64,000 nt of DNA. It comes from Brevibacillus laterosporus DSM 25 (GTDB taxonomy: Bacteria > Bacillota > Bacilli > Brevibacillales > Brevibacillaceae). The position numbers and the translations under genes are program-made. A model generated the notes under the pieces. The model did not search any database, was not told the origin of the DNA, and saw only the letters and a list, made by a program, of their open reading frames with translations. The stretch is from positions 2,699,001 through 2,763,000 of the forward strand of contig NZ_CP017705.1 in assembly GCF_002706795.1 (NCBI RefSeq), given 5' to 3'. Positions 1 through 64,000 of this stretch are shown piece after piece; the stretch's first letter is position 1, and each line of letters starts with the position of its first letter.

Positions 1-2
1 GT

Positions 3-107
3 GAGAGCGAGGGACAAGTTTCGAGTATTGTAGAATACCTAAAGGAAGTATTCAATGCAATTACCCAAGGAACTGCATATAATGAAGAGTTGGGTTTTTT
101 ATTTTGA
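3..107 (+). CDS. C-terminal end of an unidentified protein, cut by the window start
   Basis: A frame open from the first bases gives 34 residues, ending in Gly-Phe-Leu-Phe and a TGA. The sequence is hydrophilic and helix-like. There is no start in the window and no family is recognisable. It lies next to a strong hairpin, as the end of a gene would. It could equally be chance, so this is a weak call. Confidence 0.3.
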   Translation, partial: ESEGQVSSIVEYLKEVFNAITQGTAYNEELGFLF

Positions 108-115
108 ATCTTCAT

Positions 116-159
116 ATAACCAATGAGACTAGAATAATTGTTCTAGTCTCATTAGTTAT
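116..159. terminator. Long hairpin, possible bidirectional terminator
   Basis: A perfect 13-bp inverted repeat (122-134 with 141-153, 6-base loop) is extended by five more pairs beyond one mismatch (116-120 with 155-159). No clear T-run follows on either strand, so it may be a processing or regulatory hairpin. It separates the short tail at 3-107 from the minus-strand remnant at 152-241. Confidence 0.5.
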
Positions 160-241
160 CAAAGGCTTCTTTGCATCTGATGCAAAGGCCCATAGAACTA
201 AGAGTGTCAAATGCTCCACATCTAATACATTTAAAACTAAT
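152..241 (-). pseudogene. Zinc-ribbon peptide remnant
   Basis: The minus strand reads a 29-residue stretch with two Cys-x-x-Cys pairs (CIRC and CIRC) spaced as in a small zinc ribbon. A stop lies immediately upstream and a TAA at 152-154 closes it inside the hairpin. No start codon or ribosome site is visible, so it is probably the surviving end of a decayed gene. The parent gene is unknown. Confidence 0.3.
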
Positions 242-294
242 TTATCAGTATTGTTACAGATGCAAACAAATTTCAATATGGATAGACAAGAAAA

Positions 295-721
295 CTAACT
301 TTTCCTTTATCTGTTGTAGTACCAAATTCAAATCAGGATATGCCTGAGATGTTAAAGAATTTATCTAGAAGCCAGTGAAATAGTAAATCAATCACCAATG
401 GCCACGGTAACTTTGTTAAGATTGGCAGTCCAGTTGTTAATGAAGCATATTGTAGAAAAAGGTAGACAAATTGATGATGACATAAAGGTAGCGAAGGGAT
501 TCAAAAAGTTCAAGAACATTTAGAGTTATTGGAAACATGCTATCCATCCTGGAGAAATTACCCTTGTTAATGATTGTGATATTGGAATTGCACTTTTTCA
601 AATACTAAACTTCATTACTTCATTTCTACCAAGAAAGATTAATTAGGTTTATGAAAAGCTACCTATAAAAGCCAAAACTACTATAGAGGAAAGAGATCAG
701 AAAACAACTCTTAATGTATAG
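295..721 (+). pseudogene. Decayed DUF4145-type gene
   Basis: Three frames read successive parts of one protein. The first, near 316-360, reads a Pro-Asn-Ser-Asn-Gln-Asp-Met-Pro stretch. The second, 356-522, contains EASEIVNQSP followed by TLLRLAVQLLM. The third, 533-645, contains HAIHPGEI and a helix ending in SFLPRK. A last piece ends KTTIEERDQK at about 700. This order (E-A-x-x-I-V-x-x-SP, LLRLA, N/K-H-A-x-H-P-G-E) matches the DUF4145 domain, which often sits near restriction and defence genes. Several frameshifts and stops interrupt it, so it cannot make the full protein. The N-terminus was not located. Confidence 0.6.
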
Positions 722-747
722 CTGATAATTATTTTAGGAGGAATTAA

Positions 748-1431
748 ATGGTAAATGTAGTTATTAAGTTTTATGACAGAAAGCTAAGTGCGTACAATCT
801 AATATTTAAGCATATGAAGTTTACTTATTACATGTTTATATTTAGTGGAACTCTACTGATTTTTAACTTGTTTCCTGTAATATTCATGAAATATTTGATT
901 TTAAAGATTACACTTTGCATTTTCATTGCTCTATTTATAATATTTTTTGTTTTGTTAAATATCCAAGCAAAAAAAATCATTAAAAGTAAATTTCTAATTG
1001 ACCAACGTAATTTTATTTGGGGCGGTGAAGATTTGTATAATAAAAGAGTAAGTATGCTTAAGGAGTTTTTAGACCAAAGTGGAATAAATTCAATGAAAAA
1101 AATAGAAGAACTGTTGAAACTCTTGAATAAAGAAGCGGATAATAGAAAATTTACATGAATAATTATCCCAGGAACTTTTTTGGCATTTACTGTACCTCTA
1201 TGGAATCATATTTTAGGATTGTTTTTAAAAAATTTAGATGACTTTAATATAGTGTTAGCTTATGGAATCGTTTTAACTTTTTTTGTTTTATTGTTTGTTG
1301 TTGTTTACAGCATGTTAAAGTCTGTGCTAAGTGAAATAGTGGATCGACCCAGTAAGAAAATCAAAGAAATAGAGGGGTTAGTTGAAAATATTTACTTTAA
1401 TTATGTTCTTGGAGATGAAAGTAATAAATAA
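748..1431 (+). pseudogene. Four-helix membrane protein gene split by one in-frame TGA
   Basis: A good ribosome site (AGGAGG at about 736) precedes ATG 748. The first 136 codons give two N-terminal membrane helices (about residues 25-50 and 52-75) and a soluble helical region rich in Lys and Leu. A TGA at 1156-1158 stops translation, but the same frame stays open to 1431 and encodes two more helices and a charged tail. A TTG at 1180 could restart translation. The single stop between otherwise intact halves suggests a recent nonsense mutation in a protein of about 227 residues. The family is not recognised. It follows the broken DUF4145 gene with a short gap. Confidence 0.6.
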
Positions 1432-1592
1432 AAAATGACCACATTTTTGACCATTAAAGTGCAAACTTATGTATTTGAATTGATAGTTGTTATTAGTAAT
1501 CGCATAACAATGTACTTTCGTAAAATCTTCTCATCATAGATTTATTCACTAACAATACGGGATATGTGGAGAGTTTGGCATGCTTGATATAT

Positions 1593-1630
1593 AAGGATTT
1601 TAAAGGATTTTAAAGGATTTTAAAGGATTT
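1593..1630 (+). repeat. Tandem 10-bp repeat
   Basis: The unit AAGGATTTTA is repeated almost four times without a mismatch. It is AT-rich and lies outside any gene. Confidence 0.85.
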
Positions 1631-1690
1631 AATATATCCTCGGGGAGGAAGAAGCAAGCGAAGAACTTGCCGATCGGATAAGGAGTGCTA

Positions 1691-1728
1691 GTGGACAGGA
1701 GCCACAGAACAAGTAATTTAGTTTGTAG
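1691..1728 (+). repeat. Duplicated noncoding motif, copy 1
   Basis: A motif of about 38 bp with the core CAGGAGCC and AGAACAAGTAATTTA recurs at 4194-4232. Both copies lie downstream of a gene and upstream of a hairpin. Neither reads as the same peptide in a shared frame, so a structured RNA or an element remnant is more likely than a gene. Confidence 0.5.
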
Positions 1729-1757
1729 ATAAAAGTGTAACTTAAACCCGAATAACA

Positions 1758-1796
1758 AAACACACGTCAGAATACAAGAGATTCTGACGTGTGTTT
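1758..1796. terminator. Bidirectional terminator hairpin
   Basis: A perfect 16-bp inverted repeat (1758-1773 with 1781-1796) has a 7-base loop. It begins with an A-run and ends with a T-run, so it can serve both strands. It lies between the membrane-protein gene on the plus strand and the small minus-strand gene at 1836-1998. Confidence 0.8.
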
Positions 1797-1835
1797 ATAT
1801 ACTTATTATCGATACTGATCTGTAAATTTTTATTT

Positions 1836-1998
1836 TTATTTCCTACGATCTTTTTTAAATTCCCTAAACCCACGATACACGTTTATTAAAGCTGATATCC
1901 CTAATAAGATTAGTAGCATTGGGTTTACTTCAGAATTGAAATATAGGTAACCTAATAAACTAAACAGGACGACAGCTGTAAAAAAAAGATAGACCCAT
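1836..1998 (-). pseudogene. Small two-helix membrane protein, frameshifted in a T8 run
   Basis: A strong ribosome site (AAGGAGAG) precedes ATG at 1996-1998 on the minus strand. The ATG frame ends after 12 residues. Removing one T from the run of eight Ts after codon 4 gives a 53-residue protein. That protein has a hydrophobic helix, a short NSEVNP turn, a second helix (MLLILLGISALI) and a basic tail ending KKDRRK. The fit of ribosome site, helices and stop argues for a real gene with a homopolymer slip. The slip could be natural or a sequencing error. The family is unknown. Confidence 0.5.
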
Positions 1999-2135
1999 AG
2001 TTACTCTCTCCTTTCAGCTATCTTTATACGTAGATACTATATACTATAGATTGAAATAGCTACTGGTAGCCAGGCTATATTGACATTTACACTTTTACCC
2101 TGATTTTTGCTATTAAGTTGTTTTGAATTCTGTTT

Positions 2136-2360
2136 TCATAACCTGTAAGTGAATGGTAGAATATTCTTTAGTAACATTTTTTGTAACTCAAGGTGGGGTG
2201 TTTCCGTAAGTTTAGCGATGGAGGGAACACCCCTTTGTATTGTCAAAGACCATGGACTAATTGAAATTCCTGCTTTTTTTCTCCTGTATATTAAATTACC
2301 ATATTGTTTTGATAATTGATGAGGAATAAAAAAATTGAAACGTTCCTCAAATTTCGACAA
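2136..2360 (-). CDS. Small ORF of a three-copy repeated locus, function unknown
   Basis: This 74-residue reading frame starts with TTG and has no good ribosome site. It contains a KKAG-x-S segment and a GVPSIAKLTE segment. Homologous but broken sequences lie at 6304-6437 and 13415-13630. The changes among copies keep the peptide recognisable (GVPSIAKL versus GVPSVAKL), which argues that the ancestor was coding. A helix-turn-helix fragment is conceivable but unproven. It lies downstream of the Phr-like peptide gene on the same strand, past a terminator. Confidence 0.35.
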   Translation of the reverse strand: MSKFEERFNFFIPHQLSKQYGNLIYRRKKAGISISPWSLTIQRGVPSIAKLTETPHLELQKMLLKNILPFTYRL

Positions 2361-2380
2361 ATAATTACATACTTACAAAC

Positions 2381-2404
2381 AAAAAAACGCTAAGATAATA
2401 GCGC
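2381..2404 (-). terminator. Terminator after Phr-like peptide 1
   Basis: Read on the minus strand, a CGCTA stem with its complement is followed by a run of seven Ts. It sits 37 bases after the stop of the peptide gene at 2441-2581. Confidence 0.65.
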
Positions 2405-2440
2405 TTTTAATGAAAATGAACTTGTAAAATCCTCTTACTA

Positions 2441-2581
2441 TCAGCCCTGTGGGTCATCAGTATATGGTTTGATGCTACTTGCTACATTATGAACTTCTAG
2501 TTTACCCGTAATTTCTATGGTAAAAAGAGAGCTTAATAATACAAGCGAAACAGTTGTGATAAGAACTAAATAATTCTTCAT
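2441..2581 (-). CDS. Phr-like exported signalling peptide precursor 1
   Basis: An AGGAAGGGG ribosome site lies 8 bases before ATG 2579-2581. The 46-residue product begins MKN and has a hydrophobic core (VLITTVSLVLLSSLF) like a Sec signal. A polar tail follows, ending in Pro-Tyr-Thr-Asp-Asp-Pro-Gln-Gly. The layout is that of Phr/NprX-type pre-peptides, whose C-terminal residues are cut out and sensed by an intracellular Rap/NprR/PlcR-type receptor. A second locus at 6609-6752 has the same gene order and a C-terminus sharing Tyr-x-x-Asp-Pro. No intact receptor gene is adjacent; a broken reading frame overlaps the start from upstream. The role as a signal is inferred. Confidence 0.6.
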   Translation of the reverse strand: MKNYLVLITTVSLVLLSSLFTIEITGKLEVHNVASSIKPYTDDPQG

Positions 2582-2777
2582 CAATTATCCCCTTCCTTAT
2601 CACTTTATTTACCATATTATATACTTCCATTAATTTTTTCAGAAGAGATAAATCCAAATCTTTTTCTTGTTCACAATAATACTTAAAAATTTCTTTGAAG
2701 AAATCAAAGATTCCATTTATAGCGTTAATATTGCTAAGAAATTGTAATCCTCTGATTAACCCTATGTAATCGATGGC
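2502..2777 (-). pseudogene. Reading-frame remnant overlapping Phr-like peptide 1
   Basis: A minus-strand frame open for about 90 codons, with no start of its own, reads a helical stretch with DYIGLIRGLQFL, FDFFKEIFKYY and LLKKLMEVYN. It continues into the peptide gene in another frame. Rap and phr genes classically overlap in this way, so this could be the surviving C-terminal end of the peptide's receptor. No tetratricopeptide motif can be confirmed by eye. Upstream of 2778 the frame is broken. Confidence 0.35.
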
Positions 2778-3021
2778 TCATTGTTTTCGAGAGCGAGATA
2801 AGATTAAAATCTGTTGGATTCCTGTTCACTATTAACCAGAGTTTTTTTTGTAATTTTGACTAAAGAAAATTTGCTTAAAACAACAAAGTGTTTTTAAAGA
2901 CTAGGCCTTCTAGATGGTAAGTTAATCAAAAAATAATAACAAATCTTTTTGCATGGGGACCCATTGAATGGTAAGTTTTACTATATAATATATAAAAATA
3001 TAGTAATAGGAGGAACTAAGG

Positions 3022-4041
3022 TTGAGTATTTGGTTATTTAGAGCGGGATCAAACGGAGAATATGAAAATAAGTTTTTAAACGACAGGAGAATATATCTAA
3101 CTTGGGATGATTTAGATATAAATTTGAAAAAATTCAACAAAAAAGAAGATCTTTATATGTTTCTAGTAGACAAGTATGATCTAGAAAAAGAAAAAACAGC
3201 TATAAATTGGGCCTCTCAAATATATCCCATAGCCCATAGAATGGAAATAGGAGATTGGGTTGTACTCCCAAGTAAGATAAATAGAACGATACATTTTGGT
3301 AAGATTGTAGGAGATTACAATTATGATAAAAGCTTAGGAAGTCCATATTACCATTATAGAGAGGTAGAGTGGTTTGCAATCGATATTCCAAGAGATAAAT
3401 TTGAACAAGATATCTTATATTCAATGGGTGCTTTTATGACCGTATGTAGGATACATAAAAATAATGCAGAAGAGAGAATAAAGATAATGTATGAAAACAA
3501 TTGGAATATAAAGGATAAATCTATACCTCAAAAAATTGATGAATCAGATGATGAGATACGATTTGATTTAGATGAATACATATTTGATAGAATATCTGAT
3601 TATATAATCAAAAAATTTAAAGGCCATAAAATGGAGATTTTGGTTGAAGAAATATTAAAAGCCAAGGGATTCACAACCTATAGAAGTCCAGAAGGTGCAG
3701 ATAATGGGGTAGATATCTTAGCAGCTTCTGATATTTTAGGATTTGGTTCACCAAAAATTTGTGTTCAAGTAAAAACCACTGATTCACCTATTGATAGACC
3801 TACGATGGATCAATTAATAGGAACAATGAGTAACTTTAATGCTGACTATGGGTTGTTGGTTTCCTGGACAGGATTTAAAACCTCTGTGACAAAAGAAATT
3901 CCAAAACAGTTTTTTAAGTTAAGACTATGGGATTCAAAGAAAATTATAGAGCAACTCTTTGAAAATTACGATAAATTGAGTGAAGACATTAAAACTGAAA
4001 TACCTTTAAAAAGGGTATGGATGTTAAATATAGAAGAATAA
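3022..4041 (+). CDS. Mrr-type restriction endonuclease-like protein
   Basis: An AGGAGG ribosome site sits 7 bases before TTG 3022; no ATG is better placed. The 339-residue product has two parts. The N-terminal half (about 1-165) has GDWVVLPSK and HFGKIVGDY strands, like the small beta-barrel sensing domains fused to Mrr enzymes. The C-terminal half has the Mrr/PD-(D/E)xK core: a helix (about 200-216), GADNGVD (225-231) with the acidic residue, then QVK (249-251) with the catalytic Lys, and a late helix DQLIGTM. Such proteins cut modified or foreign DNA. No methyltransferase partner is nearby, which suits a type IV-like, modification-dependent enzyme. Target specificity cannot be read. Confidence 0.75.
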   Translation: MSIWLFRAGSNGEYENKFLNDRRIYLTWDDLDINLKKFNKKEDLYMFLVDKYDLEKEKTAINWASQIYPIAHRMEIGDWVVLPSKINRTIHFGKIVGDYNYDKSLGSPYYHYREVEWFAIDIPRDKFEQDILYSMGAFMTVCRIHKNNAEERIKIMYENNWNIKDKSIPQKIDESDDEIRFDLDEYIFDRISDYIIKKFKGHKMEILVEEILKAKGFTTYRSPEGADNGVDILAASDILGFGSPKICVQVKTTDSPIDRPTMDQLIGTMSNFNADYGLLVSWTGFKTSVTKEIPKQFFKLRLWDSKKIIEQLFENYDKLSEDIKTEIPLKRVWMLNIEE

Positions 4042-4193
4042 AAACCTTGCAAACTAAATGTGCGTGTATTTTGATTGAAAACCGCAACGTCACCTCGAAA
4101 GTAGTAAATGGGTTTCTCCATAGTGGTCTAACGAAGTGGTAAGGAAAAAACAAGCTTTGCTCGGATCAGCATAACCAATTTTTCTAAACGGAA

Positions 4194-4232
4194 GAGGGCA
4201 GGAGCCGTAGAACAAGTAATTTATCTTGTGGG
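4194..4232 (+). repeat. Duplicated noncoding motif, copy 2
   Basis: This is the second copy of the motif at 1691-1728, sharing GCAGGAGCC and AGAACAAGTAATTTA with it. It lies about 150 bases after the nuclease gene. The flanks differ from copy 1. Confidence 0.5.
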
Positions 4233-4261
4233 AAATAGGAAATAAATAATTCACTGACAAC

Positions 4262-4291
4262 AAAAAACGCCCAGATTTGAGGATGCGGACG
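4262..4291 (-). terminator. Terminator after the small membrane protein
   Basis: On the minus strand, a stem of about nine pairs with wobble pairs is followed by TTTTTTG. It lies just past the stop of the gene at 4310-4564. Confidence 0.5.
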
Positions 4292-4309
4292 TATCTTAAT
4301 TATAGGGGA

Positions 4310-4564
4310 TTACATGTAGTTTAAGTAAAATAGAGGGATAGCAATTAGTCCAACCATGATGATACCTTGTAAAAATGAACGATACCTATAATTTTTATAG
4401 TGGTCTTTTTTTCTGTTAATAAGGAAATCAAGTGATAATACAATAATTAGAATATGAATACCCACAGTCCAAGTAATACTTTTATTTTGTTTGATATAAA
4501 ATAACCAAATCAATTCTGCTAGTGCTACTAAGGCAAAAGTTATTAGTAATGATTTATTTCTCAT
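4310..4564 (-). CDS. Small three-helix membrane protein
   Basis: The 84-residue product has three hydrophobic segments: about residues 6-24, 31-48 and 63-83. A basic loop (RKKDHYKNYRYR) lies between the second and third. An AGGTG ribosome site precedes the ATG. Size and topology recall other small membrane proteins common in accessory regions of Bacillales. No motif assigns a function. It has its own terminator and appears monocistronic. Confidence 0.6.
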   Translation of the reverse strand: MRNKSLLITFALVALAELIWLFYIKQNKSITWTVGIHILIIVLSLDFLINRKKDHYKNYRYRSFLQGIIMVGLIAIPLFYLNYM

Positions 4565-4676
4565 GTTTTCACCTACTTAAAGCTCCCAACAAACGTTAGG
4601 GAGCAAATTTTTAAATCACATTTTCCCGTATTGCACGGCAAGTTATATAGACAAAAAGAGAATAACGAACAGCAAC

Positions 4677-4706
4677 AAACGCCCGAACCTACAATTTCGG
4701 GCGTTT
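4677..4706. terminator. Strong terminator hairpin
   Basis: AAACGCCCGAA pairs with TTCGGGCGTTT around a short loop. The T-runs allow use from both sides. It closes the secreted-protein transcript from the minus strand. Confidence 0.8.
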
Positions 4707-4845
4707 ACTTACCGCTGTAACCTAATTACTTATTATACTCTTCTTGCACATGTCCAGTTAGTTTTATAGCGTCTCCTTTATCTATTTCGAACGATCCACC
4801 TAATGGAATAGAAAACCCTATTTTCACAGAGGAAGTGGAATGAAG

Positions 4846-5640
4846 TTAATGACTATATATGTCATAAACTTCTCCCCTCCATTTCTTACTTCTCGGGGTA
4901 ACATCTACCTTCATATATCCTCTCATGTCACGAATACGATTTCCTGTATCAGGAAGATCAAATTTAAAAGCATATCCTCCTGAATCGCGTTGATCTGCAC
5001 GTGTGCTTTTTTCTTTTTCTGGAACCCAATCATATATTGGATGACCATATCTATCATATTCTCTGGTAAACTTAAATTCGTCATATTTAAAAACGAAATC
5101 TTCTGATCCTTTTACGATAGCGAGGTTCTGACTAGTTCCGATTGCCAAAATATCCTCATGAAAATCACTGTAGTCAGGAGTACTTAAAAACTCAAATCGA
5201 GCGGATGTTTGAGCTTCTTTATCACCTTTATTTTTAATAAGCCACGTCTCTAGTTTCAAAATATCATTTTTTTCCACATCTGAACCTAGAGCATCTATTT
5301 TATTTGGAGTGTTTTTGTCCTCTTTTCGTGTTAGTAAATCAGCTTTCTCTTCTGCCTCTGTTTGTGAGAGTTCTTCTACTTTCGGCTTGGACTGTTTACT
5401 ATAAGTAATCTCAAAGTATTCTTCTTTTTTAGAGACAATTGGGTCTTCATAGGAAAGATATTTTTTAATATCTTCATTACTAAGATCATCTATATGTTTG
5501 TCCGAAAACTGGAAGGTTTCTTTAAACACTTTCCTTTGATCTTCTGTTATATTTTTGCTATTATTTGCAAATGCGGATGAATTTGGTATAAGTAAAGACA
5601 AACCTAGTGTTATTACCAGAAAGGGTTTAGCAATATTCAT
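4846..5640 (-). CDS. Secreted protein with premature in-frame stop
   Basis: The start is taken at 5640, where AGGAGG lies 6 bases upstream and the protein begins with a clean signal peptide (MNIAK, hydrophobic core, ending NSSAFA). The mature part is hydrophilic, with many Lys and Glu, then a beta-rich C-terminal part ending in EVYDIYSH before TAA 4846-4848. The same frame continues for 39 codons after this stop, to a TAA at 4726, and reads coherent protein (VKIGFSIPLGGSFEIDKGD). The 264-residue product therefore looks like a truncated form of a protein of about 304 residues. The function is unknown. It is divergent from the gene at 5687 with a 46-bp shared promoter region. Confidence 0.65.
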   Translation of the reverse strand: MNIAKPFLVITLGLSLLIPNSSAFANNSKNITEDQRKVFKETFQFSDKHIDDLSNEDIKKYLSYEDPIVSKKEEYFEITYSKQSKPKVEELSQTEAEEKADLLTRKEDKNTPNKIDALGSDVEKNDILKLETWLIKNKGDKEAQTSARFEFLSTPDYSDFHEDILAIGTSQNLAIVKGSEDFVFKYDEFKFTREYDRYGHPIYDWVPEKEKSTRADQRDSGGYAFKFDLPDTGNRIRDMRGYMKVDVTPRSKKWRGEVYDIYSH

Positions 5641-5686
5641 AATAATCCTCCTCAATGGGATATTTTTTTGTAAAGGGGTTTTTAAT

Positions 5687-6118
5687 TTGAAAAGAAATAA
5701 AATCATTCTATTCACAATTCTTGTAGTGTTAGTCATTTCAAATGTCTATTTTTATACAAAAAATTACATTGAAATGGCAAAAATAGAATCTTCAATTGAC
5801 ACTAACTTTACATCTAATTTAGCTGACATTGCAAAGTCTCTTAAACGTGATTCTGATTGGAATACAAGATATATTCTAGCTATATCTTTTTCCAGTAAAC
5901 TACAAAGTTTGGTAGAGTACACTTCTTACTCTAAGAAGAGTTCATTAGTAGGTAGTTATTCATACGTATTGGTAAATTTCTTTTTGAATCAGCAAAAGTT
6001 AGGTATCCAATTGAATACAGAGGATAATAAGACTCTTATAGCTTGTTTAGAAGCGCTATCCGAAAATCCCACCGATAAAGAAAAGATTGATCAGTTGCTA
6101 AGGGTGATTACAAAATAA
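5687..6118 (+). CDS. Membrane-anchored small protein, function unknown
   Basis: The start is set at TTG 5687, after the ribosome site AAAGGGG at 5672-5677; the longer upstream frame would overlap the divergent gene. The product is 143 residues. It has one N-terminal membrane helix (about 5-25), then a soluble helical domain with no Cys or catalytic signature. A terminator follows 60 bases after the stop. The divergent partner encodes a secreted protein, so a joint surface role is possible, but this is only a guess from position. Confidence 0.55.
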   Translation: MKRNKIILFTILVVLVISNVYFYTKNYIEMAKIESSIDTNFTSNLADIAKSLKRDSDWNTRYILAISFSSKLQSLVEYTSYSKKSSLVGSYSYVLVNFFLNQQKLGIQLNTEDNKTLIACLEALSENPTDKEKIDQLLRVITK

Positions 6119-6166
6119 TAATAGGTATCACCTTATCTTAGGATTCTGGATACATTACTACTTTTT

Positions 6167-6307
6167 TTACTGTTGGCGGCAACCTTGATAGGTTGCTTTT
6201 TTTCTAGCAAAATACTCTTTGTTGCAGTACAACTGTTCTAATTCTGTGCGGATGATTTCTATAAGCCTCTGTAAATCGTTTTCTAGTTGAGAATTTTCTG
6301 TTTTCAT
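6167..6307 (-). CDS. Possible 46-residue helical protein
   Basis: A minus-strand ATG overlaps the end of the decayed small ORF by ATGA, the usual form of translational coupling. The product is charged and helical (QLENDLQRLIEIIRTELEQLY), somewhat like the first helix of Spo0E-type phosphatases. However, it lacks their SQELD motif and ends in sequence that also forms the plus-strand terminator. The paralogous locus has only the first few codons. It is probably a decayed gene. Confidence 0.3.
   Translation of the reverse strand: MKTENSQLENDLQRLIEIIRTELEQLYCNKEYFARKKATYQGCRQQ
6179..6203 (+). terminator. Terminator after the 5687-6118 gene
   Basis: GCAACC and GGTTGC pair around a 6-base loop, followed by a run of eight Ts. 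Confidence 0.8.
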
Positions 6308-6437
6308 ATCCTGTAAGTGAGTGGTAAAATATTGTTGAGTAACATTTTTTGTTGCTCAAGGTGGGGGCGTTCCCAGTAGTTTAGCGACAGAGGGAACGCC
6401 CTTTTGTATTAATAGTAAGGATAAACTAATTACAAAC
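6304..6437 (-). pseudogene. Second copy of the small repeated ORF, frameshifted
   Basis: This copy parallels 2136-2360, with GVPSVAKL in place of GVPSIAKL. It has one extra C in a C-run (five against four), which brings a TGA early. Removing it restores TPHLEQQKMLL and the same C-terminus as copy 1. It has a good AAAGGAGGTG sequence upstream, but no normal start codon follows. At the DNA level the inverted arms GGGCGTTCCC and GGGAACGCCC replace GGGTGTTTCC and GGGAACACCC of copy 1, a paired change. Confidence 0.5.
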
Positions 6438-6548
6438 ACCTCCTTTCTTCTATTTATGTATTATTTTACCATATGTTGCTAGGACTATCTGAAAACATTG
6501 AGAATGAAACACTTGTAATATTTCGACAAAATATTACGAAAATATCAC

Positions 6549-6580
6549 AAAAAAAGAACGCTATAAATTTATTAGCGTTC
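6549..6580 (-). terminator. Terminator after Phr-like peptide 2
   Basis: On the minus strand an 8-bp stem (GAACGCTA with TAGCGTTC) is followed by seven Ts. It occupies the same place as the terminator after peptide 1. Confidence 0.75.
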
Positions 6581-6608
6581 TCCCTTTTAGAAGTCGAAAA
6601 TACCCGAA

Positions 6609-6752
6609 TTAATGACCTGGATCAACAAAATAAGATTGAGTCTTTTTGGAAGAGATTAATTCTTTAGCACTCGCGGTTTCAATATTTGTTGTTATACCTA
6701 AAGCTATTATCATAGCTAATGAAAATACTAATATACCAGATATTTTTTTCAT
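6609..6752 (-). CDS. Phr-like exported signalling peptide precursor 2
   Basis: An AAAGGAGGG ribosome site precedes ATG 6750-6752. The 47-residue product has a basic start (MKKISG), a hydrophobic core, and a likely signal peptidase site at Ala-Ser-Ala before residue 30. The mature tail of 18 residues ends in Ser-Tyr-Phe-Val-Asp-Pro-Gly-His. The Tyr-x-x-Asp-Pro spacing matches peptide 1 at 2441-2581, and the order peptide, terminator, small ORF is the same. This is the classic layout of a secreted pre-peptide whose C-terminal end becomes an imported signal. No receptor is adjacent; the IS element lies just upstream and may have removed it. The signalling role is inferred. Confidence 0.65.
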   Translation of the reverse strand: MKKISGILVFSLAMIIALGITTNIETASAKELISSKKTQSYFVDPGH

Positions 6753-6997
6753 AATATTCCCTCCTTTTAATAATTTTCATTTACCACATTATATACTTTA
6801 TGTGATTTTTTGGGGTAAAATATTTCTATAAATTACCACAGTTTATCACCAACTAAATATAGAGATTGTTCCACACATGAAGAGAGCCTATCCTCACTTG
6901 CATCAAAATAAATGCACCCTTGAATTGATATTATCCCCTTTTAGTAGACAGTAAGAAGCAAGACCCCTTACTGTATTAACTAGGAGGGGAATTTTCT

Positions 6998-7306
6998 ATG
7001 GGGGAAATTAGAAAAACATATTCAAAGGATTTTAAGTTAAAAGCCGTACGGCTTTATTTGAGCGGTGAACAAGGGTACAAAACACTTACAAGGGATCTCG
7101 GCATTAGTGACCCTTCTATTTTAAGAAGATGGGTTGATCATTATAGAAAGGAAGGTATACAGGGACTAGATGAAAAACGCGGGAGAACAAAAAATCCTCT
7201 TAGAGGAAGACCACGAATAAGGCCAGAGAGTACGGAGGAAGAGATAGTTCGATTACGTGCAGAGAACGAATTCTTAAAAAAGTGGCTAGGTCTAGAAAAG
7301 AGGTGA
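6998..7306 (+). CDS. IS3-family transposase OrfA (helix-turn-helix subunit)
   Basis: The start is ATG 6998, with an AGGAGGGG site upstream. The 102-residue protein has the InsE/OrfA pattern: YSKDFKLKAVRLYL, then a helix-turn-helix (about 25-50, SDPSILRRWVDHY), then a leucine-spaced C-terminal helix (EEIVRLRAENEFLKKWL). It binds the element ends and regulates transposition. The A-run at about 7275-7281 lies where programmed -1 frameshifting makes the OrfAB fusion. Confidence 0.9.
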   Translation: MGEIRKTYSKDFKLKAVRLYLSGEQGYKTLTRDLGISDPSILRRWVDHYRKEGIQGLDEKRGRTKNPLRGRPRIRPESTEEEIVRLRAENEFLKKWLGLEKR

Positions 7307-8181
7307 AACCGAAAGATAAATGCTGTTTTTTCGAGCTTATTAAAGAATTGTCTAAAAAGTATTCTATTACTTTATTGTGTAAAATTACGAAAGTATCTCG
7401 TAGTGGTTTTTACAAGTGGCTTTCTCGTGAGAAACACCCCACCTCAAAACAATTGGTAAATGAAAAATTAAGAGAAATGATCATGGAGTGTCATCAAGAG
7501 GTCAAAGGTATTTACGGGTATCCCCGAATAAAAGTGTGGTTATTTAGAAGGTACGGGCTAAAAGTCAATCATAAACGTGTGTATCGCATTATGAAGGAAC
7601 TTGGGATACAAGCGCTAATCCGTAAAAAACGAAAATTCTTTGGGCGCAAAGAGAAGGTTGTCATCTCCGAAAACAAGCTGAATCGAAATTTTTGCGCCTC
7701 ACGGCCAAATGAGAAATGGGCTACAGATATTACCTACATACTATTTAATGGTCGCCGTCTTTATCTGTCTGTCATATACGACATGTATAACAACGAAGTT
7801 GTTGCCTACAAAACAAGCAAACGTAATGATTTACGACTCGTAATGGATACCGTAAATTTAGCGACTAAAAAGCGGGATGTAAGCGGAGTCCTCCTACACA
7901 GTGATCAAGGATACCAGTACACCTCAAAGCAGTATAACCAGTTCCTTCAGCAATATAAAATCGTAGCAAGTATGTCTAGAAAAGGTAACTGTTTAGATAA
8001 CGCCTGTATTGAGGGGTTCTTTGGGCATTTAAAAACAGAGTGTTTGTACCTTCATTCGTTTCAAACAGATAAAGAAGTGGAAGAAGCTCTTCACGGTTAC
8101 ATTAATTTCTATAATCAGCAACGGTTTCAATCTCGATTAAAAAACCTGAGTCCGATAGAATACCGAACTCAGGTAGCCTAG
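7282..8181 (+). CDS. IS3-family transposase OrfB (DDE catalytic domain)
   Basis: The 299-residue frame overlaps OrfA in the -1 frame and is normally made as an OrfAB fusion. An N-terminal HTH_21-like region (KGIYGYPRIKVWL) precedes the rve core: WATDITYI with the first Asp, LLHSDQGYQY with the second, and NACIEGFFGHLKTE with the Glu. The C-terminus (YNQQRFQSRLKNLSPIEYR) is typical of IS150-type enzymes. All catalytic residues are present, so it is probably active. Confidence 0.92.
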   Translation: MARSRKEVKPKDKCCFFELIKELSKKYSITLLCKITKVSRSGFYKWLSREKHPTSKQLVNEKLREMIMECHQEVKGIYGYPRIKVWLFRRYGLKVNHKRVYRIMKELGIQALIRKKRKFFGRKEKVVISENKLNRNFCASRPNEKWATDITYILFNGRRLYLSVIYDMYNNEVVAYKTSKRNDLRLVMDTVNLATKKRDVSGVLLHSDQGYQYTSKQYNQFLQQYKIVASMSRKGNCLDNACIEGFFGHLKTECLYLHSFQTDKEVEEALHGYINFYNQQRFQSRLKNLSPIEYRTQVA

Positions 8182-8367
8182 ATGGGGCTTGTTTAAAGTT
8201 GTCTACTTGACAGGGGCAAGATCAAATTCCAAGGGCTTTTTGTGTTGCCTTTTTTATAAATCTAGAAAATAACCACAGTATGACTATCAAACGTAACCTG
8301 AGTAGTTTTCCAACATGTAAATCTAAATGTTGAAAAAACATCTACTCTTGACAGCTAACTAACTCAA

Positions 8368-9111
8368 CTACTCACAAGTATTCCTTCTATTCGGATGTAA
8401 AACCAGCACTTCATTTCCTAACTCTGATATTTTTTCCATCAGTGCATCCATGCCATGCTCTAATTTATAATCCATTTCCTCTTTATATAAAGGAAGTAAG
8501 AAATAGGCATAAACCTTATTGCCATCCTTAGTTGTAATGACGCTGAGTTCATCCTTTAACTGAAATATGACAACTCCATTTAACCCAGTTCCATCTGCAT
8601 ATGGTTCATAGTCTTGATAATTGGGGATGGTATGTCCATATCCCAACCAGGTATTATACTGATGAGGAAAACGCGCCATTTGCTTCATCAGTCTGATAGG
8701 CCAATAATTATTTTCATCCTGTATCGATTCTTCCGTCAGTTCCCAAGAAGCAGGAAGAAACATCATAACTTCTGCCCGATCGAATTTATCCTCAAGCTGC
8801 TCTTGCATCTCATCTGGTATCGTCATTGGTAAATCACTCATACCAGTTGTATATAAGACCCAAAATGGCTCTTCTTCAGTAGGTTTCATTACATTCACAT
8901 CAATATGTATGGTATCTGATATAATTTCATGAAAAACACTGCTTTCTCTTCCTGAAAATACTGTTTCAAAATGTTCAACGATTTCTTCTACATATTCCAT
9001 GGGAGCTGGCGGTGAATAACTAGCTGTTTCTTCATACTTGTAAATAGTGGTGCCGTCCTTTGACTTTTCTCCGTTGTTCTTACCACCGAATATCTTTTTA
9101 AAAAAATTCAT
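8368..9111 (-). CDS. Suppressor-of-fused (SUFU) domain protein
   Basis: The 247-residue cytoplasmic protein begins MNFFKKIFGG and then has the SUFU-family pattern: IHIDVNVMKPTEEEPFWVLYTTGMSD (split here across about residues 68-95), LPASWEL, a conserved WPIRLMKQMARFP helix, TWLGYGHTIPN, and a late LLPLYKEEMDYKLEHG helix. Bacterial SUFU proteins are widespread and often act as immunity proteins of polymorphic toxins, but many are orphans. No toxin gene is adjacent. It stands alone between the IS element and a long noncoding stretch. Confidence 0.8.
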   Translation of the reverse strand: MNFFKKIFGGKNNGEKSKDGTTIYKYEETASYSPPAPMEYVEEIVEHFETVFSGRESSVFHEIISDTIHIDVNVMKPTEEEPFWVLYTTGMSDLPMTIPDEMQEQLEDKFDRAEVMMFLPASWELTEESIQDENNYWPIRLMKQMARFPHQYNTWLGYGHTIPNYQDYEPYADGTGLNGVVIFQLKDELSVITTKDGNKVYAYFLLPLYKEEMDYKLEHGMDALMEKISELGNEVLVLHPNRRNTCE

Positions 9112-9667
9112 CTAAAAACCTCACCTTTTTCATTATTTGTTTTCCAACAGACTTCTCTGTAAATCTTCCTGTGTTTCTTATAGAAGCGAATTCTGTTCTA
9201 GTCATTCTTCAACCTATATATTTCATTTACATATATTAAATTGAAGATTATGAAAATATTACAATATAGTATTAAAATGGCTTTAAATGACACATTTCGA
9301 CACCACACTCTTATATTTAAGTAAATGTTTTATAAAATGGCAAGTAAAATTAGGAATCTCAATTTTCAAGTTTCCCCATGAATGACATTGTTTTGCGTTC
9401 GCCATAACATCTTTGATTAAGGTACTTCCATTGGAGAACGTAATATCGGATCAAGGTTATAAAATAAGTTAAATAGTATGAAGTATAAGGAGTTTTGTAG
9501 AGCATTGATTTAGAAGGTACTAGTGGGGGTGGTAACATTACAACGTGTAAAAAAATGAAAAAGGAACAATGCTTTATGCTAATTGCCATCTTAAAAGTTT
9601 TTATATGAAAAGTGAAATATAGTCAGAAATTTTTCCGTCTATACAGTGATAAGGAGGTGGAACACAA
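9112..9667. other. Intergenic stretch, no gene supported
   Basis: The stretch is AT-rich. The only notable items are the ECF-type promoter (9613-9639) and the ribosome site for the sigma factor. A 76-codon minus-strand frame lacks a ribosome site and looks random. Confidence 0.5.
9613..9639 (+). promoter_or_regulatory. ECF-type promoter
   Basis: TGAAAT at 9613-9618 and CGTC at 9636-9639 are 17 bases apart. This resembles the TGAAAC/CGTC pattern read by ECF sigma factors of Bacillales. It precedes the sigma gene itself, so the operon may be autoregulated. Confidence 0.5.
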
Positions 9668-10201
9668 TTGGATGACAATGCTGGCGCACGTATCGAGCAA
9701 TGGTTTCTAGCATACAGCAATGATATTTATCGTTTTCTCGTCTATTATACGGGACGAACAGATATAGACGATCTTGTACAAGAGACCTTTATTCGTGCCC
9801 TAAAGGCTATCCAGCATACCGAGATTGCAAATCCCAAAACATGGCTGTTTGCCATTGCTAGAAGTGTAGCCATTGATGAAAAGCGTAAAACAAAACTAAT
9901 AAGCTGGCTGCCAGATATATTCTTGCAGCATCTTGTTTCGCCCGATAAAACACCCGAAGAATCCTTAGAGTTAAGTGAGAATAAACGACTGCTTTATGAC
10001 ATCATCAATCAGTTGAAACGATCTTATAGGGACGTGTTGATATTGCGCGGTATCAAGGGATTATCTAGTAAGGAGACAGCAGAGGTATTGGGCTGGAGCG
10101 AAGCCAAAGTAAATCTCACTTTGCATAGGGCATTGAAAGCTGTTCAAAAAAATAGGAATGTTCCTGTTTCGGAGGTGATCAACGATGCCGTCACAAGATG
10201 A
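9668..10201 (+). CDS. ECF-type RNA polymerase sigma factor
   Basis: AAGGAGGTGG lies just before TTG 9668. The 177-residue product has sigma region 2 (about 10-75: IYRFLVYYTGR, DIDDLVQETFIRALKAI, TWLFAIARSVAIDEKR) and region 4 (about 115-165: RSYRDVLILRGIKGLSSKETAEVLGWSEAKVNLTLHRA, here in shortened reference). It lacks regions 1.1 and 3, as ECF factors do. It overlaps the next gene by 17 bases; that gene has the form of an anti-sigma factor, so the pair should respond to an envelope signal. Confidence 0.88.
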   Translation: MDDNAGARIEQWFLAYSNDIYRFLVYYTGRTDIDDLVQETFIRALKAIQHTEIANPKTWLFAIARSVAIDEKRKTKLISWLPDIFLQHLVSPDKTPEESLELSENKRLLYDIINQLKRSYRDVLILRGIKGLSSKETAEVLGWSEAKVNLTLHRALKAVQKNRNVPVSEVINDAVTR

Positions 10202-11288
10202 ACAAATTATATTGAAAGATTTAAATCATTTCCCGGATCAGATCCTTTCTAGGGAGCGGAACCAAGTGATATTAGAGAACATACGAAAGGAGAGAAGAAT
10301 GATGCAAAAATTGAAAAGGCGGAAAAAATATTTTGGATGGGCGGCAAAAGGGCTTATCACATGTGCAGCGTTAGTTGCTTTTATCTGGATGAAGCCATTC
10401 TCTTCTCCAGTAGAAAACTCTTCTTCAATAGACACATCAGGAAGTAAGGATGTAATAGAGCAAAAGTATATTACGGCAGCTCAAAAAGAAATAAAAAAAG
10501 CGTTTGGCATTAATAAGGATTTTCATTTTGAAAAGTTGGAGAAACACACAGATTACTCTACTTTAGAGACAAAGGATCGAGAGGCAATTGTGTGGTTTAA
10601 AGCTGGAACCACAGATGTTAATGGCGTCTCGGCAACATATAAATTCGATGAGCTGACGAATATGTATCAAAAATATGTAGAGACTGCACGAAATCGGATT
10701 AAGGAAACGAATCTACATGATAATTTTCAAACGGTCAGTCTCTATAAAAACAAATCAGGAGCAGGCATGTCTTTTGAGGCAGAAGTTAACCAGTACGTGC
10801 ATGTTGATCTGAATACCAATAAAGTGACCGATTTCTCTTTAGATTACAATCTGGGTAATGTGGATAAAAAGTATGTGTCCATAGCTCAAAAAGCGTTAAT
10901 GAAACTTTCAAATAAAAATGATTTCTCATTTAATCATGTAAAAAAATTCTCCAATGAAAAAGAAGATATGTGGACGCTCTCCAATAAGGAAGATAAGTAT
11001 TACGACAAATATTCTGTTCAGATTGGAGAAAAAACAGGTCAAGTGTATAGTGTAAATTATAAAACGGATCGTTATAGTATCAAATCAATAGACGAAGCGA
11101 TGTCAGTGGGCAAACCACTCATTAAAAACATAACTGGAATAGACGTTACTGGGTATAAGGTTGATGGTGGTGATCATTGGGGAGGCTATGTATTTCAGAG
11201 TCCGGGGAAACCGGCCGTATCTATATTTACTGATAGAGCGATTGATAGATCGGACGGTGGTAATGTTCGGGGTCTCCACGTTCGGTAA
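10185..11288 (+). CDS. Membrane-anchored anti-sigma factor-like protein
   Basis: GGAGGTGATC precedes ATG 10185 inside the end of the sigma gene, so the two are translationally coupled. The 367-residue product has a cytoplasmic N-terminus of about 50 residues, a single membrane helix (about 51-67, AAKGLITCAALVAFIWM) and a large extracytoplasmic part. That part contains two similar segments, each with a helix starting KYI/VT-AQKEI/AL followed by strand-rich sequence, resembling PepSY-like repeats. The topology fits an anti-sigma factor that holds the ECF sigma until a surface cue arrives. The cytoplasmic part has no zinc-binding His-x3-Cys-x2-Cys motif. Confidence 0.7.
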   Translation: MPSQDEQIILKDLNHFPDQILSRERNQVILENIRKERRMMQKLKRRKKYFGWAAKGLITCAALVAFIWMKPFSSPVENSSSIDTSGSKDVIEQKYITAAQKEIKKAFGINKDFHFEKLEKHTDYSTLETKDREAIVWFKAGTTDVNGVSATYKFDELTNMYQKYVETARNRIKETNLHDNFQTVSLYKNKSGAGMSFEAEVNQYVHVDLNTNKVTDFSLDYNLGNVDKKYVSIAQKALMKLSNKNDFSFNHVKKFSNEKEDMWTLSNKEDKYYDKYSVQIGEKTGQVYSVNYKTDRYSIKSIDEAMSVGKPLIKNITGIDVTGYKVDGGDHWGGYVFQSPGKPAVSIFTDRAIDRSDGGNVRGLHVR

Positions 11289-11295
11289 ATAAGTA

Positions 11296-11333
11296 AAAGC
11301 TACTGACTAATATACATTGTCGGTAGCTTTTTT
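11296..11333 (+). terminator. Terminator of the sigma/anti-sigma operon
   Basis: AAAGCTACTGAC pairs with GTCGGTAGCTTT, followed by Ts. Confidence 0.8.
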
Positions 11334-11348
11334 GTCCTTTAGGCAGCA

Positions 11349-11705
11349 CTATTTTACTAATTCCTTTTGCATTTTTTTAGGTAGCTTATGAAAAATCAAT
11401 TCATAAGAATGAGTAATCAGCTTCTCCCACAATTCAGTAGGAATATTGGCATCTAAATAAATAGAATTCCAATGACTTTTATTCAAGTAGTAACCAGGAA
11501 TAATCCCCTCATATGCTTCTCTTAGCTGTTCGGATCGGGCTGGATCGCATTTTAAAGATAGGATAGGCTTTCCGTTAGAATCTCCACCAAGCATTGCAAA
11601 CATTTTTCCCCCTACCTGATAACGATCTGCTTCCCATTCCACCTTGTAATCATGAACCGCTCCCGGGTGCTTCAGACAATAGGCTTCCAGTGTGGATTTT
11701 TCCAT
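11349..11705 (-). CDS. MmcQ/YjbR-family protein
   Basis: The 118-residue protein shows the YjbR fold pattern: an N-terminal helix with LxxYCLKHPGAVHDYKVEW, strands with GGKMFAML and ILSLKCDP, a helix ARSEQLREAY, then GYYLNKSHWNSIYLD and a C-terminal helix ITHSYELIFHKLPKKMQKEL. The family has a CyaY-like, possibly DNA-binding fold; its cellular role is not established. It is a single gene with AAGGGAGC upstream. Confidence 0.85.
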   Translation of the reverse strand: MEKSTLEAYCLKHPGAVHDYKVEWEADRYQVGGKMFAMLGGDSNGKPILSLKCDPARSEQLREAYEGIIPGYYLNKSHWNSIYLDANIPTELWEKLITHSYELIFHKLPKKMQKELVK

Positions 11706-12182
11706 GATAAGCTCCCTTCTGCACGCATTTTTTTCATTTTACCACGCTAAGGCTATCTACGACGTATGGGACTATTAAGTGGTAAAAGAGATTGCAGATT
11801 TATACAAGGATTTTATCATCAGAGAAACAGAAGGAGCGAGACTAGTTGAGATACTGAGTTGAGAGAAAACAAGCTGGGGGGACTAAGGGAGGGATAGGAT
11901 TGGGTTGGTTTATTATGATTTTAATTCATGTTCATTCATGTTCATTTATCAACAGGGAAATAGATTGATCTTTTATGCAGAGCAGTAATGGATGGATTTG
12001 TGCCGGGGGAGTATTGGCATAGTGAGACAGATACGATAGGCTGCTATTTTTACAGTACCTTGATGTACTTTCCGATTGCGTATACTTTGTTACTGGTCAG
12101 GCGTTTGCAGAGGGTAATAAAATCACCGGTTCTACATACTTGGGTAAAATCGTAGAGTTTATATTTTTCCTAAGCTGGCTAT
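11706..12182. other. Intergenic stretch with a possible short ORF
   Basis: Apart from the weak 55-codon frame at 11988-12155, nothing coding is visible. A direct repeat of ATTCATGTTC occurs near 11930-11945. Confidence 0.4.
11988..12155 (+). CDS. Possible 55-residue membrane-associated peptide or gene remnant
   Basis: The reading frame starts at ATG 11988 and contains one hydrophobic stretch (STLMYFPIAYTLLLV) followed by a basic tail. There is no good ribosome site and a stop lies just upstream. It may be a piece of a decayed membrane protein. Low confidence. Confidence 0.25.
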   Translation: MDGFVPGEYWHSETDTIGCYFYSTLMYFPIAYTLLLVRRLQRVIKSPVLHTWVKS

Positions 12183-12464
12183 CTAGGCTGGTAAGGGGAT
12201 TATCAATCCAAACACCAGCAAATATAAAACAATGTAGACCAGATATAGATAAAAAAGCTTGATTTTGAATTTTTCACAAAAGCTCTTAACTGCGTTTGTT
12301 AGAAAGGAATCAAACAAAGTAATGATAAGAAAAATTACTAAGAGTTCAATTACAGTTGCAAGATAGAAATTGACCAGAAGGAAATCAACCCAATAATTTA
12401 ATTTAATAAATAGACTAATGAAAACAAAAAAGATAAACATGGAGTACTTCTTTTCATTGGCCAT
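12183..12464 (-). CDS. Small membrane protein with about three helices
   Basis: GGAGGAG precedes the ATG at 12464. The 93-residue protein is strongly hydrophobic, with helices at about 9-28, 33-52 and 68-91; a short basic loop (VKSFCEKFKIK) separates the last two. It lies directly downstream of a secreted-protein gene on the same strand, but a terminator hairpin (12485-12511) falls between them. No family is recognised. An immunity-like role for the upstream secreted protein is possible but unsupported. Confidence 0.6.
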   Translation of the reverse strand: MANEKKYSMFIFFVFISLFIKLNYWVDFLLVNFYLATVIELLVIFLIITLFDSFLTNAVKSFCEKFKIKLFYLYLVYIVLYLLVFGLIIPLPA

Positions 12465-12484
12465 AAAGTCTCCTCCAAATCTCT

Positions 12485-12511
12485 AAAAAAGGGAGGAATG
12501 CTCCCTTTTTT
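12485..12511. terminator. Bidirectional terminator
   Basis: AAAAAAGGGAG pairs with CTCCCTTTTTT around a 5-base loop. It lies between two minus-strand genes. Confidence 0.75.
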
Positions 12512-12523
12512 AGAATTTACTTA

Positions 12524-13096
12524 TTACCACTTTTTCCTATCTATTTCGTAATACTCTACTTTTTTAGGTTTTTTAAATTTTTTGTCTTTATAATGAACAA
12601 CGGTCTCATAGTAAATATCAGATTGTATGTCGGAATCCTGTACTTTCCAAACCCAATACCCAACATAGGTATCAGCTAATACTTCCTTACTCCATGCAGA
12701 AAGCTTCGCAATAGTCCAACCTAAGAGTGCCTTTTTAAATTTTTTTGTTGGAATTGGAATCTTCTCTGCTACCCAAGAAACAATGATGTCGGCCATTTCT
12801 CTGTGGGCACTATGGTTATAATGGTCGTATTTTGGACCATACACAATTTCGGTACTTCCACCAGGTCCTTCAATGACTGATGTTCTATTTTCTTTCATCA
12901 AGCTCTCATACATACTTTCCAATTGATTCTCACTCAATGGGTTTAGTCCAGTAAAGGTTATTCCATTGTAGGTGTAAGTATATTCTGCGCTTTGTTCAAT
13001 AGGAGAATTAGTATTACTCTCAATTGATGCAAAAGCAGATGTGGACATACTTAGTGTGGTAAGAAGTGCAAGTAAGCTTAACGAAAATCTTTTCAT
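12524..13096 (-). CDS. Secreted protein, function unknown
   Basis: The start is set at ATG 13096, with AAGGAGGGTGA upstream, because the signal peptide (MKRFSLSLLALLTTLSM, cut after AFA) begins there; the longer upstream frame is leaderless sequence. The mature part (about 165 residues) has a tyrosine-rich strand segment (EYTYTYNGITFTG), a glycine turn (EGPGGSTEIVYG), His-rich KYDHYNHSAHREMAD, a helix, and a very basic C-terminus. It may be a small secreted toxin or bacteriocin-like protein, but no catalytic motif is visible. Confidence 0.65.
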   Translation of the reverse strand: MKRFSLSLLALLTTLSMSTSAFASIESNTNSPIEQSAEYTYTYNGITFTGLNPLSENQLESMYESLMKENRTSVIEGPGGSTEIVYGPKYDHYNHSAHREMADIIVSWVAEKIPIPTKKFKKALLGWTIAKLSAWSKEVLADTYVGYWVWKVQDSDIQSDIYYETVVHYKDKKFKKPKKVEYYEIDRKKW

Positions 13097-14103
13097 CAAA
13101 AGAATCACCCTCCTTTTTGTTTTATTATAACAAAAATTACAAAAATAACCAATTAAAAACACTGTTTATTACCAAAAATTTCTAAAACGTTTCCTCCAAC
13201 AGCCGATCCCGTCAAATCTTCTGGTTTTTCAGTTCAAGTAAGTTCATAAACCAATTGGTGTTCTAATTCTTTTTTCGTAATCCTTATCTGGTTGTTCCAC
13301 TTAATAAAAATCGCCCCATATTAACAGAGTGAAACATCTTAGTTGTCTTTTAATGAATAGCTAAAACACGACTGTTCATATCCCAAAGTGTTTCGGATCA
13401 TATAGTTTATTCCTATATCCTATAAATGAGTAATACCAATTAACCTGAATAGCATTTTTTGGTGGAGACGTTATCTTGAGTTTAGTCTTTTTTTAGAACA
13501 TTCCTCTGTGTTAGTAAAAAGCATCATGCACTTGCAAACCAGCTTTCTTTCCCCTGTATGATTATTTTGCATCGCGTCTTGAAATTTCCCTTAAAATAAA
13601 AAATTAGAAACCCTCTTTAAATTTAGACAAAAAACGACACGAAATTATATCCTACCCCTAATTTCACTGGGTATAATGGTTCATAGTTGTATGCATTTTG
13701 TCACTTAAATAATTGATTTACAAACTAACACCATAGGGATGTAATCGTATTTAGATTCTGTGTAGTATGTTCGTTACATCTTGTATAAGTTAAAAACTGG
13801 TTATGGAAAAAATGTTATTTTTTATTACAGGTGAACTAGTATGTATCGCATTTACCTTTTTATTTGGGTAATGTAGCCTTTCTTTACTAGATTATGATGA
13901 TAGGTGTAGCAACAATAAACGGGGAAAAACCTAGGAAAAACAAAGCCCTGATGCAAAATTGTCAGAGTTTTTATATGTCTAAAAAACATGGTAGAGCTCT
14001 ATCATTTTATTCATATCGTATAGTTAACTAATACTATATCTAATGGATGTATACTAAATGTTAACCTATCATAGCAAAAGACTAACATTTGGTAGATAAG
14101 ACC
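13097..14103. other. Long intergenic stretch with gene debris
   Basis: The only recognisable content is the ruined third copy of the small repeated ORF (13415-13630). Other short frames are without ribosome sites. The stretch is AT-rich and carries scattered partial inverted repeats. Confidence 0.5.
13415..13630 (-). pseudogene. Third, ruined copy of the small repeated ORF
   Basis: On the minus strand TTG 13628-13630 begins LSKFKEGF, against MSKFEERF in copy 1, followed by FFI, then GKKAG against RRKKAG. Stops replace codons at three places. The plus-strand motif ATCCTATAAATGAG near 13417 parallels ATCCTGTAAGTGAG of copy 2. No peptide gene is seen next to this copy. Confidence 0.4.
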
Positions 14104-14151
14104 CATTTACTTACAATTATTACCTAATTATGATAATGATGTAAGTAAATG
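14104..14151 (+). promoter_or_regulatory. Long inverted repeat ahead of a secreted-peptide operon
   Basis: CATTTACTTAC (14104-14114) is the exact reverse complement of GTAAGTAAATG (14141-14151). The right arm ends 6 bases before the ribosome site of the 14170 gene. It could be an operator or an RNA hairpin controlling translation. A second imperfect pair (AAATGTTA and TAACATTT) lies just upstream, at about 14057-14090. Confidence 0.5.
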
Positions 14152-14169
14152 CTGAATGGAGGTAGATTT

Positions 14170-14640
14170 ATGCGTAAACTATCGAAAAAAACGATTTTAA
14201 GTCTTTTGTCTACGTCAGTATTGGCTGTATCTCTAGCAATTCCAGTTTCAGCGTCGACCGTGTCTTCAGCTCAGCAGGCTGTAGTAGTACCGAACAGTGA
14301 GGTTGGAGCTCAACAGGTAGGGACGTATGGATGGAAAACACATATTACGAAAGAAAGTGTAAAAACAGTTGTTACACACATTAGAAAAGGGGGCGCCGTG
14401 TTAGAACAAGCAATTAGTAAGCTGTCTCCCACGGCGGCTCAATCATTTAAAAGATGGTCTAGTAAAATAGCAGATTTCATGGAGCGACTCGTCAAGGGTT
14501 GGGAACAAAAAGAAGAATACGCTATTGTTTATGTGAAAGATCAAGTAAGGAACTTTTTGAAAGCGAACTCCAATCTTTCGGATGGAACAATCCAGGAAAT
14601 CGTTGTTACTATTGAGTGGCTACTCTGGTTCGTTGCTTAG
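14170..14640 (+). CDS. Secreted peptide, bacteriocin-like
   Basis: The start is ATG 14170, after GGAGGTAG; an upstream ATG at 14149 lacks a site. The 156-residue product has a clear signal peptide (MRKLSKKTILSLL, cut after VSAS). The mature part has a helical stretch with basic residues and ends in a hydrophobic tail (EIVVTIEWLLWFVA). It has no Cys. Size, export and hydrophobic C-terminus recall secreted antimicrobial or toxin proteins. The next gene follows within 25 bases and encodes a leaderless protein that could be its partner. The function is inferred from layout only. Confidence 0.55.
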   Translation: MRKLSKKTILSLLSTSVLAVSLAIPVSASTVSSAQQAVVVPNSEVGAQQVGTYGWKTHITKESVKTVVTHIRKGGAVLEQAISKLSPTAAQSFKRWSSKIADFMERLVKGWEQKEEYAIVYVKDQVRNFLKANSNLSDGTIQEIVVTIEWLLWFVA

Positions 14641-14663
14641 GAATGAACGAGGAGGAACTCATT

Positions 14664-14990
14664 TTGCACGAGAAATATACCTACTATGATTGGCTGACAG
14701 AACAGAACTTATCATCTGGTCAGCAATCAAAGCTTCATATTTTTCTCTATTTGATTTCTGATAAATTGACAGGGAATCTCATTACCGCTGAGTATGATAA
14801 AAAAATACGCGACAATGTTCCAGAGTTTGCACATATTCTTGATGCTTCCGCAATCACTCGGGAGTTGGTGTATTCTACCTTAGAAACAAACTTTCTGTTT
14901 ACGAAACAATCAATTGATCGAATGGTTAAGGGTATGGGGAATCAAGGAAATTTTGCAATGCTTACAGAATTTATGGGACAACCTAAATAA
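14664..14990 (+). CDS. Small cytoplasmic partner of the secreted peptide
   Basis: An AGGAGG sits 8 bases before TTG 14664, a better start than the ATG at 14643 or the upstream frame inside the previous gene. The 108-residue product is acidic and helical, with KYTYYDWLTEQNLS at the start and a Met/Gly-rich end. It lies in the same operon as the secreted peptide. An immunity or chaperone role would fit the arrangement but is not shown by any motif. Confidence 0.55.
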   Translation: MHEKYTYYDWLTEQNLSSGQQSKLHIFLYLISDKLTGNLITAEYDKKIRDNVPEFAHILDASAITRELVYSTLETNFLFTKQSIDRMVKGMGNQGNFAMLTEFMGQPK

Positions 14991-15051
14991 TCCAGCTAGG
15001 ATAAAATATATGATAATTGGGGCGGCTACGATAAAGCTGCTCTTTTTTACT

Positions 15052-15078
15052 TGCACCTATCTGGGTGCTTTTTCTTTT
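15052..15078 (+). terminator. Terminator hairpin
   Basis: GCACC and GGTGC pair around a short loop, followed by a T-rich tail. Confidence 0.6.
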
Positions 15079-15130
15079 CATAAAATGATGTAAATGAAAA
15101 GATATAATGGGATCTTTTTGCTTCCTTTTA

Positions 15131-15159
15131 TTGAAACTGACATTAATGTCTTTTATAAT
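15131..15159 (+). promoter_or_regulatory. Promoter with operator-like palindrome
   Basis: TTGAAA (15131-15136) and TATAAT (15154-15159) are spaced 17 bases apart. The spacer contains the perfect palindrome GACATTAATGTC (15139-15150). This is a typical place for autorepression by the TetR protein that follows. Confidence 0.65.
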
Positions 15160-15214
15160 AAACGTACCGACAAAAACGACATAAATGTATATTTTACAGG
15201 AGGCGCGAACCATT

Positions 15215-15838
15215 ATGGCTCCAAGAGTAAGTGAGGAATACAAAAAACAAAAGAAGTTGGACTTGTTACTAGCGGCAAAACGGGTGTTTATTGAAAAGGG
15301 TTATACCCAAGCGACGATGCAGGACATCATGGATAAGGCAGGAGTTTCGAGAGGCGCTTTGTATGCGTACTTCGATAACATTGAGCACGTATACATCGAA
15401 CTGCTTCATGCTGAGGATCAAAAGGATGTACTTTTTTTCGGTACAGATGATAAAGGTACGTCCTGGCAACAAATAACCAAGTGGGTTAATCAGCAGCAGC
15501 AGGAAATGCAAAGGCTTGATCAATCTCTTTTGCTAGCCAATTCGGAGTTTTTTCTATCAACGAATTACCGCAAAAATAGAGATAGCTATCCCTATGTAAC
15601 AGCACGGTACCAACGTATAGTTGAGGTAGTAACTACTTTTTTTCAGAAGGGAATAGAGCGGGGCGATATTCGTCCGCGTATTCCTGTTGAATCCATTTCG
15701 CTTTATCTCATTTCATTTATCGATGGTTTAATGTTAGATACCGCTCATTTGGGGCCGGAAAAAACAAAGGTGAAGGAGCAAATGGGGGTTTTGCTATTTT
15801 CATTGAAGGAATTGCTTTGTCCGATTCCAGAAAAATAA
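15215..15838 (+). CDS. TetR/AcrR-family transcriptional regulator
   Basis: AGGAGG lies before ATG 15215; the longer frame begins within the promoter region. The 207-residue product has the TetR N-terminal helix-turn-helix (about 12-58: LLAAKRVFIEKGY, TMQDIMDKAGVSRGALYAYF) and a ligand-binding C-terminal domain ending in SLKELL. It probably represses itself through the palindrome in its promoter. The next gene, an acetyltransferase, follows in 34 bases and may be co-transcribed. The ligand is unknown. Confidence 0.88.
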   Translation: MAPRVSEEYKKQKKLDLLLAAKRVFIEKGYTQATMQDIMDKAGVSRGALYAYFDNIEHVYIELLHAEDQKDVLFFGTDDKGTSWQQITKWVNQQQQEMQRLDQSLLLANSEFFLSTNYRKNRDSYPYVTARYQRIVEVVTTFFQKGIERGDIRPRIPVESISLYLISFIDGLMLDTAHLGPEKTKVKEQMGVLLFSLKELLCPIPEK

Positions 15839-15872
15839 AAGTAGGAAATAACTAAAAAAGGGGAGCAAGACT

Positions 15873-16427
15873 ATGTTGTTTCAATCTGCAAGAATTTATC
15901 TGAGAAAAATGACTGCCGATGATGTAACGATTTATCATACATGGAGAAACGATATGGAGGTCATGCGAACTACCAATCCATCTATTGATCTGTGTACATT
16001 AGATAGCACACAAGAATTTGTTAATCAGGTTATTTTAGGATCAAGCACATCAAAAAGTTATATGATTATCGATAAGGAGTCGGAAACCCCTATTGGGATC
16101 GTCTCACTTATCCAAATTGATTATAAAAATCGAAATGCGGAGTGCATCATCGACATTGGTGAGAAGGCGTATTGGGGAAAAGGCTATGGAATGGAAGCGT
16201 TGAAGCTTCTATTAGATTACGCCTTTTTAGAATTAAATCTACACCGAGTATCATTGCGAGTGTTTTCTTTTAACAAAAAAGCCATTGCCCTATATGAAAG
16301 AATGGGATTCAAGCACGAGGGTATTTCGCGTGAATACATCTTTAGAGACGGGAAGTGGAGCGACGTTTTCCACATGGGGATTCTGCAAAGAGAGTATGTG
16401 GCTACAACTGCCGCTGTTGGCAATTAG
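15873..16427 (+). CDS. GNAT acetyltransferase (RimJ/RimL type)
   Basis: AAAGGGGAGC precedes the ATG. The 184-residue protein has the GNAT order: an N-terminal strand with IYLRKMTADDV, the WRND motif, IGEKAYWGKGYGMEALKLLLDYAF (acetyl-CoA loop, given in part as KGYGMEAL), then NLHRVSLRVFSFNKKAIALYERMGFKHEG with the usual Asn and Tyr. It transfers acetyl groups to an amine, perhaps a protein N-terminus or antibiotic. It lies 34 bases behind the TetR gene. Confidence 0.85.
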   Translation: MLFQSARIYLRKMTADDVTIYHTWRNDMEVMRTTNPSIDLCTLDSTQEFVNQVILGSSTSKSYMIIDKESETPIGIVSLIQIDYKNRNAECIIDIGEKAYWGKGYGMEALKLLLDYAFLELNLHRVSLRVFSFNKKAIALYERMGFKHEGISREYIFRDGKWSDVFHMGILQREYVATTAAVGN

Positions 16428-16440
16428 GCTAAAGTAATGC

Positions 16441-16470
16441 AAAAAAGATCTAGAAGTCTAGATCTTTTTT
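16441..16470. terminator. Bidirectional terminator
   Basis: AAAAAAGATCTAGA pairs with its complement ending TTTTTT. It lies between convergent genes and overlaps the C-terminal codons of the minus-strand one. Confidence 0.85.
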
Positions 16471-16826
16471 GCGGGTAACGGACTTAGATGTTCATGAATG
16501 AGCAGCCATCCAGTGGTATCCTTAACGAATACATTTGTGGCTCTTCCTTGCCCACTTGTGTATTTTCCATTCATATAGCCTTCATAGCAATATGTATACG
16601 TACAGGTTGCAGAGTCAGTACCTTTATGGAGCCATTGGATATCTTGTGCTTTATAAATCTCGTCTTGGATGATTGACCAAGCGTTTTCAAAGTATGCCTG
16701 TATTTCTTGGTGAGTAGTACAGGTACAATTTGAGAAGTAGTAAAGGGCATTTGGATGTAACCATTTTTTCACTTCATCAAAGTTGTGGGTGTTCGTTGCC
16801 TCTATATATTTATCCAGTATCTCCAT
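16458..16826 (-). CDS. NTF2/SnoaL-like protein
   Basis: The 122-residue product has the cone-shaped NTF2-like pattern: an N-terminal helix (LDKYIEATNTHNFDEV), LHPNALYYFSN, a helix IQAYFENAWSII, and strands ending GRATNVFVKDTTGWLLIHEHLSPLP. Members are small enzymes or ligand-binding proteins; no catalytic residue set is evident. It ends inside the shared terminator. Confidence 0.8.
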   Translation of the reverse strand: MEILDKYIEATNTHNFDEVKKWLHPNALYYFSNCTCTTHQEIQAYFENAWSIIQDEIYKAQDIQWLHKGTDSATCTYTYCYEGYMNGKYTSGQGRATNVFVKDTTGWLLIHEHLSPLPAKKI

Positions 16827-17252
16827 GTACGTACCGCTTCCTTTTGTTTTGAATTTTAAGTTAAAGATTTATCGTGAAAGCAAAAACGAAAAAGCTGACC
16901 CTAAGTAGAAAGCTTGGGTCAATTTTCATTCACTATACGGAGGTCATAAGAGTTGGAGAAACTTGCTCTACTTTTTTCGCTTGAATTTTCATAATGACCA
17001 CCTTATTAATTATCTGAATATTATATTAATTAAAATTATATCGTATCGTTTCCTTAAAATCAACCTATAAAATTCGCTCATTTCTTTCATTCTATTTACC
17101 GGCTAAAAAACCCGTTAATGCCTGAAATTGTAAGGTTTTGTGCTTGGCATTAATTACCATAATAAAAAATATGTAACTGCTATATTCTCAGTGAAAATTT
17201 TATCCGATAAACATTACACAACGAAAAAACGCATGGAGAGGAAAATTATAAT
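16827..17252. other. Divergent intergenic stretch
   Basis: No gene is seen. A sequence like the -10 of motility sigma-D promoters (CCGATAA, 17204-17210) lies 43 bases before the chemoreceptor start, which would suit its function, but no good -35 is at the right distance. Confidence 0.35.
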
Positions 17253-19223
17253 ATGGGATGGAAATTCAGGTTAACTTTGACGATTAGAAGGAAATTAATT
17301 TTTTCCTTTGCAATCATTTTAATCATTCCAAGTATTGTAATTGGTTTGATGTCTTATGAAATTGCAGCAGACAAAATGCGTGAGGAAATTAACAACTTTG
17401 GTGTAAGAAGCGTAAATATGCTGGATCAGATTATCAACGATACGATTGATCCAAAAATCCATGATATCACATACTTTTCCAAGCAAATAACCGAACCGTT
17501 TTTACAAGGGGGAGCTCAAGCTCCCATAAGAGAAAGATTGAAAGAATATTATGCCCTTCATCCTGAATTGGTTAGTGTGTATGTTGGGACCAAAGAGGGA
17601 GTGATGATTCAAGAGCCTGTTCAGAAGATGACTGAGGACTATGATCCAAGAAATAGACCTTGGTATCAAGATGCAATAGCAAAGAAAGGGCAAACGATTA
17701 TTACAGAGCCCTATGTATCGGCATCGACGGGCAAGGTGGTCGTAACCATTGCGAGAACACTTGAGGATAATTCCGGAGTAGTAGCGATGAATTTGAATTT
17801 AGATAATATCGCAAAGGTAGTTCAGCAGGTTAAAATTGGGCAAAAGGGCTACGCATTTATCGTGGATCAAACAGGCAAATATTTGGTTCATCCCACGATA
17901 AAAAGCGGAACTGATTTTAAGGAGAAGTGGGAAGAGGAGCTATTTGCGAAGAAGTCAGGTCAGATCGAGCTAGATGAAACAAATGAATTCATCTCGTATG
18001 AAACGAATAAAGTAACGGGCTGGAAGATAGCTGGTCTGATGTTTTCCGCAGAGATTCAAGAGACAGTTCAGCCTATCTTTACCCGAACCCTAGTCGTTAT
18101 CGTAGCGGCTTTATTGGCAGGTACAATTTTGATGATCTTCGTCATTCTTTCCATTACCAATCCGCTGAAGAGATTAATAAAAGCCTCCCGCAAAATTAGT
18201 GAAGGGGATCTGACTGAAACGATCAGCGTGAACGGGGAGGATGAGATTGGAATGCTATCTCAATCGTTTCAACAGATGCAGACCAATCTTCGCACTCTCA
18301 TTGGTCAGGTAGGTTTTAGTGCAGATCAGGTTGCCGCTTCGGCTGAAGAGTTAACTGCAAATGCAGATCAAACAAGTAAAGCAACAGAGCAAATCAGCAC
18401 GACCATTCAATTATTAGCCACGGGGGTCGAAAAGCAATTTCATAGCGTAGAAGAGACCACGGAAACTGTACAACGTATGTCACTGGGTGTAGAGCAAATG
18501 GCCTCCCATTCTGAAGAGGTAACAGCTAAAGCGATTGAAGCATCTGTTAAAGCAACAGAAGGCAGTCATTCGATTCAGACAGCAGTAGAACAGATGAGTT
18601 CCATTAATCATACAGTTAAAAAGGTGGCAGGCGTCATTAAAGGCTTGGGTGAGCGTTCCGAGGAAATCGGTAAAATTGTTGACGTTATCGCAAATATCGC
18701 TACGCAAACCAATCTGTTAGCATTAAATGCAGCTATTGAAGCAGCACGAGCAGGCGAGCATGGTCGGGGATTCGCTGTTGTTGCGAATGAAGTCCGATTA
18801 TTAGCAGAGCAATCGACTCATTCGGCTGAACAAGTGGATAAGCTGATTATGAGCATTCAGGAGGAGACGAATCAAGCTGTCCATTCGATGGATTTGGCCA
18901 CCCAAGAAGCGGAAGAGGGGATCAACCTGATTAATACGGCTGGAGATTCCTTCGAACTGATTCAAGTAACTGTAGAGCAGGTGACAGCCCAAATTCAGGA
19001 GGTCACAGCAGCGATTAAACAATTGTCAGAGGGATCGAAGGACATGGTTAGTTCCATGGAAATGATTACGGAGGTCGCAGAAACAGCGGCATCAAGCACG
19101 CAGGAGGTTTCTGCATCAACGGAGGAACAGCTTGCGACAATGGAGGAAATCACCCATGCAGCCGCTTCCTTGGCAGGTATGGCTGAGGAGCTTCAGGGAT
19201 TATTGGCAAAGTTTAAAATCTAG
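17253..19223 (+). CDS. Methyl-accepting chemotaxis protein with dCache sensor
   Basis: AGAGGAAAA precedes ATG 17253. The 656-residue receptor has a first membrane helix (about 14-34) and an extracellular dCache domain (about 40-275). In this domain [11 protein letters not shown] and [17 protein letters not shown] are hallmark segments for binding amino acids or other small ligands. A second membrane helix (about 283-303), a HAMP domain (about 304-358), and a long cytoplasmic coiled coil follow. The conserved hairpin tip ([21 protein letters not shown], then [12 protein letters not shown]) is at about 478-515. It signals to CheA/CheW. It is monocistronic. Confidence 0.93.
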
Positions 19224-19312
19224 GGGAACGATCTGGCGAAATACAAAACGGAGAAAGCCAGTCATTTGTAGCTATCACCTATGAGGGTGGAGAAGTAGTG
19301 ATAGATCGTTTC

Positions 19313-19398
19313 TGATATTCTCCCCTCTTAGTAGACAGTAAGAAGCAAAACACCTTGCTGTATTGACTAGGAGGGGATTTTCTATAGGGAAAATGGAG
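19313..19398 (+). mobile_element. Relic of an IS3-family left end
   Basis: About 80 bases match the left end of the intact element at 6929-7010, including TAGTAGACAGTAAGAAGCA, TACTGTATT-like spacing and AGGAGGGG. The orfA start codon is ATA here, and homology fades soon after. No right end is recognisable. This is a solo fragment from a related, older copy. Confidence 0.7.
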
Positions 19399-19637
19399 TA
19401 TGCTTTTAGGGAATTTTTGAAGAAATAGTAAGAAAGCGTAGAAGCGAAAGTTATGTATCAATAAGAATGAACTATATATATCTGTGTCTATATATTCATT
19501 TTTCCCTTACAAAAGTGTAAGGTTTTTTTTGTTGACTTAAAAAACAATGTGTAACTATAATTATTACAACCTCGAGGAAATTAGATGAAAATTTGACTAG
19601 ATCTAGCAAAAAATTAATGAATGGAGAAGATGCAACT

Positions 19638-20438
19638 ATGAAAAAGCTAGTTTTAACAGGCGTATTAAGTGTCGGAGCCTTATTGGGGGCGAATCTTCCA
19701 GGGTTAGAGGTTATAACAGCGAATGCAGCTATCCCTTCGAGTCTTTCCGTTGCAGAAGGTAATTCACAACAAACTCTTTTCGAACAGCAAAGAGAGAAGT
19801 ATACAGGAATTGTTACTGAAAAAACAAATCAGGGGCTTACAATCTTTACTGAAAATGTGCCTGCTAATGTGCTTAAAAATATAAATATAGGCGATTCAGT
19901 TGATATATATTCTTCATATAGTTCTAAAGGTACTGAGAATAAAGCGGAAGACTTTATAATCGGAACGGTTACAGATTCAGATAGTGATTTTGGTTATGCT
20001 ACAGTAGAATACAAAAACAACGAAGGGAAAACAGAGACAGTTGATGTTATCTTTTCGGAAGCTCACTCCTATAAAGTAGGAGACAAAGTGAAAGTAACGA
20101 ATAAGTCGAAATGGGAGCATAAAAAAATCGGACCAAATGATGTAACGTTAGCATCAGGAGACTTTATTTCTAAAGTTGCTGAGAAAGAAGCGGAAGACTT
20201 TATAATCGGAACGGTCACAGATTCAGATAGTGATTTTGGTTATGCTACAGTAGAATACAAAAACAATGAAGGAAAAACGGAGATAGTTGATGTTACCTTT
20301 ACGGAGGCTCACACCTATAAAGTAGGAGACAAGGTGAAAGTAACGAATAAGTCGAAATGGAAGCATAAAAAAATCGGACCAAATGATGTAACATTTGCAT
20401 CAGGAGACTTTATTTCTAAAGTTACGGAGAATGAATAA
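19638..20438 (+). CDS. Secreted protein with a duplicated beta-rich domain
   Basis: The start is ATG 19638, where the signal peptide (MKKLVLTGVLSVGALLG, cut after NAA) begins. After about 75 residues of linker, two nearly identical modules of 82 residues follow. Each begins with EDFIIGTVTDSDSDFGYATV, contains YKVGDKVKVTNKSKW and ends SGDFISKV. The strand pattern and VGDKV turn are like small OB or SH3-type beta barrels. No catalytic residue stands out. Export suggests a cell-surface or secreted binding protein. The 246-bp repeat is about 95% identical, a recent duplication. Confidence 0.65.
   Translation: MKKLVLTGVLSVGALLGANLPGLEVITANAAIPSSLSVAEGNSQQTLFEQQREKYTGIVTEKTNQGLTIFTENVPANVLKNINIGDSVDIYSSYSSKGTENKAEDFIIGTVTDSDSDFGYATVEYKNNEGKTETVDVIFSEAHSYKVGDKVKVTNKSKWEHKKIGPNDVTLASGDFISKVAEKEAEDFIIGTVTDSDSDFGYATVEYKNNEGKTEIVDVTFTEAHTYKVGDKVKVTNKSKWKHKKIGPNDVTFASGDFISKVTENE
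19944..20427 (+). repeat. Two 246-bp direct repeats inside the secreted protein gene
   Basis: Units start at 19944 and 20190 and differ at only a few bases, mostly synonymous changes. They encode the duplicated domain. Confidence 0.85.
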
Positions 20439-20550
20439 TTTATAGAATGAAATGACCTGCATTCACTAGGAGCCAGAACAACACTGCCAGACTGTTTGTC
20501 ACGGCATTGTAATAGTTGCTGTGGTACGGCTGTAGGTATGTATATACGAT

Positions 20551-20582
20551 GAAAAGCATCTCATTGAGGTGCTTTTCTTTTT
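20551..20582 (+). terminator. Terminator hairpin
   Basis: AAAAGCATCTC pairs with GAGGTGCTTTT, with one wobble pair, and runs into a T-rich tail. Confidence 0.7.
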
Positions 20583-20723
20583 TAAGTTACTTATTTTTAC
20601 AATTGTTATATAATAATCAAGGGTTAAAATGGGGATTATTGGTGGATGCATACTAGTCCTCGAAGCAGATCGCAGGTACTTCTTATAGTTAAGTATGAAA
20701 AATCATTGATAGGAGAATACGAG

Positions 20724-21359
20724 ATGGAATTGATTTTTTTCTTGCTTTTGATTCTGATTATAGGTGTTGCAATATTTCTGAAATTCGGGAGTTTCCCCAA
20801 AAAATCTCCAAATACGAGACAAATAACAAATGATATTGATCCATTGTCTATAGATATCCATGATATAGATAAAATGCTTGATGGCTCAGAATTTGAGATA
20901 TATTTGTATAGACTGTTTCATGCATTAGGCTATAAAGAGGTTTATAAAACAGTGGGGAGCAGAGATTTTGGGGCTGACCTTGTTTTTACAGATCGTTCTG
21001 GGGTTCGTAATGTAATACAAGCGAAACGATATAGGATTGATAACTTAGTAGGAATTAGTGGTGTACAAGAGGTATATTCCTCTATGAGATTCTATAAAGC
21101 GAAGAAGTCAATTCTGATTGCAACATCTACATATACGGATTCATGTGAGACCTTGGCTGGAATTAATAATGTAAAATTGTTAGATCGTACTGATTTAATC
21201 TCTATTATCGAAGCTTTCAAACAAGGAAATGTAGAAAAAGCAAAGGATTTGATTGAGGCAGAGCCAAGAGTAATTTTGGATTCATGGACTGATTATGCAG
21301 ATTCAAATCGAGAAATGAAGAAGGATAAAAAGGCCGAGAAGTTAATACGTGGGATATAG
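20724..21359 (+). CDS. Membrane-anchored Mrr-type restriction endonuclease
   Basis: The start is ATG 20724, after ATAGGAGAA; the longer frame begins in noncoding sequence. The 211-residue protein has one N-terminal membrane helix (about 3-20), a short linker, and then the Mrr catalytic domain: FEIYLYRLFHALGY (helix), DFGADLV at 81-87 with the acidic residues, QAKR (99-102) with the catalytic Lys, and a following helix GVQEVYSSM. Membrane-bound Mrr-like nucleases are known in Firmicutes and probably meet incoming DNA at the membrane. It is monocistronic with its own terminator. Confidence 0.8.
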   Translation: MELIFFLLLILIIGVAIFLKFGSFPKKSPNTRQITNDIDPLSIDIHDIDKMLDGSEFEIYLYRLFHALGYKEVYKTVGSRDFGADLVFTDRSGVRNVIQAKRYRIDNLVGISGVQEVYSSMRFYKAKKSILIATSTYTDSCETLAGINNVKLLDRTDLISIIEAFKQGNVEKAKDLIEAEPRVILDSWTDYADSNREMKKDKKAEKLIRGI

Positions 21360-21390
21360 TTTACAGGCAAACCTAATAATGAAGATGTTC

Positions 21391-21423
21391 AAAAAAGCTA
21401 CTTGCTAAAAGAGTAGCTTTTTT
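21391..21423 (+). terminator. Terminator hairpin
   Basis: AAAAAAGCTAC pairs with GTAGCTTTTTT. Confidence 0.8.
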
Positions 21424-21511
21424 GTTATTGAAGGCTTTCAAACGGTTTTGATATTCAGTAACTTTGCATATTGACACCAGATTACGTTGTCTGATACATT
21501 TACTACGAAAA

Positions 21512-21526
21512 TGAGAATCATTATCA
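21512..21526 (+). promoter_or_regulatory. Fur box
   Basis: TGAGAATCATTATCA matches the 7-1-7 Fur site TGATAATNATTATCA at all but one base. It lies 36 bases before the lipoprotein start, so that gene should be repressed by iron. Confidence 0.8.
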
Positions 21527-21561
21527 AAAAAATCCTTGTAAATACATATAGGGGAGATTTC

Positions 21562-22542
21562 ATGTTAAAGAAAAAAACATTCTTCTTCATAACAACCATG
21601 ATTATTGTGCTGTCTGTCCTGATGACTGCTTGTGGTGGAACGAGCAGTCCAAACAGTGGTGCTCCTACACCAAAGGAAAAGGAAACAACTGCTGCTGAGG
21701 GAATGCGTAGCTTTGAAACAAAGAAAGGAATTGTGAGGATTCCCGTAAAACCGAAACGAATCGTTACTGATTTTTATGGTGGTGAATTGCTTTCTGTAGG
21801 GGCAAATGTTGTTGGTGTTGAACCAACTACTTTCAAAAATCCATTTTTAACTGACCTGCTAAAAGGGGCTACTGATATCGGAGAGCCTATTAGTACAGAG
21901 AAAACATTGCAGCTAAAGCCTGATTTAATTGTTGTTATGAAGGACGAAAACTATGAAGCTTTGTCAAAAATAGTTCCTACTTTGCACATTCCATATGGTA
22001 CTGCCACTAACATCTATGAAACGGTAAGACTGTTTGGTGACATTGCAGGAGAAAAGGAAAAAGCAGAGGAGTTTATCGCTGCTTTTGATAAAAAGGCAGC
22101 GGAGGGTCGTGAGAAGTTAAAGGGTGTTATTGACGAGAATGCTACCTTTGGACTTTATGAACTGACGGATAAGGGTGAACTGTGGATCTTCGGAGACAAC
22201 GCTGGTCGAGGTGGACAAGCAATCTACAACGCACTGAAGCTGAAAATGCCACATGCTAAGAATAAAGCAGAGGAGCAGACGTTAAAGCTGTCCATGGAGA
22301 TGCTACCACAATATGCTGCGGATTACATGTTCTTGACCACTTATGATCCTCAGAATAAGGGAGAAGCATTAAAGCAATTACAGTCTTCAGCGGTTTGGAA
22401 AAACCTAAAGGCATCTAAAAACAATACGTTATTCTATAACGACTTTGATACGTTTTATCGTTATGATCCAATTGCCATTACTGGACAAATTGATCTAATC
22501 GTTGACATGCTACTTGAAAGAAGCAAGGAGAATAAAAAGTAG
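21562..22542 (+). CDS. Ferric-siderophore-binding lipoprotein
   Basis: The start is ATG 21562 after GGGGAG; the longer frame covers the Fur box. The 326-residue product has a lipoprotein signal with Thr-Ala-Cys (Cys24). It then has the class III periplasmic-binding fold: RIPVKPKRIVTDFYGGELLSVGANVVGVE (in part), LKPDLIVVM, a long central helix (EKEKAEEFIAAFDKKAAEG), and a late GQIDLIVDML. It captures an iron-siderophore complex at the cell surface for an ABC importer. No permease is adjacent, so it must work with one elsewhere. The Fur box supports iron control. Confidence 0.85.
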   Translation: MLKKKTFFFITTMIIVLSVLMTACGGTSSPNSGAPTPKEKETTAAEGMRSFETKKGIVRIPVKPKRIVTDFYGGELLSVGANVVGVEPTTFKNPFLTDLLKGATDIGEPISTEKTLQLKPDLIVVMKDENYEALSKIVPTLHIPYGTATNIYETVRLFGDIAGEKEKAEEFIAAFDKKAAEGREKLKGVIDENATFGLYELTDKGELWIFGDNAGRGGQAIYNALKLKMPHAKNKAEEQTLKLSMEMLPQYAADYMFLTTYDPQNKGEALKQLQSSAVWKNLKASKNNTLFYNDFDTFYRYDPIAITGQIDLIVDMLLERSKENKK

Positions 22543-22599
22543 CTTTTCGACGCTTTCTTATATACAGAGCAGGATACCATTTTATCTTGCTGACTCGAA

Positions 22600-22645
22600 C
22601 ACACCCCCACCTGTAGGGATAATATCAGTAGGTGGGGTGTTTCTT
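22600..22645 (+). terminator. Terminator of the lipoprotein gene
   Basis: ACACCCCCACCT pairs with AGGTGGGGTGT, followed by TTTCTTATTTT. Confidence 0.75.
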
Positions 22646-22753
22646 ATTTTGGTAGACCGCCATATTTTTTCCTCCATAATGTAAATTTATAAATCTATAA
22701 CAATGAAAGAAGTGATCCTGTAGCTTTGCTATTACGGTTGGAAGATTCGAGCT

Positions 22754-22930
22754 ATGAAAAAGAGGGGCGAGCCAAATAGGCTACGTCCTTTTGATGATGT
22801 AATGAACCTGCTTACTTTTCAAATGCTCCCTGTGCAACCCCAAGAAAGGCTTGAACTGCTGGAGATGCACACTGAATGGAAGGGCAAGCTAATGCTACAC
22901 AACGCCAATGCATTTGCTAAAGAGGTCTGA
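22754..22930 (+). pseudogene. C-terminal fragment of an unidentified protein
   Basis: A 58-codon frame reads a charged helical segment (FDDVMNLLTFQMLPVQPQERLELLEM) that looks like real protein. It has no ribosome site and no upstream coding part in frame. It overlaps the end of the LysR fragment on the other strand by 14 bases. It is probably the leftover end of a deleted gene. Confidence 0.35.
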
Positions 22931-23294
22931 CACGAATTTTTTGCTGGTTTTTAAGAAATAATTCCGGACCTATTGTAATTCCAAGCTCCTCTTGCACCAT
23001 ATTTGCTACGGTGTTATAGTCATGCACTTTAAAGCGAATCATGGGTGTGATCTTTGCCTGCTTAAAAATATCCTCGACCTGAGCTCGATAGATTCCCTTT
23101 GGAAAGGCGACTACCATCGGATCTCTTATTAAGGGGACAACATGTAGCTTTGGATCAAGGTGTTGATGAACAACAAATCCGATATCAATGACCCCGGTCT
23201 CTAACCATTCTATGATCTCATCGTACGTACCTTCGAAGAAAATAAACTCAATTTTTGGATATTTTTGGTGAAACTTAGAAATCATCCTTGCCAA
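22917..23294 (-). pseudogene. LysR-type regulator fragment lacking the DNA-binding domain
   Basis: The 125-residue frame covers the effector-binding half of a LysR protein: ISKFHQKYPKIEFIFFEG, EWLETGVIDIGFVV, VPLIRDPMVVAFPKG, NMVQEELGITIGPEL. Codons upstream continue for about eight residues and then stop. The helix-turn-helix and linker helix are gone, so it cannot act as a normal regulator. It lies beside another gene fragment, pointing to a deletion scar. Confidence 0.75.
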
Positions 23295-23306
23295 TAGTAA
23301 GTAGTC

Positions 23307-23561
23307 TTGGTTTACTCAACGTGCTCGAAGAATGAAGCATCAAATAAACATGTGTGCCTCTGGGATTATTCTCAGAGGTTTTTTATTAGGAATGGATGTC
23401 GCTTACAAGCGGGGATGTCGGTACAGAAATCTACACAAGAGTATCTTAAGAAGCATCCAGCGACGTTGGTTTACATTTGGCCAATCGGTAGTAAAGCCCC
23501 AGAGCTTGTCTATATGTCATTAAATCCCCAGATTCTTTTATCTGCAAAGAACGATTCGTAG
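23307..23561 (+). CDS. Small ORF or gene remnant, function unknown
   Basis: The last 45 residues (from about 23440, with ATLVYIWPIGSKAPELVYMSLNP) read like genuine protein, and a good terminator follows 5 bases after the stop. The first part looks random and no ribosome site is seen. It may be the surviving end of a gene lost in the same deletion as the LysR head. Confidence 0.35.
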   Translation: MVYSTCSKNEASNKHVCLWDYSQRFFIRNGCRLQAGMSVQKSTQEYLKKHPATLVYIWPIGSKAPELVYMSLNPQILLSAKNDS

Positions 23562-23566
23562 ACGTA

Positions 23567-23595
23567 AAAAACCCTGAAGTAGATCAGGGCTTTTT
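23567..23595 (+). terminator. Terminator hairpin
   Basis: AAAAACCCTGA pairs with TCAGGGCTTTTT, with one mismatch. Confidence 0.7.
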
Positions 23596-23629
23596 AAATG
23601 CTATATTCATTTGTTTTGTTGCTCAGCTA

Positions 23630-24181
23630 TCAGTTTTCATAGATTTGATACATCGCCATGTTTTCATCCATTGCTTTACTTAACTGGAATGCTTCTTGGA
23701 TACTTTTCTTGTTTTGAATTACCTCATAGAAGAATCGCAAAACAAATAGCAGTGCAGCATTTCCATCTGGATAGTCATTTGGGCCAATATACGCTTGACA
23801 ACCACATTGTAGGAATGTTTTTGCCAGTTCAGGATTGCCCAGAGAGCATCCATTGGCAACAATGATTTTTCCTTCCAATCTGGCAAAGCGGGAAATTTCT
23901 TCTGGACCAAAGTTGCCAGGCAGCTCATCTGCATCATACACGTCCTCTCCTAGCTCCGGCATGATGAATTTCCCTTCATCTCCGTGGAAGTTGAGAATAA
24001 TCATGTCAGTATTCGGGTATAAGTCCTCACCTGATAAGATAGCAGTGAAATCATTCGGTCTACCTACCCAATACGTAAAGACTCTTACACCAAAATACTC
24101 CAAAGTAGCTCGGATCGCTTGTGTATCCATATCAGAATCAGGCCCGCAGACTAAAGCAACATTCATTTCTGGTTTACTCAT
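23630..24181 (-). CDS. Compact caspase-like protein
   Basis: The start is set at ATG 24181, preceded by GGAGG at 6-7 bases; the ATG at 24196 would lie before that site. The 183-residue product has alternating strands and helices. ILNFHGDEG places a His at residue 66 and IIVANGCSLG a Cys at 112, each at the end of a hydrophobic strand. This His-Cys pair and order (NFHG, then 46 residues, then NGC) are what clan CD peptidases (caspase-like, CHAT) show. It has no extra domain, unlike most. A structural, inactive role or another activity cannot be excluded. It is monocistronic. Confidence 0.5.
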   Translation of the reverse strand: MSKPEMNVALVCGPDSDMDTQAIRATLEYFGVRVFTYWVGRPNDFTAILSGEDLYPNTDMIILNFHGDEGKFIMPELGEDVYDADELPGNFGPEEISRFARLEGKIIVANGCSLGNPELAKTFLQCGCQAYIGPNDYPDGNAALLFVLRFFYEVIQNKKSIQEAFQLSKAMDENMAMYQIYEN

Positions 24182-24409
24182 TGTGTATTCCTCCATATTT
24201 TCATTTTAATAACAATAAAATGAGTGGATATGAAGGTGGTGATCGCGCTTTAAAGAAAAAGACAACACGTTACTTATTATTCGGTATCATATGAGAACTC
24301 CTTTTTAATGGGATTTTTTTATCTTATAAATGTAACATAATAGAGATGAATATTACAAATATTTGGTATATTAGTTAGCAGGTACTTAAAAGGAAATGAG
24401 GATTCTACT

Positions 24410-25225
24410 ATGGATGTAAAAATACCGAACAAGGTTAGCCCCTTATTACAAGAATATAGTGACTTATTAATGTCGGAATTACCTGATGCTATAGATGGGA
24501 TTTATCTCTATGGTTCGATCGCTTTGTCAGCATTTGACGAGTATAAAAGTGATATAGACTTTATTACAATCGTTAAAAGAAGCTTAACGAATGAAGAGAT
24601 TGCAATAATAAGGAAGCTACATCATAAGCTAAAGAAGGATAACTCACTTGCAAAGAAATTAGACGGCATGTATATCAACCTTGAGGACATCGGACGGGAT
24701 AATAAATCCTTACAGCCTTACCCATGCTGTGCTAGTGGGGTTTTTAAAAAAGAGGGGCACTGGGATATTAATCATGTGACATGGTGGACATTAAAGCATC
24801 ATGGAATAACGATTGTGGGGAAAAGGGTAGATGACTTAGGGATTGCTACAGAATGGCAGGATGTTAAGGAGACAATGAATTATAACATAAATGAATATTG
24901 GGCAAAAAAAGGGAAAAGTCGTATTTACTTCTTGTTTGATGAATGGATTGAGGACGCTGTAGTGACATTGTGCCGCATATATTACACGCTAAAGTATCAA
25001 GAGATTATTGCGAAAGGGAAAGCGGTAGAGTATGCACTGCAAGTCCTTCCTGCTGAATGGCACCTACTTCTCAAAGAATCCTTGAGAATTCGTAACAGAG
25101 AAAATGGAGCATCGCATTTTTCTTCCAGAGTAAAGAGAGCACAAGAAGCAAGAAATTTTATAGCATACATGATTACTTTTTGTAATCTGCATTTTTTTAC
25201 TAATGATAGTCATTTGGAATTATAG
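24410..25225 (+). CDS. Aminoglycoside nucleotidyltransferase-like protein
   Basis: The 271-residue protein starts at ATG 24410. The N-terminal domain has the nucleotidyltransferase motif Gly-Ser-x9-Ser-Asp-Ile-Asp (YLYGSIALSAFDEYKSDID, residues 33-51). The C-terminal part (about 160-265) is helical with WIEDAVVTLCRIYYTLKY, as in the AadA/ANT(3'')-ANT(9) DUF4111 domain. Such enzymes adenylylate streptomycin or spectinomycin. Chromosomal homologues in Paenibacillaceae often differ in substrate, so resistance is not assured. Confidence 0.8.
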   Translation: MDVKIPNKVSPLLQEYSDLLMSELPDAIDGIYLYGSIALSAFDEYKSDIDFITIVKRSLTNEEIAIIRKLHHKLKKDNSLAKKLDGMYINLEDIGRDNKSLQPYPCCASGVFKKEGHWDINHVTWWTLKHHGITIVGKRVDDLGIATEWQDVKETMNYNINEYWAKKGKSRIYFLFDEWIEDAVVTLCRIYYTLKYQEIIAKGKAVEYALQVLPAEWHLLLKESLRIRNRENGASHFSSRVKRAQEARNFIAYMITFCNLHFFTNDSHLEL

Positions 25226-25246
25226 GACGGAATAGAATATTGACAA

Positions 25247-25261
25247 GGATAATGATTATCA
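25247..25261 (+). promoter_or_regulatory. Fur box, near perfect
   Basis: GGATAATGATTATCA differs from the 7-1-7 consensus by one base and is followed by a further half site, ACTATCATT. It lies 183 bases before the methyltransferase gene. Confidence 0.85.
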
Positions 25262-25443
25262 CTATCATTTAATTATGAAAATATTTCCAACAGATTAGTC
25301 ACTTCCTAGATTATGTATAATTCGCTCCGTTGGTTTTCTACCATACTTTTAAGTAATAAGTTGTCGGTTTGCTACTATGTGCTTTTCGCAACTTGCTTGT
25401 AAGCATTGGGATGGAAATTCCAGGTGGAAGGGGAAGAGAATAG

Positions 25444-26103
25444 ATGAAAAGCACAGGAAATCAAAGCTATATTCCGGCTTTAAAATTTCATTGGTTGACC
25501 CGCCTTTATGACCCTGCGTTGTGGGGAATGAAGGAAGAGGCATTCAAAGGACATCTTGTAAATCAAGCTAACCTGATGCCAGAGCAGCGTATTTTGGATT
25601 TAGCCTGCGGAACAGGTACCTTAACTCTTATGCTCAAACAAGCACAGCCAGAGGCAGAGGTAATTGGACTAGATGCCGATCCTAACATACTATCAATAGC
25701 TAAAAATAAGGCAGAGGAACATCAAGTAGCTCTTACGTTTCAACAGGGAATGTCGTTTGAGCTCCCCTTTGAAGATAATCACCTCGACCACGCTTTTTCT
25801 AGTCTGTTCTTCCATCATCTTACTCGGGAGATGAAACGTAACACGATACACGAATTACTGCGAACCCTGCGTCCGGGTGGAGAAGTACACATTATTGACT
25901 TTGGTAAGCCTCATAATGTAGTAATGAGAGCAGCGTTTTTTACCGTGCAGCTATTAGATGGCTTTGAGACTACAGCAGATCATGTTACAGATGTGATTCC
26001 TGAACTCCTTGAAGACACCGGGTTTGAAGAGGTTCGACCAATAGGTGATTTCAAGACAAGAGCAGGTTCACTTCGTGCTTACTCTGCAAGAAAACCCGCC
26101 TAA
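25444..26103 (+). CDS. SAM-dependent methyltransferase
   Basis: GGAAGGGGAAGAG precedes ATG 25444. The 219-residue protein has the class I methyltransferase core: LDLACGTGTLTLML (motif I), EVIGLDADPNIL (motif II, Asp), FEDNHLDHAFSSLFFHHL, and LRPGGEVHIIDFG (motif III/IV). It methylates an unknown small molecule. The Fur box upstream places it in an iron-starvation programme, perhaps modifying a siderophore or a metal ligand. A terminator separates it from the ABC pair that follows. Confidence 0.85.
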   Translation: MKSTGNQSYIPALKFHWLTRLYDPALWGMKEEAFKGHLVNQANLMPEQRILDLACGTGTLTLMLKQAQPEAEVIGLDADPNILSIAKNKAEEHQVALTFQQGMSFELPFEDNHLDHAFSSLFFHHLTREMKRNTIHELLRTLRPGGEVHIIDFGKPHNVVMRAAFFTVQLLDGFETTADHVTDVIPELLEDTGFEEVRPIGDFKTRAGSLRAYSARKPA

Positions 26104-26121
26104 GTAATGGCGGGTTTTTTG
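26091..26121 (+). terminator. Terminator overlapping the methyltransferase stop
   Basis: AAACCCGCC pairs with GGCGGGTTT and is followed by more Ts. The stem begins in the last codons of the gene. Confidence 0.8.
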
Positions 26122-26291
26122 TGTTTTCTCGCGCTTGTTCGGTGGTTATTTTTTTACAATGGAAAAAAATCCGTCAAGTGGTTGCCTTTCACCCGCAAGT
26201 GGCAGAGAAAATGTAGTCGAACAGCTATCATTGTCATGTAACGGTACATGATTCATTTCATTTTGGCAAAAAGAAGAAGGGAGGGAATCGA

Positions 26292-28157
26292 GTGAAGCAA
26301 AAAACGGGAGTTCCTCGACTGCTTGAAATTGCGGACGAAAAGCGTGGATTATTAATCGTCTCGGCTGCGCTCTCTTCAGTGAGCGCAATTAGTATGCTGG
26401 TGCCCTATGCGTCGGTTTATTTTATTCTAAAGGAATTATTGGAGTATGCTGCCAACCCTGCCTTGTCCAACGGTGACTATATGATTCGTTGGGGTGTTAT
26501 TGCCTTACTTGGCCTTCTTGTGAGTCTAGTAACAATGTATGCAGGGGGAATGGCTTCGCATCTTGCGGCATTTCGCATTTTGTACGGTTTGCGTGTTCGT
26601 CTCGCTTCCCATATTGGAAAATTGCCACTGGGCTGGTTGAACGGAACAACTACAGGTGCTGTCAAAAAGACGCTGGAGCAGAATGTAGAAAAGGTAGAAA
26701 CATTTATCGCTCATCAGCTACCTGATTTAGTCCACGTGCTGGTTACTACGATTCTGATGATCGTTGTCATGTTTTACCTCAATATTTGGCTTGCGATTGC
26801 TTGCATGATACCTATTTTAATTGGATTTGGTGCCCAGTTATTTCTCATGACTGGACCAAAAATGAAAGATAGTATCAAGCTTTATTACGATTCACTGGAG
26901 AGGATGAATGGATCGGCCGTTCAATACGTGAGGGGGATGCCAGCTATCAAGGTTTTTGGACAGACTGTGCATTCGTTCCGCAAGTTTCATGTAGATATGA
27001 TTCTCTACCGTGATTATTGTGTGAATGTTACAAATCAGGTGGAAAAGGGATTCTTGATCTTCAAGGTGACACTAGGCTCCTTTGCAGCATTTTTTCTGCC
27101 AGTCGGAGTTTTTCTACTAAGTGGGCAGCCAGAAAGTATAGCATTTGCTTCTACTTTGTTGTTTTTTTTAGTGATGGCCCCTGGAATTTCTTCTTCCATG
27201 TTTAAAATGATGTATTTGACTTCAACATTGCGGGAAATAGGTGAGGGGGTTGAGCGAATTGATCAGATATTCGCAGAAAAGCCAATCCCAGAGCCTGAAA
27301 ATCCGAAAAAGCCTCGCACATTTGATATCCAGTTTGATAACGTTTGCTTTTCGTATCCATCCCGTGAAAAATCTAGTAACAGCTCTTCTACCCTTACTGC
27401 CGGTGACGAAATACTCTCACAGATTTCCTTTACAGCTAAGCAGAATCAAGTGACGGCTTTAGTTGGTCCTTCGGGTGCTGGTAAGTCAACGGTCGCCAAT
27501 CTGGTACCACGCTTTTGGGATGTAACGGGGGGAACGATCCGAATTGGCGGGGTGGATATTAGAGAAATAGCTGTGAAGGACTTGATGAATACGGTGGCGT
27601 TTGTGTTTCAGGAGACCTTTTTGTTCTACGATACAGTATTTAATAATATTGCAGTCGGAAGCCCCGATGCATCTCCAGAGCTGGTGATTGCAGCAGCCCG
27701 GGCGGCGCAGTGTCATGATTTTATCAGCAAGCTTCCCAATGGTTACGATACATTGATCGGAGAAGGGGGCGTGTACTTATCTGGAGGAGAGGAGCAACGT
27801 ATTGCCGTGGCCAGAGCGATTCTAAAAAACGCTCCTGTACTTGTGTTAGATGAAGCGACTGCTTTTGCTGATCCTGAGAATGAATATGAAATGCAGCTTG
27901 CCCTCAAAGAACTGATTAAGGGAAAAACAGTTATTGTGATCGCTCATCGATTGTCTACCATTCAAGATGCTGATCAAATTATCGTGCTACATGAAGGGCG
28001 TATTTCGGAATGTGGAAAACATGCCGAATTATTGGCTTCTAAAGGGTTGTACAATCGGATGTGGCATACGTATACAGACGCGGAGCACTGGCAAATCGGA
28101 ATGGAAGAGGAGGGGATCATAGGTCATGAGCATGTTGCACAACATCACAGTGGGTAA
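26292..28157 (+). CDS. ABC transporter half-protein 1 (YbtP/IrtA-like)
   Basis: The start is GTG 26292 after GGGAGGG. The 621-residue half-transporter has six membrane helices (about 18-300) and a nucleotide-binding domain: GPSGAGKS (Walker A, about 396-403), Q-loop FVFQE, LSGGEEQR signature, and VLVLDEATAFADPENE (Walker B). The DEATAFADPENE form is typical of the YbtP/YbtQ and IrtA/IrtB siderophore transporters, which have exporter architecture but import iron complexes. It overlaps the next gene by 32 bases, so the two form a heterodimer. CATGTA-N4-TACATG at 26235-26250 is a possible operator. Confidence 0.85.
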   Translation: MKQKTGVPRLLEIADEKRGLLIVSAALSSVSAISMLVPYASVYFILKELLEYAANPALSNGDYMIRWGVIALLGLLVSLVTMYAGGMASHLAAFRILYGLRVRLASHIGKLPLGWLNGTTTGAVKKTLEQNVEKVETFIAHQLPDLVHVLVTTILMIVVMFYLNIWLAIACMIPILIGFGAQLFLMTGPKMKDSIKLYYDSLERMNGSAVQYVRGMPAIKVFGQTVHSFRKFHVDMILYRDYCVNVTNQVEKGFLIFKVTLGSFAAFFLPVGVFLLSGQPESIAFASTLLFFLVMAPGISSSMFKMMYLTSTLREIGEGVERIDQIFAEKPIPEPENPKKPRTFDIQFDNVCFSYPSREKSSNSSSTLTAGDEILSQISFTAKQNQVTALVGPSGAGKSTVANLVPRFWDVTGGTIRIGGVDIREIAVKDLMNTVAFVFQETFLFYDTVFNNIAVGSPDASPELVIAAARAAQCHDFISKLPNGYDTLIGEGGVYLSGGEEQRIAVARAILKNAPVLVLDEATAFADPENEYEMQLALKELIKGKTVIVIAHRLSTIQDADQIIVLHEGRISECGKHAELLASKGLYNRMWHTYTDAEHWQIGMEEEGIIGHEHVAQHHSG

Positions 28158-29862
28158 TCCTAGAACGCTGATTAAGCCAGTTATCTATACCACAATGGCT
28201 AATGTAGTGGGAATTTTGCCTTTCATACTATTGGTGGAAGCAGCTCGTCTGATCTTCCAACCTTTTACTAGCTCGGGTATAGAAATGGACTTTGTAAGGC
28301 TATGGTGGGTATGCGCAGGTCTGGGAGTGTCTATTGTCTTCTTATATCTGTGTGAGCTTCCGGCATACCGAGCACAATTTCGTGGAGCTTATAACGCAGC
28401 GGTGGATGGCAGAACAAGGTTGGCAGAACATGTGAGAAAACTATCACTTGGATTTTTAAACAAACGTGATCCAGGGGACCTTGCCAACATGATGATGGGG
28501 GATATTTCATTAGTGGAGCACGGGATTTCGCACGTTGTCCCACAGATGATCGGCGCACTCATTATGCCTTTACTTGCCTTGATCGGGTTGTCCTTCTTAG
28601 ACTGGCGTATGGCTACCGCTATGTTTTTGGTGTTTCCGGTAGCGATCGCTCTGGTATTCATGACATCTGGATTACAGCGAAAGCTTGGCAGTCAGCATAT
28701 GCGAGCCAAGATAGATGCGGCTAATCGGTTGCAAGAATATCTGAATGGGATCCGGGTGATTAAAGCTTATAATTTGACTGGTGAGAAATTTGTACGTCTG
28801 GAGAACTCATGTAAAGAGTTGATGAAGCGCAGTCTCCTCATTGAGGGATTGCTTGGACCGATTGTACTAAGTGCGATTGCATGCTTACGAGCTGGACTTA
28901 CTGTGATGGTGATTGTAGGCGTTCATCTATTACTTGGGGGCAGTCTTGATCTCATGACATTTGTTACCTTCTTAATCGTTGGTACACGGATTTTCGATCC
29001 TTTAACAGCTGCGCTTGTCAATTATGCGGAATTTCGTTATCACGAGCAGGCTGGAGAACGCATTGTACAATTGTTAAACGAACCAATTATGTCTGGAGAA
29101 CTTCAGCCACCAGAGAGCCACGATGTTGAATTACATAACGTTACATTTGGTTATCAGGATAAAGCTGTGCTAAGTGACGTAAGCTTACGCATGAAAGCAG
29201 GCTCGTTCACCGCATTGGTCGGGCCATCAGGAAGTGGGAAAAGTACGGTTCTTCGCTTGATTGCTCGCTTTTACGATCCTGATCAGGGGGCAGTTAGCAT
29301 GGGAGGCGAGGATATCCGCCGTATGAACCCTGAGGAGTTGCTACGCAAGGTATCTATGGTGTTTCAGGATGTGTATCTGTTCCAAGATACCATTGCAAAT
29401 AACATTAGATTTGGCAAGAATGATGCATCCCAGCATGAGATTGAGGAAGCGGCTAGACTTGCTTGCTGCCATGATTTTATCTCCAAGCTGCCACAGGGAT
29501 ATGATACGTTGGTTGGAGAGGGGGGAAGTACGCTTTCAGGCGGCGAAAAGCAGCGGATTCCAATTGCACGAGCTATTTTAAAAAATGCCCCCATCGTATT
29601 ATTAGATGAGGCGACTGCATCACTAGATCCTGAAAATGAGGCAGAGATTCAAAAAGCGATTGACCAACTTGTGAGGGGTAGAACTGTAATTGCGATTGCC
29701 CATCGTCTAAAAACAGTGAAAACAGCAAGCCAAATCATTGTGTTGGAGAACGGACAGATCAGGGAACAGGGAAAACATGACGAACTCCTAGGGGTAGATG
29801 GATTGTATGCCCGAATGTGGAGATTGCAACAAGAAGCTCGTGGATGGGGAGTATCCAATTAA
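28126..29862 (+). CDS. ABC transporter half-protein 2 (YbtQ/IrtB-like)
   Basis: The 578-residue product overlaps its partner by 32 bases. Six membrane helices (about 15-300) are followed by a nucleotide-binding domain with GPSGSGKST (Walker A), SMVFQDVYLFQDT (Q-loop), LSGGEKQRIPIARA (signature) and VLLDEATASLDPENE (Walker B). Together with the 26292 product it should form a siderophore-linked transporter. No siderophore synthetase is in the window, so the ligand may come from elsewhere or from other bacteria. Confidence 0.85.
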   Translation: MSMLHNITVGNPRTLIKPVIYTTMANVVGILPFILLVEAARLIFQPFTSSGIEMDFVRLWWVCAGLGVSIVFLYLCELPAYRAQFRGAYNAAVDGRTRLAEHVRKLSLGFLNKRDPGDLANMMMGDISLVEHGISHVVPQMIGALIMPLLALIGLSFLDWRMATAMFLVFPVAIALVFMTSGLQRKLGSQHMRAKIDAANRLQEYLNGIRVIKAYNLTGEKFVRLENSCKELMKRSLLIEGLLGPIVLSAIACLRAGLTVMVIVGVHLLLGGSLDLMTFVTFLIVGTRIFDPLTAALVNYAEFRYHEQAGERIVQLLNEPIMSGELQPPESHDVELHNVTFGYQDKAVLSDVSLRMKAGSFTALVGPSGSGKSTVLRLIARFYDPDQGAVSMGGEDIRRMNPEELLRKVSMVFQDVYLFQDTIANNIRFGKNDASQHEIEEAARLACCHDFISKLPQGYDTLVGEGGSTLSGGEKQRIPIARAILKNAPIVLLDEATASLDPENEAEIQKAIDQLVRGRTVIAIAHRLKTVKTASQIIVLENGQIREQGKHDELLGVDGLYARMWRLQQEARGWGVSN

Positions 29863-29929
29863 GTAAACTAGTTGAAGATCGGGCAGTTCTGTGTATTTCA
29901 TATATCTTTCATTCGTAAAGATGAAAGCC

Positions 29930-29960
29930 AAGACCTGAGGAGATCATACCCTCAGGTCTT
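29930..29960 (+). terminator. Terminator of the ABC operon
   Basis: AAGACCTGAGG pairs with CCTCAGGTCTT, followed by ATTT. Confidence 0.8.
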
Positions 29961-30038
29961 ATTTATCTATAAAACATGTGGGATATCAACATTTTATGGC
30001 ATACATACATAGCCATGATGTGATAAACTACTCATAAA

Positions 30039-30053
30039 TGAGAATTATTATCA
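30039..30053 (+). promoter_or_regulatory. Fur box
   Basis: TGAGAATTATTATCA matches the 7-1-7 Fur consensus except for one base. It lies 53 bases before the AraC-type gene. Confidence 0.8.
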
Positions 30054-30106
30054 ATAAATATAGCCATATATCACAACCCTTGTATATACAGATAGGAGGG
30101 GAGAAA

Positions 30107-31072
30107 ATGATTGTTCGAGCTGAAAATACAGAGTTTACAGATTTTAATGAGAATGTCCTGAATAAAATTCTGGGTCACTCACCTGTAGAGTCATTTGAGC
30201 ATTACGGAAGGATACCGTCTCATCTTGGCGAAGGCCATTTCAGTTGCATTCAGCTTCGTGATGGCATGGAATTGCAGATCAGCGATATGGTTTTATATGA
30301 GGACGTTTCATTTGATGTAGGCATCCGTTATCCTCATCTTGAGCTTGCTTTTACGATAGATGGAGGAGGGTATTTCTCGGTTGATGGACAAAATAAGGAT
30401 ATTGTAACGGAAACAGGCAGTGCTCAGCTCGTCTACTTAAACGATACCAAATTTCATGCTGAACATAGCAAGGAAAAACGTTTTACTCACTTGGAGCTAC
30501 GTATGGATGCAAAGCTATGGGGCAATCTTTTTCAAAATGTAGAGGTTAGGTTTGACCAACCCTTCTTCCACCTTCAGGATACGATTCGTCCTAAAATGCA
30601 GGTTTTGTTACAGCAATTACGTAATTGTTCGTACAGCGGTTCAGCTAAGCGGCTTTATATGGAAGGAAAAACATTAGAGCTTCTGGCATTATTTATCTAT
30701 GAAATGGAAATTGGGCAGGTCAAAAAGAGCACTAGTTTAAAAAAAGACGATATTGATCGAATTTACTTAGCTAGGGATATTTTAGTCAATATGCTGGGAC
30801 AGCCCCCCAGCCTGCTCGCCCTATCGAGACTTATTCAACTTAATGATTACAAGCTAAAAATTGGATTTAAAGAAGTGTTTGGTATGACTGTATTTGAATT
30901 TGTAAGACAGCAACGGATGGAAAAGGCAAGGATATTATTGGAGAATAATAGCATTAGTGTCAGCCAAGCTTCATCGCTCGTGGGCTATCATAATTTTAGT
31001 CATTTTGCTTCTTTATTTCGTAAGACATATGGGGTTAATCCCAGTCAATATGGCAAGAATGCTTTAAAGTAA
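30107..31072 (+). CDS. AraC-family regulator of iron uptake (YbtA-like)
   Basis: The start is ATG 30107 after AGGAGGGGAG; the longer frame covers the Fur box. The 321-residue product has a beta-barrel N-terminal ligand domain (about 60-150) and a C-terminal AraC domain (about 225-318). The AraC domain has LSRLIQLNDYKLKIGFKEVFGMTVFEFVRQQRMEKA (in part) and SLVGYHNFSHFASLFRKTYGVNPSQY. These features match the YbtA/PchR type, which senses a ferric siderophore and activates its transport genes. Gene order and Fur control agree. Confidence 0.85.
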   Translation: MIVRAENTEFTDFNENVLNKILGHSPVESFEHYGRIPSHLGEGHFSCIQLRDGMELQISDMVLYEDVSFDVGIRYPHLELAFTIDGGGYFSVDGQNKDIVTETGSAQLVYLNDTKFHAEHSKEKRFTHLELRMDAKLWGNLFQNVEVRFDQPFFHLQDTIRPKMQVLLQQLRNCSYSGSAKRLYMEGKTLELLALFIYEMEIGQVKKSTSLKKDDIDRIYLARDILVNMLGQPPSLLALSRLIQLNDYKLKIGFKEVFGMTVFEFVRQQRMEKARILLENNSISVSQASSLVGYHNFSHFASLFRKTYGVNPSQYGKNALK

Positions 31073-31452
31073 ATGGGATTTTAGACATGTCATATACATG
31101 AGTTTTAATGTGAAAATGACCGCCTGGTGATCAGCTAAGGCGGTCATTCATGTTTATCCTGATGCATCTAAAACAATTGCTCTCGCGTATGATACGCCTT
31201 TCAGTTGTTATTGTTCATTTTCTACTCCTTTCTGTACTATTTACGTATGAAGGGCACAAATGTATACAACCTTTCTAAAAAAATATCGATCTATCACAAC
31301 GAAAATCTCAAATTGAAATCATCCTTGAGTTTTCATGTATAATAAGCGAAGGTAAGAAGGTATCGAATATTAGATTTGTCCATGTGACAAGTAGGATAAA
31401 TGGAAAAATAAAAATCACTTCTTTATAGAATAGATGGAATGAGGAACAAGTC
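31073..31452. other. Intergenic stretch with one terminator
   Basis: AATGACCGCC (31115-31124) and GGCGGTCATT (31139-31148) form the terminator of the AraC gene. The rest contains no supported gene; a 38-codon frame at 31162 is hydrophobic but has no ribosome site. Confidence 0.55.
31115..31148 (+). terminator. Terminator of the AraC-type gene
   Basis: A perfect 10-bp stem with a 14-base loop is followed by a short T-rich run. Confidence 0.7.
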
Positions 31453-32328
31453 TTGAAGACATTTAAAAAGGTATACATTGAGATTACTAGTGTTTGCAAT
31501 CTTGCCTGTAGCTTTTGTCCACAAACAGGTCGACAAGCTAGGTTTATTAAGCTAGACACGTTTACTACTATTTTGGACCAAATTAAACCACACACGAAGC
31601 ATATCTATCTACATGTGAAGGGAGAACCGCTCCTTCATCCTAAAATTGATGAATTGCTGGATGTGAGCCATGAGAAGGGATTTAAGGTCAACATCACGAC
31701 AAACGGAACCCTTATTCAAAAGAATCGTATCAAGCTACTGGGCAAGCCAGCCTTGCGTCAAATGAACTTCTCGTTGCATAGCTTTGATGGTCATGAAGGT
31801 TCCGTTGATCGTGATAACTATTTATCTAACATTCTATCCTTTGTTCGAGAGGCGGCCGAGCATAACGTGATCATATCCTTTCGTCTCTGGAATCTGGATC
31901 AAGATAACGCAACGAACCTTCAAAGGAATAGAAACAGAGAGACCTTAGAGGTATTGGAAAAGGAATTTCATTTAAACTATAAAATTGAAGAAAAAGTGGC
32001 TCCTGGAAGCGGAGTCAAGATTGCTGAACGGATTTATCTCAATCAGGATCATGAATTTGAATGGCCGAGTTTGCACGCACCCGAAGATGATGGAAAAGGC
32101 TTTTGCCATGCCCTTCGTAGTCAAGCTGGAATCCTTGTGGATGGAACGGTTGTACCGTGCTGTTTGGATGGAGAAGGTGTGATTAATTTGGGAAATGTCC
32201 AAACTACACCTTTCTCTGAAATCGTAGAGAGTGAGAGAGCAAATAATCTTTTTGATGGATTTTCTAGAAGGGAAGCTGTCGAGGAATTATGTAGGAAATG
32301 TGGATATAGAAAGCGATTTGGTGCATAG
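31453..32328 (+). CDS. Radical SAM/SPASM-type protein
   Basis: The start is TTG 31453, with GAGGAAC upstream. The 291-residue protein begins with the radical SAM cluster motif Cys-x3-Cys-x2-Cys (CNLACSFC, about residues 12-19) and KGEPLLHP and NITTNGTLI segments of the barrel. The C-terminus has a shortened SPASM-like region: GFCHAL, GTVVPCCLDGEG and CRKCGYR (four Cys groups). It probably carries a second Fe-S cluster. SPASM proteins modify peptides or other substrates by radical chemistry. It has its own terminator, so it may not belong to the cluster downstream, although it lies only 340 bases away. Confidence 0.8.
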   Translation: MKTFKKVYIEITSVCNLACSFCPQTGRQARFIKLDTFTTILDQIKPHTKHIYLHVKGEPLLHPKIDELLDVSHEKGFKVNITTNGTLIQKNRIKLLGKPALRQMNFSLHSFDGHEGSVDRDNYLSNILSFVREAAEHNVIISFRLWNLDQDNATNLQRNRNRETLEVLEKEFHLNYKIEEKVAPGSGVKIAERIYLNQDHEFEWPSLHAPEDDGKGFCHALRSQAGILVDGTVVPCCLDGEGVINLGNVQTTPFSEIVESERANNLFDGFSRREAVEELCRKCGYRKRFGA

Positions 32329-32370
32329 TGTATATCATTGATTATGGAGACTATATGTAGAAGTAACACC

Positions 32371-32405
32371 AAGGAACACCTGTCATTTTATAGGTGTTCT
32401 TTTTT
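32371..32405 (+). terminator. Terminator of the radical SAM gene
   Basis: GGAACACCT pairs with AGGTGTTCT and is followed by six Ts. Confidence 0.85.
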
Positions 32406-32665
32406 GTTGTTACATAAAATTTATAAAATATGGAATTAGCGAAACCTTACTTACTCTTAATAGTGTCCGGAATAGAACGAGAGTGGAATTGCGAGTTGAA
32501 TTGATAAAAAAAGTCAATATATTTTCCGAAATTTATTGAAAAATATATAAAATGTACAAAAAATATACAATTATAGTAACTTGTTTTTTAAAAAATATCG
32601 TGATAACATGTAAACAATTTAGTAAATAATACCATTTATTCAAAAAATATAGAGAGGTTAAGCCG
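32406..32665 (+). promoter_or_regulatory. Probable promoter region of the biosynthetic cluster
   Basis: The stretch is very AT-rich and has no gene. TTGTTT (32581-32586) and TAACAT (32604-32609) are 17 bases apart and form a moderate promoter candidate 57 bases before the first gene. A second TTGATA occurs near 32500. No operator is obvious. Confidence 0.35.
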
Positions 32666-33411
32666 ATGGATAGGGAATCGATTACAGTTGTGACCGGATA
32701 TCATTTCTTGATAGATAAAGAACAAATAAGCTCGAATAAATGGTTTGGCAAAATAGATGATACAGCTTTCACTTCAATACATACACAAAAACCGTTTAAA
32801 ATTCATCAAAAATTGACACCGTTTCTTCTGGAATCTGTCGCTTATGTTGTTTCTTTATTAGAACAGAAAAATCTTTTACCAGAGCCAGATCGAAGAGGAG
32901 TCATTATGAATGTGCCTAATGCTGTCTCTATAGAAATTGATTCTTATCTAAATGCTTTTCATCAACCGCGCAGAAGAATCAGACCGCATCAGAGCTTAGC
33001 TATCGATTCAAGCTCTCCAACTGCACTTGTTACCCTGCAATTCAATTTTAAAGGGCCCTCTGCAACATTGACTGATCAGTATGGTGGCTTGAGTGGTTTA
33101 GGCTGGGCGTACAATCTGATAAGGGAAAATCGTACTGATTTAATGATAGTAGTTGATATAGATCGGGAGCCTTCCTTAACAGACGATTTTGTTGGAAGTA
33201 TTAGTGTTGCGGCGTTAATGAAAGAGTCTACCCTAGGGGGATAGTACCAGTCGGAAAACTAGCAGATTGGACATTTGGGCATCCGGGAAATGACAGTTTA
33301 TACGGAAGTAAGCTAGAGCAGGCAATGGTCTGGCTTGAATCAGAGAATTCATCGCCACGGTTTGGTTATGTCGATCATGACAACTGGGCAATTTACTTTA
33401 CCAAATCATAG
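32666..33411 (+). pseudogene. Ketosynthase-like protein without active Cys, frameshifted
   Basis: From ATG 32666 the frame runs to a TAG at 33242-33244 (192 residues). At a run of Gs (33235-33240) a one-base shift restores an open frame to TAG 33409-33411, giving about 248 residues. The core reads FNFKGPSATLTDQYGG, which aligns with the ketosynthase GPS-x4-TACSS active-site strand but has Tyr where the Cys should be. It thus resembles the chain-length-factor or non-catalytic partner of a ketosynthase, though it is short. It stands just ahead of a complete ketosynthase. The shift may be a sequencing error, a programmed slip or a mutation. Confidence 0.55.
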
Positions 33412-33424
33412 GGGGGAGCAGGGA

Positions 33425-34567
33425 ATGAGAGTAGGTATCGCTGGTCTGGGTATCGTTTCTCCTTATGGATTCGGTTTTGAGCTGTTTTCTAAAGGTCTGC
33501 TTTCTGGGAAAAGTGCGCTTACCTCTTTAACCAGATTTGATGCTCAAGGTTTTCGATCCCAAGTAGGTGGACAAGTTGACTTTCAAAGCGACAAATTAGA
33601 GGAATCAATAGCGGAATTTTGGTTGAACAAAGCCTTACAAGAGGCAGTGGAACAAGCAGAGTGCAAACTAGAGACGTGGCGTGGCTGCAAAAAAGCTATT
33701 ATTTTACCAGTTGTGTGTGGGGATTCTTCATCTGCAATTGGAGAAAGGGCAGAGGTCTGGGTAAAAGACCCTTTAGAGTTCCTCCCTTTTGGATGGCGTG
33801 AGCAAACACCCGTATTACGTGTATCAGCAGCGTGTTCTTCCATTAGTTCTGCGATCGCAATGGCAAAAAGCCTTGTCTCACAGGGACAGCTCGATATGGT
33901 AATGATTGCACGAGCAGAGTTGTTAAATGAATATGAATATGCTTCGCTCGATATTGTTAAGGCTATTTCGACAGAGGCAGCACGTCCCTTCGACAAAGAT
34001 CGTAATGGAATTTTAGTAGGAGAAGGGGCAGGAATCATCTTACTTGAGTCAGAGGAAAGCCTGCAAGATCGTGGGAAAAAGCCACTAGCATGGATAGATG
34101 GAATTAGTCATATTGTTAGTGGATATGAAACAAATATGGTTGAGCTGGATAAAGAAAGTACGATACAAACGATGCGTGAGGCGCTAGAGGAAGCAAAGTG
34201 TAAAAAAGTCGATTGCATTCAGGCCCATGCAACAGGTACACCACAAGGTGATCTTGTTGAGGCAGTGGGCATTGTGGAGGCTATACAAGAGGGGAATATG
34301 ATCCCAGTTAGCTCCCATAAAGGTGCTATTGGACATTTGTTACGCTGTTCAGGGGTAATGGGATTGGCTTCAGGAATCATTTCTTTGCAAATGAAAGTAA
34401 TCCCACCAACTATTGGTTTGATAAACCTCGATCGGGCTTGTCCTGTTCATGCAGTAATCGGACACAGTATGAAGGCAACAGTAGAATCTGTGCTTATCAA
34501 TAGTTTTGGCTTCTGCGGAAATTATGTGTCGATGGTAGTCACTTCAGCAAACCGTGAGCAACAATGA
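33425..34567 (+). CDS. Beta-ketoacyl synthase (KS)
   Basis: The start is ATG 33425, after GGGGGGAGC; the longer frame begins inside the preceding gene. The 380-residue protein has all catalytic parts of a type II KS: AACSS with Cys137, HATGTPQGD with the first His near 268, SSHKGAIGH with Lys and the second His near 298-303, and NSFGFCGNY near the end. It should perform a decarboxylating condensation between a carrier-bound acyl group and a malonyl-type extender. The only carrier protein in the cluster is at 38296. No ketoreductase or acyltransferase is present, so these would have to come from fatty acid synthesis. Confidence 0.85.
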   Translation: MRVGIAGLGIVSPYGFGFELFSKGLLSGKSALTSLTRFDAQGFRSQVGGQVDFQSDKLEESIAEFWLNKALQEAVEQAECKLETWRGCKKAIILPVVCGDSSSAIGERAEVWVKDPLEFLPFGWREQTPVLRVSAACSSISSAIAMAKSLVSQGQLDMVMIARAELLNEYEYASLDIVKAISTEAARPFDKDRNGILVGEGAGIILLESEESLQDRGKKPLAWIDGISHIVSGYETNMVELDKESTIQTMREALEEAKCKKVDCIQAHATGTPQGDLVEAVGIVEAIQEGNMIPVSSHKGAIGHLLRCSGVMGLASGIISLQMKVIPPTIGLINLDRACPVHAVIGHSMKATVESVLINSFGFCGNYVSMVVTSANREQQ

Positions 34568-34627
34568 GCATGGAGAATGTATGATGATAAAAAATTTATA
34601 CGATAGTGTCGGAAAGTAGGAGAAAGT

Positions 34628-35629
34628 ATGAGTTTTATACACGTTTCAAATCTACAGAAAGAGTATGCTTATTATAGAAAGGAAGTTGGGTTACTCAATT
34701 CTATTAAAAATCTGTTCCATCGGGAAAAGCTGATCAAGGAAGCGGTACAGAAGATTTCATTTGATATTGATGAGGGAGAGATGATGGCTTTTCTTGGACC
34801 AAACGGTGCTGGAAAAACAACAACCCTGAAAATTTTATCGGGCATCTTGCATCCAACAAGTGGAGAAGCAACCGTGATGGGTTATGTTCCATGGGAGCGT
34901 AAGAAGGAATTTAAAATGAATTTTTCTATCGTTATGGGGCAAAAAAGTCAGCTATGGTGGGATCTACCCGCTAATGAATCCCTATATTTAAATAAATTCA
35001 TTTATGAAGTAGAGGACCGCGAGTATCAAAAAACATTGGAGGAGCTAACAGAGTTACTTGATGTCAAGGACGTTTTGGATGTACAAGTGAGAAGACTTTC
35101 CTTGGGGGAGAGAATGAAGCTAGAATTGGTGGCTGCCTTAATTCATCGACCTAAGGTTATTTTCTTGGACGAGCCTACCATTGGATTAGACCTTATCTCT
35201 CAGAAAAGCATTCGTAAATTTCTGAAGTATTACAATGAAGAGACGAAAGCTACGATCATCCTGACAACGCATTACATGAAAGACGTAGAAGACCTTTGCA
35301 AACGAGCTATTATTATCAATCAAGGAAAGATTGTCTATGATGGCAACTTAAACAAAGTAAATGAATTGCTGAACCAGAAGAAGCTCATTAAAATTCAATT
35401 TTCCTCTCCTGTTCAACAATCAGCTGTAGAGGCTTACGGGATTGTGAGAGAACACAATGAATTTGAAAGTTTGATTGAGCTGGATCGCGAGTCCTTAAAG
35501 CAAAACTCCAAGTTGATACTAGATCATTTGCCTGTAAGTGACATTAATGTAGAGGATATCCCCATCGAAGATAGTATTACGATTTTGTATAAGAAGGATG
35601 AGAAAAATGAGAAGGTTGCGCAGTTTTAG
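34628..35629 (+). CDS. ABC exporter ATP-binding protein
   Basis: TAGGAG precedes ATG 34628. The 333-residue protein has Walker A (GPNGAGKTTT), the signature LSLGERMK, Walker B (VIFLDEPTIGLD) and the switch His (TTHYMKD). An unusually long N-terminal stretch before Walker A (about 55 residues) and the whole pattern match the ATPase of three-gene ABC-2 systems in which two different permeases follow. It should power export of the cluster product or give self-protection. The next gene overlaps its 3' end. Confidence 0.88.
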   Translation: MSFIHVSNLQKEYAYYRKEVGLLNSIKNLFHREKLIKEAVQKISFDIDEGEMMAFLGPNGAGKTTTLKILSGILHPTSGEATVMGYVPWERKKEFKMNFSIVMGQKSQLWWDLPANESLYLNKFIYEVEDREYQKTLEELTELLDVKDVLDVQVRRLSLGERMKLELVAALIHRPKVIFLDEPTIGLDLISQKSIRKFLKYYNEETKATIILTTHYMKDVEDLCKRAIIINQGKIVYDGNLNKVNELLNQKKLIKIQFSSPVQQSAVEAYGIVREHNEFESLIELDRESLKQNSKLILDHLPVSDINVEDIPIEDSITILYKKDEKNEKVAQF

Positions 35630-36428
35630 GAAATATATTCATACCTTTCAATTAGGCATACAGTCAGCAGTTGAATATCGAGCTAATTTTGTTTTGGGAA
35701 TTGTGGGAAGTGTATTCTCCATCACTATATTAACCTACTTATGGACAGCTATTTTTGATAGTCAAAGTCCCGGTGCTACCGTTTTTGGGTACACCTATCG
35801 GGAGATGATTACATATACACTGATTGCAGCAGTGACAGCCAAGATCATTCAAGCTGGTTTTGAGTATGATGTAGCGGAAGATATAAAGGAGGGTGGGCTT
35901 AACAAATTTATAATTAGACCAATTGGATATCTTCCTTACAAAATCTATTCGTTTCTTGGTTCTAAACTCATATATATTGTTGTCAGCTTTATTTTAATCT
36001 TTCTCATTTTGTTCATCTTAAATAGGCTGATTCAAGTAGAAATTAACTTGGTTAATATCGGTTATTTTCTCATTACACTTTTACTTGCTCTCGTATTAAA
36101 CTTCTTTATCTTCTTTAGTATTACTACCATAGCCTTTTGGCTTGAGAATGTTTCTTATATATTTGAAGCTCCGAAAATTTTGCTTGTGATTTTAAGTGGG
36201 GGGATTTTTCCACTGGATGTCTTTGATGATACGATTCTTTCTTTTCTGAACTATTTGCCATTTAAATATACGGTAAATTATCCAGTAGATGTACTTATTG
36301 GAAAGTACCAGGGGATGGAACTAGTGACAGGTATGGGTCTACAAGTATTCTGGATTGTGGCTTTTGCTCTTCTCTCCAAATTGTTATGGGGTATCGGTAT
36401 TAAAAAATATATCGCTATAGGTGGATAA
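35607..36428 (+). CDS. ABC-2 type permease 1
   Basis: ATG 35607 is preferred to 35598, because AAGG lies 9 bases before it. The 273-residue protein has six membrane helices: about 20-45, 60-80, 105-135, 145-170, 180-200 and 230-265. VAEDIKEGGLNKFIIRPIGY lies between helices 2 and 3, a hallmark of these ABC-2 permeases (GxLDxxLxxPI). It overlaps the ATPase gene and is followed by permease 2 with a 2-base gap. Confidence 0.85.
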   Translation: MRRLRSFRKYIHTFQLGIQSAVEYRANFVLGIVGSVFSITILTYLWTAIFDSQSPGATVFGYTYREMITYTLIAAVTAKIIQAGFEYDVAEDIKEGGLNKFIIRPIGYLPYKIYSFLGSKLIYIVVSFILIFLILFILNRLIQVEINLVNIGYFLITLLLALVLNFFIFFSITTIAFWLENVSYIFEAPKILLVILSGGIFPLDVFDDTILSFLNYLPFKYTVNYPVDVLIGKYQGMELVTGMGLQVFWIVAFALLSKLLWGIGIKKYIAIGG

Positions 36429-36430
36429 AC

Positions 36431-37243
36431 ATGGCATGGGTTAAAGAATTGAAAAAAATATTAAAAATTTACTATCTCTTCTGTAAAAATTGTCTGATGG
36501 CCCAAATGGAATATCGTTTTAATTTTTTTGTCGGGGTCATTGTGGAGAGTGGTTTTGTATTATCCAAGTTGATTTATATCTTCGTCATATACCAGTCGGG
36601 TTTGATTATTGAAGGATTAAGCAGAGATTCCATTCTATTGTTCTCAGGAACATTTATGTTGGTGACAGGGGTATACGTAAGCCTTTTCGTCGTTAACTTT
36701 TTCAAAATCTCAGAGGATTATATACACGAAGGAAAACTCGATTTATATATTACAAAACCAATATCTCTACAATTCCTTACTACAATGAGATATATAGACT
36801 TCGGCTTGGCGATTCCCAACTTAGTAGTCGGAGGTGTGCTACTGGTGATGGGATGGAGTCGATTAGGAATTGAGGTTAGTTTGGCCAATATCGCAGGCTA
36901 CGTCCTATTTTTAATCGGAGGAATTGTAATTAGTTATACGGTCATGTTGATCCCGCATCTCTTTTCGTTTTGGTTTATTAAAACATCCGCTGTGAATGAC
37001 TTGAGCAATGACATTTGGGAATTTGGGCATATGCCAGCGAGAATCTATAGTAAGACAATCCAGACCATTGGTATTTACATTATTCCGTTATTTTTAGCGA
37101 GCAACTTCGGACCATTGTATCTCTTAAATCAATTAAGCACAGCGAATATGATGTGGGGTATCCTTGCTCCACTAGCATTGTTGCTTTTGACTCGGGTATT
37201 GTGGAAGGCAGCAGTTCGGAATTATTCAAGTGCAAGCAGTTGA
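36431..37243 (+). CDS. ABC-2 type permease 2
   Basis: The 270-residue protein has six helices and the loop EDYIHEGKLDLYITKPIS, the same landmark as in permease 1, but is otherwise distant. The pair should form a heterodimeric channel. Start ATG 36431 has GGTGG upstream. Confidence 0.85.
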   Translation: MAWVKELKKILKIYYLFCKNCLMAQMEYRFNFFVGVIVESGFVLSKLIYIFVIYQSGLIIEGLSRDSILLFSGTFMLVTGVYVSLFVVNFFKISEDYIHEGKLDLYITKPISLQFLTTMRYIDFGLAIPNLVVGGVLLVMGWSRLGIEVSLANIAGYVLFLIGGIVISYTVMLIPHLFSFWFIKTSAVNDLSNDIWEFGHMPARIYSKTIQTIGIYIIPLFLASNFGPLYLLNQLSTANMMWGILAPLALLLLTRVLWKAAVRNYSSASS

Positions 37244-37268
37244 GTTTTCATAGAGAGGTGGAACAGTA

Positions 37269-38276
37269 ATGAAATTCTCAGTTAGCTTCTTTTCGAATTT
37301 GAATGATTCTACAGCCCAAAACATGCAGGATCACTATGAATTTTTATTCGAAGTAATCCAATTTGCGGAGGAGCATGGCTGGTATGGTGTCTGGTTTCCT
37401 GAGAGGCACTATCATACCTTTGGTGGGTTATTTCCTAGTCCATCCGTTTTTGCCGCGGCTGTAGCAAGGGAAACAAAGAAACTGCGCATTCAGGTAGGAA
37501 GTGTCATATTGCCTCTCCATTCGCCCATTCGAATTGCAGAAGAATGGGCAATGGTGGATCAATTGTCAAAGGGGAGAGTAAGCATTTCCTTTGCTTCTGG
37601 CTGGAATCCCAACGATTTTAAAGAAAATCCAGAGCATTTCGATCATCGAAAAGAACGAATGTGGGAGGGAATGGAAAGGATTGAAAACCTTTGGAATGAC
37701 CGAGAAACAGATATAACAATATATCCCAAACCCTACCAGGAACAAATCCCGATTTATGTAACCGTAGCTTCTTCAAAAGAGACTTGTTATGAAGCTGGGA
37801 AACGTGGATACCATTTGTTAACTCATTTTATTTTTAATGATATGAATGATGTAAAGCAGAAGATTGAGCTGTATCATGCTGGATTACGCGATGGAGGTCA
37901 TAGCGTAGAAGACAAAGATGTAACCATTTTGCTTCATACCTATCTGGATCATGATCTAAAAGCGGTAGAACAGATCGTAAAGAATGCCTTTTATGAGTAC
38001 CAGCACGCTTTCCTGTCATTGGCAGAGGCTACCCCCCATTATGAAAGTAAACGAGAAGAAGAGATTGCGAAAACGATGATGCTTAAGAAGTATTCTCCTC
38101 ATTATTCCCTGCTAGGTACCCCAGAGACTTGTACGACTGTATTGAAGAAGCTAGAGGAGATAGGTGTCACGCAGGTTGCAGCGCTGGTTGACTTTGGATT
38201 AGAAAGACAGAAGATCATGGAGAGCTTGGAACGTTTGCATTCGCTTGTAAAAGAGGCGAACGTCCAAATCATTTAA
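37269..38276 (+). CDS. Luciferase-like monooxygenase (MupA-type)
   Basis: AGAGAGGTGG precedes ATG 37269. The 335-residue protein is a bacterial-luciferase-like flavin monooxygenase. It has the segments WYGVWFPERHYHTFGGLFPSPSVFAAAVA (in part) and IRIAEEWAMVDQLSKGRVSISFASGWNPNDF (in part), which mark the natural-product MupA/Atu3640 subgroup. Members of this group act on carrier-bound acyl or aminoacyl chains in polyketide and nonribosomal pathways; BtrO of butirosin is an analogous hydroxylase. It needs reduced FMN from an unlinked reductase. It sits directly before the carrier protein, the likely substrate platform. Confidence 0.88.
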   Translation: MKFSVSFFSNLNDSTAQNMQDHYEFLFEVIQFAEEHGWYGVWFPERHYHTFGGLFPSPSVFAAAVARETKKLRIQVGSVILPLHSPIRIAEEWAMVDQLSKGRVSISFASGWNPNDFKENPEHFDHRKERMWEGMERIENLWNDRETDITIYPKPYQEQIPIYVTVASSKETCYEAGKRGYHLLTHFIFNDMNDVKQKIELYHAGLRDGGHSVEDKDVTILLHTYLDHDLKAVEQIVKNAFYEYQHAFLSLAEATPHYESKREEEIAKTMMLKKYSPHYSLLGTPETCTTVLKKLEEIGVTQVAALVDFGLERQKIMESLERLHSLVKEANVQII

Positions 38277-38295
38277 TGAAAGGGAATGAAAGGAA

Positions 38296-38559
38296 ATGAC
38301 AGAAGCTACGATACGTACCATCCTACAAGACATGCTTGAGATCAAGGAACCTATTGCTGAATGTGATGACCTAACCAAAATGGGTTTAGACTCCATGACT
38401 ACGATTCGCTTAATAGTTGCACTAGAGCAAGCATTTGATCTGGAGTTCAGTGAGGAAGATCTCTTACTGGCAAATTTTCGAACTCTGGAGAAAATAACTG
38501 GTTTAATTAATGAACGACAATCAGAGCAAGTAGTTTATACAGAAAAGAGTGAGTGCTAA
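38296..38559 (+). CDS. Acyl/peptidyl carrier protein
   Basis: The 87-residue protein has a four-helix carrier fold. GLDSMTTIRLI carries the serine (Ser33) for the phosphopantetheine arm. The acidic helix 2 region and length are typical of type II carriers. Its stop overlaps the start of the amino acid ligase by one base (TAATG), so the pair are coupled and probably partners. Confidence 0.88.
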   Translation: MTEATIRTILQDMLEIKEPIAECDDLTKMGLDSMTTIRLIVALEQAFDLEFSEEDLLLANFRTLEKITGLINERQSEQVVYTEKSEC

Positions 38560-39674
38560 TGAAAAAACAGTATCATGTAGCTGGAACCCTCTCTCAATCG
38601 CAAGCAGAAGCGATTACTTCGAAATTAATGTATAGTCTTGAGGGGATTTCCCATTGTTCCTTCTATCCTGAAACAAAGCAAATTGAAATTGACATCGTCG
38701 ACAAAAGTAAAGAAACACATATTGATCAGGTTATTCAAACCATGATAGAGGAACAAAAGAGTATCCGATCTTTTCCTAATCGAATCATTCGAAAGACCGA
38801 TGGAGACATCACAAAAGTACGAGTCAATGAGGAAGAAATGCTAGCAGAGTTTTCAGAGTTGGTTCGAAAAGAGTCTGCCGTTACTCTGTATGAGGCATTA
38901 CAGCGCCTTTTTACGGAATACGCAGTATCTAAACAGGCAAGGGCGAGAATTTATTCTTCTTTAATTCCAAGACAGACACTGGAAAAATGTCAGTATGTGA
39001 AAAACTTTCCACAAAACCTATATGTGGTTGCCGAATTTCCTCATGAGTATGAAGTGCTTAATCAGGTTGGTCAAACAGATAACTATGAAGAACATATTCG
39101 TTGCAGTGAGCATCTTCTTTCGCCAGCTCTATGTTTTCATTGCTATGAGGAGTATTCCAATCAGACTTTGCATGAACCATTGTTACTTAGTACAGAAGGG
39201 GTTTGTTTCCGGCATGAGGCTCCATGGCGTCTGGGAAAACATCGACTTCATAATTTTAGAATGAGAGAGTTTGTTTTTATGGGAAATGAATCCTTTGTAG
39301 AGGAAACCAGGTCCTTTTTTTTAGATTTAATATGGAAATTATTTGTTAAATTAGGATTTAGTGGTTATGTAGAGACGGCACATGATCCTTTTTATTTTCC
39401 TCATCACGCTGAGAAAAGTCAGTATCAGTTGATGGCTCACATGAAATATGAGCTGATTATTTCAACTGACACAGGTAGCTTTTCAATTGCTTCCTTTAAT
39501 AATGTGAAAGACACGCTATGTAAAGAGTTTGGTATTACGGAACCAAATGGTTCGATATTGCATTCAGGTTGCGTAGCTTTTGGGATTGACCGATGGGTAT
39601 ATGCCTTGCTGGTTGTGTATGGTACTCAACTTCAAGAATGGCCTATTCAGATAAGAGAAATTTTGGATATATAA
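38559..39674 (+). CDS. Amino acid:carrier-protein ligase (class II aaRS-like)
   Basis: ATG 38559 overlaps the carrier gene stop. The 371-residue protein has a unique N-terminal part (about 1-150) and a class II synthetase core. The core has CFRHEAP (motif 2, residues 216-222), FRMREFV (233-239), a late ASFNN strand, and HSGCVAFGIDRW (motif 3). Cys192, Glu237 and Cys338 sit where the atypical seryl-tRNA-synthetase relatives hold zinc. Those enzymes lack a tRNA domain and load glycine or alanine onto a carrier protein instead of tRNA. The same reaction is expected here, on the carrier at 38296. The exact amino acid cannot be read. Confidence 0.75.
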   Translation: MKKQYHVAGTLSQSQAEAITSKLMYSLEGISHCSFYPETKQIEIDIVDKSKETHIDQVIQTMIEEQKSIRSFPNRIIRKTDGDITKVRVNEEEMLAEFSELVRKESAVTLYEALQRLFTEYAVSKQARARIYSSLIPRQTLEKCQYVKNFPQNLYVVAEFPHEYEVLNQVGQTDNYEEHIRCSEHLLSPALCFHCYEEYSNQTLHEPLLLSTEGVCFRHEAPWRLGKHRLHNFRMREFVFMGNESFVEETRSFFLDLIWKLFVKLGFSGYVETAHDPFYFPHHAEKSQYQLMAHMKYELIISTDTGSFSIASFNNVKDTLCKEFGITEPNGSILHSGCVAFGIDRWVYALLVVYGTQLQEWPIQIREILDI

Positions 39675-39714
39675 ATTTTTTTACTGTTGATAAATAGAAG
39701 GAGGCTTACTACTT

Positions 39715-40905
39715 ATGATTTTTGCTACAAAGGAAAGAGACGTGCAATTAAAACGATTGGACAAGCTTATCTCAGGAATTCGAACGAACAAAGTAGAGCT
39801 GCTAGATATTTTGACGGAGATTGCTACTTATGATAGTGCTGAGGCTGAGATCGAATCTTCCATCGCGACTTTGCTTGGAGCTGAAGAGGAAGTGGAGCGT
39901 TACAATCCCCCTACTATTGATCGAATTGCAGTTTATCATTCATCAAATGTTTTGTTGTACTCCTACGTGTTATATGCCGCTATCCCAAGTTTATTTTGCA
40001 AGGAAATCTTGATCAGACCCTCTACAAAGGCTTTATCTACAATGGTAAAGCTTCATGATTTCTTGATGAAGCAGGCAGATATACCATCCCAACTACTCCC
40101 CATCTCCCAACGGAAATTTAGAGAACAGGCAGGGCAATCAGATGTAGTTGTCTTTACTGGGAATTATGAAAATAGTTTGAAGGTACAACAAACATATCCA
40201 CAAGCTTTGTTCTTGTATTTCGGAGCTGGAATTAATCCATTTATCATTGGAGAAAAAGCAAATATAGAAGATGCTTCCAAGCGAGCTGTAGCTGCTCGTG
40301 TCTATAATTCGGGACAGGATTGTATGTGCCCCAACGTTTATTTTGTCCACGAGAACATGAAAGAGCGTTTTCTAGCTACATTGATTCAGGAGATTAAAGA
40401 ATTGCAGATTGGTAAACGAAATGTACCGGGGAATGTAATTGCTCCGTTATTTTACGAGGGATTGTCCGAGCAGGCACAGGATTATCTCACACAAATGAAA
40501 GACCGTATTGTTTATGGTGGAGCAGTGGATTTGTCCATAAATTATGTAGAGCCGACTGTTGTCGTGTCCCCCCTTGAAAAAATTGGTGAGGTTATTGAGT
40601 TTTTCTGCCCAATCTTTCATGTTGTAACCTATCGAGATGAACAAGAGGTAGTGGATTGGTTACATGCGCCTGAACGTGTAGAGAGTACTCTTGGAGCCTC
40701 TGTTTTTGGAGTGCCAGAGCTAGTAGAAAAATTACGCTCTACCCATATCGTTTCAGAGAATTTGAGCTTATATGATATTGAAAATGGAAATCATCCGTTT
40801 GGTGGCTATGGTTTACAAGCGAATTATGTGTGTCACCAAGGAAATTTTACTAGTCGTCCTCTTTTAATCTCCAAAGAAGTATCAGCCGTATTTGGTAGAA
40901 AATAA
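39715..40905 (+). CDS. Aldehyde dehydrogenase-like / acyl reductase
   Basis: AAGGAGG precedes ATG 39715. The 396-residue protein belongs to the aldehyde dehydrogenase superfamily. The catalytic loop NSGQDCMCPN carries the nucleophile Cys203, and EPTVVVSP, EFFCPIFHVV and a C-terminal NHPFGGYGLQ segment are all in place. The N-terminal nucleotide part is shorter than usual (about 396 against 480 residues). It could oxidise an aldehyde or, in reverse, reduce a carrier- or CoA-bound acyl group to an aldehyde that releases the chain. Confidence 0.75.
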   Translation: MIFATKERDVQLKRLDKLISGIRTNKVELLDILTEIATYDSAEAEIESSIATLLGAEEEVERYNPPTIDRIAVYHSSNVLLYSYVLYAAIPSLFCKEILIRPSTKALSTMVKLHDFLMKQADIPSQLLPISQRKFREQAGQSDVVVFTGNYENSLKVQQTYPQALFLYFGAGINPFIIGEKANIEDASKRAVAARVYNSGQDCMCPNVYFVHENMKERFLATLIQEIKELQIGKRNVPGNVIAPLFYEGLSEQAQDYLTQMKDRIVYGGAVDLSINYVEPTVVVSPLEKIGEVIEFFCPIFHVVTYRDEQEVVDWLHAPERVESTLGASVFGVPELVEKLRSTHIVSENLSLYDIENGNHPFGGYGLQANYVCHQGNFTSRPLLISKEVSAVFGRK

Positions 40906-40940
40906 CTACATAATCCATAACGATAGAAGGATGTGAAGTA

Positions 40941-42653
40941 ATGGAGGCAATAAAAAGTCTGACGATCTGGGATGCTTATGCGAGTGTACTTGTAGAGCAA
41001 GGCATAACCAAACTGTTTGGTATGGTGGGAGATGGTGCAGGGTTAATTGAATCCGCATATAAAAAAGAGGGACTACATATTTTCACGGCACGCGACCAGC
41101 GGATAGCGGTTGGAATGGCAATGGGACATGCTCAGGTGTCAGGGAATCCAGCGGTGCTAGTTACCAGTCCGGGACCTGGAATTGCAAACTGCATAATGGG
41201 TGTATTAGAGGCATATTCTGCTGCTGTACCCCTAATAGTTATCTCAAATGCCACAGCACGGAACATGCGCGGTGAAGGAGCCTTTCAAGAAACCAACTCT
41301 ATTGCTATGATGCAACCTGTGACGAAATGGTGCTATCGTGTGGAGCATCCAGAGAAAGCCATTTGGGCTTTGCGACGAGCTGTTTTTGTAGCTGTTAATG
41401 GAAAACCGGGTCCAGTCTATCTTGAAATTCCAGATGATCTCACATGGGAGGAGCTAGGTAGTGGATCGTTCTCTGCTGATAAAAAGAACCTTGATGAGCA
41501 AGGCCCTATTTTTTCTCAGCCAGAAGAACAAAGTATGCGTAATGTATTCAATCAGCTAACGAAAGCAAAACGTCCTATCATCCTGTTAGGAGGGGGATGT
41601 CAACATCGTCCATTCGTGTCTGAATTAACAATCTCCTTAGCAGAGGCACATGGATTAGCCATCTTTACTACAGCATCTGGAAGAGGAATCGTAGATGAGA
41701 GACATCCTTATGCTTTTGGAAATGTAGGGCTGTATACGTTACCACAAATCAAGAAGCTCCTTTTCGAAGCAGATATGATTATAGCGATTGGAACTCAATT
41801 AGAGGAAACAGCTTTGATGGGTTGGAAGGAAGCCCTATCAAATACATGCTTTGTACATATTGATTGCCATTATGAGTCGCTAGAGCGTTCGGTTCATGCC
41901 GATTACAGGCTACTTGGGGATGCCCAGCTTTCTCTGCAAAACTTATGGCGAATGTCATGCGAGAATATGGATTGTGGTACCAATAGCAAAAATGAGTGGA
42001 TAAAAAGAATGCAGGAAGTAAAACAAGAAGCTCTGTCAGTTTGGGCAGAAATAGAAGACATAAAGGCACCTGTAAGAAGTATGCTAAAGGGAATCGAGCA
42101 TGAATTTGGAGAGCATGTCGTTTTGGTTCAGGATAATGGTTTACATGATATGTGGGGATATTCGTATCCTGTTTATACGGTTGCTCCGCCCAGTCGTACA
42201 GTTGTTCCCGGTGAACAAACAGCCTTGGGTTTACCGATGGGCATATCCTTAGGAGCGAAGATTGCTGATAGAAAAGCACATGTTATTGCCTTACTCGGGG
42301 ATGGTTCGTTTGAAATGGGATACTCAGCTGTGGGTAGTGCTGTCGAGCATCAATTGGGTATCACTTTTATAGTGATAAATAATGGTGGATTTTCTTGGCC
42401 AAGATTTCAGCAAAGCATGAGTGAAATGGAAATAGGCTGTTGCTTTCAAATAGAGCTAAACTATGCTGCTTTGGCTCAATCGGTTGGCGGTTATTATAAA
42501 AAATTGACTACGTCAAATGAATACCAAGAGGCATTAAAAGAAGCAAGGCTGTATACAGAACAAAATAAGATTGCTTTGCTAGAATTAGTGGTTAACTGGG
42601 ATCAAGACTTGCCAATTACAGTGATGATGCAATATGGAGACAAAGAACAATAA
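40941..42653 (+). CDS. Thiamine diphosphate enzyme (acetolactate synthase-like), Gln for Glu
   Basis: GAAGGATGTGAAG precedes ATG 40941. The 570-residue protein has the three domains of the acetolactate synthase/benzoylformate decarboxylase family. In the first domain LVTSPGPGIANCI and GAFQETNS are clear, but the usual Arg-His-Glu-Gln that supplies the cofactor-activating Glu reads Arg-Asp-Gln-Arg (51-54), so the Glu appears to be Gln53. The cofactor motif GDGSFEMG runs to INNGG (about 451-482). Glyoxylate carboligase also lacks this Glu. A carboligase acting on an unusual donor or aldehyde is possible; the substrate is unknown. Confidence 0.85.
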   Translation: MEAIKSLTIWDAYASVLVEQGITKLFGMVGDGAGLIESAYKKEGLHIFTARDQRIAVGMAMGHAQVSGNPAVLVTSPGPGIANCIMGVLEAYSAAVPLIVISNATARNMRGEGAFQETNSIAMMQPVTKWCYRVEHPEKAIWALRRAVFVAVNGKPGPVYLEIPDDLTWEELGSGSFSADKKNLDEQGPIFSQPEEQSMRNVFNQLTKAKRPIILLGGGCQHRPFVSELTISLAEAHGLAIFTTASGRGIVDERHPYAFGNVGLYTLPQIKKLLFEADMIIAIGTQLEETALMGWKEALSNTCFVHIDCHYESLERSVHADYRLLGDAQLSLQNLWRMSCENMDCGTNSKNEWIKRMQEVKQEALSVWAEIEDIKAPVRSMLKGIEHEFGEHVVLVQDNGLHDMWGYSYPVYTVAPPSRTVVPGEQTALGLPMGISLGAKIADRKAHVIALLGDGSFEMGYSAVGSAVEHQLGITFIVINNGGFSWPRFQQSMSEMEIGCCFQIELNYAALAQSVGGYYKKLTTSNEYQEALKEARLYTEQNKIALLELVVNWDQDLPITVMMQYGDKEQ

Positions 42654-42722
42654 GTATGTCTCATGGGAGCGTTCGAATGGAAACAATGTATGTAGATGTC
42701 CAAATAAGCTAGGAGGAATCCC

Positions 42723-43685
42723 ATGAATCTGGCTATTCCGACACACCATCCAGTCATGTATAACAAGCGAAAGGAATTTTTAGATTGCTTAGAGTATCTC
42801 ATTTGTTCTTATATTCAAGGATTTGGAGTGCCGTATCATTGGCTACTGTCCGACAGATGGGGATTTTATTATCGAAGCATTGATGATTTCACAGCAGCAA
42901 AGGAAGAGGTATTGATACCTTTTCCTGGTACGTTACAAAAAATTTACAAGGCAGAATTTCTTCATTACGAAAAGCGTGAGCTATTGGATGTGGTCAAAGA
43001 AACTATCAGTCAAAATCGACAGCTTTTTACTGTTGTGGATGGTAGATTCTTTCCATGGTATACAGATATGGAAATCTTCTCTCATTTTGTTTTAATTCAA
43101 GATTATGATTCGGCATCTAAGCTTTTTTATATAACAGATTTGTGGCCATATGAATTTTCAGATTGGTTCCCGATCGAACCTACCAAGCAAGCCTATGAAG
43201 TAGAAGGTAGGTACAGCTTTACATTGACCGAACCATCCTTACAAATCAGCGAGGAATTGCTTCAACAGCAATTTAGGTCCGTTTGTGACAAAATTACTGG
43301 TACTGATCCTGGATATGAGGGCTATCTCAGCGGACAAAAAGCATTGCTTGCTTGTCAGCAGGATATGATATTGCATGGGAAAGATTTAGGAATTCATCTG
43401 GATAAAATATTTGACATGTTAAAACGAGTAATAAACTATCGGGATGGTTTTCTAGAGTTTGTTTTATATGCAGATCAAGACCAAACAAGCCCTGTACGCA
43501 ACGAGATAGATCCAGCACTTATTACTTTAGTAGAAGAGACAGTAAATATGTGGGCTGTGTTTCGAAATTATTTGATTAAGGCGAAGGTTACGGGAAGCAC
43601 TACTTTCCAAAAACAGATTGATTGGGTCGATAAAATCATTGAAAAAGAAAAAGAAGTTTATGAAAAGTTAACTACCTATTTCTAG
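42723..43685 (+). CDS. BtrH-like protein (possible aminoacyl transferase) 1
   Basis: TAGGAGG precedes ATG 42723. The 320-residue protein has an N-terminal region with Cys22 in FLDCLEYLICSY, a strand FFPWYTDMEIFSHFVLIQDYD with His and Asp, and a helical C-terminal domain. This order recalls the papain/C39-like fold of BtrH-type proteins, which move an aminoacyl group from a carrier protein to an amine. The match is by pattern only and Cys-His-Asp roles are assumed. A related protein is at 44319. Confidence 0.4.
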   Translation: MNLAIPTHHPVMYNKRKEFLDCLEYLICSYIQGFGVPYHWLLSDRWGFYYRSIDDFTAAKEEVLIPFPGTLQKIYKAEFLHYEKRELLDVVKETISQNRQLFTVVDGRFFPWYTDMEIFSHFVLIQDYDSASKLFYITDLWPYEFSDWFPIEPTKQAYEVEGRYSFTLTEPSLQISEELLQQQFRSVCDKITGTDPGYEGYLSGQKALLACQQDMILHGKDLGIHLDKIFDMLKRVINYRDGFLEFVLYADQDQTSPVRNEIDPALITLVEETVNMWAVFRNYLIKAKVTGSTTFQKQIDWVDKIIEKEKEVYEKLTTYF

Positions 43686-43717
43686 ACTGATAGAAAAGCG
43701 ATTGAGGTGCTTGAACA

Positions 43718-44287
43718 ATGAGTATGACAGAGGCACATATAATTGGTTTGGCATCCGTTTTCAATGCAAAGGGAGTATCAAACCAAGACCCAACGCTGGA
43801 TGCTCAGTTGGATCATGTACACAGTAGCATTCCGGGAGAGATATTTCCAAGCGATGAAGTAATTTCATACCAAGGAATTCCTTTTGCCTTCCCATTAACT
43901 GAAACGGTTGATAATGATGTTATAAGTTGTGATGGCCAAATCATTGAAGTAAACGCTCCAAATTCCTTTCAAACCTTAGCTTTCCTAGGTTTTTCATTGT
44001 TTGGCGATTATCAGGATAAATTTACAATTCAATATGTGGATGGAATGGAGGAAGAGGCGCGATTTGGTTTAACTAACTGGAAACAGTATAAAACTGGAAC
44101 ACCACTGTTTGGAGAACAGATAGCAATGTCTCTACCCTATTATGTAGAGAACATGATTCTTACTGAACTCCCAAGAACCATTTGGTTGCAGAAAGTAGCT
44201 CTTCGACATTCAGAGCACATCAAGCAAGTCATACTACCAAGAAATCCATATCTGATTGTAATTGCTCTTACCCTGTGTAACGTATAG
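43718..44287 (+). CDS. Stand-alone beta-sandwich protein
   Basis: GAGGTGCTTG precedes ATG 43718. The 189-residue protein reads like the accessory beta-sandwich domains of some glycoside hydrolases. It has IPFAFPL, a DGQIIEV strand, LAFLGFSLFGDY, FTIQYVDGMEEEARFGLTNW and a late IWLQKVAL strand. In those enzymes the domain is an appendage that binds sugar; here it is alone inside a biosynthetic operon. It has no catalytic motif. It might bind a glycosylated substrate or act as a scaffold. Confidence 0.5.
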   Translation: MSMTEAHIIGLASVFNAKGVSNQDPTLDAQLDHVHSSIPGEIFPSDEVISYQGIPFAFPLTETVDNDVISCDGQIIEVNAPNSFQTLAFLGFSLFGDYQDKFTIQYVDGMEEEARFGLTNWKQYKTGTPLFGEQIAMSLPYYVENMILTELPRTIWLQKVALRHSEHIKQVILPRNPYLIVIALTLCNV

Positions 44288-44318
44288 AGCCTACACGTTG
44301 GAAAGGAAGCGTACAGCA

Positions 44319-45467
44319 ATGAAAATACGACCATTTGAACCAGAAAGGAAAGCTCCGTATTATTCCATTTGCCTTCACGTCATCCTGCATGAGCGATTAA
44401 GGCATGAGGGAATGACTAGCTTTCTTAGCTTACATCCCAATATAGAGATGTATAGCGTAACGGTTTATTCTAAGAAAAAAGATGTAATTAACATGAGATA
44501 TGGTTTATGGGATGAATATATAGATTCTTTCCGTTTAAGTAAGCTGGGCTATGGAGTCAGTCCAGAGCATATGGGCTATAAAATAGAGAACATGTCGTTT
44601 AGAACCTATGAGGAAGGGAAGCTGGCTATTCTTCATAATATTCAAAATAAACATCTTTCATTGATTGGTGCTACATATTTTCACCTGCCTTACAGCGAAT
44701 ATTATCATAGTGATAAGTATCTGATGGATTACAATAGTCTTCACCCCGGAATTACTAAGCATTGGATATCTGTATATGGGATAGATGAGCAAAAGGCATT
44801 GATTTATGATGGTGTCCCAGGAGATTATGTTGGGAGTATACAGCTTCAAGACTTTGAAGCCTGCTGGCGTGGAGATCGGGCTATTAAACAATTAGAAAAA
44901 AATACGAAAGTACAGGGTAAAAAAGAGTTTCAAATGCTACAGCTCCATGAAATTTGCAAAATAGGTAAGAGTGACGTAATGAAACTGATGGAGAGTGTAG
45001 CTGTTACAGTTGCTTTTGAGTATACTCGGGGGCTCATCGTTCGAGAAGGTAACGACACACATTACTTTGGAAGAAGCGCAATTAATCAGCTAGTAGAGGA
45101 TTTGAGCTCCTATAAATATGATGATCAACTGAATGGAGGTCATCTTTCTGATTATGGCCAAGCTGTTCTGGAAATAAAACTGATGCGCTACTACTATCTG
45201 GATTTGCTTAAAGATTTGGTAATGCTATACGGTTCTGTTTATGAGGAGGAATTGGCCCAGTTTGAGAAGATTGTAAAACGATGGGAAGTTACCAACATTG
45301 GTCTGATGAAGCATATTATGCGACAGTCGCCACTTAAAAAGTTTTTAACAACAACAATTGAGTCAGTAGAGCAGGTGGGGATGCAAGAGAATCAATTTTT
45401 TATTGAATTTCTTCACAGACATTCTCATATTTCCTTAGTAGAACCCATAAAAACAATCCAAATATGA
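44319..45467 (+). CDS. BtrH-like protein (possible aminoacyl transferase) 2
   Basis: The start is ATG 44319, with GGAAAGGAAG upstream; the frame from 44262 overlaps the previous gene. The 382-residue protein resembles the 42723 product in layout. It has an N-terminal part with YYSICLHVIL (a Cys), then GITKHWISVYGIDEQKALIYD (a His on a strand followed by Asp), and a helical C-terminal half with many Leu and Tyr. A C39/BtrH-like fold is suggested. The two paralogues may act on different donors or form a heterodimer. Confidence 0.4.
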   Translation: MKIRPFEPERKAPYYSICLHVILHERLRHEGMTSFLSLHPNIEMYSVTVYSKKKDVINMRYGLWDEYIDSFRLSKLGYGVSPEHMGYKIENMSFRTYEEGKLAILHNIQNKHLSLIGATYFHLPYSEYYHSDKYLMDYNSLHPGITKHWISVYGIDEQKALIYDGVPGDYVGSIQLQDFEACWRGDRAIKQLEKNTKVQGKKEFQMLQLHEICKIGKSDVMKLMESVAVTVAFEYTRGLIVREGNDTHYFGRSAINQLVEDLSSYKYDDQLNGGHLSDYGQAVLEIKLMRYYYLDLLKDLVMLYGSVYEEELAQFEKIVKRWEVTNIGLMKHIMRQSPLKKFLTTTIESVEQVGMQENQFFIEFLHRHSHISLVEPIKTIQI

Positions 45468-45492
45468 TCTCCCAAGGAAGGGAAGAAGCGGC

Positions 45493-46848
45493 TTGATTAA
45501 TTATGAGGTTTTTGTTGGCAGTACATCCTATACAGCCCTTATTAAACAAGAAATAGAACAGCTTATGGTTAGTATGAATCGTCTGGGAGTTTCTGCGGGT
45601 CATTTGGTTGCAATCGCTATTCATGAGCCCATCTCTTGGTTAATTTCCTATTATGCATGCAAAGAACTACAAGCGGTTCCTGTCATGCTAGGAAAGGTAG
45701 CCGAATTAGACAAACAGCTGGAGATAGTTCGAGCTGACTATGTGTGCTATACGAGCGATCATTACAAGATACAAATTGAGAGATTATCCTTGGTAAAGGA
45801 AAGGGATATGCCTAGTAACACCGCCCTCATTTGCAGAACCTCAGGCTCTACTGTAGGGATACCTAAATATGTAGCATGGAGTAAAGAGGGAATTGAATAT
45901 CAGAAACGCGAGACGACACAAGTATTCAAGTATAAGGAGGGGGAACGACTTCTTTTCACATTGCCACTTTGGGGAGCATATGGATTAAGTATTGTGGGAG
46001 TTTTGGAACAAAATAGCATGGATTTGGTCATTCCTGCTAATTTACGTCCTCGATCTATACTTACCGTGCTACAGGAACAGAAGGTTGGGTGGGTAGAAAG
46101 CGCTCCTTTCTTTTATCAATCTATGCTTCCTTATCTATTAAAAGAGCAGAGAGGGATTGTAGATATAGGAGTAAAGGGATGGGGATGTGGAGGCGATTTA
46201 CTTACCCATGCCTTCGTTCAACAGTGGGTGAAGATGACAGGTGTTCCCATATTGGATGGTTACGGATTAACGGAAGCAGGTCCTAATGTATCACTGAATC
46301 GCCCTTATGATTATTGTTACGGAACGGTTGGCAAACCACTTGTTGGAACGGAAATTCGCTTTTCTGAGGATAGAGAGTTGTGGGTTCGAAGCCCTTCTAT
46401 AATGTTAGGGTATTATGCCGATGGACAAGTAGATGCCTCGATGCTTAACGATGGATGGCTGTCTACTGGTGATATGGCAATCAGAGATGAGCAAGGGTAC
46501 GTGACTATTTTGGGAAGAAAAAAGAATATCATTATTGTCAATGGATATAATGTCAGCCCAGAATATGTAGAAAGAACCATAAGAGAACACGATGGAATAA
46601 GAGACGTAGCTGTTGTGGGAATTCCCCATCCAACACGTGGCAATCGATTGTGTGCTTTTGTGGTGGGTGATGAGTCTCTTACGAAAAGAGATATAGACCT
46701 ATTTGTAAAAGATAGAGTAGACGAGCCTTCCCGACCGAGTTTTTATGAAATGATTCCTGATTTACCGGTCCTAGCTAACGGAAAGACGGATCGAAATCAA
46801 CTACAAGCGATAGCAGAAGTCCGATTTGGTCAAGGAAGTTTCGTGTAG
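45493..46848 (+). CDS. Adenylate-forming ligase (AMP-binding)
   Basis: The start is TTG 45493 after GGAAGGG. The 451-residue protein has the ANL superfamily motifs: CRTSGSTVGIPKYVAWS (A3, phosphate loop), DGYGLTEAGP (A5), STGDMAIRDEQGYVTILGRKKN (A7-A8, in part), and ANGKTDRNQL with the catalytic Lys (A10). Both subdomains are present but the N-terminus is short. It activates a carboxylic acid as AMP ester and passes it to CoA, a carrier or an amine. Its substrate pocket cannot be read safely. It is the last gene before the terminator. Confidence 0.88.
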   Translation: MINYEVFVGSTSYTALIKQEIEQLMVSMNRLGVSAGHLVAIAIHEPISWLISYYACKELQAVPVMLGKVAELDKQLEIVRADYVCYTSDHYKIQIERLSLVKERDMPSNTALICRTSGSTVGIPKYVAWSKEGIEYQKRETTQVFKYKEGERLLFTLPLWGAYGLSIVGVLEQNSMDLVIPANLRPRSILTVLQEQKVGWVESAPFFYQSMLPYLLKEQRGIVDIGVKGWGCGGDLLTHAFVQQWVKMTGVPILDGYGLTEAGPNVSLNRPYDYCYGTVGKPLVGTEIRFSEDRELWVRSPSIMLGYYADGQVDASMLNDGWLSTGDMAIRDEQGYVTILGRKKNIIIVNGYNVSPEYVERTIREHDGIRDVAVVGIPHPTRGNRLCAFVVGDESLTKRDIDLFVKDRVDEPSRPSFYEMIPDLPVLANGKTDRNQLQAIAEVRFGQGSFV

Positions 46849-46911
46849 ACACTTGTAAGGAAAAGGAACTGGGACGTCATTCATGGAGAAATGACGGTTC
46901 AGACTATCGAC

Positions 46912-46954
46912 AAACCCCTCTTATGCTACTGACATTAGAGGAGTTTGTTTTTTT
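46912..46954 (+). terminator. Terminator of the biosynthetic cluster
   Basis: AAACCCCTCT (46912-46921) pairs with AGAGGAGTTT (46937-46946), with one mismatch, followed by GTTTTTTTT. It is the first strong terminator after 32405 on the plus strand. Confidence 0.75.
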
Positions 46955-47309
46955 TCGTTTTGATCTGATAATAAGTAAGAAAACAGTATAATGCTATAGA
47001 AAAAGAAAAAACAATCTTTTACAATCATTATATCTGAGTTGAGGTTTTGAAATGAAAAATTGAATATATTAATCGGAATTTTTGTAACTATTGGATTGGT
47101 TGCTTCCGATTCAAAAGTCCTACTATTCAGTATTGATTGGCAAGTATGAACCTTTACTTCCTTTTGCACGACAGAACGTAGAAATTGATGATCATATTGA
47201 ACAAAATATTATCGCTACATTACAGGGGCTTTGTTTACGATTTGTTTCAGTGAAATAGCCATAATGCTTATGCAATTACTCTATTATGATAGAAAGAGGT
47301 GTAGGAGCT
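46955..47309. other. Intergenic stretch with a decayed small secreted ORF
   Basis: At about 47054 ATG AAA AAT TGA stops at once. Adding one A to the A-run would give a signal-like peptide of about 33 residues (LNILIGIFVTIGLVAS). This is probably a broken small gene. Nothing else is supported. Confidence 0.35.
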
Positions 47310-48002
47310 GTGCAACGTTCACCAGAAGAGAGACATGTAGGATTACGTGAAGCGGAAAGAAAAGCAGAGGAATTATTCAAACAGGTAGAAGAGAAGAGAA
47401 TATTGCGAAGTGGAGTAACTGAAAAGCAGGTTAATAAAGAAATTTATGAATTGGCCTTTCAAATGTATGGAATCAAAAAGTATTGGCATAAACGGATTGT
47501 AAGAGCGGGTAAAAATACGCTGTACCCTTATCGTGAAAATCCACCGGACTTAATGATTTCTGAGGAAGATATTATCTTTCTTGATTTTGGCCCGATTTTT
47601 GAAGAATGGGAAGCTGATTTTGGTCGGACATACGTGCTTGGAAATGATCCATATAAGATAAAGCTACGTGATGATATTGCTCAGGCTTGGCAGGATGGTA
47701 AAGACTTTTTTCTATCAAGACCAAATATTACCGGAAGTGAGCTGTTCGAATTTATGTGTTGTCTCGCTGAGCAGTATGGATGGGAATATGGAGGCCCACA
47801 CGCTGGTCATCTAATAGGGGAATTCCCGCATGAGCGAATTCAAGGGGATGAAGTAGAGAATTACATTCATGCTGATAACAATATTGAAATGAGAGAGACT
47901 GATAAGGATGGTAGACCGCGAGATTGGATCTTAGAGGTGCATTTTATCGATCGTGAGCGTGAGATCGGAGGTTTTTTTGAGCAGTTATTAACAGTCGAAT
48001 AA
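47310..48002 (+). CDS. M24-family metallopeptidase-like protein
   Basis: GTG 47310 is chosen because GAGGTG lies 8 bases upstream; ATG 47286 has no site. The 230-residue protein has the pita-bread fold pattern of M24 peptidases (aminopeptidase P, creatinase). It has a helix TEKQVNKEIYELAFQMYG, the strand IIFLDFGPIFEEWEADFGRTYV with metal-site Asps, GGPHAGHLIGEFPHE (His), and WILEVHFIDR (Glu). It lacks the N-terminal creatinase domain. Many such short forms in Bacillales are uncharacterised. It is separated from the cluster by a terminator and 350 bases, so membership is doubtful. Confidence 0.75.
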   Translation: MQRSPEERHVGLREAERKAEELFKQVEEKRILRSGVTEKQVNKEIYELAFQMYGIKKYWHKRIVRAGKNTLYPYRENPPDLMISEEDIIFLDFGPIFEEWEADFGRTYVLGNDPYKIKLRDDIAQAWQDGKDFFLSRPNITGSELFEFMCCLAEQYGWEYGGPHAGHLIGEFPHERIQGDEVENYIHADNNIEMRETDKDGRPRDWILEVHFIDREREIGGFFEQLLTVE

Positions 48003-48069
48003 CCTTGGAGCGGCTGGACTTTATAACAAAATAAGCCAAGAATGAATGAGCTTTCGATAAGAAAATAAC

Positions 48070-48106
48070 AAAAAAGAGCGTACGAAAAATGAGGCGCTCT
48101 TTTTTG
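48070..48106. terminator. Bidirectional terminator
   Basis: AAAAAAGAGCG pairs with CGCTCTTTTTT between convergent genes. Confidence 0.8.
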
Positions 48107-48145
48107 TTACGCTTGTACCACAAAAATGCACGTACAGGTAAGGGA

Positions 48146-48706
48146 TTACAATTCATTCGCCAGCAACGAATGGATTAGCTCTGACACCATTTTCAATAAG
48201 GATTGCAGTTGAATGGATAAAGACCTGCTTAGCTCAGCAAACATGCTTGCATCCATTGATACAACAATGAGCAGAAGGCAAGCGATAAATACGACTTTTT
48301 CTACGGGACCTCCTGTTTTAAAAGCTAGAGGTAATTTTATTCTAGCTTTACTAAAGGGATAGAACAGCGGTACTCCGGCGACTGTTAATAGGTCCCCTAC
48401 GATATGAAAGAGATACCCAATCCACAAGCCTAAAAATACATTCTCTTTCATAAAGAATCCGAGGGCGAATAAACAAAGCCAAAAAGGCAGAGAGTGTGTC
48501 AGTCCGCGATGTCCTACTGTTTTACTCATTATCCGCGATGTTTTGGAGAGTTTTTTACCTATGTAAGATTTTGGATGGTCAATGTCGGGCAATAAGCTTC
48601 CCACAGCTAGTCCTATCACATAGTCTGTTTGGAATGGAATATCCAAAAACTTCGCTACACATACACCAGCCAACGTTGAAAAAGCAATATGTGTTTTATA
48701 CTTCAA
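48146..48706 (-). CDS. YdjM-like membrane-bound metal-dependent hydrolase
   Basis: The 186-residue protein has four membrane helices and the conserved polar residues of the LexA-regulated YdjM/DUF457 family. These include an N-terminal KTHIAFS, GSLLPDIDHPKSYIGKKLSK (Asp and His), HRGLTHSLPFW and a GYLFHIVGDLLT segment. The motif set suggests a membrane phospholipase- or phosphatase-like hydrolase binding a metal. Its substrate is not known. A site resembling a LexA box was not found. Confidence 0.85.
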   Translation of the reverse strand: MKYKTHIAFSTLAGVCVAKFLDIPFQTDYVIGLAVGSLLPDIDHPKSYIGKKLSKTSRIMSKTVGHRGLTHSLPFWLCLFALGFFMKENVFLGLWIGYLFHIVGDLLTVAGVPLFYPFSKARIKLPLAFKTGGPVEKVVFIACLLLIVVSMDASMFAELSRSLSIQLQSLLKMVSELIHSLLANEL

Positions 48707-48789
48707 GATGCCCCCCCTCTTTTTGCTGTAAACAAAGAGGGAATGACTCGTACGACAGATGATACCGCTCTTTGAATAGCCTTCGTATT

Positions 48790-48818
48790 AAAAAAGAGAA
48801 CTTTTGTTCTCTTTTTTA
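48790..48818. terminator. Bidirectional terminator
   Basis: AAAAAGAGAA pairs with TTCTCTTTTT. Confidence 0.75.
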
Positions 48819-48911
48819 ATACTATCATATTTCTTTGCAGGTGGGCAGTCTTTCTTGAAATAATTTACTTTTTAAAGGAATAAGCATTTTTTACTTAGGT
48901 AAGAGAACCGA

Positions 48912-49769
48912 TTATCGCAATAACTTCAGATCAAACTCCGGTACAAGTCCTTCTTGTGCAGCTCGACTTAAGAGAGCAGTCACGGCAGCATAGCCATCTT
49001 CCCCCAGATCAGCAGTAAATTTGTTTACATACAAATTAATATGAGCTTGCGCTACTGCTGGGTCCATTTCTTGAGCATGGTGCATGATATACTCTCTGGA
49101 CGCTTCTGGATGTGCCCAGGCATATTCCACAGATGCGCGAGTCCAGCTAGCAATAGCATCCAAGTCCAGCGAACGTCGAGCAATGATTGCACCGAGTGGA
49201 ATTGGTAAGCCAGTATCCACTTCCCACCAATTACCTAAGTCTGTCATTAGTGTAAGACCGTATGAAGGGTAGGTAAAACGTGCTTCATGGATTACTAGAC
49301 CGGCGTCAATTTTACCATCTCGTACAGCAGGCATAATTTCGTGAAAAGGCATTACAATGATTTCTCCTACTCCACCAGGTACATTTTGTGCAGCCCATAG
49401 ACGGAATAGTAGATAAGCAGTGGAGCGCTCGCTAGGAACTGCTACACGTTTACCAGATAAGGTGGAGGGGTCAGCTTGTTGGTGGGATGGTTGATCAATA
49501 GCAGACGAGTTTTTCGTTAAGACTAAGGGACCGCATCCTCTACCTAACGCTCCACCACATGGCAACAGGGCGTATTCCGACAATACCCAAGGAAGTGCGG
49601 CGTAGGAAATTTTGAGTACTTCTGGTCCAGTGAAACTAGCAGCAAGTCCATTCGTGATATCAATATCTGCATACATAACATCTAGGGTAGGAGCTCCAGG
49701 AATTAGTCCATGAGTCCACGCATGAAAAACAAATGTATCATTAGGGCAAGGGGAAAAAGCGATTTTCAT
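48912..49769 (-). CDS. mqnD: 1,4-dihydroxy-6-naphthoate synthase MqnD
   Basis: The 285-residue protein begins IAFSPCPNDTFVFHAW, the MqnD signature with the ligand-binding Ser-Pro-Cys-Pro-Asn-Asp. It then shows ISYAALPWVLSEYALLPCGGALGRGCGPLV (in part) and VIHEARFTYPSYGL. It converts cyclic dehypoxanthinyl futalosine to 1,4-dihydroxy-6-naphthoate, a late step of the futalosine route to menaquinone. It overlaps mqnB by 4 bases. Confidence 0.93.
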   Translation of the reverse strand: MKIAFSPCPNDTFVFHAWTHGLIPGAPTLDVMYADIDITNGLAASFTGPEVLKISYAALPWVLSEYALLPCGGALGRGCGPLVLTKNSSAIDQPSHQQADPSTLSGKRVAVPSERSTAYLLFRLWAAQNVPGGVGEIIVMPFHEIMPAVRDGKIDAGLVIHEARFTYPSYGLTLMTDLGNWWEVDTGLPIPLGAIIARRSLDLDAIASWTRASVEYAWAHPEASREYIMHHAQEMDPAVAQAHINLYVNKFTADLGEDGYAAVTALLSRAAQEGLVPEFDLKLLR

Positions 49770-50482
49770 CGTAACACCTCCACAAGTACTGAACTTACTT
49801 TTTCAAGAGCTTCTAATGCTTCTTTTATACGCCAAGCAGATCGGTCGCGTGGACCTACAGGATTAGAAATAGTGCGAATTTCCAACACGGGAATCTCGAA
49901 TTGCTGTGCGGCAGTGGCTACTCCATATCCTTCCATCGCTTCGGCAGTCGCCCCCACTACTCTGGAGGCTATAGCTGCGGCTGTCTCGGCACTACCTGTT
50001 ACTGTGGAAACAGTGAGAATTGAACCTGTATGCGTTGGCAAACCAGATACCTTCAGTGCTTCTGTTACACGCTTTGCCAGCATAATGTCTACAGGGATTC
50101 GAACAGAACCAAACCCAAGTTCGTCCAAACTTAAGAACCCTTCAGGGGTTTCGGCACCGAGATCAGCGGCTATCATTTCATTTGCTACAACCACTGAAGC
50201 TACATCCGCTTTACCTATAAATCCACCAGCAATGCCAGCACAAATAACCACATCATATTTGGTAGTTGCTAAGGTGCGTGCTGTACTAGCTGCGGCAAAG
50301 ACTGCACCAACGCCACCTACTAAAACATCGAAGCCTTCTGCACCGTTTAACCCACGGATTACCGCTTCTTGTTCGGCTGGTACAGAGGTGACGATAAGTA
50401 TACGTTTTAGTGATAGTGAGGATGGATTGTTCGAGTTTACAAATGTACCCGAAGAAATTTCTACTTGTTTATCTTGATTCAT
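49766..50482 (-). CDS. mqnB: Futalosine hydrolase MqnB
   Basis: The 238-residue protein is in the nucleoside phosphorylase/hydrolase superfamily: VVICAGIAGGF, then VANEMIAADLGAE, GAEAMEGYGVATAA (catalytic Glu region) and a late EIRTISNPVGPRDR loop. The last two segments are typical of futalosine hydrolase. It splits futalosine to dehypoxanthinyl futalosine and hypoxanthine. It lies upstream of mqnD with a 4-base overlap, a classic futalosine-pathway pair. Confidence 0.92.
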   Translation of the reverse strand: MNQDKQVEISSGTFVNSNNPSSLSLKRILIVTSVPAEQEAVIRGLNGAEGFDVLVGGVGAVFAAASTARTLATTKYDVVICAGIAGGFIGKADVASVVVANEMIAADLGAETPEGFLSLDELGFGSVRIPVDIMLAKRVTEALKVSGLPTHTGSILTVSTVTGSAETAAAIASRVVGATAEAMEGYGVATAAQQFEIPVLEIRTISNPVGPRDRSAWRIKEALEALEKVSSVLVEVLR

Positions 50483-50651
50483 GTGAACAATCTCCTTTTC
50501 ATGTAAACCATAACGTGAACTTTTGAATGATTATATAAAACTGATCATTTCTATGAAAGAAGAGATCGGAAAGGCGTATAAAAGCTTCTATTTCCAATTA
50601 TACAAAGATGAGCCGTTGAGTGAAACACTTTAAAAGGCGTTCTATTCGGAG

Positions 50652-51395
50652 TTATTGTTTGTCTACTAACGTTTTAGCCAACTGTATCATTTGCTGGTGT
50701 ACCTTCTCATTCCGTTTATATTCATTAACAGAGTAAGCGATCTGATACAAAATCCCTTGATGATAAAAAATAATCTCGTCTGCTACAGTATTGTGTAAGT
50801 GAACGGAGAGTGCGGATTCATCCCACTCATAGTAGGAATAGACAATTGAGCTAGGTGTTGTTTTGATGTGTTGAAAGAGAGGAACTCCATTTTGGGCTTT
50901 CTCGATACGAACTTCATTTCCGATTATATCTACTGATTTAGAAGTATGTTGATTGGTCCTGTCTATCGTAGCGAAGGGATCTTCTTTACTCTCGGTCATT
51001 CGTAAGATAACAAACTCATTATTGGCTTTATCATACTCGTCTCTTTCTTTTACATAAGTTAGTTGCACTTGCTGGAAAAGCTCTTTTTCATGTCCTTGCT
51101 GAAAAGTTACTAAAAAGGCTAATTCTTTTCCTACAGGGAAAGGGAGATTGGACGTATCGATAAGCTGATTTACAGGCTTCATCTGTGTAGGCAGATAGGG
51201 GGCAATCTCTTTTGGGGTTACTGGCTGGAAATAGGTGACATTTTTAATGTTGTGAGAGAGAGGGGTATGCTCACTTCTAGCAAATCCACTTCCTTGTACT
51301 GTTGGAAGAAGGTGATCTTGTGAACAGCCGAGCAAGCTGAATGTAATTGCAAACAGGAGTAACAGTGATCGGATATTTTTACGCTGACGTACCAT
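50652..51395 (-). CDS. Lipoprotein, function unknown
   Basis: The 247-residue protein has a lipobox Leu-Leu-Gly-Cys (Cys24) after a hydrophobic signal. The mature part is a beta-rich domain with LAFLVTFQQGHEKELFQQVQL, NGVPLFQHIKTTP and YYEWDESALSVHLHN. A DUF4367-like or sporulation-lipoprotein-like fold is conceivable. No catalytic motif is visible. Confidence 0.7.
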   Translation of the reverse strand: MVRQRKNIRSLLLLFAITFSLLGCSQDHLLPTVQGSGFARSEHTPLSHNIKNVTYFQPVTPKEIAPYLPTQMKPVNQLIDTSNLPFPVGKELAFLVTFQQGHEKELFQQVQLTYVKERDEYDKANNEFVILRMTESKEDPFATIDRTNQHTSKSVDIIGNEVRIEKAQNGVPLFQHIKTTPSSIVYSYYEWDESALSVHLHNTVADEIIFYHQGILYQIAYSVNEYKRNEKVHQQMIQLAKTLVDKQ

Positions 51396-51465
51396 AATGC
51401 CGCCACCTTTTTATTTTATATAATACCATTTTCTGTATATGTAGGTATGAAAGTAGCATAAAAAA

Positions 51466-51493
51466 GACTCCGATTGTATCTATCGGAGTCTAA
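51466..51493 (-). terminator. Terminator of glutaminase
   Basis: AGACTCCGAT pairs with ATCGGAGTCT; on the minus strand it is followed by TTTTT. Confidence 0.8.
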
Positions 51494-51510
51494 CCTACTT
51501 TTCTCGTTGT

Positions 51511-52506
51511 CTAAAATATACTCAAATCCCATTGCTGAGCCATTTCTTTTAGCAAGAGGGAACCAGCCACGCTATTGCCAACCTCATCGATTGAAGGGCT
51601 AAAAATCCCGATTCCACAACCATCGGCAAAAGGTAAGTCACGGGAACGATAGCGAGGTGGTACGGCGGATAGGATACCTCCAGAGACCCCACTTTTCGTT
51701 GGAACACCAACAAAGGCAGCGAATTTACCAGACGCGTTATACATTCCGCATGTTAGCATTAAGGATTTGGTGAAACGAGCTACGTCCTTAGGAATCACTT
51801 GTTCCTGACGAATCGGATGGTAGCCGTCCAGAGCCAGGATTAAGCCAATCAGAGCTGTATCCTTGGTCGTTACCTCTAGAGCGCACTGTTTTAAATAAAC
51901 CTCAAGGGCACCCTCCACATCTCCATCTAAGAAACCAATATCCTTCAGATAATAAGCCAAAGCTCGATTGCGGTGAGCAGTATTCCATTCTGACTCGAAA
52001 ACCTCTTCATTTAGCACGGGAGCGGTACCAATTAGTTGGATAAACAGCTTATTAAGTGAACTCATTTTCTGGGCAACAGAATCACCAGCGAGCATGGATG
52101 AAACTGTAATGGCTCCTGCATTAATCATCGGATTGTAGGGACGCCCTGGTTTGCTCATTTCTAATCGAATAATGGAATTAAAGGCATCGCCAGTAGGCTC
52201 TGCATCAACTCGCTGCAATACATGAGGAATACCATATTCTATACATACCGCGACCAGACTGAGTACTTTTGAGATACTTTGCAATGTGAATGGTGCCTCA
52301 CAATCACCAGCGGTAATCATAGTTCCATCTGTACCTATTACGGTAACGCCTAGCTGATGAGGGTTCATATTGCCTAGGGCAGGTATATAATCAGCGCACT
52401 TCCCTTGGGAAGTTGCTTCTTTAAATTGGTCAATCCAATGTAACAATTGAGAGGATACTTGCTGATGTTGCTCTGTTTCTGACGGTGCCAAGATACTTGG
52501 GCTCAT
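51511..52506 (-). CDS. glsA: Glutaminase
   Basis: The start is set at ATG 52506, after AAAGGGG, because the longer frame adds unrelated sequence. The 331-residue protein is a serine-dependent beta-lactamase-type glutaminase: IPALGNMNP, FTLQSISKVLSL with Ser-x-x-Lys, NPMINAGAI, and a late GGILSAVPP and GCGIGIFSP. It deamidates glutamine to glutamate. A terminator follows the stop. Confidence 0.93.
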   Translation of the reverse strand: MSPSILAPSETEQHQQVSSQLLHWIDQFKEATSQGKCADYIPALGNMNPHQLGVTVIGTDGTMITAGDCEAPFTLQSISKVLSLVAVCIEYGIPHVLQRVDAEPTGDAFNSIIRLEMSKPGRPYNPMINAGAITVSSMLAGDSVAQKMSSLNKLFIQLIGTAPVLNEEVFESEWNTAHRNRALAYYLKDIGFLDGDVEGALEVYLKQCALEVTTKDTALIGLILALDGYHPIRQEQVIPKDVARFTKSLMLTCGMYNASGKFAAFVGVPTKSGVSGGILSAVPPRYRSRDLPFADGCGIGIFSPSIDEVGNSVAGSLLLKEMAQQWDLSIF

Positions 52507-53249
52507 CTCAGATGTTCCCCTTTCATTATAAAAATAACTTGAATAACATACCAAGACAGGGGCACTGCCAGTTAGTATGACCCACATTCCCGTGTTCATA
52601 TGAATTATGGTAGGAATCTGTCAACTCAATGTGTCGTGGAATTCTATTTTAAAGTTATAGCTGTGTAACAGCAAGTATATTTCAGTAAAATACTTATTTT
52701 TTCTCAAAAGAGGAAGGGAGATGGAAGAAATAGAAAAAGCCACCATTATAGGCGGCTTTATGGTTTCCATATTGTAGTTGTCCCACATGACTTCATGTCG
52801 GTGTTTTATAACCTTATTCGAATTCTTTCTCCCTTACGACATTTTATCTGGAAAAAGATAGATATAGCAATTTGAACCTCAAAACAACGAAAGCCCTACC
52901 TCTCTTCCGTCCTTACGGCTCCAATGACCGTGCCAGTGTGAATCGGGTAAATCAAAAAGCTTGCCTGTAAAATGAATCGCTTCTTTGTGAAAATAGTTTT
53001 TGGACGTGAGATTTGAAAAACAAGTGAGAGTAATTCATTTCGAGGAAAAAAGAATTGGTTGGGTGAAGGTAAAAAAATCATCTTTAATATGAAAAACACA
53101 AGAATAATCATAACATATTGATAAAAAAAAAGCAAATTCTATTAAAAAAATAAAAAAAATTTTAGATATGTGTAATTTTACAGAGTAACATTTGTGATTT
53201 TTTGGTATGATCTACAATAAGCCAATAAAGACGAAGGAGTAGGCGGCCT
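52507..53249. other. Long AT-rich intergenic stretch
   Basis: Nothing coding is supported. A weak hairpin with GGCGGCTTT lies near 52734-52757. A-runs are numerous from 53120 to 53160. Confidence 0.5.
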
Positions 53250-53900
53250 ATGATTACGGAGCTGGAGAAACAGGATTTTCTAAAGCTTCAATCGATTTTG
53301 AAGCCAGAATGTAACTTGTTCTTCAAAGCAGTGATTGAAGGTACCAATCCGAAAGACTTGTCTTTGTTGACGATCCAGACCAAACCTACCTCTGTGGTTA
53401 CAAGGCATTGGAGAATTTCACTTAGTCGCAAACTTAGCTAATTAGTTATTTTAGCAATGTGAAACGAATTCGTTGATGAACAGATTTCAGCTACTTTTCG
53501 AAATAGATCATTTCGAGTTGAATTGTTACAAGACTCCGCTCTTCTAAAAATAAAGGGTTCTTGTTAAAAAAGCTGGAGCTGTTCTGGGATTCCTAAGGGG
53601 CCTTTATGCAGATAGGGTATGGCTGGAGCATTGTTCATGAACAATTGATCGTGAGCATATGTTATGTCAGCATTTGTATCAGGAAAACCCCATTCTATTA
53701 AAATTGAAACCTTACCGTCGTTCTGTTGTGGAAACCTTGCTATGTTATTAAATTAAGGTTACCCATTTCTAAAAAATACAGAAGAGCTTTATTGGAGTGT
53801 AGCAAGGGTTGATGCTACGGCTACATTGGCGAAAAGTGTTGGACTGGTAAAGGATTCGGAATATAGATTGAATGAGTTTTGCATGTGCAAATGATGGCGA
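53250..53900 (+). pseudogene. Decayed GNAT acetyltransferase
   Basis: ATG 53250 begins MITELEKQDFLKL and reads IEGTNP; a frameshift then follows and the +1 frame reads RLVFVDDPDQTYLCGYKALENF, the core of an N-terminal GNAT_acetyltran domain. Near 53795 another piece reads LYWSVARVDATATLAKSVGLVKDSEY, the C-terminal acetyl-CoA helix. Several stops lie between. The whole length of the family is present but dead. Confidence 0.65.
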
Positions 53901-53947
53901 AATAGATAGACAAAAGAAAAAAGGATAAGGACAGGGAGAAAATAGAG

Positions 53948-55186
53948 ATGAAAATATGGGTAAAGACATTCTTGCTATCTGGATTACTGCTGTTGCTATT
54001 TAGCCTACAGCCGTTCCAGTCCTTAGCAAGTGGTAATTCGAAAATTTTGTTAGATGGTTATCCATTAACCTTTCCGGTACAGCCCCAGTTAGTAAAAGGA
54101 ACAACTTTAGTACCGTTCCGAGCGATTGCAGAAGCGATGGGAATTCAGGTGCAATGGGAAAATGCAACACAGACGATCGTTGCAACTAAATCAAATGACA
54201 CAACTGGAACAGAGCTTCGACTACAAATCAACAATGCTACTGCTTATGTGAATAATCAACCAATCACATTGGCTGTAAGTCCTACGTTGTACAAGGGAAG
54301 TGCATTAATCCCATTGCGAGTCTTCAGCGAGCAATTTGGGGCTACGGTTAACTGGGACGGGGCTAACCAAACTGTATTACTGCAATCTCCACCAAAGGAT
54401 ATATATACCATGGCTTTCTATGCCATTTCTTCATTTAGTGAGCGACAACTTATCCCTTCCTTTGATGCAGTGTCCTTTGGATGGGCAAGAATCAATGAAA
54501 AAGGGGAATTTACACTTCAGGGCAAAGATTTTTATTGGCCTCAATCAGCAGGAGATGTAACACCAGAGGGGATCGTAAGTGAGGCAAAAGCAGGTGGAAC
54601 ACAGCCTTATTTCATGGTTTTTTCTACGGATGGCAAAGGTGAACTGATGAAGATGCTTCAAACCGAGCAGCTACGCCAACAAACGATCGATGGAATTTTA
54701 CAAGCTGTGCGTAATCAAGCATTTGAAGGGGTTGCCTTAGATTTTGAGGGATTAGGCTTGAGCGGAGATATCGAGCTTGAGAAACGTATGTATACAGAAT
54801 TTGTTGGGCAACTAGCTTCTGTGCTGCATCAGGAAGGCAAAAAACTGTCACTGGTGTTGCATCCTCCTAACAGTTCTTATAAAGGCTACGACTATGCACA
54901 ATTAGGTACTTTAGCAGACGATTTGATTATCATGGCCTATGACTACGGACAAAAAGGACAGCCGGAGAATTTGGACAAAGTCAATGAGGCTATCCAGCTT
55001 GCTTTAAAGCTGGTACCAAAAGAGAAACTGATCCTGGGTATCTCTATGGGGAGTGAAAATGCTAGTACCATTAACAGTAAAATTGGTTTAGCTAAGCGAT
55101 ACAATTTAAAAGGTGTTTCGCTATGGCGAATTGGGCTGATTGGACAGCCTACGTACTTGGAAATGAAAAAGGCTGTAGAGATGTAA
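53948..55186 (+). CDS. Secreted GH18-type protein with stalk domain
   Basis: ATG 53948 follows GGACAGGGAG. The 412-residue product has a signal peptide (cut after LAS), two halves of a copper-amine-oxidase-type stalk domain (about 30-150, with LVPFRAIAEAMGIQVQW and LIPLRVFSEQFGATVNW) and a GH18 barrel (about 160-405). The barrel has FEGVALDFEGL with the catalytic Glu, LSLVLHPP, DDLIIMAYDY and GVSLWRIG. This is the layout of spore-cortex or wall-lytic enzymes such as SleL-like N-acetylglucosaminidases. The Asp-Phe-Glu motif lacks the full DxDxE form. Confidence 0.85.
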   Translation: MKIWVKTFLLSGLLLLLFSLQPFQSLASGNSKILLDGYPLTFPVQPQLVKGTTLVPFRAIAEAMGIQVQWENATQTIVATKSNDTTGTELRLQINNATAYVNNQPITLAVSPTLYKGSALIPLRVFSEQFGATVNWDGANQTVLLQSPPKDIYTMAFYAISSFSERQLIPSFDAVSFGWARINEKGEFTLQGKDFYWPQSAGDVTPEGIVSEAKAGGTQPYFMVFSTDGKGELMKMLQTEQLRQQTIDGILQAVRNQAFEGVALDFEGLGLSGDIELEKRMYTEFVGQLASVLHQEGKKLSLVLHPPNSSYKGYDYAQLGTLADDLIIMAYDYGQKGQPENLDKVNEAIQLALKLVPKEKLILGISMGSENASTINSKIGLAKRYNLKGVSLWRIGLIGQPTYLEMKKAVEM

Positions 55187-55230
55187 GGATCGGTTCTTTT
55201 ATCCAATCTAACAATGATCAGTAATAACCA

Positions 55231-55266
55231 AATCCATCCCTGATAATTATTGAAGGGATGGATTTT
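55231..55266 (+). terminator. Terminator of the GH18 gene
   Basis: AATCCATCCCT pairs with AGGGATGGATT, followed by TTT. Confidence 0.8.
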
Positions 55267-55357
55267 TCATAACGTTTATTGCTGTACCAATATTTATTTT
55301 ATTCGTGATAACATGACTGTGACTGTATTTGTGTGTAGAAATAAGGAGAGTGACGTA

Positions 55358-55918
55358 ATGAAAACAGAAAAACAAAAGATGGTAGACGGTGAATTATACG
55401 ACGCCTCTGATGTAGAGTTGTGTGAAGAACGTCAACAGGCTAGTAGGTTGACGAGGTTGTACAATCAGTCGTTGGAAACCGAAAAGGAAGTACGCAAGGG
55501 TATATTATCTCAGCTATTCGGCTCGAAAGGAGAGGATTGTATCATTCAACCTAACTTTCGATGTGATTATGGATACAATATTCATCTGGGAGAACATTTC
55601 TTTGCCAACTATGATTGCATCATGCTAGATGTTTGTGAAATACGTATAGGCGAGCATTGTATGCTGGGGCCAGGTGTTCATATTTATACGGCTATGCATC
55701 CTCTACACCCTTTAGAACGGGCGAGTGGTCTGGAATATGGTAAACCGGTCGTTATTGGCAATCATGTATGGATTGGTGGGGGGGCTATCATTAATCCAGG
55801 TGTTAGGATTGGACATAATGTGGTTGTCGCCTCAGGAGCAGTCGTAACGAAAAACGTGCCGGATAATGTTGTCGTTGGTGGAAATCCAGCAGTGATTATT
55901 AAAGAGATTATGTCTTAA
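55358..55918 (+). CDS. Maltose/galactoside-type O-acetyltransferase
   Basis: The start is ATG 55358, after AAGGAGAG; the longer frame is upstream leader. The 186-residue protein has the N-terminal helices ([21 protein letters not shown], in part) and then a left-handed beta helix of hexapeptide repeats, with [16 protein letters not shown] carrying the catalytic His. It ends [27 protein letters not shown] (in part). It acetylates a hydroxyl group of a sugar. A terminator follows. Confidence 0.92.
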
Positions 55919-55990
55919 AAAAGATAGGGAATGAATCAATCTATCTATCTATCATCACTACTATTGCCACAGAGTTAATTACATAAGTGA

Positions 55991-56031
55991 AGAAGCGTCT
56001 AAATCATAAATTTGGGCGCTTCTTTTTTTTT
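55991..56031 (+). terminator. Terminator of the acetyltransferase gene
   Basis: GAAGCG-x-C-TAAAT pairs with ATTTgGGCGCTTC and runs into nine Ts. Confidence 0.75.
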
Positions 56032-56131
56032 GATAAAGAGTATTGAATTGCTATTTGATTGGATAAAAGTACATTTTTTAGAAAAATAGTTTGTTTACAC
56101 AATTCCATTTTAAAAAAAATGAATACTGTAA

Positions 56132-57946
<1,815 letters not shown>

Positions 57947-57965
57947 ATCAAGATTTGTATGTAAA

Positions 57966-57999
57966 AAAGCTGCCCTTCTGAAATATGGAGGGCAGCTTT
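57966..57999 (+). terminator. Terminator of the collagen-like gene
   Basis: AAAGCTGCCCT pairs with AGGGCAGCTTT. Confidence 0.8.
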
Positions 58000-58493
58000 A
58001 TACATATCCTAGTATATAGTACTTCGTGAACAGTTGAGAAATCTCTACAAATTTTAATGTTGCTAATTTGTGTGAAATTAGGAAATAATAGGTATATACC
58101 AACTTGCTAGACTCCTCTTGTGTTTTTACTCCTATTCACTTAACTACCATCAGCTTCTCAATGCATAAAGCAAACGAGAATGAGCATACAGAAGAATTTC
58201 CTGATGAAATAGATAGTATCCTAAATTCGTAAAGAAGCTTTCTAATGTTTACACATAAATCATTTGTTACTTTTATCATGCTTTTTTTACTAGAATATAT
58301 CCATGCAATATCTCTATAAATAAATATATAATTATTTACACATATAATTGTAAGGAAGAGTTGAATATCCCGAATAATTATAATATAGTGCCAATTATAA
58401 TAGAAAGATATATAAGGATTTGAGAGGTATCTTTGTTTGGTTTTGCTACGTATTACATAAGGGATGGAAACTATTGAAAAGAGGTGACAGGCT
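58000..58493. other. Intergenic stretch, no gene supported
   Basis: The stretch is AT-rich; the acetyltransferase promoter presumably lies in its last 150 bases (TTGTAAG near 58353 is a possible -35). No repeats were seen. Confidence 0.45.
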
Positions 58494-58994
58494 ATGTTTC
58501 GATTAGAAACAAACAGAATGATCTTGCGAAAAATGGATTTATCAGATGTGGAAAGATTAAGCCGGATATTTACTGACCCTATCGCTATGCAATTCTATCC
58601 TTCTACAAAAAATGAAGAGGAGACGGTTGCGTGGATCAAGTGGAATCAGGGGAACTATGAGAAATATGGAATAGGCTTTTGGATTGCTGAGAATAAACAG
58701 GATGGGGAATTCATAGGGCAATGTGGCTTGGTACCTCAAGAAATTAATCTTCAACAAGAAATTGAGATTGGTTATTTGGTTGTCCGAAAATATTGGGGAC
58801 AAGGACTAGCTACAGAATGTGCGATTGCTTGTAGAGAATATGGTTTCCATAAACTAGGGTATGACCGTTTGATTTCTCTTATTGATAAAAGGAACGTAGC
58901 ATCCAGACGCGTAGCAGAGAATGTTGGGATGACATGGAAAAAGGAAATTAGCAAATGGAATAAAACGATACAATTATATGGTATAAATAAATAA
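58494..58994 (+). CDS. GNAT acetyltransferase (RimJ/RimL type)
   Basis: AAAAGAGGTGACAG precedes ATG 58494. The 166-residue protein has [13 protein letters not shown], the IGQCGLV strand, [25 protein letters not shown] (acetyl-CoA loop, GQGLAT) and [16 protein letters not shown] (Asn, Ser). It acetylates an unknown amine. It lies 26 bases before the YnfA-like gene and may be co-transcribed with it. Confidence 0.88.
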
Positions 58995-59020
58995 AAGACA
59001 TTCCTTCAAGGAGGAGATCA

Positions 59021-59347
59021 TTGTTAGTAGCAATTCTCTTATTTATCACAGCTGGTCTGGCTGAGATTGGTGGCGGTTATCTTATCTGGCTATGGTTACG
59101 AGAAGCAAAACCAGCCTGGTATGGTCTTGTAGGGGGCTTAGTTCTTATCGCGTATGGGATTGTTCCAACTTTGCAAAAATTCCCTACATTTGGACGGGTA
59201 TACGCAGCCTATGGTGGTATATTTATCATTCTAGCGATTATTTGGGGCTGGTTGGTGGATAAAAAGACCCCAGATATGTATGACTGGCTCGGAGCAGCGA
59301 TTTGTATAGTTGGTGTGGCTGTTATTTTGTGGGCGCCTAGATCATAG
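59021..59347 (+). CDS. YnfA-family (UPF0060) small membrane protein
   Basis: AAGGAGGAG precedes TTG 59021. The 108-residue protein has four membrane helices and the family landmarks [38 protein letters not shown] and a C-terminal [15 protein letters not shown] (all in part). Members resemble small multidrug-resistance transporters; substrates are not established. Confidence 0.9.
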
Positions 59348-59348
59348 A

Positions 59349-59390
59349 GGCATGGTTTCTATCTTTTTAACAGATAGGGGTCATGCCTAT
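59349..59390 (+). terminator. Terminator of the YnfA-like gene
   Basis: AGGCATG and CATGCCT enclose an inner stem TCTATCT/AGATAG; ATTTA follows. Confidence 0.65.
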
Positions 59391-59521
59391 TTATATGGTA
59401 TTTTCAAAAAAAATATGGTAAAGTTTAAATCCTACTTTACATATAGGAATTAATGTATTATAACTTGAATATGCTTTAGTTACCTTCATGAGAATTTATC
59501 AGAAAGAACGGAGGGAATCCA

Positions 59522-60910
59522 TTGTCAACAGTTTGGATTTTACTTAATATTGCTATCATGTTACTCATTATTTTTGGACTATATACCATGCAAAAGAAAC
59601 ATATTTCTTTTTCGAAGCGTGTATTTACTGCACTGGCTGTTGGGATTGTCTTCGGAGTTGGTTTACAACTTATTTATGGGGCCAAAACAGACATTGTAAA
59701 AGATTCTATAGAATGGTTTAATGTCGTAGGTAAAGGCTACATTAAGCTTTTACAGATGATTGTAATGCCACTGGTATTTATATCTATTTTAGCTGCTTTT
59801 ACAAAGGTTAAGCTCACGAATAATATTGGTAAAATCAGTTCTTTAATTATCGGTATCCTGATTGCAACAACTGCATTAGCTGCCGCTATTGGGATTGGAA
59901 CAACACTTGCTTTTAATTTAGAAGCTGTGCAAATTCAGCAAGGTGATCAGGAAACATCTCGGGCTGCTCAATTAGAAAAAACGTTTGGCCAAATTCAGGA
60001 TTTATCCCTTCCTCAAAAAATCGTGGAATTATTACCAGCTAACCCGTTCCTTGATTTAACAGGACAACGTTCTACATCTACGATTGCTGTTGTTATTTTT
60101 GCTGCCTTGCTTGGCGTTGCGTTCTTAGGTATAAAGGGGAAACAACCAGAACACGCTACATTCTTTGCAAAAATTGTAGATACATTTTACACGATTATTA
60201 TGCGAGTAGTGAGCATTATTTTGCGCTTAACTCCTTATGGGGTACTAGCTTTAATGACAAAAGTAACAGCTACCAGCGATTACTTAGCAATTCTCAAATT
60301 AGGGAAGTTTGTTCTGGCGTCCTATGTTGCGATTCTGATTATGTTTGTGATTCATCTGATTTTACTCGCTATTACTGGACTTAACCCTATTTCTTATTTG
60401 AAAAAGACGTTTTCCGTTTTGACATTTGCGTTCACTTCACGTTCAAGTGCTGGAGCTTTACCATTAAACGTAGAAACGCAACGTGATAAATTAGGAGTAC
60501 CGGAAGGCATTGCTAACTTTGCTGGATCTTTTGGTTTGTCCATCGGGCAAAATGGTTGCGCAGGTATTTATCCAGCAATGCTAGCTGTGATGATTGCCCC
60601 TACAATTGGAATTGATCCATTGACACCTTCCTTCATCGTAACTCTCATTGCTGTCGTAGCGATTAGTTCTTTTGGAGTTGCAGGTGTAGGTGGTGGAGCT
60701 ACCTTTGCTGCGCTTTTGGTACTATCTACAATGAACATGCCAATTGCATTAGCTGGTTTGTTAATTTCTGTAGAACCATTAATTGATATGGGGCGTACAG
60801 CTTTAAATGTGAGCGGAAGTATGGTAGCAGGTGTGGTTACTAGCCGTGTAACAAAGGAATTAGATACCACTATTTATAATAATCAAATGCAGAAACAAGT
60901 AGAGGTGTAA
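59522..60910 (+). CDS. tcyP: L-cystine symporter TcyP
   Basis: CGGAGGGAA precedes TTG 59522. The 462-residue protein is in the dicarboxylate/amino acid:cation symporter family. It has many helices, QMIVMPLVFISILAAFTKV, the serine-rich hairpin FTSRSSAGALPLNVE, FGLSIGQNGCAGIYPAM, a glycine-rich loop GVAGVGGGATFAAL and the cation-site region MGRTALNVSGSM. Its length and motifs match TcyP, the sodium-coupled cystine importer. No S-box was found upstream. Confidence 0.9.
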   Translation: MSTVWILLNIAIMLLIIFGLYTMQKKHISFSKRVFTALAVGIVFGVGLQLIYGAKTDIVKDSIEWFNVVGKGYIKLLQMIVMPLVFISILAAFTKVKLTNNIGKISSLIIGILIATTALAAAIGIGTTLAFNLEAVQIQQGDQETSRAAQLEKTFGQIQDLSLPQKIVELLPANPFLDLTGQRSTSTIAVVIFAALLGVAFLGIKGKQPEHATFFAKIVDTFYTIIMRVVSIILRLTPYGVLALMTKVTATSDYLAILKLGKFVLASYVAILIMFVIHLILLAITGLNPISYLKKTFSVLTFAFTSRSSAGALPLNVETQRDKLGVPEGIANFAGSFGLSIGQNGCAGIYPAMLAVMIAPTIGIDPLTPSFIVTLIAVVAISSFGVAGVGGGATFAALLVLSTMNMPIALAGLLISVEPLIDMGRTALNVSGSMVAGVVTSRVTKELDTTIYNNQMQKQVEV

Positions 60911-60957
60911 GGAAATTACGGCCTTTTCTTACAGCCCTTTTGCTCTGTTTCCTTATC

Positions 60958-61004
60958 AAGTGTCGCCTTGAGACAAATACTTTGTCCTTGGCGGCACTTT
61001 TTTT
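60958..61004 (+). terminator. Terminator of tcyP
   Basis: AAGTGTCGCC pairs with GGCGGCACTT, with one wobble, plus inner GACAAA/TTTGTC, then seven Ts. Confidence 0.85.
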
Positions 61005-61074
61005 GTAAGGTTGACAAGCCTGTGACATCTCACTATAATTCTGAACAATAAGTATTTGAATGTTATGAAAAAAT

Positions 61075-61480
61075 ATGGATGAAGCCGTGAAGAGGAAGAG
61101 TAAAAGAAAGCTCTAGTGTCAGAGAGCCGTCTCAATGTGCTGCAAAGATGGTCGCTATCTTTCCTTGAAAATCACCTCAGAGCTTTGTTGTGGAACAGAT
61201 TAGAGCATGAGTAGGGTCAGATTAAACACCGAACTCTCAGTCTCTGGGATCATTAGTACATAACAACGAATTGTTCACGTTATCGGACTAAAGTCTATTC
61301 CAAACCTGCTCTCTCGTGTGTGAAGATGGATAGCTCTAGATGTGAGTACCATGGATTGAGGTGGAATAAGACTTGTGGAGTCCGTTTTTGTGAAAAAACG
61401 GAGAATGCTCAGTGGTATCGCGACTCTCGCCTAAGCAATGGAAGTAACCTGCTTTCATGCTAGGCGAGTTTTTTTGTTAT
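61075..61480 (+). promoter_or_regulatory. T-box riboswitch leader of threonine dehydratase
   Basis: The leader has the T-box bulge GTGGTATCGCG (61412-61422) and an overlapping terminator hairpin: CTCGCCTA (61426-61433) with TAGGCGAG (61461-61468), then a T-run. A hairpin CCGTTTTT/AAAAACGG precedes the T-box. In such leaders uncharged tRNA prevents termination. The specifier is probably an isoleucine codon (ATC near 61250), but this was not folded and remains tentative. Confidence 0.85.
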
Positions 61481-61508
61481 CGAAAAAAATAGAGAGGCGG
61501 AGAAACTG

Positions 61509-62768
61509 ATGAATGTAACAACCAGCAAACTAACCATAGAAGATATTCTGGTGGCGAGCCATCTATTGCGAGAAGTTATTATCAAAACACCTCTGCAGCA
61601 CAATGCGGTTCTGTCAGAAAAATACCAATGCAATGTGTTCTTAAAGCGGGAGGACTTACAGGTCGTTCGTTCATTTAAATTGCGTGGAGCTTATTATCTC
61701 ATGCGTACGTTATCGGAAGAGCAAATGAAACGCGGTGTCGTTTGTGCTTCCGCGGGTAATCATGCGCAAGGGGTTGCCTATTCCTGTAAAGCCTTAGGAG
61801 CGCGTGGCATGATTTTTATGCCTAGCACAACACCTCGCCAAAAGGTGTCACAGGTGAAGTTATTCGGCGGTGATTTAGTAGAGATTGTATTGGTAGGCGA
61901 TACCTTTGATGATTCTTTTTCTGAGGCGATCAAATATGGTAAAGAACATGATATAACATTCATTCACCCCTTTGATCATGAAAAAATCATTGCGGGTCAA
62001 GGTACGGTTGGAATGGAGATTCTAAATGATATGTCAGAAGCATTGGATTACCTGTTTGTAGGTATCGGAGGGGGAGGCCTAGCAGCAGGCGTTGGAACAT
62101 GTGTCAAAGGGATTAGCCCTCTAACAGATGTCATTGGGGTAGAACCGCAGGGAGCGGCTTCTATGAAGCAGTCCTTTAAAGAGAATCAGGTGGTAGCTTT
62201 ACAAGAGATTGAGACATTTGTGGATGGAGCTGCGGTCAAGCAAGTAGGGCAACTCTCATACGAACTATGTAAAGAGGTTATCGACGACATCGTCACGGTA
62301 CCAGAGGGAAAAGTATGTAGTACAATCCTTGATTTATATAATCAAAATGCAATTGTAGCTGAGCCTGCTGGTGCACTTACCATCGCGGCATTGGATGAGT
62401 ACAAGGATAAAATTAAAGGGAAAAATGTAGTCTGTATCGTCAGCGGAGGGAATAACGATATTGATCGTATGCAAGATATTAAGGAGCGTTCTCTAATCTT
62501 TGAGGGACTCAAGCATTACTTTATCATTAACTTTCCTCAACGTGCGGGGGCCCTGCGAGAATTTCTTGATGAAGTACTAGGGCCTACAGATGATATTACT
62601 AGATTCGAATATACCAAGAAAAATAATAAGGATAATGGACCTGCATTAGTAGGCATCGAATTAAAACAAAAAGATGATTATGGGGCATTAATGGAACGGA
62701 TGAGACAAAAAAACTTCCCTTTTATGGAAATCAACCATAATCCAACCTTGTTTAACCTGCTGATTTAG
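61509..62768 (+). CDS. ilvA: Threonine dehydratase (biosynthetic)
   Basis: GAGAGGCGGAG precedes ATG 61509. The 419-residue protein is a PLP enzyme: SFKLRGAYY with the cofactor Lys, SAGNHAQGVAY, the phosphate loop VGIGGGGLAAGV, and a C-terminal ACT-like regulatory domain (about 330-419, FIINFPQRAGALREFLDEVL). It makes 2-oxobutanoate from threonine for isoleucine synthesis. The short single ACT-like tail is like the Bacillus form. Control is by the T-box leader. Confidence 0.93.
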   Translation: MNVTTSKLTIEDILVASHLLREVIIKTPLQHNAVLSEKYQCNVFLKREDLQVVRSFKLRGAYYLMRTLSEEQMKRGVVCASAGNHAQGVAYSCKALGARGMIFMPSTTPRQKVSQVKLFGGDLVEIVLVGDTFDDSFSEAIKYGKEHDITFIHPFDHEKIIAGQGTVGMEILNDMSEALDYLFVGIGGGGLAAGVGTCVKGISPLTDVIGVEPQGAASMKQSFKENQVVALQEIETFVDGAAVKQVGQLSYELCKEVIDDIVTVPEGKVCSTILDLYNQNAIVAEPAGALTIAALDEYKDKIKGKNVVCIVSGGNNDIDRMQDIKERSLIFEGLKHYFIINFPQRAGALREFLDEVLGPTDDITRFEYTKKNNKDNGPALVGIELKQKDDYGALMERMRQKNFPFMEINHNPTLFNLLI

Positions 62769-62805
62769 CATCAGCGATTGCAGGGTTTTTACATTAGGGG
62801 GAAAA

Positions 62806-62838
62806 GTAAAGCCCTCGATATGTACATCAGAGGGCTGC
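62806..62838 (-). terminator. Terminator of the permease gene
   Basis: AGCCCTC and GAGGGCT pair; the minus-strand tail reads TTTAC. A moderate terminator. Confidence 0.55.
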
Positions 62839-62851
62839 GTATAAATGGTAG

Positions 62852-64000
62852 CTAGATGATGTGGTACGTTTTATCATCCTCTGGCGGGTTATTCGTCATG
62901 GGCTTTCTTTTAATCCGTAGGAAGTAATAGAGTAAGCAGAAAAGAGCGAACACTCCACCGCAATATAAGGCGATTCGCTGATCTTTATCAAATGCTAAGC
63001 TGATAAGTACAACTAGATTGAGGGTCAAACTAATTAGTGGCAGGATCGGATAAAACGGGGTCCGGAATTTGAGATCGCGTAACTTCCCGCCATTCTTTAG
63101 ATAATGTTTACGGAATGCTAATTGAGAGGCAGAAATTGAAATCCAACCTACCTGTGCTCCTAATCCTGCAAGCGAAATCAACCAGAGATATACGGTATTT
63201 TCAGCAAACACACTAGAAAGCAAGGATAACAGGGAAATGGAAAACGTGAGTAACAGGGCGTTCATTGGGACGCCTTTTTTGTTTACTTTTCCAAGTGTTG
63301 GACTGGCCATATCTGTTTTAGATAAAGACCACAGCATCCGAGTGGCTGCGAATAAACCAGAATTAGCTACGGATAGTAATGCTGTTAGGATAACAAAATT
63401 CATAATATCGGCGGCATATGGAATACCAATTTTGTCGAATACCATGACGAATGGGCTTTCAACCACTCCTGCTTGTTGATGGGGAATTAGACCAGCTAGA
63501 ATGGTGATCGCTAACACAAAAAAGATGAGTGTCCGCCAAACGGTAGCCCGAATTGACTTTGGAATGTTTTTCTCTGGATTGTCACTCTCACCAGCGGCAA
63601 TGCCAATAAGTTCTGTTCCTTGAAAGGAAAAATTCACCGTTATCATTGTGAGTAACAGACCAGTAATTCCATTAGGTAGCCAAGAGGTTTCAGCAAAATT
63701 ACTTAGCATAGGGGCAGTCTCACCACTACGGAATGGGATCACACCAAACATTGCTGCTCCGCCGAGCACGATAAAGGCTAAAATAGCCGCTACCTTGAAA
63801 CTGGAAAACCAGAATTCGGTCTCACCAAAAGCTTTGGCTGAAAGAGCATTGAGTAAAAATAGTACAATGCCAAAAATTGCGCACCACATCCAGACCGGTG
63901 AATCTGGGAACCATCGTTGCATGAGTAGACCAGAAGATAGAAGCTCTAAGGCTACTGTTACGGCCCAGCCCAACCAGTATAGCCACCCAATGGTAAAACC
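62852..64000 (-). CDS. Amino acid permease (APC superfamily), 5' end beyond window
   Basis: The frame is open to the window edge, so the N-terminus is missing. The visible 382 residues have at least ten membrane helices. They show GWLYWLGWAVTVALELL, FSFQGTELIGIAAGESDNPEKNIPKSIRATVWR (in part), ARTLWSLS-like ATRMLWSLSK, and an FYPILPLISL loop. These are marks of the LysP/AAT group of amino acid permeases. The substrate is not certain; lysine or a basic amino acid is possible. Confidence 0.88.
   Translation of the reverse strand, partial: GFTIGWLYWLGWAVTVALELLSSGLLMQRWFPDSPVWMWCAIFGIVLFLLNALSAKAFGETEFWFSSFKVAAILAFIVLGGAAMFGVIPFRSGETAPMLSNFAETSWLPNGITGLLLTMITVNFSFQGTELIGIAAGESDNPEKNIPKSIRATVWRTLIFFVLAITILAGLIPHQQAGVVESPFVMVFDKIGIPYAADIMNFVILTALLSVANSGLFAATRMLWSLSKTDMASPTLGKVNKKGVPMNALLLTFSISLLSLLSSVFAENTVYLWLISLAGLGAQVGWISISASQLAFRKHYLKNGGKLRDLKFRTPFYPILPLISLTLNLVVLISLAFDKDQRIALYCGGVFALFCLLYYFLRIKRKPMTNNPPEDDKTYHII

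Follow-up and report, generated by a model that had tools for sequence, protein, structure and literature searches.

A 14-gene block of Brevibacillus laterosporus predicted to assemble an exported N-acyl-aminoacyl amide on a carrier protein

Within the 64,000-nucleotide stretch of the Brevibacillus laterosporus DSM 25 genome analysed here (the window), a block of 14 genes seems equipped to couple a small amino acid with a short acyl chain on a carrier protein, with no giant peptide synthetase involved. We assign a probability of about 0.55 to the reading that these genes encode a compact pathway, free of multidomain NRPS or PKS proteins, toward an exported N-acyl-aminoacyl amide, whose substrates, reactions and order of steps we infer. 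The product is most likely an N-acyl, possibly α-hydroxylated, aminoacyl amide. Judged from sequence comparisons, the block has apparently been exchanged as one piece between B. laterosporus-type bacteria and Aneurinibacillus.

The genes are co-directional on the + strand, to which all coordinates in this text refer, and extend from 32666 to 46848 between two terminators. An earlier note on this DNA had counted 12 co-directional genes; the single strand stands, and the number has to be raised to 14 because the exporter comprises three genes, an ATPase and two ABC2_membrane_6 permeases. The gene families that it named were matched in Pfam and NCBIfam profile searches, with exceptions given below, and terminators do bound the block, as both ends carry a stem or inverted repeat with T-rich sequence or a T run. 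Upstream of the cluster, on the downstream side of a radical-SAM gene, a pattern scan located a terminator-like stem followed by T-rich sequence (32371-32402). Downstream, a terminator-like inverted repeat with a T run (46910-46954) has 16-nt arms (46910-46925 and 46933-46948) that lead into a run of eight T residues; this site was missed by the scan, which returned 13 sites in total, a number similar to the 11.6 that shuffled sequence would give. Independent support for the borders comes from the matching locus of Aneurinibacillus thermoaerophilus (L008), which covers positions 32538-46849 only, at 89.5%; the flanks (about 4.0 and 2.8 kb compared) have no match. This coverage of the cluster and not of its flanks suggests a discrete, mobile-looking unit that was probably transferred laterally, an aspect absent from the earlier interpretation. 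All 14 genes are under purifying selection (dN/dS 0.02-0.26).

The upstream radical-SAM, AraC and ABC genes were rejected as cluster members, given that the A. thermoaerophilus match ends at 32538; the radical-SAM gene is also ruled out by its presence in genome G002, where a search with the first BtrH-like protein (BtrH1) gave no match. A clean empty site was not found, G002 having the radical-SAM gene and, for the M24 gene, only distant relatives. BtrH1 itself occurs in three of the five genomes of the genus and in none of the 34 other genomes of the order-level search. Alkalihalophilus pseudofirmus (L010) groups the ligase, the acyl carrier protein (ACP), a BtrH gene and a small protein of the 189-aa type at one locus, Priestia koreensis (L011) groups ligase, BtrH and ACP with no match to the small protein there, and two Streptomyces loci hold BtrH together with the small protein.

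The first gene (32666-33244) encodes a ketosynthase (KS)-like partner that lacks the active-site Cys. In the window genome, a frameshift at a G run near 33240 leaves 192 aa instead of about 248, and the gene is intact in three relatives (L007, L008 and G003; 248-249 aa). The residue at the aligned Cys position, read by eye, is Q in the window, R in L007, L in L008 and R in G003. The intact copies had no match in an NCBIfam search, and a profile comparison of this protein with the KS, for which a two-sequence profile was used, gave a probability of 0.6%. Its suggested KS kinship comes from a single PF00109 score barely above the cut-off (22.0 versus 20.8 bits), which counts against our preferred explanation, as does the break in the window genome. 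The KS proper (33425-34567; its ORF opens upstream at 33335) has a Cys-His-His active site, and the catalytic residues C137, H268, K299 and H304 are kept in all seven aligned KS proteins, window included. FabF is its best model (197.5 bits); the AmcF model (NF058662) is covered end to end at a lower 139.1 bits, under the equivalog cut-off of 325.

The exporter consists of a DrrA-like ABC transporter ATPase (34628-35629; under the cut-off of that model) and two ABC-2 permeases (35598-36428, PF06182 1.7e-21; 36431-37243, PF06182 4.1e-39). The luciferase-like monooxygenase (37269-38276) belongs by score to the MupA/Atu3671 family, with 342.8 bits against the curated TIGR04020 cut-off of 244.45, and matches PuwE (6ket) at 7.8e-77. 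A link to spergualin would have been stronger if this were the sole enzyme of its type in the genome; that was rejected on account of two more above the cut-off, to which the cluster enzyme is 38% and 36% identical. The ACP (38296-38559; PF00550 1e-10) carries a GLDSM motif and has the PRK07081 carrier protein as its best NCBIfam model and cispentacin AmcB as the next, both under cut-off. Overlapping the ACP gene at 38553-38559 is the gene for a seryl-tRNA-synthetase-like protein (38553-39674), a predicted amino acid:[carrier protein] ligase with a class II synthetase core. It scores 141.7 bits with NF005479 over residues 111-371, below the equivalog cut-off of 357, and its first ~110 residues fall outside the shared core; with a relative from Streptomyces decoyicus (39%), the alignment begins at residue 12. 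The nearest PDB match is Bll0957 (3mey; 1.1e-26), with aligned Cys residues that presumably have a Zn role in this type of ligase. A published note bears on amino acid:[carrier protein] ligases (PMC2922099).

Two further genes, 42723-43685 (BtrH1) and 44319-45467 (BtrH2; ORF opening upstream at 44262), encode putative BtrH-like acyltransferases with a Cys-His-Asp triad, Cys22/His121/Asp139 in BtrH1. The triad is present in all three BtrH1 copies and in six of six rows aligned with BtrH2, the L010 row being taken from upstream of the annotated start. The family scores lend little weight to the earlier claim of two BtrH-like proteins and speak against our preferred explanation: BtrH2 reaches 23.7 bits with PF14399, below the gathering cut-off of 29.7, and for BtrH1 the window copy has no match and the L008 copy 14.0 bits. 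The claim fares better in a profile comparison of both proteins (E 5e-5, probability 67%, 283 columns). A 189-aa protein (43718-44287), whose gene adjoins BtrH genes elsewhere and which had been described as a beta-sandwich protein, has no family match; its structure model is poor (pLDDT 38.6), as is that of BtrH1 (41.2). Plasmid searches returned seven records for the 189-aa protein and none for BtrH1 or BtrH2, and in all three annotated loci among the four opened of these seven matches, the gene lies immediately 5' of a BtrH gene.

The remaining three genes encode a short aldehyde dehydrogenase (39715-40905; PF00171 7.4e-27), a ThDP enzyme of the acetolactate synthase/2-hydroxyacyl-CoA lyase superfamily (40941-42653; three Pfam domains) and an ANL-family (acyl-AMP-forming) ligase (45493-46848; PF00501 6.8e-29). 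Their recurrence as a module is new here. Across 398 genomes of the class, the three co-occur in 11 of 11 loci of the dehydrogenase subfamily; the genes are directly adjacent in all seven loci outside the cluster, whereas the ANL gene is three genes away within it. KAS III, acyltransferase, SDR, FabA or KS genes lie near the module in each of the four neighbourhoods scanned among these seven loci. In the Streptomyces loci L016 and L017, which carry the module, there is no KS match within the regions compared; hence, the module need not feed a KS, a point against our preferred explanation. A 218-aa protein encoded between the dehydrogenase and ThDP genes in L014 does not resemble the KS partner and lacks a significant family match. 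The dehydrogenase keeps its catalytic Cys and lacks the general-base Glu, which is missing from all ten aligned members. In the first domain of the ThDP enzymes, Gln occupies the catalytic Glu site in 11 of 11 aligned members, whereas the PDB chains compared have Glu there (two from the full-length comparison and five from that with the first 170 residues). Such enzymes may not perform an ordinary decarboxylation, which also counts against our preferred explanation. Glyoxylate carboligase is a known exception to the catalytic Glu rule of ThDP enzymes.

In the pathway that we favor, the seryl-tRNA-synthetase-like ligase would place a small amino acid, with glycine the likeliest candidate, onto the carrier protein. 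The ThDP enzyme and the dehydrogenase would convert a 2-oxo acid into an acyl thioester one carbon shorter, the ANL ligase would load an acid (starter or malonate), and the KS with its Cys-less partner would add one C2 unit. The flavin monooxygenase would then hydroxylate the carbon adjoining the carrier-bound thioester. Subsequently, the two BtrH-type acyltransferases with their Cys-His-Asp triads, partnered by the 189-aa protein, would form two amide bonds, from acyl chain to amino acid and then from amino acid to amine, and the product would leave via the ABC-2 exporter. The earlier proposal of carrier loading, flavin oxidation, BtrH transfer and export is consistent with the families and intact catalytic motifs; the chemistry is predicted. 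Against this pathway speaks the lack of a ketoreductase, an aminotransferase and a flavin reductase among the 14 genes.

As a special case of this pathway, the cluster might make spergualin or a close relative, which we consider unlikely. In the spergualin route, a C5 guanidino starter extended by one C2 unit would give a 3-hydroxy-7-guanidinoheptanoyl chain, which would acylate a glycyl-ACP; this would then be α-hydroxylated by the monooxygenase and transferred to spermidine. The guanidine group might stem from a starter derived from arginine or homoarginine. Several parts fit: spergualin is an α-hydroxyglycine compound of B. laterosporus, its two amide bonds correspond to the two BtrH proteins and its one C2 unit to the KS pair, the genome has two matches to the spermidine synthase family, and the distribution of BtrH1 within the genus agrees. 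On the other hand, the cluster lacks a ketoreductase, occurs in Aneurinibacillus as well, and no record of spergualin production by a carrier strain was found. The PF02274 amidinotransferase is absent from all four carrier genomes (G000, G003, G004 and G137) and present in G002, G019 and G023, where the BtrH1 search gave no match. Moreover, the two further TIGR04020 monooxygenases of the genome represent two other candidate clusters. One is situated inside an NRPS adenylation domain whose code, read by eye, is glycine-type, the other in an NRPS-PKS(KR)-NRPS cluster with a thioesterase-like end, also read by eye; both code readings use the GrsA positions and the glycine code. It is doubtful that this is a spergualin-type cluster in which single-function proteins yield N-(3-hydroxyacyl)-α-hydroxyglycyl-polyamine amides, with a new starter module and two BtrH proteins for the two amides. 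The starter-unit module of this joint reading, comprising ANL ligase, acylating aldehyde dehydrogenase and the ThDP enzyme with Gln replacing the catalytic Glu, shares that doubt.

A butirosin-like route, in which the ligase would load an amino acid on the ACP for hydroxylation and BtrH would move it to a core made elsewhere while KS and ThDP module supply an acyl cap, appears improbable. Butirosin does share an ACP, a luciferase-type monooxygenase and BtrH, which act in its side-chain pathway as BtrI, BtrO and BtrH. However, Pfam and NCBIfam searches of the 14 genes showed neither an ATP-grasp ligase nor a butirosin-type decarboxylase nor a deacylase, and the bounded unit encodes no sugar or cyclitol core. 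Somewhat less remote, albeit still on the unlikely side, is a change in one step of our preferred pathway: the ThDP enzyme would be a carboligase and not a decarboxylase, an aldehyde would arise when the dehydrogenase reduces the acyl thioester loaded by the ANL ligase, and the ThDP enzyme would extend it by a carbon unit to an α-hydroxy ketone or acid for the KS. The first 170 residues of the ThDP enzyme find their best PDB matches in 2-hydroxyacyl-CoA lyase/synthases and oxalyl-CoA decarboxylases, and the general-base Glu is absent from the dehydrogenases, as thioester chemistry would lead one to expect. Over its full length, the ThDP enzyme has acetolactate synthase as its best PDB match, which argues against a carboligase; yet acetolactate synthase also ligates, so that homology cannot separate the two. 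As far as the consulted part of the source goes, NzsH/CqsB3 join two 2-oxo acids in a pathway that includes a KAS III (PMC7466098), which favors a carboligase. These readings overlap with the preferred one, spergualin being a special case and the carboligase a change of one step, so their probabilities do not sum to 1.

Should the general reading hold, separate ligase, carrier, oxygenase and BtrH proteins would be able to build amide-type natural products, and searches for NRPS and modular PKS genes would miss such clusters. The ANL-dehydrogenase-ThDP module turns up in various contexts in both Bacilli and Streptomyces, so that knowing its chemistry would help to interpret other orphan clusters; the ThDP enzymes of the module deviate from the textbook catalytic-Glu rule. 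Spergualin is an immunosuppressant precursor and the parent of gusperimus; if the cluster were to make it, the genetic basis of this drug's parent compound would become testable.

The view that no described cluster matches was upheld in the open-licence papers searched, where none was found. Spergualin, by its structure, resembles the predicted product in the number and kind of building blocks and comes from the same species; the cluster leaves its guanidine source and ketoreduction unaccounted for, and no spergualin gene cluster was found in the literature searched. Bll0957 (PDB 3mey) shares the catalytic half of the cluster ligase, Cys aligned, whereas the latter has ~46 additional residues ahead of the shared core (which starts at 112 versus 66) and resides in a biosynthetic cluster. 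The glycyl α-hydroxylating domains of myxothiazol and melithiazol biosynthesis, as described in the part of the source consulted (PMC10204066), are flavin monooxygenases acting on a carrier-bound residue, as predicted for the cluster enzyme; the latter, in contrast, is free-standing in a cluster without NRPS. The type II PKS-like cispentacin system (AmcB, AmcF-AmcG, AmcH) likewise combines a KS and a divergent Cys-less partner with one ACP and an adenylate-forming ligase. According to the portion of its description consulted, AmcB is the carrier of a KS pair making one C2 elongation (PMC10698177). The cluster KS covers the AmcF model end to end and AmcB is the second-best model of the ACP, with scores below curated cut-offs and FabF higher for the KS. 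No counterpart of the aminotransferase AmcC, the thioesterase AmcD or AmcE was seen, and the cluster adds the amino-acid ligase, monooxygenase, BtrH and ThDP enzymes. With butirosin (BtrI, BtrO, BtrH), the cluster has in common an ACP, a luciferase-type monooxygenase and a BtrH-like transferase; it differs in the predicted activation of the amino acid by a seryl-tRNA-synthetase-like ligase and not by ATP-grasp, in possessing two BtrH-like proteins and in its KS pair.

The 14 genes at positions 32666-46848 lie on the same strand, and no gap between their called ORFs exceeds about 90 bases; they are framed by a terminator-like stem on the 5' side (32371-32402) and a terminator-like element on the 3' side (46910-46954). 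A blastn comparison of the whole window with the corresponding locus of Aneurinibacillus thermoaerophilus L420-91 (L008) returned a single match (32538-46849; 89.5%), and the L008 flanks compared, about 4.0 kb and 2.8 kb long, contained no match to the window outside this segment. Gene order is identical in L008 for all 14 genes, and protein identities range from 72% for the carrier protein (ACP) to 96% for the ATPase. The cluster is a real, well-bounded orphan unit, unfamiliar in its composition and assembled from known component families.

The M24 and radical-SAM proteins encoded in the flanks find only distant best matches in the A. thermoaerophilus genome (E 7e-7 and 3e-4). In Brevibacillus laterosporus MSSRFCCT15 (L007) and in a further Brevibacillus carrier (G003), cluster and flanks alike match the window at about 85-91%; hence, the unit sits at one place in Brevibacillus and diverges at about the pace of its surroundings. 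As a control, a 180-amino-acid segment of a protein of the spermidine synthase family is 100% identical between the window's genome and the Brevibacillus carriers G003 and G004, and 69% identical to its A. thermoaerophilus counterpart, whereas the dS values of the cluster genes for the window-L008 pair (0.31-0.58) do not exceed those for the window-L007 pair (0.26-0.57). Given the sharp borders and this single control protein, the simplest reading of these sequence comparisons is that the unit was probably transferred laterally between Brevibacillus and Aneurinibacillus. BtrH1, the first of two BtrH-like acyltransferases, was found in three of the 39 genomes of the order searched, all from the window's genus, and among 398 genomes of the class a near-identical short aldehyde dehydrogenase (89%) occurs outside that genus solely in A. 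thermoaerophilus.

All 14 genes show dN/dS ratios of 0.02-0.26 in the window-L007 and window-L008 pairs, as estimated by a simple counting method (codons 1-192 in the case of gene 1). Gene 1, encoding the KS-like partner, runs into a stop after 192 codons in the window owing to a length difference at a G run, and is intact (248-249 codons) in L007, L008 and G003; the break may reflect a sequencing error or a genuine loss.

Just 5' of the cluster (26292-32328) lie two adjacent ABC exporter genes and genes for an AraC-type regulator and a radical-SAM/SPASM protein. All four adjoin the cluster in G003; of these, only the radical-SAM gene has a close relative in the stretch compared from G002, a genome lacking a BtrH1 match. 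Elsewhere in the window, a GC-rich (51%) gene at 56156-57946 encodes a BclA-type collagen-like product, probably a spore-surface protein, and contains a tandem array (56775-57495) of about 27 copies of a 27-base unit. The sole Rfam match at gathering score is a BsrC family small RNA (52874-52961; 78.7 bits). An aminoglycoside adenylyltransferase-like protein with nucleotidyltransferase and AadA_C domains is encoded at 24410-25225, and a 246-base unit repeated 2.1 times (19922-20435) overlaps an ORF at 19593-20438.

The dehydrogenase, the ThDP enzyme and the acyl-AMP-forming (ANL) ligase constitute an unusual and recurrent module. The dehydrogenase subfamily has matches at E <= 1e-40 in 11 of the 398 genomes of the class; in all seven loci outside the cluster, ANL and ThDP genes directly adjoin it, and in the four cluster carriers it adjoins the ThDP gene, with the ANL gene three genes further along. 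On Streptomyces plasmids, the ThDP gene lies 3' of the dehydrogenase gene in 4/4 loci inspected (separated from it by a small gene in L014), and the ANL gene follows the ThDP gene in 3/4. A neighbor scan of four of the seven class loci revealed FabD- or VinK-like acyltransferases in three of them, KAS III and SDRs in two each, and FabA and a phosphopantetheinyl transferase in one each. KS matches occur in four of the seven; the regions compared of the plasmid loci L016 and L017 gave none, which counts against a fixed tie of the module to condensing enzymes. The modules of L014 (11884-18107), L016 and L017 lie near ATP-grasp and GNAT genes, those of L014 and L017 also near NikS-like and serine acetyltransferase genes. 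The catalytic Glu position of the ThDP enzymes, Glu in the PDB chains compared, is occupied by Gln within D-Q-R in all 11 copies aligned (L007, L015 and L036 left out). The dehydrogenases retain their Cys and carry Y, F, G, S or T instead of the ELGG Glu (10/10 aligned; L007, L015, L036 and L039 left out); loss of this Glu in such enzymes would point to thioester chemistry.

That the product is spergualin seems doubtful. The cluster's enzymes could plausibly load glycine, carry out an alpha-hydroxylation, add one C2 unit and form two amide bonds. However, the cluster lacks a ketoreductase, and the amidinotransferase family PF02274 has no match in any of the four carriers (nine genomes searched, three non-carriers positive; control genomes 3/14 positive). 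Moreover, the window's genome (G000) harbors two further candidates. One (L060/L061; G000:C1:5160743-5189115) is an NRPS/PKS cluster in which a luciferase-type monooxygenase interrupts an adenylation domain with a code read as that for glycine. It also contains an aminotransferase domain and a beta-lactamase-family gene, and its size appears excessive for spergualin. The other (L062/L063; G000:C1:4731316-4746592) aligns an NRPS, a PKS with KR, a free-standing MupA-type monooxygenase, a second NRPS with a thioesterase-like end, a methyltransferase and UbiA. As the window monooxygenase is 38% identical to the former enzyme and 36% to the latter, sequence does not decide. Searches of open-licence papers turned up no description of a spergualin gene cluster.

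Within the orphan unit, the seryl-tRNA-synthetase-like amino acid:[carrier protein] ligase matches NF005479 below the cut-off and, in the PDB, Bll0957 (3mey), with which its Cys residues align. Its top-scoring plasmid relative (39%), in Streptomyces decoyicus (L009, 12083-15092), neighbors ACP, glycine amidinotransferase and DpgABC genes. The ACP is similar to AmcB and to the PRK07081 carrier protein, below the cut-off in each case, and the monooxygenase passes that of TIGR04020; in NRPS modules, flavin monooxygenase domains are described as hydroxylating a glycyl residue (PMC10204066). The KS retains Cys, His, Lys and His in 7/7 aligned rows, and its partner carries Q, L or R in place of Cys in the window and the intact copies. 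BtrH1 and BtrH2 score weakly against their family, keep Cys, His and Asp, and are related over 283 columns in a profile comparison (E 5e-5). The 189-aa protein has seven plasmid matches (22-26% identity); four of these loci were inspected, one of them without annotation, and its gene lies directly 5' of a BtrH gene in all three annotated ones. BtrH itself is described as papain-like and possibly transacylase-like (PMC2922099), and AmcF-AmcG with AmcB and AmcH provide a precedent for a single C2 addition (PMC10698177).
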